A DNA stretch of 27,638 nt, taken from positions 1 to 27,638 of IMG/VR virus record IMGVR_UViG_3300032238_000485; one strand, 5' to 3'. This DNA comes from a virus. How positions within the stretch are numbered: position 1 is the stretch's first letter; each line of letters opens with the position of its first letter. Below, piece after piece: positions 1 through 27,638 of this stretch. The translations under genes were made by a program, and so were the position numbers. The notes beneath the pieces are model-generated. The model ran no database searches, had not been told where the DNA came from, and was given only the letters and a program-made list of their open reading frames with translations.

Positions 1-99
1 ACACTTGAGGTTGTAAGCTTTGATACTCAAAGAGACCCGGGTGTCAACAGCTGGTCCGTAAACAAAAACATTGCAGACGATGCAGTAGGATGGGAATAA
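1..99 (+). CDS. C-terminal end of a protein, probably terminase large subunit (partial)
   Basis: An open frame enters at base 1 and ends at TAA 97-99, giving 32 residues ending in AVGWE. The fragment is too short for family recognition. It sits directly upstream of two small genes and the portal gene, where tailed phages usually carry the large terminase ATPase/nuclease, and a terminase small subunit is present elsewhere in the window, so TerL is the likeliest identity. This is inferred from position only. The stop overlaps the next start as TAATG. Confidence 0.45.
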   Translation, partial: TLEVVSFDTQRDPGVNSWSVNKNIADDAVGWE

Positions 100-620
100 T
101 GCCACATTACGCTAAATGGGATAGAGCCCCTTATCACCCTTATGAGTGCGTTATTTGCACTCACGAAGCAAGCTTAGAAAACCCGCTAGTCGAAGCCGGT
201 CGTGTAATTGAAGACTACGGAGATGTTTATGTATGTAAGTCATGCATACACTCATTGGCTAGTTATCTAGAAATTCCTCAAACCGCAGAAGCAGAAGCTA
301 ACAAAAAGGTTGAGGCTTTAACAAAAGAACTAAATGAAGTACCAACAATAATCGAAAGGCTAGTAAATGGCATTAGAGAACTCTCTATTTCTACTAGTGC
401 TGATCTCCTCGCTATCAGTACCCCTGTCATTTTGGTTGATGACAAGAAGTCTGAACAAGGCGACGACAGCACTAATGAGACAGAACTTAGACACAATAGC
501 GTTACTGAACCAGTCCGTAAATCTGTTGTCAACAAAGGATCCGATAGCGTACCAGCAAGTGCTGGCAGCAAGCGGGCTACTAACACCAATACACGAACAA
601 GCTCCGTTAGTAACGGATAA
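99..620 (+). CDS. Small zinc-ribbon-like protein with low-complexity tail
   Basis: The 173-residue protein starts at ATG 99, which overlaps the previous stop as TAATG; an in-frame ATG at 90 is possible but would overlap more. Residues 17-20 (CVIC) and 46-49 (CKSC) form two CxxC knuckles about 25 residues apart, the arrangement of a structural zinc ribbon. Residues about 64-95 look helical. The C-terminal part, from about residue 90, is rich in Ser, Thr, Asn and Lys and coincides with a second reading frame from base 367, so it may be overprinted sequence. Its position between the probable terminase and the portal suggests a packaging or head accessory role, but no function can be assigned. 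The N-terminal half is well supported; the tail is less certain. Confidence 0.75.
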   Translation: MPHYAKWDRAPYHPYECVICTHEASLENPLVEAGRVIEDYGDVYVCKSCIHSLASYLEIPQTAEAEANKKVEALTKELNEVPTIIERLVNGIRELSISTSADLLAISTPVILVDDKKSEQGDDSTNETELRHNSVTEPVRKSVVNKGSDSVPASAGSKRATNTNTRTSSVSNG

Positions 621-690
621 TCACATAGAGGTAGATGAAGAAAATGAGTTTAACTTCGATGACTACAGGCGTGAATACGGCATTAAGTAA
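367..690 (+). CDS. Small single-TM membrane protein, overlapping both neighbours
   Basis: This 107-residue protein is read in a different frame from the gene it overlaps over 367-620, and overlaps the portal start over 635-690. An AAAGG Shine-Dalgarno sequence at 355-359 lies 7 nt before the ATG. Residues about 5-25 form one hydrophobic segment (SLFLLVLISSLSVPLSFWLM), followed by a helical stretch with a STKDPIAYQ motif at about residues 55-63 and an acidic tail rich in Asp, Glu, Asn and Phe. The sensible TM-helix-acidic-tail layout and the Shine-Dalgarno site argue that this frame is real. I do not recognise the family. Membrane location is inferred from the hydrophobic segment. Confidence 0.7.
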   Translation: MALENSLFLLVLISSLSVPLSFWLMTRSLNKATTALMRQNLDTIALLNQSVNLLSTKDPIAYQQVLAASGLLTPIHEQAPLVTDNHIEVDEENEFNFDDYRREYGIK

Positions 691-2722
691 TAAAACCGAC
701 CTAGTGAAGGCTCCGGCAATCACTGGTGGGTTACTTGATGACGCACAGCTAAAAGCATTCCAGAAAGACGAACGAGGCATAAAGCTAGTTGACTATTTGC
801 GCAAGCAGTACAACAAGTCTAAGGATGCCAAGATGTGGCGTGTACGCCAGTGGTACCTGAACATCTCTTTCGAACGTGGAAAGCAGTATGTTGCATGGGA
901 TTCCCAGAAGAGTGCTGTGGCATCTTTGCCTAAGGGAGATAAGAACCTTCCTAGAATCACCATCAACAGAATTCGCCCCATCGTCCGTACCGAAATCTCT
1001 AAACTCACATCACAGAAACCAACCGCAGTATGTATGCCGGCTTCAAACGAAGTCGAAGACGTATTTGCCGCTAGTGCTGCAACTCAGATCTGGGAGTCAC
1101 TGTATGACAGACTAGGTGTAGCTAAGGAAATGCGCCTAGTGGCCAGAGACCTCTCTGTGCTTGGCGTAGGCTACCTAAAAACATACTGGCACCCAGGTGC
1201 TTACGACAACTGGAGTGATCAAGAAGGCGATGTATGTATTGAACACGTTTCACCGTTCAACATTTTTGTCCCTGACCTAACCATTGTTGACCACAACAAG
1301 CAGCCTTACGTGCTGCACGTATACACAAAGCCAATTACATGGCTAAAGAGCGTCTATGGTGACCTTATCCCTAAGAACCACGAGCCTACCGTTGTTGCAT
1401 CTACCGAAGTTGCAGACGTCACCAATGCTCTAGACATCCGTTCAAACAACAACAAAGCCGATTCAAGCCTAGTTATTGAAGCATGGATTAAGCCGGGAAC
1501 AACACCACTACTACCAAAGGGTGGATACATTGTTGTAGTAGACCAGATCATTGTTGAGGCTTGCCTAGACGGATTCCCTGCAGGATACAAGGATTACCCA
1601 ATCGTTAAGTTTGACCACATCCCTAGCGGTCAGTACTATCCTGCATGTGTTATCGATGACATTATCCCGCTACAGCGAGAGATTAACCGCACTCGTTCAC
1701 AGCGCATCCAATCAAAGAACATGATGGCTAAGCCACAGGTTTACTACCGCGAAGGCTCGATCACTGTCTCCAAGATTAATACTTCTCCTGGACAGTACAT
1801 CGGTGTCCGCCCAGGATTTGATTTCCCTATGTCAGCCCCAATGCCACAGTTACCACCTTACGTAGCAGAAGAACTACAGGCATTGAACACAGACCTAGAA
1901 GATATCTCTGGTCAACACCAAGTATCTAAGGGAACAACTCCTCCTGGAGTAGAAGCTGCAACTGCTATCGCTTACCTACAGGAACGTGACGACAACTACC
2001 TATCACCTACCTTTGCATCAATCGAAGAAGGTCTATCTCAGGTTGCACGTACAGCACTAGCACTAGCTGCTGAATACTGGACATCAGAGAGAACCATCAA
2101 GATTGTCGGTTCAAACAATGCTTTCTCAGCAGAAGTATTCAAGGGTTCAGACATCGCTACTGGAACTGATATCCGAATTGAATCAGGTTCAGCGTTGCCA
2201 ACATCTAAGGCTGCTAAGCAGGCTCTAGTAATGGACATGATGAAGATGGGTATGATTCCGCCAGAAGACGGACTGAAACTCCTAGACATAACCACTATCA
2301 GTGCGTACACAGATGTCAAGGGAACTAGACCGGACGAACTTAGAGCACAGCGTGAAAACGTTATGTTCAAGAACCTGACTCAAATGGATTTGATTCAGTA
2401 CAACCAGCAGTACCAGATGAAAGTTAGCATGGGAGATCCATCAACTATCGACCCAAACACAGGTCAGCAGCTTGAGGCTCCATGCATTATCCCAGTCAAC
2501 AAGTGGGATAACCATGCTGTTCACGTTCAGGAGCACGACGTATTCCGTAAGAGCCCTGCATATGATATGCTTTCAGATGTAAGTAAGGCCGAGTTGAACA
2601 AACACATCAACATGCACGAAATGGCTTTGGCTGCAGTACAGATGGCGCAAATGCAGACTGGACAGCAACCACAGCAACCACAACCACAAGATCAACAGCA
2701 AGGAGCTCCAGTAAATGGCTAG
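635..2722 (+). CDS. Portal protein (P22/podovirus-like)
   Basis: A 695-residue protein that should form the dodecameric ring at the packaging vertex through which DNA enters and leaves. Supporting features are the size, the position before scaffold and capsid genes, and a typical portal N-terminal region: an aromatic QWYLN/GKQY segment near residues 70-90, an RITINRIRPIVRTEISKL stretch near 105-125, and a predicted helical wing and stem. The C-terminus (from about 665) is a Met/Gln-rich run with repeated QPQ, as in other portal barrels and tails. Start choice is uncertain: ATG 635 has an AGAGG only 3 nt upstream, while in-frame ATG 644 and 659 are alternatives. The stop overlaps the scaffold start by 8 nt. 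Confidence 0.88.
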   Translation: MKKMSLTSMTTGVNTALSNKTDLVKAPAITGGLLDDAQLKAFQKDERGIKLVDYLRKQYNKSKDAKMWRVRQWYLNISFERGKQYVAWDSQKSAVASLPKGDKNLPRITINRIRPIVRTEISKLTSQKPTAVCMPASNEVEDVFAASAATQIWESLYDRLGVAKEMRLVARDLSVLGVGYLKTYWHPGAYDNWSDQEGDVCIEHVSPFNIFVPDLTIVDHNKQPYVLHVYTKPITWLKSVYGDLIPKNHEPTVVASTEVADVTNALDIRSNNNKADSSLVIEAWIKPGTTPLLPKGGYIVVVDQIIVEACLDGFPAGYKDYPIVKFDHIPSGQYYPACVIDDIIPLQREINRTRSQRIQSKNMMAKPQVYYREGSITVSKINTSPGQYIGVRPGFDFPMSAPMPQLPPYVAEELQALNTDLEDISGQHQVSKGTTPPGVEAATAIAYLQERDDNYLSPTFASIEEGLSQVARTALALAAEYWTSERTIKIVGSNNAFSAEVFKGSDIATGTDIRIESGSALPTSKAAKQALVMDMMKMGMIPPEDGLKLLDITTISAYTDVKGTRPDELRAQRENVMFKNLTQMDLIQYNQQYQMKVSMGDPSTIDPNTGQQLEAPCIIPVNKWDNHAVHVQEHDVFRKSPAYDMLSDVSKAELNKHINMHEMALAAVQMAQMQTGQQPQQPQPQDQQQGAPVNG

Positions 2723-3641
2723 TGAAGAATTCAATTACGATGATGAAACCCAATACGACGAAAGTTCGTATGAAACAGAGGACTACTCAGATGATTCTGA
2801 TGGTTCCGATTATGAGTTTACCGAGAACACTCTTGTAGAACTACCAGACCCAAACGAGATAGAAGATGCGTTAAACAACCCGTCCTTGGCGGAGCTATAT
2901 GAGGCTCTACCTAAGTCTCTACACGGTCTAGTTGAGCCGATCATTACTGAGTGGCAGCAAGGAATTGACCGAGAGTTTGAGTCAATTGCTCCGTACCGTA
3001 GATTTATGGATGCAGGCATTGACCCAGATATCATTGGTGCATCTCTAGAACTTGCTCAGCAGATTTCAACAAACCCTAAAGCTATCTATGACGAACTAGC
3101 GGAACGCTATGGTTGGAGACAGGCTGAGGAAATGATGAAGCAGGCTGTAGACGTATCTAATACCGTTAAGGCTGTTACCGAAGATGTTGACTTCTTTGGT
3201 GATGCAGATACCGAAAAAGATCCTGCTGATGCAGAACTAGCCGCACTTAGAGCTGAAATTGAAGCCATGCGTAATGAGCGTGAGATGGAGCGTGAAGCTG
3301 CAACTGAAGCTAATTACGAGTATGAGATTGGAACTTCTATGGAGGTTCTAGCTGAAGAGTATGGTGACTTTGACCAAGAAGCTGTTCTACGTAGAGCAAT
3401 GATTCTGGCAGACGAATATCCTGAAGCAGAGATTCCGCAGCTTATCGGTGCTGCATTTGAGCAGTACAATGGTGAACTTGACCGCATGAGAGCCCAGGTT
3501 GGAGCTCAAAGAAAAGCCCCTAGGGTCGCAGGCGGATACGGTAACAGTGGACTCCCGGCACCTGAACCTGTGGTTTACAAAACCAAGGAAGATAGAATTG
3601 CCGCTATTGAGGCCATTGCAAAGCAGTTCCTAGACAATTAG
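2715..3641 (+). CDS. Scaffolding protein
   Basis: A 308-residue, strongly acidic protein between portal and capsid genes. Residues 1-45 are dominated by Asp, Glu, Tyr and Ser; the middle (about 165-200) is a Glu/Ala/Arg-rich predicted coiled coil; the C-terminal region contains basic patches (RKAPR near 270 and KTKEDR near 290), as expected for capsid-binding ends of scaffolds. Scaffolds guide capsid shell assembly inside the procapsid and then leave. The start is embedded in the end of the portal gene (ATGGCTAG), implying translational coupling. Assignment rests on composition, size and synteny rather than a sequence motif. Confidence 0.82.
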   Translation: MASEEFNYDDETQYDESSYETEDYSDDSDGSDYEFTENTLVELPDPNEIEDALNNPSLAELYEALPKSLHGLVEPIITEWQQGIDREFESIAPYRRFMDAGIDPDIIGASLELAQQISTNPKAIYDELAERYGWRQAEEMMKQAVDVSNTVKAVTEDVDFFGDADTEKDPADAELAALRAEIEAMRNEREMEREAATEANYEYEIGTSMEVLAEEYGDFDQEAVLRRAMILADEYPEAEIPQLIGAAFEQYNGELDRMRAQVGAQRKAPRVAGGYGNSGLPAPEPVVYKTKEDRIAAIEAIAKQFLDN

Positions 3642-3647
3642 GTATGA

Positions 3648-3851
3648 ATGATCAGGGAAGTTTGCTCCTGTGGGGCAGAATTTGAATCAGACCTACCTGA
3701 ACAAGTAGCATTAGTTAAGAGCTGGAGACGGGTGCACAAACATGCATCTGATAAACCTGCTAGCAGGGACTCCAGCGCCTTATCTAATACGGACATATCT
3801 ACTGTTGGTTTTCAACCTGAGTTCCCCGTCTTTAATGACGGAGACGAATAA
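3648..3851 (+). CDS. Short CxC/HxH zinc-binding-like protein
   Basis: A 67-residue protein beginning 6 nt after the scaffold stop, with a weak TAGG ribosome site. Residues 6-8 (CSC) followed by Gly, and H30-x-H32 at the end of a predicted helix, give a compact possible metal site. The second half is polar and probably disordered. Small CxCG proteins are frequent near head genes of actinobacterial phages, which is one weak hint about the host. The function is unknown. An overlapping +1 frame from 3742 has no ribosome site and is ignored. Confidence 0.65.
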   Translation: MIREVCSCGAEFESDLPEQVALVKSWRRVHKHASDKPASRDSSALSNTDISTVGFQPEFPVFNDGDE

Positions 3852-3860
3852 ATGTTCGAA

Positions 3861-3873
3861 TTCGTGTTATACT
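3861..3873 (+). promoter_or_regulatory. Extended -10 promoter for the major capsid gene
   Basis: TTCGTGTTATACT contains TG-N-TATACT, an extended -10 element (hexamer 3868-3873). No convincing -35 is present 17 bp upstream. The expected transcript starts near 3880, leaving a leader of about 75 nt that ends in an AGGAG ribosome site (3944-3948) six nt before the capsid ATG. The same motif occurs before three - strand genes in this window, which strengthens the call. Confidence 0.65.
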
Positions 3874-3954
3874 GGGCATAGTAGTGAGTACAGCCATTCG
3901 AGGCCAGGGCGACCGAAGTGTGTAATTATTAACCATTTAACATAGGAGTAGATT

Positions 3955-5274
3955 ATGGCCGATGGCTCAAATCTTACGATTGCCAATACAATCCTAAAGA
4001 CTGTATATGGCGACATCAATGAACAAATCAACAACGCTACTCCAGCACTTGATGGAATCAAATCTTCTGCCCGCAACATCACCCAGGTTGGTGGTTTGGG
4101 CATTAAGTTCGTTGCACACACAGGCCGTAACACTGGTCTAGGTGCACGTGGAGAAGATGAACTTCTACCAGACGCTGGACAGCAGCAATACCAGTCAGGT
4201 ACAGCAAGCCTAAAGAGCTTCTACGGTACCGTACGACTAACCGGTCAGGTAATGGCTCAGGCTAGTGCAAACTACCAGACATTTGCTGACGTAACATCAG
4301 AGGAAATCGAGCGCATCCGCGACGACATCGCTAAGGACCAGAACCGTCAGGTTTTCGGTGACGGAACCGGTATCATCGCAACAGTAGCAACCACTACTGG
4401 TGCTCCAACTTCGTACACCACATCATCTACATTGACTGTAGACGACGCAAAGTACATCCAGTTGGGTATGCGTGTTGACCTCGTTGTCTCAAAGATCCAC
4501 CCAACTAACCTAACCGTAAACGGTACAGCAGGTCAGTACATTGCGCCAGTAGCAGGACAGGCATACGCCACTGTTACTAACGTAAACAAGGCTACCAAGG
4601 TTGTAACCCTTGACAAGACTTTCACCTTGTCATCTGGTCAGGTTACTGCTGGTGTATCTATCGTTCGCTCAAACACCACCGCTTCCGGTATTCTAAACAA
4701 CTACGGAAAAGAGTGGACTGGTTTCGGCGCAATGATCGATGACAGCACCTCTCTCCACGGAATTGACCCTTCAACTGTTCCTTCATGGAAGGCTGTAGTT
4801 AAGGACATTTCTACTGGATCTGCACCAAACAAGGTTATGACCCAGGTAACTGAGACAGACATGATTTCTGTTGTAACCCAGATTGCAGCTGAAGGTGACA
4901 AGCCTGATGTTATCTGGTGTGACCACGGAACTTGGAACGGATACTGGAAGACCCTTCAGGACCGTCGTCGTTTCGTAAACAAGGTTGACCTTGATGGTGG
5001 TAACCGTGGACTTGGTTTCGTAACCGAGTTTGGTGACCTACCTCTAAAGGCTGACTTCGATGCTCCAGCAAACAAGATGTTCTTTGTTAACTCAAAGAAG
5101 ATCAACCTAAACACTTCACGTGGTTGGGAATGGATTGACGAAGATGGCTCAAAGTGGAAGCAGATTCCATTTAAGGACGCTTTCGTTGCCTACCTACGCA
5201 GCTACTCAGAACTAAGCACCTACCGTCGTAACACACACGGTTTGCTTAAGGGTATCCTGCCTGTAGCTAACTAA
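3955..5274 (+). CDS. Major capsid protein
   Basis: A 439-residue protein following the scaffold gene, expected to build the icosahedral shell with an HK97-type fold. The first 135 residues contain an N-arm and a GTVRLTGQVMAQA-type segment typical of coat proteins. Residues about 141-245 are rich in Thr, Val, Ser and Gly and look like a beta insertion domain, perhaps surface-exposed. The C-terminal part contains the alpha/beta core (VIWCDHGTWNGYWKTLQDRRRFV near 320-342). A strong AGGAG lies 6 nt before the ATG. Arg is mostly CGT/CGC by eye, unlike the AGA-rich giant gene downstream, consistent with selection for high expression. The gene has its own promoter and is followed by a hairpin, so it can form a separate transcription unit. 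Confidence 0.92.
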   Translation: MADGSNLTIANTILKTVYGDINEQINNATPALDGIKSSARNITQVGGLGIKFVAHTGRNTGLGARGEDELLPDAGQQQYQSGTASLKSFYGTVRLTGQVMAQASANYQTFADVTSEEIERIRDDIAKDQNRQVFGDGTGIIATVATTTGAPTSYTTSSTLTVDDAKYIQLGMRVDLVVSKIHPTNLTVNGTAGQYIAPVAGQAYATVTNVNKATKVVTLDKTFTLSSGQVTAGVSIVRSNTTASGILNNYGKEWTGFGAMIDDSTSLHGIDPSTVPSWKAVVKDISTGSAPNKVMTQVTETDMISVVTQIAAEGDKPDVIWCDHGTWNGYWKTLQDRRRFVNKVDLDGGNRGLGFVTEFGDLPLKADFDAPANKMFFVNSKKINLNTSRGWEWIDEDGSKWKQIPFKDAFVAYLRSYSELSTYRRNTHGLLKGILPVAN

Positions 5275-5286
5275 TAAGCTATACTG

Positions 5287-5316
5287 ATAGGGGTCTAGAG
5301 AAATCTAGGCCCCTAT
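5287..5316 (+). terminator. Hairpin after the capsid gene (terminator or RNA stabiliser)
   Basis: ATAGGGGTCTAG (5287-5298) pairs with CTAGGCCCCTAT (5305-5316) through 12 base pairs, one of them G-U, around a 6-nt AGAAAT loop. The following bases (TAGCTCATTT) are only moderately T-rich, so termination may be partial; a 3'-end stabiliser or processing site is equally possible. It lies 12 nt after the capsid stop and about 10 nt before the next ribosome site. Confidence 0.7.
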
Positions 5317-5335
5317 TAGCTCATTTGGGAGAATT

Positions 5336-5803
5336 ATGGATTTATCAGGTGCACATATTCTAGGTACTGGAATTACGGATTTCAATGAACTAGATCGTTT
5401 AAAAGATGTTCCCGAGTATGCTCACAGATTGGCTAGGGTTTTAGCTGACTATGACCCTAATCTTTACATTCGTAGAGTACCTGAAAGACATCCACAGTTC
5501 AATCCTGAAAGACCATTTGCCGTTATGTACGGTAGCAGTGCTGGTGGAGAAAGCTACATTGTTCAAAACTATCCTGCATACGCACTTGACGAACGTATTA
5601 TGGCTGACATTATCAGCGCAGATGTGACTAAAGACGGTGGCTCTGTTGAGGACATCATTGCTTTAAACGCAGCACACGAATTCATGAAAATAAAGCAACG
5701 CCAGGAAGAAGACGCGGCACGCCGAGAGATGGCTCAAGATCTAGTCAAATTAGGTATGTCAAAGAACTACGCTAAGCACAACGGAAAGTTGATTTTTGAA
5801 TAA
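5336..5803 (+). CDS. Hypothetical head/connector-region protein
   Basis: A 155-residue protein with GGGAG four nt before the ATG. No family is recognised. The N-terminal half is mixed alpha/beta (HRLARVLADYDPNLYIRRVPERHP near 30-55, then an aromatic PFAVMYGSSAGG segment), and the C-terminal third is a charged helix (KIKQRQEEDAARREMAQDL near 120-140). The position between capsid and adaptor genes suggests a virion component such as a connector or decoration protein. The stop overlaps the adaptor start (TAATG). Confidence 0.7.
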   Translation: MDLSGAHILGTGITDFNELDRLKDVPEYAHRLARVLADYDPNLYIRRVPERHPQFNPERPFAVMYGSSAGGESYIVQNYPAYALDERIMADIISADVTKDGGSVEDIIALNAAHEFMKIKQRQEEDAARREMAQDLVKLGMSKNYAKHNGKLIFE

Positions 5804-6462
5804 TGCCTAAAGAAACGTACACCCGCACAGGGCAAGAAGTGGCCACCGAAGTAACTAGAATCTTTGGTGACGATTCCCTTATTGAGATAACCAATGCAGA
5901 CCTATTACGCTGGATTAACATGGCTCAGCGTGAAATTGCTTCCGCCAACAAGACTATTAAATCATCCGCAACTAGAGACATTGTTGCCAACCAGACCCTA
6001 TACATAATCCCTAGCAACATTCCTATCTTTCAGATTCAAGCACTATTTGTAAACGGTTTACCAGTTAAGCCGGTATCGTTCCAAATGGCACAGGAAATGA
6101 TTCAAAGCGATGACCCTAGCCTGAAGTACATTGGACAGCCAAAGATTTGGTATGAATGGGATGGGGATATCTATATCCATCCAGCACCAGAAAAGGACAT
6201 CGTAGACGGCCTAGTTATCTACTATATCCAGCAACCTGACGACATTGCGCTACTTGCGGACACACTACAAGTTCCTGACCGTTTCTACAACCAGATTGTA
6301 GATTACGTACTAGGGCAGGCATACCGCTTGGATGAAAACTGGCAAGCAACTCAATACCAGGATGCTCGTTTCCGTGATTCTATGAACCGTATTGTTGGTC
6401 AAGAAGACATTATCGATCAGCAGTACTACCCATCGAAGACAGTATTGTCGGAGGATGAATAA
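5803..6462 (+). CDS. Head-to-tail adaptor protein (gp11-like)
   Basis: A 219-residue protein expected to form the ring below the portal. It has the usual adaptor plan: an N-terminal helix-turn-helix pair (VATEVTRIFGDD, then LLRWINMAQREIASAN) and a beta segment with LYIIPSNIPIFQIQALFVNG and IYIHPAPE motifs, followed by LVIYYIQQPDDI and two terminal helices (DRFYNQIVDYVLGQAYRL). This resembles phage adaptor proteins equivalent to T7 gp11 or P22 gp4 in position and layout. Start and stop are both TAATG overlaps with neighbours. Confidence 0.82.
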   Translation: MPKETYTRTGQEVATEVTRIFGDDSLIEITNADLLRWINMAQREIASANKTIKSSATRDIVANQTLYIIPSNIPIFQIQALFVNGLPVKPVSFQMAQEMIQSDDPSLKYIGQPKIWYEWDGDIYIHPAPEKDIVDGLVIYYIQQPDDIALLADTLQVPDRFYNQIVDYVLGQAYRLDENWQATQYQDARFRDSMNRIVGQEDIIDQQYYPSKTVLSEDE

Positions 6463-6764
6463 TGGCTAGTTCAGCTTGGCAAAGATCTGCAGGTAAAAAC
6501 CCTAACGGTGGATTAAATGAGACCGGGAGAAGAGCTTACGAAGCTTCACATCCAGGTTCTGATCTAAAGCCACCTGTTAAGTCAGGTGTTAATCCACGCA
6601 GGGCGTCGTTCCTTGCACGTATGGGTAACATGCCTGGGCCTGAATACAAGAACGGTAAGCCTACTCGACTACTTAAATCCCTACAAGTTTGGGGTGCATC
6701 ATCTAAAGCAGACGCTAAAGCAAAAGCTGCTGCACTATCTAAGGCATTGAAAGCTGGTAAATAG
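6462..6764 (+). CDS. Small basic DUF6321/DUF6496-like protein
   Basis: A 100-residue basic protein. The pattern W-x-R-S-A-G-K-N-P-N-G-G-L-N, then GRRAYE, PRRASFLARMGNMPGP and KNGKPTRLLKSLQVWG matches the small phage family I know as DUF6321/6496-like, common near structural genes of environmental phages; its biochemical role is not established. The C-terminus is an Ala/Lys helix. The gene is coupled on both sides, by TAATG upstream and TAGTG downstream. Confidence 0.72.
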   Translation: MASSAWQRSAGKNPNGGLNETGRRAYEASHPGSDLKPPVKSGVNPRRASFLARMGNMPGPEYKNGKPTRLLKSLQVWGASSKADAKAKAAALSKALKAGK

Positions 6765-8416
6765 TGTCTAGAGATGGAATTATTATTGACAACTTCCAGG
6801 GTGGTATTAATAACGTTGCTGACCCTTCGCTGATTGCAACCAATGAAGTAGCTAAGGCTACTAATGTTGTCCTATCAAGCACAGGAAAGTTTGTTAGTAG
6901 ACCTCCATTTGATGTTGTAGCCACACATCCAGAAAGCTTTGTCGGGCAGACACAGAACCTTCTTGGTTACTGGCGTGATGAAGAGGGTAAAACCTATATT
7001 GTTATTTCGTTTGATAGCTCAACTTCCCCTGAAGAATGGGTATCCGGTAGCACATGGATTTGCCGTCTTGATACCTACGATTGGACTCAAGTTTGGGGTT
7101 ATCCAGCACAGGATATGACAACCTATTCCAACAGACTTTATCTAGTCAATCCATTGCATAACGGTAGATACTGGTCTAAGGAGAGCGGTGGTTATGCTGC
7201 AACAGATCTTCCTGCTGTTTCGGGTAGTTTGGGCCTACCCCCTGCTGCAAACGTGCATTATTCTAAGGGTCGTATCTATGTTTCAAGTAGATTAAATGGC
7301 GAAAAGTCATTCCTTAGATATAGCAATATCACTAGCGGTACACTAGGTACTAGCATTAACCAATTTCCTGTAGATAACTACATCAGCATCAATGATGGTG
7401 ACGGAGAACTTCTAGTTAAAATTGTAGAAGGAAATGGCGAACTATTCCTGTTCCGCTCCAACTCTACGTGGAGACTGGGGTTCAGTGCATCCGCAGAACC
7501 TACTGATGGTGTGTTAACTCAACTGTCTTCTACGATAGGTGTAGATAACGTAAACAGTGTGGTTGACGCAGGAAACTTCTTTGCAGTATTGCATGCCGGT
7601 GTCTTGTACCAATTTGCTGGATATGGATTTTATCCACTAAACGATTACACTAAAATGAGATTCCAGACACCAAGTACAAATGACACTGGATATACCTTTA
7701 CTACTAAACAAACCACAGCTGTATCCGTGCTGGGCAAATACATTCTTGTTTATTTCTATGGAAGTATGTATGTCTATGATTCAGACTTTAGGATTTGGAC
7801 AGAGTTTATTACATACACTAGAGCAGTTCATATCCTAGAAGCGCCTAGAGGAACATTCTTGGCATCAAACCAAGTTGTCACTGGCTACGGAATTCATGAT
7901 GATCTTACGGGTATCCCGGGTCAAACAAATGGATTGATTAAATTTGCATTAGAGTATCCAGAAGCCGGAGCTCCAATAGAAGAGATTAAGTGTGTAATTC
8001 AGACTAGAGCATACGATATTGGTGAACCCGCTAGATTTAAGCGACTATTTGGTTGGGAAGTAGTGGCCATGGTTGTTAACAGCCTTAAGGGTTCTATTAC
8101 CCCTATCGATAAACTTCAATCATCCACAATAACCTGGAATACTTGGGTTGCTCAAGGTAAAACCTGGGCTATTCTTGAAACCGAAGGAACATTGTGGAGG
8201 TCGCTACAGCCTACGATTTCAGCATTTGTGGGTGGACTACAGTCTACATTCCCAGTACCGCAGGTTATAAAAATCGGCGGAAAACGTACGTTTAAACGAG
8301 CATATTTCACTGTGGAATTCTCAAACGATGGAAGGGCTTCAACATCCCCTTCTAGACTAGATGGACTTATTCTGTACATGTTGGCAGGAAGAAAGATGAT
8401 AGGTCAGGCACAATGA
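6764..8416 (+). CDS. Beta-rich tail nozzle/stabilisation protein (gp12-like)
   Basis: A 550-residue protein that starts with GTG 6764 inside the upstream stop (TAGTG). The N-terminus (IDNFQGGINNVADPSLIATNEVAKATNV) is the NFxGGxN...DP...A.NV pattern seen in podovirus tail nozzle/stabilisation proteins. The body is a repeating beta pattern with blades such as LLGYWRDEEGKTYIVISF, RLYLVNPLHNGRYW, ELFLFRSNSTWRLGF, FFAVLHAGVLYQFAG and KYILVYFYGSMYVYDSDFRIWTEF, suggesting a propeller. It would sit below the adaptor ring and form the short tail tube, like T7 gp12. Exact homology cannot be tested here. Confidence 0.78.
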   Translation: MSRDGIIIDNFQGGINNVADPSLIATNEVAKATNVVLSSTGKFVSRPPFDVVATHPESFVGQTQNLLGYWRDEEGKTYIVISFDSSTSPEEWVSGSTWICRLDTYDWTQVWGYPAQDMTTYSNRLYLVNPLHNGRYWSKESGGYAATDLPAVSGSLGLPPAANVHYSKGRIYVSSRLNGEKSFLRYSNITSGTLGTSINQFPVDNYISINDGDGELLVKIVEGNGELFLFRSNSTWRLGFSASAEPTDGVLTQLSSTIGVDNVNSVVDAGNFFAVLHAGVLYQFAGYGFYPLNDYTKMRFQTPSTNDTGYTFTTKQTTAVSVLGKYILVYFYGSMYVYDSDFRIWTEFITYTRAVHILEAPRGTFLASNQVVTGYGIHDDLTGIPGQTNGLIKFALEYPEAGAPIEEIKCVIQTRAYDIGEPARFKRLFGWEVVAMVVNSLKGSITPIDKLQSSTITWNTWVAQGKTWAILETEGTLWRSLQPTISAFVGGLQSTFPVPQVIKIGGKRTFKRAYFTVEFSNDGRASTSPSRLDGLILYMLAGRKMIGQAQ

Positions 8417-8637
8417 TTAAAAACCCTGGTGGATCTGGATTTAACAAGTACGCGGCAGGGGCTAAGCGTTATGGTATTGGTGTTCTAAGCGGGCCAAACA
8501 CAGGAATGTCCCTAGATAAGACTGGTTATGCTGAGCGTTCAGCTAGGCAACGTGCAAAGAACTCAGCCATGCTAAAATGGATTAAGGGGAAGAGCGCTTC
8601 CCGTTACTTCGGTAAACCAACGATAGGTAAAATGTAA
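8413..8637 (+). CDS. Small basic protein
   Basis: A 74-residue protein rich in Lys, Arg, Gly and Ser (predicted pI high), overlapping the upstream stop by 4 nt (ATGA). Segments AERSARQRAKNSAMLKWIKGKSASRYFGK look like a short amphipathic basic helix. No family is recognised. Its place among tail and ejection genes suggests a minor virion or DNA-associated component. Confidence 0.65.
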   Translation: MIKNPGGSGFNKYAAGAKRYGIGVLSGPNTGMSLDKTGYAERSARQRAKNSAMLKWIKGKSASRYFGKPTIGKM

Positions 8638-9227
8638 TGCCGTATAAAAAGACACCTGCCGTCGACAGTGCTATGTCAGATAGATGGTCTAAACTAGCTA
8701 CCAAAGATGTAGTAGGCAAGGCAGCCGGATCTCCTACCCCCGCCCCAGCTGCTCCAAAGACTAATACAGGAGACAAGCTTGCTAAAGCTGTTGGCACTAC
8801 CCCTACCAGTCTTACACAGAAACTACAGCCTGGGTTAACTGATCAGCTAGCTATTAACAACTTAGAAACTCAGGGTAGAGTTGCGGACGCAATGAGGCTA
8901 TACCAAAACGAGGCAGCAAAACAGCAACTTCAGAACTCCCTAGCAACCATCAACCGTTCAGCTATCCAGCAGTATGAAGGTGTTGCCAATGATTACGCTG
9001 CTAGAGGTATGGTTAGAAGCGGTGGATATATGCGGGCAAATGATAAGGCATTGGCTACAACTAATGCACAGAAGATTGATGCTGAGAGTGCTGTAAGAGA
9101 CTTTATAGCCCAGAACCAGCTTGAAGGTGTTGCTCAGACCGGTGCTAAGCAGGCCAACCTACAGGATATTCTAATGAGACTTTTAACTCAATTTAATGCA
9201 AATAATGTGAATCAGTTGGTAATATAA
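8637..9227 (+). CDS. Helical internal virion protein candidate (gp14-like position)
   Basis: A 196-residue protein coupled upstream and downstream by TAATG. The N-terminal 60 residues are Pro/Ala/Thr-rich and flexible and begin MPYKKTP. From residue 60 on it is a long Gln/Ala/Asn-rich helix with the segment IQQYEGVANDYAARGMVRSGGYMRANDKAL around 104-133. Small, helical, Ala/Gln-rich proteins directly after the nozzle gene correspond in position to T7 gp14, an ejected inner-core protein. The role is inferred from composition and synteny. Confidence 0.68.
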   Translation: MPYKKTPAVDSAMSDRWSKLATKDVVGKAAGSPTPAPAAPKTNTGDKLAKAVGTTPTSLTQKLQPGLTDQLAINNLETQGRVADAMRLYQNEAAKQQLQNSLATINRSAIQQYEGVANDYAARGMVRSGGYMRANDKALATTNAQKIDAESAVRDFIAQNQLEGVAQTGAKQANLQDILMRLLTQFNANNVNQLVI

Positions 9228-10228
9228 TGGCAGATCAGAATCCTCAATCCCCTTTAACTGGTCAGCTAAGTGACCCAAACCTTGATCCAGCAATTAATGA
9301 GACACAAGGAATTATCGACAAATATTCTTACGTAACTGGTGGGCCAAACCAGTCGCTAATCAATGCTCTTACTGAACAGTCAAAGCAGAAGGTTCAGCAA
9401 TACAAGCAGAACCGTGCTGACGCTTCAAACATGTATGGACAATTGACTCAAACCGTAGACCAAGGAATTAACGTTGTTCAGCAGGGATACAACCAGGCTA
9501 TTCAGGAATCTTCACAAAATGCTTTAGGTGCTACATCTGCATTGGGTAACCAATTACAGCAACAGGTTGCCCAGCGACAGGCTGCGGCTAACGAACTGGG
9601 TATTGGAAGACAAGCAGCTCCAGTTAACTACGAGTCTGACGCTAGAATGAATGACGCCATGGCTGGTATCTTGGCCTCAAACCAAAATTGGAATAACTTA
9701 TTGAGAGCTCAGCAGCAAGGTGCTAGACAGCAGGGTGTAGATACAAAGACAGCATTAGGTCAATCAAAGAATCAGACTATGCTAGCCCTACAACAAGCTC
9801 TACAGGCCGGCCAAGGCAGTATCGCAAACCAGATTGCTGCTGAAAGAGGTAAGGCTGGAACCGTAGAAATGTCACCTATGGGTAAGATTTTGCTTGGTAG
9901 AATGACCACTAAGCCAAACACTAACGTAGTAAACATGAATAGTGCCCTAGCTGCATTTGAAAATGATCCTATGTTAGCTGCTGTTGGATTAGGTAAACCT
10001 TCTCAATTCCAAGACCCAGAGAATCCACAGAATGTTGGCCCTGTAGCTTGGCAGAACTACTATATGGGTGAGCTTCAAAAGGCATACAGCAATGACGCAT
10101 ACAAGGCTGGAACGCCTATAGGTGCTCAATTGCAGACATTTGCCAAGATATATGGCTTACCTGCACCGTATATTCAGAACGCTCAGGGTGTCATGCCTAA
10201 TTCGTCTTACTCCCCAGTCGACTATTAA
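9227..10228 (+). CDS. Gln-rich internal virion protein candidate (gp15-like position)
   Basis: A 333-residue protein with a high Gln, Asn and Ala content, mostly predicted helix and coiled coil between residues 40 and 205 (for example QQQVAQRQAAANELGIGRQAA). The C-terminal 100 residues are more globular, with WQNYYMGELQKAYSNDAY near 275 and a Tyr/Pro-rich end. It starts in a TAATG overlap with the preceding gene and is the last gene before the giant ejection-protein candidate. Like that neighbour it is probably packaged in the head or vertex and ejected, but no specific motif proves this. Confidence 0.68.
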   Translation: MADQNPQSPLTGQLSDPNLDPAINETQGIIDKYSYVTGGPNQSLINALTEQSKQKVQQYKQNRADASNMYGQLTQTVDQGINVVQQGYNQAIQESSQNALGATSALGNQLQQQVAQRQAAANELGIGRQAAPVNYESDARMNDAMAGILASNQNWNNLLRAQQQGARQQGVDTKTALGQSKNQTMLALQQALQAGQGSIANQIAAERGKAGTVEMSPMGKILLGRMTTKPNTNVVNMNSALAAFENDPMLAAVGLGKPSQFQDPENPQNVGPVAWQNYYMGELQKAYSNDAYKAGTPIGAQLQTFAKIYGLPAPYIQNAQGVMPNSSYSPVDY

Positions 10229-10229
10229 T

Positions 10230-10238
10230 TGCTATAAT
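10230..10238 (+). promoter_or_regulatory. Extended -10 promoter before the giant gene
   Basis: TGCTATAAT lies just after the upstream stop codon: TG-N followed by a perfect TATAAT (10233-10238). The start is expected near 10245, giving a leader of about 14 nt that contains AAAGAAAGG (10245-10253) before ATG 10259. TAATTGC (10226-10232) and GCAATTA (10253-10259) form a 7-bp inverted repeat enclosing promoter and ribosome site. There is no -35. Confidence 0.5.
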
Positions 10239-10258
10239 TGTCTTAAAGAAAGGCAATT

Positions 10259-13200
10259 ATGTCTCCAACTAATAAGGAAACTGCTGACCTCATAAGAAGA
10301 GTTAGGGGTGCTTCAAGTATTCCACCTCAGGCCGCTATGCCTAATGGCGGTACCCGCAGTGGTTTCACTGACTTTGGACACGTTGCCCCATACGACCCTA
10401 CTGTTCTACAAAAAGCTACACAAGAGGGTCAAGACCTTTCATCCAAGGTAGTAGAAGGTGGCATGAATGCCTTTGGTTACACTATCCGAGTTATCTCTGG
10501 TTTACAGCGTGGTGTGACTAACCTAGCCGCCGGTGTACTACCTCACGCGAACAACATCTGGGATACCTACAAAGATGGTTTCCAGTTTGAAGACGTCGGC
10601 AAAACTGCCAAAGAAGCTTACAACGCTGCCACTCAGGGAGCATGGGGTGCAGCTAAAGGTATTGCTGTATCCGGTGTACCTATCGCAGAAGAGCTAATCA
10701 AAAAGTTTGATGATAGACCGATTTATGAATGGGGTGCAGACCTATTCAAATCTGACGAATTTAGTCGTGCAATGAATAACCTTAAAGATAGCCCATTAAA
10801 TGCGATAAATGAGGCTACTCCGTATAGGGCAATACAAAAAGTATTTGGCAGTGACTTCGGATCTTTTGAAGATTTATCAAAATTAAACAGTCCTGAGTAT
10901 GCTGATGAAAAAGTCTTTGGTGGTATATCTATTCCATTTACCCCTATCCAGAACTTTATGCCACTATCTAGAGCTGAAACCTATGGATTAGGGTGGGATA
11001 TAACTACCGACCCTACAACATATGCGACTATGGGTCTTGCTGGTGCCATAAAAGGAGGCGCTAGAGGCATTAGCAGCGTCGCTAAGTACCAGAAGTCAGG
11101 TAAGGCAGCAAACTTCGCTGATATAGCCCCACAGGCCCTTCCTAGGCCATATTATGGAGTGGCTAAGGGTGGTAAAAAGGTAGCTATCCCTAACCCGACA
11201 TACACGGTTATGAACACTTCTCCGATAACCTACATCGTCAAGGAAATGGGTCGTGGATTTACTGAGGCACATAAGGCTAGATTGCACTATGCGGCATCGA
11301 AAAAGGCTGCATTGCAGGCTGTGCAGGAATATCAAACTGCCCTAGGTGAAGGACTACTTGGCAAAGAAGGTATGACACCACAATACGTGGAAGAATTTGC
11401 CGCAGCAACTAGAGATAGAGTGCTTCAGAACAAGAAAATGTCCCTAATTGAACAGGGCATTACAGATCCAATGGAAATTGAAAAGCTTGTTATGGAGACA
11501 ACTAAGGCACTGGAAGACCATGCTGCTGAAGTTGCTGCAAAAGCACCTGAAATCATTGCTGCTCTAAGCAGTAAGGAAGCTGCTGCAAACATCCAGCGCA
11601 TCGCGGAAGAAAACGGAATCACCCCGATAGAAGCTAGCGTAATAGAAATCGCAAACGCAACATCAAGAGGTCTAAGAAGAACTAGCCTGGCTATTCCACG
11701 TACAAAAAACCCTAAGATTAACGCTGAGCAATCACTCGAATTTAGCCGAGCAATGAAGGCACTGTCAGAACCAGACAACATTAATCCTGATTTTGGTGGC
11801 GGATGGGATGTCCTTGCTAAAACAGCATCCACAGAAACACTTAGACACGTATTCGATTCAATGGCAATGCCTATTGGATATAGAGAAAAATGGGCTGCAG
11901 CTGCCGCACAAAGTGCCGCCGAGAGAATGTCTGACGCCGGAGACCTTGTTCGACAAATGTATGGTTTGTCTCTTAGCCCTATGGCCGCTAAGAGCAGAAA
12001 GCCTGCTACTGATTTAGTGCAAGTTGACCAGCGAGTAGCCAAGGGTATTACTAGAGCAACTTGGGTTGTCAAGAACCCTAAAGAACTTAACCAGATTATG
12101 AAGATGCTTAGGCAGATTAAATCTACAAGAGAAGGTGCTGGAAGCAAAACCACACTACCAAGATCGATTCCTTCTGCAAAAGAGATTATTGCCGCACCGC
12201 AGTTCTTCTTAGATAACCTGACCAAAAACTACTACGAAGATGTTGTTAGAAAAACACTAAAGAACAGCAGACCGTGGGATGAACTGTATGTAACAGAAAA
12301 AGCTACATACGCTGAGCAGATCATTGCTGACCCTTCACTAATTCCGGGTTCAGTATTCCAGAAGTCATTACCTTCACCAACCCTAATGAGCGTAAGAATC
12401 GAATACATGACCGAACGTTCATTGGGGCAACAGACCGCAGAATACACTGCTGTGGAAAAGTGGAAGTCAATGGGATACAACCCGGTTACATTGCGGACAC
12501 AGCACCCTAAGCTTTACACGCTTGTATTTGACAGGGCAGATAAGGCTCCAGGCAAACAGGTAACTCTATCTGAAGTAATTAGACTTACCAACGTAGCCGC
12601 CGGTAGACTACAAGACCCTGTACTAAACAAGATTCTGTACAAGCTTGGAGTTAACCGTGCATCTCTTCACACACCTAATGGCCTATTGGATATGCCCCAG
12701 GTTGAAGAGATCCTACACAACGCACACACTGCTGTTATGGCTAAAGAACGTAGTCAGTTCCTTGCAAGACTTCAGGTTGAGAATACTGGAGAACTAGGTG
12801 CAGATGCTCTAGTAGACCCAACTCTACTGAACATAGATATGGAAGCATTGCTAGGACAACACATTGCTGACCTACAGGCTAAGGGTAGATTAGTTACATC
12901 AGATGAAATCAAACTTGCCGTAGAGAAACTAGCCGACATTCAGGAAGCTCAAATTGCAGCAAAAGATAAGCTAGCAAAATATGGATTTGATCCACTAGGT
13001 GCAGGTAGCCCTGCATTTGGTATGCTAACTAAATTTGATTCACCTGTTGCAAAGAAGTCTTCTACAACAGAAGCAAGAGCCCTAAAAGAACTTAAGGCAA
13101 TTGTTGAGTCAGTAAAAGACGTAAACATTCCACCAGAGCAGGCATACAACAACATGGTTGCAAAACTATCCGAGATTATGGATAGACCTAACGTATCTGC

Positions 13201-16200
13201 CTTGATTAAAAATGGGATTAAACAGATTATTGGTACTGGTGCTAAGGCTCGTAAAACACCTATAAGCCCAGACATGCTAAAGAGCTATTTTAGTCTAATC
13301 GGCAATATCATCCGTCAAGTGGAAGATAAAGTTAAGGTTGGCACTACAGCTGGATACGATGTTGTCTTCTCTAAAAAAGGTGGAGAATATGACCAGCAGG
13401 CAATTGACACATTCTTAGAGCAAGCGTACAGGGCAAGTAAGTCACAGGACTCTCTTGATGGCGGATACTTTGCTGACCAGATAGAGATGCTTGCTAAAAA
13501 GAAGCTAGGTAAGTCAAAGGACTACAAGCCTTTGCGTGAACAGTCACCTGAAGAAGTCAGAAAGACTCTACAGAACATAGGTCCATGGAACGGTGAAGGC
13601 ATGTCTGCTAGTTTGCTACAGACCATCATTCGTTTTACTGAAAGACAAACCGGTAGAGTAAAATCTAAACCTCTAACTGAACTTGAAAAGCAGGATATTC
13701 AAAGAAGCGAAGATGCCCTTTATGAAGGCATTATGGCGGCTTTGATTAAAGAAGAAGAGAAGATCTATCTCGCTGAACGGAAAGCACTGAAGCCTGTCAC
13801 TGAAGACACCGGCGAAGGTAGAATGATTAGAGTCGCTCCCGAGAACCTTCAGAACGAAGAAGAAGTTGCCGTTTACGAAAGTATTGTTAAGCCAAGAACT
13901 GTTCGAATTGATTCCAACGGTGAAATCCTAGGACTGCTCAATAAGTTTAAAGATGCCGTAAACGCGGCTATAGGCCAGGGTTACACTATTAAAGTTCCTG
14001 CGCTAGAAATAGTTGATAAAACAAATAAAGAAAAACTAATCAAGGTTGGATTAAACGACTTAAAGCCTGGAGATGAACTAAAGTACAAGTACTTCCTTGA
14101 TCTTTCACTTAACATACAGAAGTCGATGAAAGATGGCGGAAAAGTCAGCGAAGAGATTCTTCGTATTTGGCAAATCACTAAAGAACTTTCACAAACCAGC
14201 ATAGCTAGAGCAGAATCTAGAGCCGGTGGAGCAATCGTGCGAATGAGAGCAAGAAAAGCTGCGGAAGAAATATTCCCTAAATTTGCCTCTGCCGCAAGAA
14301 TGACTGAAGCTGCTGCAAAGATTACAGACAAAGTAAAAGCTGGAGTTCACTGGAGAGCGAGAGCATGGCTTGGAACATTCGTTGTCCAAGCTGATTCAGG
14401 TATTCGCGACATCGAGAAAAACGACCCTATTCTAGCGAGATTGTCTAAGGTAACTAGACCTGAAGACGGGCCACTAATTGAAAAGGAAAAGGCGCTTTTC
14501 ATAAAGATAGTCAAGGACTTGAGAGATAAATATCTCAAAGAAGGTTACAAGGCTAGCAAGGAAGACCTGACTGAGAAGTCTATCCAAGAAGTCATCGCAA
14601 TGGAAAACCCTATCGACTTCCTACGCAAGATTACAACCATGATTGTAAAAGACGATAAAGAAGCTGAGGCGTGGGGTATTGCAATGGGGCACCTGTCAAC
14701 CATGACTGTACAGGGCAAGCCTGGTCGCTACGATAGCTTTGCTGAATTGATTAAAACCTACAAGTCTGCCAGCAGGGAACAGAAGCCTGGAGACATCAGC
14801 ATTGTTACCGGTAAGCAAATCCCTACGGATAAAGAAGTGCTGCAAGTTCTTTCTGGTTTTGATGAAACTATTAGCGAAGCTGCGATGAAACTTCTTGCTC
14901 AGCCGGAGATTAGAAGAAACACAGTTCTAATGCTTCTAAAGAAACTTGACAAGACAGTAGAAAAAGCCGACCTAGAGGACGCACAGACCGGCGAACTCAT
15001 GGCAAGAATACATGCTCCTGGAGCAGATCAGATTCAAGCGGTTGCAGACAACCTACCTGATCCAAAGATAATGCAGCAAGAACTTGTAAACCAGTTTGCA
15101 CTCGAGCGTGTGAAACTGCACAACGAAGGTTTAGGTTGGCTAGAAATCCTGGTCGCTGAAGCTGTTGGAAAGGAAAACAAGCAATTCATCCTTGACCGTT
15201 TTGAGACACACACCACAGCAGAGACAGATCTTCTAGGAAGAACTATCGATGTCAATGAACCAAAGTTTACACCTGACCGCAGCACTATGAAGCGTTCATA
15301 TGAAACCACAAGCGTGCTTCTCACTGGATGGAAGAAGATTGTTGGTGGACTAAGCGAAATGGCTACCGCCAAGGGATTGGCATACGGTACTGAAGAGCGT
15401 ATGCAGTTTATGACTGAAATGGCTCTAAGAGCTTTGAGACTAAGAGACATGCACCTAAATATCCTAGGCATCTTCCCGTCAAGCTCATGGAGACTAAAGC
15501 GCAAAGAGAACATCATTGTTAAGCTAAATGCTTTTACTCCAGAAGAAGCTGCTTTGAAAGCAAAGCCAGCATATTTGAGTGATGCAGATATCCTAGATAT
15601 TTTCCCTCAGAACTTGGTTGCAAACATGCTATTTGTTGGGCCAATGGCTTCTATGCCAATCACTGCATTTGCACCAGCCGCTTCATTGCTAGTTACCGCA
15701 ATGGATACACTCAAGGCAGGTAGTTACTTTAGTAAAGAAGAGTTGAACATCCTTACAACTAAAATGGCTGAACTTATGCGCAATGATGCAAGCTTTGCAT
15801 CTCCAATCGCAAAGGGTTCTGACATAAGTCACTATGGATTAAATGCAGCTGAATTTGAGCAAAACATTAGAACCATTGTTGCATGGATGGTTGAACCAGA
15901 GAACGCATTTAAGCTATGGGACCAGCACGTTCTGAACGCAGCATATGCTTCAAAGATTTACAAGTACAAGTCAGGAAAGGTCACTGCACCAATTATTGAC
16001 GGTTTGTTAAAGATGTTCTCTAACTCATTTGCGTCTGTTGGAAACAAGATTGAAGCTGTACTTAATGCCAGCGAAGAGCTTAGAAAACTAACTGGCCGTG
16101 GTGAACTGACTGAAGAAGTACTATTCCAGGCTGAACTAGACCTTAATGCTGTACTTGCTGCACACATCGATAGAGACAGTTTTACTATCGCACAAGAAGC

Positions 16201-18793
16201 ACTCAGAATTGAAGCTGCAAATGCGTCCCCTGAAGGTCAAGCTATTCTTGCATCACAGCGTAAGGCGGCTAATGGTAACCCTATGCAGCAGATTAATGCT
16301 ATTAGACTTCAAACAGCCCAGAGCAGAGATCCTCTCTACATGAACCTAGCCGGTATGAGAAACCTAAATGAAGCCGTAAAGGCACCTCAAATAGGAAAAG
16401 ATGACCCATTCGATGTATTCCACGATCATTTGACTGCTGAAGTTCGTACTAACCTAACATTGAAATTTGGTGAAAAGTTTGGTCGTCTATTCTTTGATTA
16501 CGGCATGGAAAAACTTCGCCCACTATACGGACCACACGAAAGAAACCGTATTATCGATGTTAGCTTGTTTGAACAAATTGGCGCAAACATGAAACAAAGA
16601 TGGTCTCAAGAATTCCCTGACAGAAATATTTTAGGTGAAGCATGGCAGATAATCCAGAGAGTCCCGGCAGAAGTTAGAGACATCTCTTTTGAGGCTAGAG
16701 CCGCGCTAAGAGATGCTGCTGAAGAAGTAAGAAGAACCGGTAAGCAAGTCCTTACGCCAGATCAGTATGCTGAATTGATTAAAGAATCTAAGAAAATCGA
16801 TGAATTCCTTTCCTTAGACGATGAAGCATTAAACAGAGCAGTGTCCGAGCTTTGGAGTTTAGGTGGAAGAATCTTCTCTGGTGGAGAAAAGTCAATGCTA
16901 AAACGTTATGGATTAACACCATCATGGTTAAACAGAAACCTTTATGAAGTCGGTGGAGGAAACGTTAGGGCAGCAATTGACCCAGAAACAATGACCTATG
17001 TACGAGCTAAGGACGGTTACGCATTTAGAGATGCAAAGTCAATGGCATATATTTGGCAGGAATGGGAAATCGATAACCCTATTGAAATGATTGTCACTAT
17101 GAATGCCGCTATCCAGCGTGCACAGTTAATCCCTACAATAGCCGATGATGCTGTAAGAAAATACGGTATTCAAAAGTCATTTTACAAAAATGCAGCGGAA
17201 GCTAAAAAAGATGGCCTTGTTGCAATTAAAACAATAGAAAAGCCTCAGCGTGGTAGAGAACTGGTCTATTTCATGGATACGGAGAACTACTATTATCCTA
17301 TTGAAGTTGCACAGGAACTAAAAACATTTAGCGAATTCTTGGGTGAATTGAAATACATCCAGGGTGGCGGTATTGCTGAAAAGGTTCTGAGAAAGTTCAG
17401 TGAGCTCACAAACGTGGCTAAATCACTGATGACAATTCTAAGACCTGGAAACTATGTCCAGAACGGTCAGGGTGGTGTTTGGGTAAATGCTTTTGCTGGT
17501 ACTGTTTCACCGATGGCATACGGTAGAGCAATAAAGACTATGCAAGCCAGCGGAAGAAAAGCTGACTTTATTGACCTTAATGCACTTGAAGCCGAAATGG
17601 GTAAATATGAAGCGATGAAGGCTAAAGAAGGTTTTACTATTAAATCAGTTAACGATCCTAGAAAAACAGATTCTATGCTCGTCACTATTGCTGGCAAAGC
17701 ATACCCATTTAGTTATTCAGATCTAGAAAAGCTTGCAACTAAACATGGTATTAGAGTCCCTGTTGCCCAAAACCGTGACATGGATTTAGTCCAAGATGTT
17801 GCGGCTGCATCAAGTATTAGAGAAGCCAGTAAAGAACTTAGAAGAAAGATTGCTGGCAGATACAACAAGATTGTTCTTGGTGCCGGTAAAATTGCCGCAC
17901 AGCGTGATGAAGCCCTACGTTTAACATTGTTCCTAGATGAACTAGGTAAGAACAACTGGAAGTCGCTAGAAGCTGGTGCAGTAGAAGCTATGAAGAAAGT
18001 TGATCGTTATCACCCACAGGTGCAAGACCTATCAACTCCACTACAAAAAGCTAGACCATTCTTGATGTTTATTACTTGGAAACAAAAGATGATGGCTACA
18101 GTTCTAGGTGACTTGCTACAAAGACCTGGGCCAATGCTTAACTCAATTAGAGTAACTCAGGCAAGTAACAATTCTCAAGAGCAATCAAGGTCTAATACAT
18201 TTGGAAACTTGACTCCAGGTAGTGTTGCTTTGCCGGAAGACTACAAGTACAATCTTGACCCTATTGCAGTAGATCCTGTAACTGGAATGATGACACGCTA
18301 CTCGCTAGCAAACCCAGTGACAGACCTATATGGAAGCAATGGATTGTTGACCGGTATAAACTTCAACACCTATGAACCATTTACTGACCAGCTAATTCAG
18401 ATGACTCAAGAAACAGCAAACAAGCTGTTGAACCAGAGCTACCCATTTGTTCTGAAGGCTCTGTGGGAATATCCTCAAGGTAGAACCACTAGCGGACAGC
18501 AACTAGGGGCAAATGGATTTAATGCATTCCAGGATGCGCCACCGCTACTAAAAGACATTATGGTTTCAACCGGTTTAAACCCTGCCTATCAAACGATAGC
18601 TGCAATGTGGCCATGGTTAGCATCAGGTAAATCAGCTCAAATGTCAGGTGACCAGAGATTTAATGAAGTATGGAGAGCCTGGACTAACTTTGCAACCGGT
18701 GCCAAGCTAACACCGCTAGACACTATTCCAAATAGAAATAGGGGTATGCAGGAGCTTCTAGATAAGCTCAAAGCACTGCGAGAAATGCCCTAG
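10259..18793 (+). CDS. Giant internal virion/ejection protein candidate (2844 aa)
   Basis: One uninterrupted 2844-residue frame fills almost a third of the window. It follows nozzle and helical protein genes, where T7-like phages encode ejected core proteins such as gp16, though it is more than twice that length. Visible regions are: a Gly/Ala-rich hydrophobic stretch near residues 250-265 after DITTDPTTYATMG; long Lys/Glu/Ala-rich helical regions about 340-460 and 850-1600; a hydrophobic segment near 1785-1815 (NMLFVGPMASMPITAFAPAASLLV) that could enter a membrane; a KSLMTILRPGNYVQNG segment near 2390-2405, resembling the conserved motif of large polyvalent phage proteins; and PFLMFITWKQKMMATVLGDL near 2600. 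I see no convincing transglycosylase or polymerase active site. Arg codons are mainly AGA. Its stop overlaps a - strand stop. Confidence 0.8.
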   Translation: MSPTNKETADLIRRVRGASSIPPQAAMPNGGTRSGFTDFGHVAPYDPTVLQKATQEGQDLSSKVVEGGMNAFGYTIRVISGLQRGVTNLAAGVLPHANNIWDTYKDGFQFEDVGKTAKEAYNAATQGAWGAAKGIAVSGVPIAEELIKKFDDRPIYEWGADLFKSDEFSRAMNNLKDSPLNAINEATPYRAIQKVFGSDFGSFEDLSKLNSPEYADEKVFGGISIPFTPIQNFMPLSRAETYGLGWDITTDPTTYATMGLAGAIKGGARGISSVAKYQKSGKAANFADIAPQALPRPYYGVAKGGKKVAIPNPTYTVMNTSPITYIVKEMGRGFTEAHKARLHYAASKKAALQAVQEYQTALGEGLLGKEGMTPQYVEEFAAATRDRVLQNKKMSLIEQGITDPMEIEKLVMETTKALEDHAAEVAAKAPEIIAALSSKEAAANIQRIAEENGITPIEASVIEIANATSRGLRRTSLAIPRTKNPKINAEQSLEFSRAMKALSEPDNINPDFGGGWDVLAKTASTETLRHVFDSMAMPIGYREKWAAAAAQSAAERMSDAGDLVRQMYGLSLSPMAAKSRKPATDLVQVDQRVAKGITRATWVVKNPKELNQIMKMLRQIKSTREGAGSKTTLPRSIPSAKEIIAAPQFFLDNLTKNYYEDVVRKTLKNSRPWDELYVTEKATYAEQIIADPSLIPGSVFQKSLPSPTLMSVRIEYMTERSLGQQTAEYTAVEKWKSMGYNPVTLRTQHPKLYTLVFDRADKAPGKQVTLSEVIRLTNVAAGRLQDPVLNKILYKLGVNRASLHTPNGLLDMPQVEEILHNAHTAVMAKERSQFLARLQVENTGELGADALVDPTLLNIDMEALLGQHIADLQAKGRLVTSDEIKLAVEKLADIQEAQIAAKDKLAKYGFDPLGAGSPAFGMLTKFDSPVAKKSSTTEARALKELKAIVESVKDVNIPPEQAYNNMVAKLSEIMDRPNVSALIKNGIKQIIGTGAKARKTPISPDMLKSYFSLIGNIIRQVEDKVKVGTTAGYDVVFSKKGGEYDQQAIDTFLEQAYRASKSQDSLDGGYFADQIEMLAKKKLGKSKDYKPLREQSPEEVRKTLQNIGPWNGEGMSASLLQTIIRFTERQTGRVKSKPLTELEKQDIQRSEDALYEGIMAALIKEEEKIYLAERKALKPVTEDTGEGRMIRVAPENLQNEEEVAVYESIVKPRTVRIDSNGEILGLLNKFKDAVNAAIGQGYTIKVPALEIVDKTNKEKLIKVGLNDLKPGDELKYKYFLDLSLNIQKSMKDGGKVSEEILRIWQITKELSQTSIARAESRAGGAIVRMRARKAAEEIFPKFASAARMTEAAAKITDKVKAGVHWRARAWLGTFVVQADSGIRDIEKNDPILARLSKVTRPEDGPLIEKEKALFIKIVKDLRDKYLKEGYKASKEDLTEKSIQEVIAMENPIDFLRKITTMIVKDDKEAEAWGIAMGHLSTMTVQGKPGRYDSFAELIKTYKSASREQKPGDISIVTGKQIPTDKEVLQVLSGFDETISEAAMKLLAQPEIRRNTVLMLLKKLDKTVEKADLEDAQTGELMARIHAPGADQIQAVADNLPDPKIMQQELVNQFALERVKLHNEGLGWLEILVAEAVGKENKQFILDRFETHTTAETDLLGRTIDVNEPKFTPDRSTMKRSYETTSVLLTGWKKIVGGLSEMATAKGLAYGTEERMQFMTEMALRALRLRDMHLNILGIFPSSSWRLKRKENIIVKLNAFTPEEAALKAKPAYLSDADILDIFPQNLVANMLFVGPMASMPITAFAPAASLLVTAMDTLKAGSYFSKEELNILTTKMAELMRNDASFASPIAKGSDISHYGLNAAEFEQNIRTIVAWMVEPENAFKLWDQHVLNAAYASKIYKYKSGKVTAPIIDGLLKMFSNSFASVGNKIEAVLNASEELRKLTGRGELTEEVLFQAELDLNAVLAAHIDRDSFTIAQEALRIEAANASPEGQAILASQRKAANGNPMQQINAIRLQTAQSRDPLYMNLAGMRNLNEAVKAPQIGKDDPFDVFHDHLTAEVRTNLTLKFGEKFGRLFFDYGMEKLRPLYGPHERNRIIDVSLFEQIGANMKQRWSQEFPDRNILGEAWQIIQRVPAEVRDISFEARAALRDAAEEVRRTGKQVLTPDQYAELIKESKKIDEFLSLDDEALNRAVSELWSLGGRIFSGGEKSMLKRYGLTPSWLNRNLYEVGGGNVRAAIDPETMTYVRAKDGYAFRDAKSMAYIWQEWEIDNPIEMIVTMNAAIQRAQLIPTIADDAVRKYGIQKSFYKNAAEAKKDGLVAIKTIEKPQRGRELVYFMDTENYYYPIEVAQELKTFSEFLGELKYIQGGGIAEKVLRKFSELTNVAKSLMTILRPGNYVQNGQGGVWVNAFAGTVSPMAYGRAIKTMQASGRKADFIDLNALEAEMGKYEAMKAKEGFTIKSVNDPRKTDSMLVTIAGKAYPFSYSDLEKLATKHGIRVPVAQNRDMDLVQDVAAASSIREASKELRRKIAGRYNKIVLGAGKIAAQRDEALRLTLFLDELGKNNWKSLEAGAVEAMKKVDRYHPQVQDLSTPLQKARPFLMFITWKQKMMATVLGDLLQRPGPMLNSIRVTQASNNSQEQSRSNTFGNLTPGSVALPEDYKYNLDPIAVDPVTGMMTRYSLANPVTDLYGSNGLLTGINFNTYEPFTDQLIQMTQETANKLLNQSYPFVLKALWEYPQGRTTSGQQLGANGFNAFQDAPPLLKDIMVSTGLNPAYQTIAAMWPWLASGKSAQMSGDQRFNEVWRAWTNFATGAKLTPLDTIPNRNRGMQELLDKLKALREMP

Positions 18794-18804
18794 GAGGGCT
18801 TTTT
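18787..18804 (+). terminator. Intrinsic terminator overlapping the giant gene's stop codon
   Basis: GCCCT (18787-18791) and AGGGC (18795-18799) form a 5-bp stem with an AGG triloop, followed by five T (18800-18804). The TAG stop lies across stem and loop. The stem is short, so strength is uncertain, but position and T-tract fit an end for the + strand late operon. Confidence 0.65.
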
Positions 18805-18930
18805 AGCCGGAATACGACCTTCTGCCCGTAATTTAGATAAAGTGATCGCTATGGCCTGTTTTTTGGGTAAATAGACACGTTTACCATTTTTGATATGGTA
18901 AGCCTTATCCCCTACGAATTTGTAAGGCAT
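18790..18930 (-). CDS. 46-residue basic protein, short DUF6496-like
   Basis: This gene is too short for common length cut-offs. It starts at ATG 18930-18928 in a TAATG overlap with the preceding - strand gene and ends at TAG 18792-18790. The product reads MPYKFVGDKAYHIKNGKR, then VYLPKKQAIAITLSKLRAEGRIPAKKPS: a KNGKRVYLPKKQAIAI...L motif typical of very small basic proteins of environmental phages related to the DUF6496 group. Eleven Lys/Arg-rich positions give a strongly basic helix. Coupling, the shared MPYK start with other genes here, and the sensible sequence support a real gene. The function is unknown. The stop overlaps that of the convergent giant gene by 4 nt. Confidence 0.72.
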   Translation of the reverse strand: MPYKFVGDKAYHIKNGKRVYLPKKQAIAITLSKLRAEGRIPAKKPS

Positions 18931-19175
18931 TAGTTGCGGAAGCCGGCTCCAGAGCTTAGAGAGCCTAGAACTGACATCATTGCTGACTTCTTGGGGCTAG
19001 AACCCTTCTTAGCAGGAAGTTTACCCATAAGGTTTTCTCTGTGCTTCTTAAGGACAGGTGGGCTCATAATACGCTTAGACTTGGTAGAACTACTAACCAC
19101 CTTACGTAGGTGCTGCTTTTCAGATTCGTCTTTCATACCTGGCTTGAGGTAAGAGTCATTTTCATCGTATGGCAT
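18930..19175 (-). CDS. Small basic hypothetical protein
   Basis: An 81-residue Lys/Ser-rich protein with AAGGATAATC before the ATG (AAGG about 6 nt upstream). It begins MPYDEN; a helical KDESEKQHLRKVV segment near 15-27 is followed by a polar, basic linker with KKGSSPKKS and a small hydrophobic SAMMSVLGSLSSGAGF end. No family is recognised. It lies at the distal end of the lysis/tail operon, with the 46-residue gene coupled behind it. Confidence 0.6.
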   Translation of the reverse strand: MPYDENDSYLKPGMKDESEKQHLRKVVSSSTKSKRIMSPPVLKKHRENLMGKLPAKKGSSPKKSAMMSVLGSLSSGAGFRN

Positions 19176-19183
19176 GATTATCC

Positions 19184-19453
19184 TTAGTGGGTTGGTGAGG
19201 CTGGGAGTAGAGTCTTTTTCTTTGGAGTAAGAGCTCTCTTTTTTGGATCAAGGTTACTAGTTCTGTTCAGCTTGTCCAGTGTTGCTTTATTCATCTGCTG
19301 AATCTTCTTTAGGAAAGCCTGCTGCTTCTTGTCAAATGTGCTGCCATAGTGAGTCTGGGTGTAGCCATAGTCACGCATAGGGTGCTTAGTTGGGGTTGGA
19401 GTGGGAGTTGGCTTAGGCTTAGTTTTAATTCCTATTCGACCGTTAAGTGGCAT
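19184..19453 (-). CDS. Small Lys/Pro/Thr-rich hypothetical protein
   Basis: An 89-residue basic protein starting MPLNGRIGIK, with a PTPTPTPTK repeat near residues 14-22, an aromatic DYGYTQTHYGSTF segment, and a helical KKQQAFLKKIQQMNKATLDKLN region near 42-63. The C-terminus is Lys-rich. No family is recognised. The ATG overlaps the holin candidate's stop (TAATG), so it is translated from the same message as the lysis genes. Confidence 0.6.
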   Translation of the reverse strand: MPLNGRIGIKTKPKPTPTPTPTKHPMRDYGYTQTHYGSTFDKKQQAFLKKIQQMNKATLDKLNRTSNLDPKKRALTPKKKTLLPASPTH

Positions 19454-19722
19454 TATTTGCTTTCCTTATCTGTCTTAGCTCTAACAGTTTCTACTGCAGA
19501 GTTAATTGCATTGTTGAAATCTTCATCAGGAACCTGACCCTTAATCGCAAAGACAAAGGATAGGGCACCAATAAGACCAATTACAGCGGCTAGTGAACCA
19601 AACATTGCTGATTGTAGTGCCGAGAATCCAAGTACGGAACCAGCGCCTAGACCAGCAATACCTGCACCCAAAGCGAATGCAAGAACTCTGAATAGTCTTT
19701 TAAGAAGATCGTTTTTAAGCAT
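19453..19722 (-). CDS. Holin candidate, two TM segments
   Basis: An 89-residue protein with a short basic N-terminus (MLKNDLLKRLFR), two hydrophobic Gly/Ala-rich segments at about 12-34 and 37-60, and a polar charged C-terminal helix (VPDEDFNNAINSAVETVRAKTDKE). This is the usual layout of two-TM holins that open the cytoplasmic membrane for the endolysin. It overlaps the end of the CHAP endolysin gene by 8 nt. A second small membrane protein is encoded at 21215-21460, so which of them is the actual holin is open. Confidence 0.72.
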   Translation of the reverse strand: MLKNDLLKRLFRVLAFALGAGIAGLGAGSVLGFSALQSAMFGSLAAVIGLIGALSFVFAIKGQVPDEDFNNAINSAVETVRAKTDKESK

Positions 19723-20239
19723 TTTTGACAGGATCCTTATCTGCTACTAGTCTCCATGATGGGCGTACAACGGCAACAATGTTCTTGTATGGGCGCTGCT
19801 TGTAGTAGCATCCATCGCCGTTCTTCTGGTCACCAGTGCCGTCAGGGTTAACGGTGTTGCCTTCAACACACTTGACGCGCTTAGTGATCTTATTGTGGCT
19901 AATAGCGATACCGACATGGTCTGGCTCATTAGTTCCACGAAAGTTCATGAACACGATGTCGCCTGGCTGAACTTTTTCAACAGGGATAATCTGGTTCATG
20001 TGAGTGTAGTGTTTGACGGCATGAGAACAAGAATGGAAACCCTTCTTAGTCTGAGCTCCGGCTACGAGTGCACCAGCACCAGCCTTGGCAAAGCAATAAG
20101 AGACGAACATGGCACACCATGCAGTCTGGTTTAAACCATACCATTCACCAAAGACACTGGTGTTGTTAGGTCCTTCTTTGTACTTTTTGTCCGCAAACGG
20201 GGTGGCTACCGCTAGGACATCTTTAGCGGTAATAGCCAT
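19715..20239 (-). CDS. CHAP-domain endolysin (peptidoglycan amidase/endopeptidase)
   Basis: A 174-residue single-domain enzyme that should cut peptidoglycan amide or peptide bonds for host lysis. The CHAP signature is clear: catalytic Cys42 in TAWCAMFVSYC, QPGDIVFMNF near 91-100, His108 in DHVGIAIS, and the polar residue region VEGNT at 125-129. No export signal is visible, so release through a holin is expected. There is no cell-wall-binding domain in this protein; two separate LysM proteins are encoded directly upstream in the operon. The start overlaps the LysM stop as TAATG. Substrate bond specificity cannot be told from the sequence. Confidence 0.88.
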   Translation of the reverse strand: MAITAKDVLAVATPFADKKYKEGPNNTSVFGEWYGLNQTAWCAMFVSYCFAKAGAGALVAGAQTKKGFHSCSHAVKHYTHMNQIIPVEKVQPGDIVFMNFRGTNEPDHVGIAISHNKITKRVKCVEGNTVNPDGTGDQKNGDGCYYKQRPYKNIVAVVRPSWRLVADKDPVKNA

Positions 20240-20577
20240 TAGCGACCCATTCCTCTGCCAGTTTTCTTAGGAGTTCTGGTTGGGTTTGGACCCATGTAGT
20301 TAGGACCAGGCATACCAGCCATGTCGTAAGCAGCAGGAGTATCACTCTTTTGGTTAGGAAGCGAAACACCAGTTCCAACGTTAAGCTTACGAAGCTTTCC
20401 ATTAACTGTGTTCATCTTCTTAATAGCACCAAACCATGATTCTAGAGACTTGCCCTTTGGAAGGGTTCTCTTTGCGATCGACCATAGACTGTCGCCAGCC
20501 TTAGCGTGAGTTGTTGAGCTAGAGTGCTTGGCGTTGCGGGTCTTGTACTTAGGGGTAGGAGGTGTCTTGTAAGGCAT
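20239..20577 (-). CDS. LysM-domain protein, short paralogue
   Basis: A 112-residue protein with one LysM-like domain at about residues 24-74 (AKAGDSLWSIAKRTLPKGKS ... AIKKMN ... KLRKLNVGTGVSLP). LysM domains bind N-acetylglucosamine-containing glycans such as peptidoglycan. The N-terminal 23 residues are Lys/Thr/Ser-rich and the C-terminal tail is Pro/Gly/Arg-rich; there is no signal peptide or catalytic domain. It is a clear paralogue of the neighbouring 207-residue gene. Context suggests it either gives wall binding to the adjacent CHAP enzyme or sits in the virion. A purine-rich AGAAAGAAA precedes the ATG. Confidence 0.85.
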   Translation of the reverse strand: MPYKTPPTPKYKTRNAKHSSSTTHAKAGDSLWSIAKRTLPKGKSLESWFGAIKKMNTVNGKLRKLNVGTGVSLPNQKSDTPAAYDMAGMPGPNYMGPNPTRTPKKTGRGMGR

Positions 20578-20591
20578 TTTTTTCTTTCTAC

Positions 20592-21215
20592 TTAAGAGCG
20601 TCTTGCTCCAGGTGGAAGCGATACACCAGTTCCGGTATATAGTCTTCTTAGTTTACCATTTTGTGTGTTCATTTTCTTGATAGCTAACCACCAAGATGAT
20701 ACTGATTCTCCCTTTGGAACTGTTTTCTCTGCAATCGACCATAGACTGTCACCCTTTGAGGCTGTGTATGAACGGCCACTGGCTGATAATCCTGATTGAC
20801 GAGATGAAGATGTTGATGAACCACCCTTTAAAGTGCCATTCTTTGCAGCCATTTTGGCTTGTGCTGCATATCGGTTAGACATTGCTGTGTCTGGCTTAGA
20901 CTTTCCAGAACTCATTGCTCTGCTAGAAGAACCAGTTTTGGTTCCTTCAGTGTTGCCCAATGCACCTAGTCCTGAAAGTACACCGGTAGCGATGGCAGCT
21001 TTCTTAACTTTACCCATTGGCTTCTTGTAAGGAACAACTGATCTGCCTGTTGGTACAAGTTCTTTGCTTGTAGAAGGCTTAATTTCGCCAGACTTAATCT
21101 TGCCCATTACGCGCTTGTTTTCTACTGCGACCTTGGTGCTACGGACAACCTTGCTGTTGTCTGCTGCTGACTTAGCGGCCTTGACTGCCTTTTCTAAAGC
21201 TTTCTTTAATGGCAT
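20592..21215 (-). CDS. LysM-domain protein, long paralogue
   Basis: A 207-residue protein when started at ATG 21215, which forms TAATG with the upstream stop; a start six codons earlier is possible but less likely. The N-terminal 50 residues are a basic Lys/Ala helix, residues 75-90 are mildly hydrophobic (AAIATGVLSGLGALG), and 90-148 are Ser/Gly-rich linker. A LysM domain occupies about 149-201 (TASKGDSLWSIAEKTVPKGES ... WWLAIKKMNTQNGKLRRL ... GVSLP), nearly identical in plan to that of the next gene, pointing to tandem duplication. It should bind peptidoglycan; a virion or lysis role is inferred. Confidence 0.83.
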   Translation of the reverse strand: MPLKKALEKAVKAAKSAADNSKVVRSTKVAVENKRVMGKIKSGEIKPSTSKELVPTGRSVVPYKKPMGKVKKAAIATGVLSGLGALGNTEGTKTGSSSRAMSSGKSKPDTAMSNRYAAQAKMAAKNGTLKGGSSTSSSRQSGLSASGRSYTASKGDSLWSIAEKTVPKGESVSSWWLAIKKMNTQNGKLRRLYTGTGVSLPPGARRS

Positions 21216-21460
21216 TACTTCGATCCAATCCAAGTGAAGATAAATGATGCGATAGCCACAACTCCAGCACCCAGGGCACTGTATGCAACTCTCTCTACCC
21301 AGTATAGCCTATCTAGGCGACTTTCGACGATTCTAACTCTATCGGGTAGGCTTGACAAGTTCTTCAGCTCAGCGATCATACGAATTTGATTTTCGTTAAT
21401 GTCCATGAGCTTCTGATACATCAAGGCATTAGTTACCTTCACATGAGTTTCTTCGTTCAT
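21215..21460 (-). CDS. XhlA-like small membrane protein
   Basis: An 81-residue protein with an N-terminal coiled-coil helix (about 8-50, LMDINENQIRMIAELKNL...RVRIVESRLDRL) and one C-terminal TM segment (about 58-78, AYSALGAGVVAIASFIFTWIG). This coil-then-single-TM plan is that of XhlA/holin-associated proteins of Gram-positive phages, which cooperate with a holin. The start has no Shine-Dalgarno site; instead a TAAACT -10 hexamer ends 6 nt before the ATG, so it may be leaderless. An internal in-frame ATG at codon 14 is an alternative start. It is coupled downstream to the long LysM gene. Confidence 0.7.
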   Translation of the reverse strand: MNEETHVKVTNALMYQKLMDINENQIRMIAELKNLSSLPDRVRIVESRLDRLYWVERVAYSALGAGVVAIASFIFTWIGSK

Positions 21461-21466
21461 GGGAAC

Positions 21467-21478
21467 AGTTTATCACAA
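21467..21478 (-). promoter_or_regulatory. Extended -10 promoter giving a leaderless transcript
   Basis: On the - strand the site reads TTGTGATAAACT, matching the TYGTGNTANACT motif of this phage. The hexamer TAAACT (21467-21472) ends 6 nt before the ATG, so transcription should begin at or next to the start codon. It lies across the last codons of the phosphoesterase gene. No -35 is seen. Confidence 0.5.
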
Positions 21479-22411
21479 CTTTGAAGTGAATTCCCTGCCA
21501 CGAAACACTGCACGGCCATTGTCTATTTGAACTAATTCGGTATAAAACTCGCCGCTAGGTTTGTACATAATTATGGCCACACCTTGCTGCCAGTTCTCAT
21601 AATAGACTGCTGGACTACCATCTATCTTGGTGGCACCGTTTACTGAGGGAACAGCCCCATCAACTCGACATAAGCAACCAGGAGAGACAGCCATAGACTT
21701 AATCGGACCCAGTCTGTCAAAAACCGTTTTCGACTGGAGTTCCTGACGATGTACATGGCCAAAAATAGTCGAAATGTGCGGCGAGTCATTGGTATATGCT
21801 GCAGCAGTTGACCCCCCAGATCTGACCTTAGAACCGTGAACAGCCCTAAGGCGATCATTGAGCCAATAAGCGCCTGCAGGGTATGCGTCAATGTACTCAA
21901 CTCCAATCTCGTCTAGACGTAACAAATATGGTAGCGACATTACTGGAAGTGATTCCGGCATGTTAGCTTTCTTTAAACCTAGGATGCTCATTGTGTTTGT
22001 CATAATGAACTTTTCCATGCGTTTGTCATGGTTGCCTTCGATAAGAACTATTTTGGCTCTAGGGCCTGCGGCAGCTCTTTGTTGTTGAAGGAATTTGTGG
22101 CCACGGTTAATCGCATGTTGTGTCGTAAATGCAAAAGCTGGTTCTTGTTCGAATCGGCCTTGTGCAGGTAGGTCTAGGAAGTCGCCAAGGTTGATTACTG
22201 AATCCACTCTGTCGTGTTCTTCCAAGTGTCCAATGATTTGAAGTGCTACATCCATAGCTTTCTCGTCATGGAATGGGTCAAGGCCAGTACTCAAATCTCT
22301 ATAGCCTATTTGAGGATCCGGGAGAATGACCGCAACCTTGTAAGCCCCTTTAACTGAACGGACTTTCTTAGGTGCATTAATTACAACCTTGGTTGCTTTA
22401 TCTATTTGCAT
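21473..22411 (-). CDS. Calcineurin-like metallophosphoesterase
   Basis: A 312-residue enzyme with all main metallophosphoesterase blocks in order: PDPQIG (Asp32, with Gln34 in place of the usual His), LGDFLD (Asp77), EGNHDKR (Asn127-His128), a VHGS block (His192) and IFGHVHRQE (His219/His221). These bind two metals and hydrolyse phosphomono- or diesters. Gln in the first block is seen in other phage members of the family. The substrate cannot be deduced; nucleic acid or nucleotide is plausible. A consensus AAGGAG lies 8 nt before the ATG and a promoter about 40 nt upstream, so this gene may head a separate lysis-region transcript. The N-terminal 25 residues are basic. Confidence 0.85.
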   Translation of the reverse strand: MQIDKATKVVINAPKKVRSVKGAYKVAVILPDPQIGYRDLSTGLDPFHDEKAMDVALQIIGHLEEHDRVDSVINLGDFLDLPAQGRFEQEPAFAFTTQHAINRGHKFLQQQRAAAGPRAKIVLIEGNHDKRMEKFIMTNTMSILGLKKANMPESLPVMSLPYLLRLDEIGVEYIDAYPAGAYWLNDRLRAVHGSKVRSGGSTAAAYTNDSPHISTIFGHVHRQELQSKTVFDRLGPIKSMAVSPGCLCRVDGAVPSVNGATKIDGSPAVYYENWQQGVAIIMYKPSGEFYTELVQIDNGRAVFRGREFTSKL

Positions 22412-22449
22412 TTATGATACTCCTTGAGGTTTAAAAAATTCTCTTTTGA

Positions 22450-22462
22450 AGTGTATCACAAA
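22450..22462 (-). promoter_or_regulatory. Extended -10 promoter before the phosphoesterase gene
   Basis: On the - strand TTTGTGATACACT shows the phage motif with hexamer TACACT (22450-22455). The start is expected near 22443, leaving a leader of about 32 nt that carries AAGGAG before ATG 22411. It sits in the 59-nt gap after the fibre-like gene, the largest gap within this operon. Confidence 0.55.
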
Positions 22463-22470
22463 AGTGAAGA

Positions 22471-23271
22471 TTATTTAACTCCGTATAGCGTCAGTGTGGC
22501 TGCAGCTGTAGAAGAAGTAATATCTACAGTCAGGCTATTAACTGCACCAGCAGACGCACAATAACCAGTCAATGCCAGTGATGGGCCTAAAGCACTGATA
22601 ACCTTACCGTTACCGCTCCTAGAGTAACCAGGAAGTTCAATAACATAAAGCGGAGTAGTTGAAGAAGCAGGGTTACCCAACAAAATGCTAGTTCCAGTAG
22701 TAGAAGTATCTGGGGTAGCAGTACCATAGATATTTCTAGTGTACGAATAAGTGCTAGCACCACTAATACCATTAAGCCTCAAAAAGAAACCAGAACCAGT
22801 AGGAGCGGTTCCTACAGAAGTAAAATCAATGTGCAAAACAAGTTTCTGATATCCGTAAGCGATGGAAGAAAAACTTACAGTCTGAGAACTGGCAGAAGTA
22901 GACAAAGACTGTTGATCTAGCTGAACATAACCTCTTTCACTCCAAGCAGCATATGGAGCTGTAAGGCTAGAAACAAGGACTTGGCCGGCAGCAGCAGGGG
23001 TAGCAATAAAAGTAGTAGTATCAGCCGCTGACTGGATTGGAATACGCTTAACAGCACCACCAACGATGTTCTGAGCTTTAGATACAGAACCACCAGTGCC
23101 AACAGTAACATTTAGGTTATTAATGTTAGAAGTGTGGTCAGCGAGAGTAGTGTTAGTGCTCGCGGCATGATCGTTAATAAGATCATAGTTGCTGTTGATA
23201 AGGTCAAGATCCACAACATCGTTGGCCTCCGGTTTCGCCAAATTTAATGGAGCATCTCCAGTAGTAGACAT
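22471..23271 (-). CDS. Tail fibre/appendage protein (receptor-binding candidate)
   Basis: A 266-residue protein. The N-terminus (LNLAKPEANDVVDLDLINSNYDLINDHA) resembles the virion-attachment start of many phage fibres, followed by a short repeat-rich helix (TTLADHTSNINNLN) and a joint region. From about residue 115 the sequence is Ser/Thr/Gly/Ala-rich beta structure, ending in VDITSSTAAATLTLYGVK, typical of trimeric receptor-binding tips. A strong GGAGG lies six nt before the ATG, which overlaps the upstream stop (TAATG). No chaperone or enzymatic motif is seen. The host receptor cannot be predicted. Confidence 0.75.
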   Translation of the reverse strand: MSTTGDAPLNLAKPEANDVVDLDLINSNYDLINDHAASTNTTLADHTSNINNLNVTVGTGGSVSKAQNIVGGAVKRIPIQSAADTTTFIATPAAAGQVLVSSLTAPYAAWSERGYVQLDQQSLSTSASSQTVSFSSIAYGYQKLVLHIDFTSVGTAPTGSGFFLRLNGISGASTYSYTRNIYGTATPDTSTTGTSILLGNPASSTTPLYVIELPGYSRSGNGKVISALGPSLALTGYCASAGAVNSLTVDITSSTAAATLTLYGVK

Positions 23272-23822
23272 TAATTTCCTCCATACATAGAATTTACAAG
23301 GTCTGCAGCAATTGTACCACCATAGTATTTACCGGCGTTGCGGTCAACATGCTGGGCAACTTTGCCAACAGTAGTTTTAGCGGGCTTTACGCCCTTAGCA
23401 GCAGGTTTAGCTGACTTAATTGCAGGTTTAATCATTTTAGTGATCTGCTGACCTTCTTTAACGCCTTTACCAATCGTCTTAACTGGTCTAGCAACGCGGC
23501 CAACATAAGGGATAAGACCAGCAATAGCATAAGGATCACCAGAGACAGCACCCTGAACATCAGGAAGTGCCAAAGAAGCAGCATCAGCTAAAGGATTCTT
23601 ATCGCTAATCAAACCATTAGAAATATCCTTATAGTACTGCTCATTCATCTGGTTGTTATTTAAACCCATAGAAGCACCAACACCATAACCCAAAGGTCTA
23701 GCCAAAATGTTAGCTGCACCACGAAGTGGTGGCAAAGCAGCCTGGTTAGCGGCATTCCAAGCACCCTGGAAGCCGTTACCGGCTTGCTGCATTAGGTATG
23801 CGAGAATCTGTTCAGGATTCAT
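23271..23822 (-). CDS. Basic hypothetical protein, possible virion component
   Basis: A 183-residue protein. Residues 1-60 are Gln/Asn/Ala/Gly-rich with QQAGNGFQGAWNAANQAALPPLRGAANILARPLGYGVGASMG; the middle is mildly hydrophobic (SLALPDVQGAVSGDPYAIAGLIPYVGRVARPVK); residues 125-160 are a Lys/Ala/Pro-rich basic run similar to histone-like tails (AIKSAKPAAKGVKPAKTT). No family is recognised. It lies between terminase small subunit and fibre genes, overlapping the former by 11 nt. Virion or DNA-associated roles are both possible. Confidence 0.62.
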   Translation of the reverse strand: MNPEQILAYLMQQAGNGFQGAWNAANQAALPPLRGAANILARPLGYGVGASMGLNNNQMNEQYYKDISNGLISDKNPLADAASLALPDVQGAVSGDPYAIAGLIPYVGRVARPVKTIGKGVKEGQQITKMIKPAIKSAKPAAKGVKPAKTTVGKVAQHVDRNAGKYYGGTIAADLVNSMYGGN

Positions 23823-24549
23823 CTACGATTTCCGCCTCAATAGCTAAAGGAACATTCCATTTCGAAGCAGAATCAGACACTGCTTGGCTAATCTTCTTCA
23901 AAGCCTCAGGGTCATCAACATACTTCTCCACTGCATCCATCATAGCAGAAATAACACGTTCATATTCAGCATTCTGGCCTCGAGCAGAAGGATCATAGTA
24001 ACCAGTAATAGCCAACAAATACTTAATAGCATCATTATTACCGGCCTGAGCACGATTAGCTAAAGCAGTCAACGCCGCCGGCACAGAGGCCTTCAACAAA
24101 TCCTCAGTAGTACGGCCATAAACCTTAGCAAAAGCAGGTTGCTTCAACCAACCCTGCCATTGAGCCCAAGACACGCCGAGCTTCTTTAAGCGGGCAAATG
24201 GGTCTAAAGTCAATGACTGATCAGTCATCACACTCAAAGCATAAGCTTGTTCAGCAGTTAAACCGACTGGCGTCTCAGTTGGGATACCTCTAGCCTCAAG
24301 CGCATTCTTAAACTTAGGCGTAGCAACCAAATCAGACAATACCGAGATAGAAAGCGTCCTATCCTGGTCGTATATTGTCGCTGGTTCAATCGGGAAACCC
24401 CGCTGGTGAGCCAACCAAGCAGCAGAGACAGCCCTCTCAAATAGAATTTGCTCAGGAGAGCGCGTAGAGACAGGCTTCCTAACTTTCTGAAAAACTTCTG
24501 CATCTGCAAGACTAAACTTCTCTAGATCCGACACCAGGCCAGTCACCAT
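23812..24549 (-). CDS. Terminase small subunit
   Basis: A 245-residue protein likely to recognise packaging sites and regulate the large terminase. The central region has a small HTH-like block (LKKLGVSWAQWQGWLKQPAFAKVYG, about 134-158), followed by LLKASVPAALTALANRAQAGNNDAIKYLLAITGYYDPSARG (about 162-203). This last pattern, A-L-x-x-x-A-x-x-G-x-x-x-A-I-K-Y-L-L-x-x-T-G-Y-Y, is characteristic of small terminase families. The C-terminal helices suit oligomerisation. The start at ATG 24549 lies 38 nt inside the upstream gene; GTG codon 6 is an alternative. It is on the opposite strand from, and far from, the portal cluster. Confidence 0.78.
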   Translation of the reverse strand: MVTGLVSDLEKFSLADAEVFQKVRKPVSTRSPEQILFERAVSAAWLAHQRGFPIEPATIYDQDRTLSISVLSDLVATPKFKNALEARGIPTETPVGLTAEQAYALSVMTDQSLTLDPFARLKKLGVSWAQWQGWLKQPAFAKVYGRTTEDLLKASVPAALTALANRAQAGNNDAIKYLLAITGYYDPSARGQNAEYERVISAMMDAVEKYVDDPEALKKISQAVSDSASKWNVPLAIEAEIVDES

Positions 24550-24811
24550 CCAATGCCATCAAACCAATGATTGCATAATTAGCTAAATCCAAAAACGAAT
24601 CCCTCAACGATTCGTTAGAAGGAGCTTTTCCAGAATCCACGAGATGATTAATACGGGCAAGCTTATCATGCATACGAACACGCAAACCATTAATAGCCCC
24701 ACCAGGAGCAAACGCGATATTAGTCGGTCCATAATCCTTATGTTTCTTCAGGAGAAGTCCATAACACTCAGTAAACTTAGCAGACAAATCAGCTTCAAAA
24801 TTCTTACTCAA
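24512..24811 (-). CDS. Nmad1 (nucleotide modification associated domain 1) protein, DUF1599-like
   Basis: A 99-residue helical protein matching the Nmad1/DUF1599 pattern: CYGLLLKKHKDYGPTNIAFAPGGAINGLRVRMHDKLARINHLVDSG, then NESLRDSFLDLANYAIIGLMALDGDW. The KDYG, MxDKxxR and NExxxDxxxDxANY blocks recall all-alpha nucleotide-binding or pyrophosphatase-like folds. The family is often found in phages with modified DNA bases, but its reaction is not settled. The start is TTG 24811, with AGAGGAG ending 7 nt upstream, inside the end of the regulator gene. No other base-modification gene lies in this window. Confidence 0.8.
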   Translation of the reverse strand: MSKNFEADLSAKFTECYGLLLKKHKDYGPTNIAFAPGGAINGLRVRMHDKLARINHLVDSGKAPSNESLRDSFLDLANYAIIGLMALDGDWPGVGSREV

Positions 24812-25307
24812 CAGGTAACTCCTCTAAACTAGACAAATACTCGGCAGACAGGCCTAACCGAGCAGATAAAGCACGTGCCAGGCTATCAGGCAAACCGCCC
24901 ACAAAACCGCCACGTTCATACTTTGCAACCGTCATACGATTAATCCGCAACAACGACGCAAAATGCGTAGGATTATCCGAAAACTCGGATCTCCAAACCT
25001 TAAAAGAAGGATACAGCCTAGGCAGATCCTCCGGTGAAATCATCAAAACAGAAGCAGCACGCTTAGGGAGAAGGTCAAGCAGCACACTATCACGCCAAGA
25101 CTCAACTGCTTGCTTGAGAGACTCAACAGAAACACCCTCGGTCTTAGCCAAAAACTCAATAACCTTCGCATTAGGCTTCTTAATCCTGCCTTCTTCAATC
25201 TGAGAAATAGTAGCCCTAGAAACACCGCACAAACGGGCCAGCTCCTTCATCTCCAAGCCATGGCGGCGACGAATCACTCGCAGAGGATGAGAACTGTAAT
25301 TAGGCAT
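24804..25307 (-). CDS. DNA-binding regulator with two helix-turn-helix domains (XRE-type)
   Basis: A 167-residue protein starting MPNYSSHPL at ATG 25307; an upstream in-frame extension to 25379 would add a hydrophobic run across the promoter and is rejected. Residues about 9-55 are a classic XRE/Cro-type HTH (LRVIRRRHGLEMKELARLCGVSRATISQIEEGRIKKP). A second HTH-like block lies near 115-150 (HFASLLRINRMTVAKYERGGFVGGLPDSLARALS). It is the first gene of the - strand operon, next to a 513-nt intergenic region with palindromes, so it probably controls that region. A TATACT hexamer ends 6 nt before the ATG and there is no ribosome site, so its message is probably leaderless. Confidence 0.82.
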   Translation of the reverse strand: MPNYSSHPLRVIRRRHGLEMKELARLCGVSRATISQIEEGRIKKPNAKVIEFLAKTEGVSVESLKQAVESWRDSVLLDLLPKRAASVLMISPEDLPRLYPSFKVWRSEFSDNPTHFASLLRINRMTVAKYERGGFVGGLPDSLARALSARLGLSAEYLSSLEELPVE

Positions 25308-25313
25308 AGCAAA

Positions 25314-25326
25314 AGTATAACACAAA
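25314..25326 (-). promoter_or_regulatory. Extended -10 promoter of the regulator operon (leaderless)
   Basis: On the - strand TTTGTGTTATACT contains TG-N-TATACT (hexamer 25314-25319). Six nt separate it from ATG 25307, so the transcript should begin at the start codon itself. The 12-base core TTGTGTTATACT differs at one position from the capsid-gene promoter. No -35 is seen. Confidence 0.68.
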
Positions 25327-25650
25327 TGATACGCATAAGAAAATATTAAAAATAAAAATAAGGCTAATTGATCACACATTCAAGTTCACGCGAGTACATA
25401 CGAGACACCAGCCAAATCCACGCTCTAACACAATAATAACACACAAGGCGATGATACGCACAGACAAAATGGTACCGAACCCGAGCAGGCATCGTTTTAG
25501 TGGCGCAGCAAATTCAGGGGGGTTCAACATGCGGCTTGCCCTTGTGGTTACTGGGAAGGGGTATGTTTGCGACACGCTGATTTGACCACGTTGCCCAATT
25601 TGCTAGGCTTGTGGTGTCGCTCAGCCTGCGTGCTGGGGCGCTCGGTATGT

Positions 25651-25667
25651 GCGTGGTGTGACCACGC
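25651..25667. repeat. 17-bp palindrome GCGTGGT-gtg-ACCACGC
   Basis: Two perfect 7-bp arms around GTG. The symmetry and spacing fit an operator for a dimeric regulator, or a small hairpin. It is inside the GC-rich part of the divergent region, and its right arm repeats the TGACCACG found 76 bp to the left. Confidence 0.7.
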
Positions 25668-25731
25668 GCTCCCACACCCGTGTGTGTGGTGAAGCAAGGG
25701 GCGGCCCTCGACTGGATTACCCATAGAGTGA

Positions 25732-25756
25732 TCATATGTAAATGGTTTACTTATGA
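25732..25756. repeat. 25-bp imperfect palindrome upstream of the orphan + strand gene
   Basis: TCATA-T-GTAAA (25732-25742) and TTTAC-T-TATGA (25746-25756) are inverted around TGG, with a single non-pairing T/T position. It lies about 65 nt before ATG 25821, where a promoter is expected, and suggests an operator bound by a dimer, most simply the divergent HTH regulator. A leader hairpin is the alternative. Confidence 0.7.
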
Positions 25757-25820
25757 CCCGCGCACATGTTCCAATTACAGGTTAGATGCGATCAACTACT
25801 TCGGAAAGGAAGTGGTACCC

Positions 25821-27167
25821 ATGGATAAAATGGGTAAATCTAAGGAGCGCTTTGACGCTCTCCTACAGCAGGCTTTGGCAGCTGTTGTAGTGTCTGATAG
25901 CAAGCGTAAGACCCTTAAGGGTCAGCGCAAAGCTGCTGCCAAGCCAGCCAAGGTTAGCCGCAAGGTTACCAAGGCAACTGCACCAAGTACAATCGAGATC
26001 TTCGGTTGGACACCACCTGTAACCTTCATTCAGTGGATGAAGTGGGTTAAGGGTACTCAGCTAGGTGAGATGTTCACATCTCTACAGCTATCTCTCTTCC
26101 GCATTGCTGAAACTGGTAGTGCTAAGGGAATGATTGACATGTTCGACGAGGCAACTCGCGAGCTGTTCTTCAAGTACTCTCTGCTACAGGAAGAACACAT
26201 TGCTTACCGCAATGCACGGTTCAACGAGCCAATCACATTCAGTCATGTTGAAGGCAATGCTTTCGACAAGATTGTTAAGCGTGAAGCTTGGTTGGAGACA
26301 CAGGGCAAGAAAGACCTCGGTCTTATTGGTCTGTCTGCAATCGACCGTGTTCAGCTAGCAGTGAAGAATGCCTGGGTTAGGATGATTGAGTCCTGGCTAG
26401 CAGGTACAGGTGCAGATGAAGTATACGTCAAGGAGATGGGTCAGGCTCTGCGTGACCTACGCTCCGATGACGAGCTTCGAGCAATCGCTGCATTAGCAGG
26501 ACGTTCACGTTATGTCGTCGCCAATGAGACAGACAGCATGAGCTTCCCACGTATGCGCAAGCAATCCCAGACTGAAGAAGTCAAGTTGGCTGCCCGCCGG
26601 CTGGAGTTGCGTGCCGAGTTCGATACCCTACCAGTTAAGGCCTATGCCTCTGAGTGGGTACCGAGTGTTGGCTCTGTATACCGTGAGATTCAGGCTGTGA
26701 CCCGTGAAGGTCTACGTCAGTTCCAGAATATCCTCGAAGGTCTTACCCCAGACGGTATTATCTCTGATGCTGTGCAGTACACTGCTGGACACCGTTGGGA
26801 CCTAGCGGAAGCTGGTCTTGACAGGGCCGTTGCAAGGCTAGATGCCTCACTAGTGCGTGAGTCTGCTGAAGACACCTACTTCAACAAGTGGGACTTCAAC
26901 GATTCATTCATCGTGCGTCGTGCAGTAGCTACTACTGCTCTAACCTTGCCATCTCACACTGTTGCTGAAGCTAAGGCTAAGGTAGCAATGGAGATGCTGG
27001 TTGAAGGTATGCGTCTTCACGAACTGCGTGAAGCATTCTCTGACTTGTCAGAGCGTGCCTTCGGACAGTTGTTCCGTGACGCTCAGGTTATCGCAACTGA
27101 AGTCAAGGCAACTGAGCTGTTCATGGTTACCTTCGATCAGATGGTCGAAGAGTACACACAAGCCTAA
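25821..27167 (+). CDS. Hypothetical protein, 448 aa, strongly helical, orphan
   Basis: The start at ATG 25821 follows a GGAAAGGAAG purine run (25803-25812); the same frame is open back to 25680, but that part is intergenic-like and lacks a ribosome site. The N-terminal 55 residues are basic (SKRKTLKGQRKAAAKPAKVSRKVTK), then FGWTPPVTFIQWMKWVKG near 61-78. The rest is mostly helical and charged, with repeated Arg/Glu/Ala helices and few aromatic clusters. I recognise no family or catalytic motif. Arg is mostly CGT/CGC by eye, as in the capsid gene and unlike the AGA-rich giant gene, which suggests strong expression. It leads a rightward unit divergent from the regulator, so an early or highly expressed function is plausible, but unproven. 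Confidence 0.85.
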   Translation: MDKMGKSKERFDALLQQALAAVVVSDSKRKTLKGQRKAAAKPAKVSRKVTKATAPSTIEIFGWTPPVTFIQWMKWVKGTQLGEMFTSLQLSLFRIAETGSAKGMIDMFDEATRELFFKYSLLQEEHIAYRNARFNEPITFSHVEGNAFDKIVKREAWLETQGKKDLGLIGLSAIDRVQLAVKNAWVRMIESWLAGTGADEVYVKEMGQALRDLRSDDELRAIAALAGRSRYVVANETDSMSFPRMRKQSQTEEVKLAARRLELRAEFDTLPVKAYASEWVPSVGSVYREIQAVTREGLRQFQNILEGLTPDGIISDAVQYTAGHRWDLAEAGLDRAVARLDASLVRESAEDTYFNKWDFNDSFIVRRAVATTALTLPSHTVAEAKAKVAMEMLVEGMRLHELREAFSDLSERAFGQLFRDAQVIATEVKATELFMVTFDQMVEEYTQA

Positions 27168-27236
27168 TCAGCTTGTCATCAGGTGGGTACGCCCAATAAA
27201 CGAGTAAGTCATACTTGAATTTACTATGCCTGAATA

Positions 27237-27263
27237 GGAAAGGTTGTACCGAGCCAACCTTCC
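27237..27263 (+). promoter_or_regulatory. Leader hairpin between the two rightward genes
   Basis: AAGGTTG (27240-27246) pairs with CAACCTT (27255-27261), and GG/CC extend the stem past a bulged A, around an 8-nt loop TACCGAGC. It lies in the 125-nt gap before the 77-residue gene and is not followed by T residues, so it is more likely a processing, stability or regulatory structure than a terminator. A CATACT (27210-27215) upstream could be a weak -10. Confidence 0.5.
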
Positions 27264-27292
27264 TGCACCACCCTAAATGAAAAGGAAAACAA

Positions 27293-27526
27293 ATGGCACT
27301 ACCAGAGAAATACCTTAAGACACCAATCATCCACAAGATGCTTGTTGAAAAGGAAGCAACCATCGTAGCTGAATACAAGCAGCTAAGAGACAAACTCAAC
27401 GCCGGTCTTGCTAAGCAAGTTGACGTTGACCGTACAGCAGACATCCAAGACATGCTAGAACAGGTGTTCATGTATGACTGGGATGAACTGTTTGATGCAC
27501 AATTCGGTATCGTCGCTAAGCGATAA
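27293..27526 (+). CDS. Small acidic-ended helical hypothetical protein
   Basis: A 77-residue protein with AAAAGGAAAAC before the ATG. The sequence is helical, with EKEATIVAEYKQLRDKLNAGL near 19-39 and an acidic aromatic stretch MLEQVFMYDWDELFDAQFG near 54-72, a composition often found in small phage proteins that bind host factors, though nothing specific can be claimed. It is the last gene before a strong terminator and shares the rightward unit with the 448-residue gene. No family is recognised. Confidence 0.72.
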   Translation: MALPEKYLKTPIIHKMLVEKEATIVAEYKQLRDKLNAGLAKQVDVDRTADIQDMLEQVFMYDWDELFDAQFGIVAKR

Positions 27527-27535
27527 CACAGAAAG

Positions 27536-27565
27536 TGGGTGGGGCGCAAGCCCCACCCATATTTT
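27536..27565 (+). terminator. Strong intrinsic terminator with GNRA loop
   Basis: TGGGTGGGGC (27536-27545) and GCCCCACCCA (27550-27559) form a perfect 10-bp, GC-rich stem closed by a GCAA tetraloop and followed by TATTTT. It ends the rightward transcription unit 9 nt after the stop codon of the 77-residue gene. Confidence 0.92.
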
Positions 27566-27628
27566 CCAGTCACAGTAGAGAGCGCAGAGCATGTATAGAC
27601 CCATCGACTAGAAGGAAACGACTGGAAA
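27563..27628 (+). repeat. 9-bp inverted repeat at the right edge, gene-free structured stretch
   Basis: TTTCCAGTC (27563-27571) and GACTGGAAA (27620-27628) are perfect inverted copies 48 nt apart. AGACC (27597-27601) inside the loop is complementary to GGTCT (27629-27633) just outside, so a pseudoknot-like fold is conceivable. No gene is visible in these bases; they are probably a leader of the next gene, cut by the window. Confidence 0.45.
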
Positions 27629-27638
27629 GGTCTGCCCC

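Follow-up and report, generated by a model that had tools for sequence, protein, structure and literature searches.

A cysteine-free protein of 2844 residues that closes a T7-ordered structural module is a probable giant ejection protein of a probably short-tailed virus

We analyzed a stretch of 27,638 bases (hereafter the window), an IMG/VR virus contig in which a single open frame at 10259-18793 on the plus strand starts with ATG and runs through 2844 codons uninterrupted by stops. Its product, the giant, is encoded by the gene that ends a podovirus structural module, and the order of this module (portal, scaffold-like, capsid, gp11-like, nozzle-like, 196 aa, 333 aa, giant) corresponds to T7 genes 8-9-10-11-12-14-15-16. 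The features assigned are as follows.

635-2722, plus strand: P22-type portal protein, by family search
2715-3641, plus strand: scaffold-like protein, 308 aa, phrog_33339, function by position
3955-5274, plus strand: major capsid protein, phrog_14242, by family search
5803-6462, plus strand: tail adaptor or gp11-like protein, 219 aa, phrog_399, by family search
6764-8416, plus strand: nozzle-like protein (T7 gp12 position), 550 aa, phrog_33544, by family search
8637-9227, plus strand: candidate gp14-type ejection protein, 196 aa, no cysteine, by position and composition
9227-10228, plus strand: candidate gp15-type ejection protein, 333 aa, Gln/Ala-rich, no cysteine, by position and composition
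10259-18793, plus strand: putative giant gp16-type ejection protein, 2844 aa, no cysteine, by sequence and homologues
10436-11158, plus strand: conserved N-terminal block of the giant, residues 60-300, partly common to phages Jasmine and Shocker
10997-11014, plus strand: invariant D-x(3)-D-P motif (D247, D251, P252), by family alignment
16946-18538, plus strand: conserved C-terminal block, residues 2230-2760, the portion of the giant common to Jasmine, Shocker, and DS1
17897-18148, plus strand: residues 2547-2630, profile match to N4 gp50 3368-3449, by hhalign

Small genes also lie within the module, encoding 155 aa (between the capsid and gp11-like genes), 100 aa (between the gp11-like and nozzle-like genes), and 74 aa (after the nozzle-like gene). 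The 100 aa gene (6462-6764, plus strand, phrog_4689) has homologues upstream of the portal in three related loci (L006, L007, and L008) and, judged by these homologues, is a relocated gene. The scaffold-like protein gave a weak LPD22 match below the cut-off (E 0.0086). Downstream of the giant, the opposite strand carries three small genes, an NlpC/P60-type endolysin, two LysM proteins, a metallophosphoesterase, a fibre-like gene, and regulators. The product of the putative tail fibre-like gene (22471-23271, minus strand, 266 aa), which runs opposite to the module, has a conserved N-terminus (36-94 residues) and a remainder that varies in relatives. Adjoining it, a Gly/Ala-rich protein of 183 aa without cysteine (23271-23822, minus strand) recalls the N-terminal block of the giant in composition.

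A preliminary description of the locus had read the frame as about twice the length of T7 gp16, preceded by two precursor-like proteins and followed by no tail-fibre gene on its strand. These points held: 2844 aa is about 2.2 times gp16 (1318 aa), the 196 and 333 aa proteins are Ala/Gln-rich and cysteine-free, and the next large plus-strand gene begins at 25680, the fibre-like gene being on the minus strand. That next gene (25680-27167, 495 aa) is without family hits and its product is 28-32% identical to proteins on related contigs.

The 2844-codon frame is intact and conserved, with eight further full-length relatives of 2599-2766 aa at ∼25-32% identity and two more distant, mid-size relatives of about 2100 aa. 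With the giant as tblastn query, matches at 22-23% identity across its C-terminal sixth came from Arthrobacter phage Jasmine and its relatives and from Microbacterium phage Shocker. Shorter homologues (1743-1803 aa) are encoded by the actinobacterial phages Jasmine, Shocker, and DS1; those of DS1 (1783 aa) and ctEqG8 (1106 aa) were linked to the family via BLAST to Shocker, so that lengths in the group range from 1106 to 2844 aa. Environmental loci were collected by searches with the capsid protein (30 loci) and the portal (34 loci). A homologous giant was present in 15 of the 21 records searched that had been reached via the capsid gene; among the six records without a match, two contigs (loci L018 and L020) end ∼4 kb past the capsid gene. 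Viral contigs searched directly with the giant protein gave no match, and bacterial and archaeal genome contigs searched with the C-terminal alignment gave no relative.

The place of the giant gene in the module and its neighbours are kept in the full-length and mid-size relatives and in Jasmine, Shocker, and DS1, and the portal, capsid, gp11-like, and nozzle-like genes are homologous to their Jasmine and Shocker counterparts. Jasmine gene 29, Shocker gene 37, and the DS1 gene at 6593-11944 (phrog_36598) are true homologues of the giant, with the same place and gene order, both terminal blocks, and no cysteine, whereas the window protein is ∼1000 residues longer. Conservation in the family is strongest in the Gly-rich N-terminal block, which contains D247-x3-D251-P252, and in the C-terminal block; the family alignment shows no cluster of invariant catalytic-type residues in the middle of the protein. 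PHROG phrog_36598, of unknown function, matches nine of 14 family members, the window protein not among them. The giants form a family of their own, which in the records seen carries no annotation beyond hypothetical protein, and our literature search found no paper naming a Jasmine-type giant an ejection protein.

A similar portal occurs in 28 records. A host is named in 24 of these and is Arthrobacter, Microbacterium, Cellulosimicrobium, or Bacillus in all 24; the known hosts of relatives are Gram-positive. WhiB was found in eight of the 12 related environmental records searched, the window being one of the 12, and in Jasmine, DS1, and ctEqG8; it was absent from the window fragment, Shocker, Page, and N4, and was present in one of 14 control genomes (Corynebacterium). 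Jasmine is reported to have podovirus morphology with a 10 nm stub tail (PMC5513430). With a P22-type portal in the window and morphology known for the relative Jasmine only, the virus is probably short-tailed. Its host is probably an actinobacterium.

Cysteine depletion provided the strongest new evidence in support of an ejection protein. The giant, the 333 aa protein, and the 196 aa protein contain no cysteine at all. The frequency in nine other virion proteins of the window (9 cysteines in 2806 aa) predicts 9.1 cysteines for the giant, and that in all the window's other genes (29 in 5413 aa, once two doubtful overlapping frames at 25514-25735 and 27127-27636 had been dropped) predicts 15.2; the probability of zero is about 1e-4 and 2e-7, respectively. 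Nineteen giant-family sequences together hold one cysteine, a count that includes L109 and L111, fragments of genes also counted whole. The 14/15-type neighbour frames in nine relatives lack cysteine in 17 of 18 cases (five short overlapping frames left out), as do the three final genes in DS1 and ctEqG8 and, though their identity is less certain, in the Bacillus phage Page module. As a yardstick, 18 ejection proteins of T7, N4, P22, phiKMV, P-SSP7, and SP6 have 2 cysteines in 15,049 aa, and 40 other virion proteins of these six podophages, chosen by us from annotated records, have 116 in 19,132 aa. The giant carries the cysteine-free signature derived here from the 18 known ejection proteins. 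Since scaffolds (the 308 aa window protein and T7 gp9) and several small window proteins are also cysteine-free, the signature is supportive and no proof. For N4-like virion RNA polymerases (vRNAPs), the absence of cysteine is already in print, tied to passage through the tail or periplasm and viewed as something that tail passage may require (PMC3715699, PMC2784036); our literature search found no paper that extends such depletion to ejection proteins in general.

To obtain structural evidence, we used two models, covering residues 1-1200 and the C-terminal 1200 residues, with 1201-1644 outside both. The modelled parts are helical in make-up; the C-terminal model has a mean pLDDT of 61.2 and the N-terminal one is poorer (mean pLDDT 52.7). 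Foldseek of the model against the PDB gave no match at E 0.001, and sequence searches of the PDB, whether with the full or the C-terminal profile, yielded chance matches only. Against BFVD, the top match of the C-terminal model was a Jasmine-group giant (3e-11), followed by two unnamed proteins and LPD-domain giants near 1e-4. VIA-align rows for both models were mostly generic helix bundles; among the rows shown, N4 gp50 was the sole ejection protein, and T7 gp16 was not listed, which excludes nothing. The N4 row (row 38) aligned window residues 2377-2699 with gp50 3206-3500 (Z 4.9, rmsd 5.6, 186 residues aligned), a Z-score that sits among unrelated helical rows, most of which span a different generic helical stretch.

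This row prompted a profile test by hhalign. Residues 2547-2630 of the giant matched N4 gp50 3368-3449 with P 0.006-0.02, none of 500 column permutations scored as well, and the remaining seven tiled segments scored no higher than 17.3, against 26.5 for the matching one. The offset of the profile match is intermediate between those at either end of the structural match, a compatible register. Since the test comprised 36 segment-family comparisons, we would not rely on the profile match by itself. Taken together with the structural row, it suggests that the C-terminal block of the giant weakly but specifically resembles the extreme C-terminus of gp50, a region that is reportedly required for encapsidation (PMC5512222) and reported to inhibit transcription (PMC12633501). 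The C-termini of gp16 from T7, SP6, phiKMV, and P-SSP7 gave no profile match to the giant. We also compared the N4 C-terminus with LPD38 (P 0.038, with 3 of 60 permutations as good) and do not claim this as a match.

In our preferred reading, which we consider very probable, an actinobacterial podophage packs three proteins of 196, 333, and 2844 aa in its head, the giant being the largest, and these exit by way of the portal and stub tail either ahead of the DNA or together with it. The giant is the last and largest of a triad that follows tail adaptor and nozzle genes, and packaging and ejection are deduced from this gene order and from the cysteine signature. The ejection-protein assignment of the preliminary description is backed by gene order, the podovirus morphology of Jasmine, cysteine depletion, and the match to the gp50 C-terminus. 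The protein is very likely ejected and would work like gp16 or gp50 of podophage ejectosomes. None of the homology tests placed it in the T7 gp16 family, and it is almost certainly no vRNAP.

Docking, threading, and conduit formation would then proceed as follows. The C-terminal block may act as an encapsidation or docking module that holds the chain in the head. The chain would pass the portal and stub-tail channel unfolded and extended or as bead-like domains, and such a passage could account for its lack of cysteine. The 196 and 333 aa partners may assist in breaching the wall and membrane, the Gly-rich N-terminal block may seat the giant at the single host membrane, and the helical body would form or line the DNA path through both. 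The three hydrophobic segments previously proposed to build a trans-envelope conduit did not bear this out. Only residues 1786-1804 are notable (Kyte-Doolittle 19-mer mean 1.51); segments 2382-2422 and 2590-2625 reach just 0.46 and 0.88, and none of the three is consistently hydrophobic across the 13 family members compared. The maximal hydropathy of the giant is close to that of T7 gp16 (1.44) and below that of N4 gp50 (1.82), values with which membrane contact would be compatible.

A rather unlikely alternative, and the one that survives best, is a polyvalent injected effector, also packaged and ejected, in which the extra 1000 residues relative to Jasmine serve mainly enzymatic or host-takeover roles after entry rather than the DNA path. 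In the BFVD list, the LPD-domain giants (E 1e-4) and an ART-PolyVal protein (E 4e-4) rank fairly close after the Jasmine-group giant, an LPD38 giant occupies a comparable place in Page, and the variation in length within the group is as expected of cargo. Yet the giant has no significant Pfam or PHROG match, no enzyme family in Pfam or PHROGs matches more than one of 14 family members, and the enzyme hallmark motifs tested in the family are absent or unconserved. Family searches and the two weak models (pLDDT 61 and 53, without 1201-1644) gave no polymerase, lysozyme, or other catalytic domain, and Pfam, PHROG, and the models gave no set of two or more effector domains; the effector or catalytic domain suggested earlier was not seen in them, though one may be hidden. 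LPD38, expected in the window family from the Page protein, was rejected: its Pfam model is silent, matching 0 of 16 records other than Page, and the profile comparison is at chance (34 of 60 permutations score as well).

A tail tape-measure-like or other structural tail protein would likewise be a long helical protein in the structural module, and the BFVD list has a few tape measure proteins among its poorer matches (E 0.06 and worse), but the stub tail reported for Jasmine needs none and the window has a P22-type portal and gp11/nozzle-like genes, making this reading very improbable. Weakest is a virion RNA polymerase of N4 type, which we reject as having almost no chance of being right: the size is comparable, cysteine is absent, and the C-terminus matches weakly, but no conserved single-subunit or multi-subunit polymerase motif and no Pfam match were found, and in a profile test that covered 1201-1644 the best segment against the N4 polymerase domain (P 0.12) was not beyond background, so that the polymerase homology named earlier as grounds for refutation did not appear.

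Among known systems, the T7 gp14-gp15-gp16 ejectosome (Autographiviridae) shares the three-gene order after gp11/gp12-like genes, with the largest protein last, helical, and cysteine-free. In contrast to gp16, for which a range of 609-1337 aa is reported (PMC8954989), the giant has no detectable sequence homology and no lysozyme or transglycosylase signature, and a single-membrane host is likely. N4 gp50 (Schitoviridae) is likewise a cysteine-free giant and the largest of an ejection triad, whereas its RNA polymerase domain was not detected in the window giant and the matching isolates have Gram-positive hosts. We tentatively propose, while holding it less probable than its contrary, that the family is a polymerase-free counterpart of N4's giant, in which an ancient C-terminal encapsidation module loads very large cysteine-free chains, here a conduit or cargo of 1.1-2.8 thousand residues for single-membrane actinobacteria. 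If so, cysteine depletion would be a general marker of ejected phage proteins readable from sequence alone. The signature offers an inexpensive means of spotting ejected proteins without a recognisable homologue.

To our knowledge, protein ejection ahead of DNA is known for phages of two-membrane bacteria and hardly described for single-membrane hosts. For phi29-like phages, ejection proteins are reported missing in a 2022 review (PMC8954989). The present family would represent a Gram-positive-host lineage with a T7-like triad and a giant among the largest such proteins, and why one membrane and a thick wall need such an apparatus is directly testable in cultivable Arthrobacter phages. The LPD38 giants, namely that of Page and the LPD38-like gene of Pelagibacter phage HTVC010P, are likewise cysteine-free and lie in a podophage virion module, differing in the domain itself, which was not detected in the window family. 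Page_20 (L140 19786-24825) is a cysteine-free protein of 1679 aa with LPD38 near its C-terminus; given its comparable place, Gram-positive podophages may have gained giant ejection-type proteins more than once. In HTVC010P (L154 5560-8879), a protein is similar to the LPD38 region of Page, and several of its neighbours are separate cysteine-free genes.

Follow-up and report, generated by a model that had tools for sequence, protein, structure and literature searches.

In the reading that we hold with slightly better than even confidence, the minus strand of the window, that is, the whole 27,638-base record IMGVR_UViG_3300032238_000485, carries a holin-endolysin cassette in which a bare CHAP enzyme would act as a self-sufficient endolysin and two free LysM proteins encoded beside it would serve as accessory wall binders that aid lysis. 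The plus-strand genes form a podovirus-type virion block with a P22-type portal, the major capsid protein, an SU10-type adaptor, a DUF6321 protein and a 2844-aa protein (10259-18793). The latter, without a Pfam or PHROG match and with no relative of its last 500 residues in an IMG/VR scan, is, judged by its position, probably an internal protein of the virion that is ejected. The portal shares 40-41% identity with that of Arthrobacter phage Jasmine and 36-38% with those of Cellulosimicrobium phage DS1 and Microbacterium phage Shocker. Judged from its genes the virus is a podovirus, kin of Jasmine, and because its portal matches these three phages we infer the host phylum to be that of the actinobacteria. 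Loci of relatives are labelled L003 to L173, several being contig fragments; four of them (L095, L097, L139 and L173), with portals 75-76% identical to that of the window, constitute its own genus-level group.

The cassette comprises five genes, transcribed in the order 81-aa membrane protein (21215-21460), LysM protein A (207 aa, 20592-21215), LysM protein B (112 aa, 20239-20577), CHAP/NlpC-P60 enzyme (174 aa, 19715-20239) and holin-like membrane protein (89 aa, 19453-19722). TAATG stop/start overlaps join the membrane protein to LysM A, whose ATG start overlaps the upstream stop, and LysM B to CHAP; 14 nt separate LysM A from LysM B, and the CHAP and holin-like genes overlap by 8 nt. This tight packing supports co-transcription of the five genes as one operon. 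All three open reading frames of the initial annotation lie where it had placed them, on the minus strand, and its proposal of a lysis operon is supported by the gene packing, the endolysin-family CHAP and the holin-like protein. Nevertheless, the operon also carries non-lysis genes, a fibre-like protein at 22471-23271 and a phosphoesterase, and therefore the neighbourhood alone is no proof of a lysis role. Neither the CHAP enzyme nor the two LysM proteins begin with a hydrophobic N-terminus of the signal peptide kind, as judged by hydropathy and sequence.

The 81-aa membrane protein has a single C-terminal transmembrane stretch (residues 58-76, hydropathy maximum 1.87), and homologues 61-67% identical to it occupy the same place in L095, L096, L097 and L139. 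It matches no Pfam model, XhlA included, while XhlA was matched by 9 of 132 proteins neighbouring CHAP genes; its resemblance to XhlA would be one of topology and position only. The holin-like protein was assigned by its hydropathy maximum (2.28) and its position, and is 23-25% identical to 94-aa membrane proteins that follow CHAP in L095 and L139. In PHROG it falls to family 26427, together with four proteins encoded next to CHAP in relatives; the name 'nuclease' given to that family is probably a mislabelling in the case of small membrane proteins such as these. A small basic protein (18930-19175) encoded downstream of the holin has counterparts in L095, L096, L097, L139 and L173, which vary in length and sequence and keep a short N-terminal-proximal motif like DENDSYLKPG-x-KDE (81-89% over 16-19 residues, judged by eye in L173).

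Almost the entire chain of the CHAP enzyme is taken up by the catalytic domain in the predicted model (pLDDT 89.5, below 50 only in the last 7 residues), which together with the Pfam matches confirms the early view of a catalytic domain without a binding domain. The enzyme scores above the curated cut-offs of Pfam NLPC_P60 (E=5e-7, 30 bits, cut-off 23) and CHAP (E=2e-6, 28.5 bits, cut-off 26), has the conserved Cys-His pair and matches a PHROG endolysin at E=2e-40. Residues C42, H108, E126 and N128 are invariant among 33 aligned sequences. The closest solved structure is CwlO (8wt3, E=7e-4), and Ly7917 and LysIME-EF1 (6ist) are also among the nearest. The protein is most likely a self-sufficient small endolysin.

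The bareness of this enzyme had been taken as an anomaly, and the survey of its relatives does not bear this out. A profile scan of IMG/VR with CHAP gave 80 loci, which, dereplicated at 85% identity and joined by five earlier loci and Actinomyces phage xhp1, yielded 38 relatives. Counting as bare any CHAP with fewer than 25 residues after the domain, 31 of the 38 are bare, a proportion that describes this set and not population frequencies, since the scan is biased towards closer relatives. Three (L007, L016 and L037) carry LysM fused to CHAP, the CHAPs of L066 and xhp1 show by eye apparent peptidoglycan-binding repeats, and those of L019 and L034 have low-complexity tails. Descent of the window's LysM proteins from a fused form finds no support, fused LysM being a 3/38 minority. 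Nor is the idea that the fused form is ancestral supported by this set, in which L007 has one LysM fused to CHAP and another free. Endolysins consisting of a bare CHAP are thus ordinary in this group, which matters when such enzymes are annotated or chosen.

The two free LysM proteins are a real duplication, as first proposed, because their cores are identical at 35 of 48 residues and at 71% of the core DNA; by blastp the identity is 72% over 50 residues (E=3e-23), far beyond chance, and the words GDSLWSIA, PKG-x-S, AIKKMN, NGKLR and GTGVSLP are all present in both. The Pfam LysM cut-off of 20.9 bits is narrowly missed by LysM B (20.5 bits, E=4.5e-4) and clearly by LysM A (16.6 bits); identity as LysM domains is supported by the predicted fold and by profile matches to LytE (E=1e-4) and Kbp (E=1e-3). 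The AlphaFold model of LysM B adopts the beta-alpha-alpha-beta LysM fold (strands 21-24 and 70-73, helices 31-38 and 45-56) with pLDDT 85-89 over the domain, and its top matches among PDB and viral models are mostly LysM, each at E>0.005, which the small size of the domain would lead one to expect.

Outside the core the two proteins differ completely, as the initial annotation had it. In LysM A a basic low-complexity region of 150 aa precedes the LysM domain (residues ~150-201), and in LysM B the domain comes at residues ~21-73, ahead of a C-terminal tail. Both are very basic (pI 10.7-10.8, LysM B 10.7). Neither protein alone, nor an alignment of the two cores, retrieved relatives from IMG/VR, and none of 50,697 phage records gave a match to LysM A; an alignment of three cores recovered L097 again, together with L173. 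The homologues of LysM A in L097 (223 aa, 65% over 52 residues) and L173 (205+ aa, the gene being cut by the contig end) share its plan of a long basic low-complexity region followed by LysM. The L097 core agrees with LysM A at 32 of 48 positions and with LysM B at only 23 of 48; by these identities LysM A is the conserved type and LysM B the derived copy. In L173 (1-618) the low-complexity part is a tandem array with a ~35-aa unit, RSTGGANPEKITGSMTPPKAGARPSVGKPAPEQTP, and the length of the array may vary between phages.

L005, L006, L007, L097 and L173 each have a free LysM gene directly 5' of CHAP. In the first three, whose upstream genes resemble by eye long-tail genes, a 71-98 aa protein, with weak or absent Pfam support as LysM, is encoded between a small transmembrane protein and CHAP. 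Those of L005 (3373-3666) and L006 (5737-5988) begin with AIDGDGDG-x-VQEGTEFERPV, which is rich in Asp and Gly and resembles a calcium-binding loop, with a weak Excalibur match in L005. Taken as sequences, the free and the fused LysM found with this CHAP family are a recurrent link between both domains. Within the genus-level group LysM is directly upstream of CHAP in L097 and L173 and is absent from L095 and L139, where none was found elsewhere either. The pair L097 and L139 is the most telling: their membrane proteins are 95%, phosphoesterases 94%, 245-aa proteins 93% and CHAPs 80% identical, yet L139 has CHAP right after the membrane protein, whereas in L097 the 223-aa LysM gene sits exactly between them. 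The CHAPs closest to that of the window (74-78% identical) are those of L003 and L004, in which LysM is missing from the cassette and from the rest of the fragment alike, although in fragments the absence of a gene proves little outside an intact cassette. The CHAP of L097, on the other hand, is only about 42% identical to that of the window, though L097 has LysM. In L096 a bare M23 peptidase, unaccompanied by LysM, takes the slot behind the membrane protein. Of the 74 loci retrieved via the phosphoesterase, most were left unused, belonging to other phage types or having only spurious-looking open reading frames after it. From the comparisons of L097 with L139, of L003 and L004, and of L096 it follows that LysM is neither tied to one CHAP nor needed in the cassette; by sequence comparison the two genes are inherited independently, and the LysM proteins are most likely non-essential.

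Taking these data together, we propose that the slot which the LysM genes fill, flanked by the genes of the small membrane protein and the hydrolase, is a detachable one, where they would be gained, lost and duplicated independently of the hydrolase. With their translation coupled to that of the endolysin and no signal peptide, LysM A and LysM B would stay in the cytoplasm until the holin opens the membrane, and would then bind the wall beside CHAP. There they could help in trans by loosely recruiting or retaining CHAP, by exposing bonds, or by coating wall debris. Wall binding by LysM, holin-mediated release and the benefit to lysis are what we infer here. If LysM does act in trans, the cassette would be a natural two-gene targeting of a lysis enzyme without fusion, and near-identical phages with and without the binder would provide a clean comparison of what a binding domain contributes.

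The absence of LysM from a close relative's lysis cassette also fits a function outside lysis. The LysM proteins could be minor components of the virion that keep the particle attached to the host wall during entry and are encoded in the lysis operon by coincidence, a reading that we regard as unlikely although it draws on several observations. LysM is known from phage baseplate proteins, and phiCD508 and cyanophage A-1(L) are among the weak fold matches; a fibre-like protein is encoded in the same operon; LysM A and its homologues have long, stalk-like N-termini of low complexity; and the tail of LysM B resembles DUF6321, which is encoded in the head/tail gene block. More precisely, the tail motif MAGMPGPNYMGPNPTR (20239-20310) resembles MGNMPGPEYKNGKPTR of the window's own DUF6321 protein (6462-6764), a likeness spotted after the fact; against that protein 2 of 5000 shuffles attained the alignment score, and against all predicted window proteins 0 of 300 did so. 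Of 10,180 open reading frames none but LysM B and two DUF6321 proteins contain the motif, while Pfam does not recognise DUF6321 in LysM B. According to PHROG matches, several larger phage proteins carry DUF6321-like sequence C-terminally. The tail may be a small pointer towards an optional virion role of LysM B. Against this, the LysM genes lie on the strand opposite the main virion block, directly coupled to CHAP, and free LysM directly adjoins CHAP in L005-L007 too. Moreover, LysM genes are neither located in the virion block nor kept with the virion genes, being precisely absent from L095 and L139. An essential structural role is unlikely because these relatives, with portals ~75% identical, have no LysM gene; LysM as an optional part of the virion is possible.

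Somewhat more doubtful is an extension of the lysis reading in which wall targeting is kept as a separate, swappable gene: a long-stalk LysM would work in trans with whichever CHAP is installed, the duplicates would differ in reach, and the DUF6321-like tail on one of them may tie it to the particle. Improbable, in turn, is an obligate multi-subunit endolysin of the PlyC kind, with CHAP as the catalytic and the LysM protein or proteins as the binding subunits of a stable complex. The initial annotation had offered a multi-subunit enzyme, and adjacent, coupled genes, the bareness of CHAP and the fusion of LysM to CHAP in a few relatives are all in keeping with one. However, the co-inheritance that such a complex predicts fails: L003, L004, L095 and L139 have CHAP without LysM, the first two with the CHAPs closest to that of the window; LysM homologues (~65% identical in the core) adjoin CHAPs only ~40% identical to it; near-identical phages occur with and without LysM; and a bare CHAP is the norm of the clade. 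Least probable of all is that the LysM proteins control lysis, either delaying it by capping the wall or competing with CHAP, or binding debris and thereby saving particles or enzyme from loss after release; a bare enzyme accompanied by a very basic binder in two copies, which near-identical phages can have or lack, would suit such a role, but a released lysis enzyme is classically limited by the holin and not by access to the wall.

With respect to known systems, the PBSX-type lysis cassette consists of XhlA, holin and endolysin. The window likewise groups a small single-transmembrane protein, an endolysin and a holin-like protein, but its small protein is without a match to the XhlA model and the LysM genes are additional. 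In PlyC of streptococcal phage C1, PlyCA and PlyCB are two genes of one operon and one PlyCA associates with eight PlyCB (PMC7098653). The separation of catalytic and wall-binding parts into different genes of one operon is common to both; unlike in PlyC, the binder of the window is a LysM protein whose presence varies even among near-identical phages and whose evolution is not coupled to that of the enzyme. The endolysins LysIME-EF1, Lys170, CTP1L and CD27L are co-produced with extra free wall-binding domains from one gene (PMC7098653). The window resembles them in that free binders are made alongside the enzyme, and the CHAP of LysIME-EF1 (6ist) is a structural match to its own; it differs in that a separate gene, and not that of the endolysin, supplies the binder. 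Literature searches turned up no paper on lysis proteins of the free LysM kind. Aerococcus phage vB_AviM_AVP was considered as a precedent for free LysM next to a bare enzyme and dropped, since its 495-aa LysM protein looks amidase-like by eye in the N-terminal half, which Pfam does not match, and its 178-aa neighbour is a glucosaminidase in spite of the label LysM. Lysins split or free of binding domains are also found in actinobacteriophages: lysis functions are spread over two genes in Arthrobacter phage Maggie (PMC5513430), among 16 reference Gordonia phages, seven have two single-domain lysA genes and only 6 a defined wall-binding region (PMC9671378), and Microbacterium phage Shocker has two adjacent endolysin genes. 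Those splits yield two enzymes, whereas the additional genes of the window encode non-catalytic LysM proteins. The cassette belongs with known kinds of split and bare lysins, to which its separate LysM genes would add a modest new variation.
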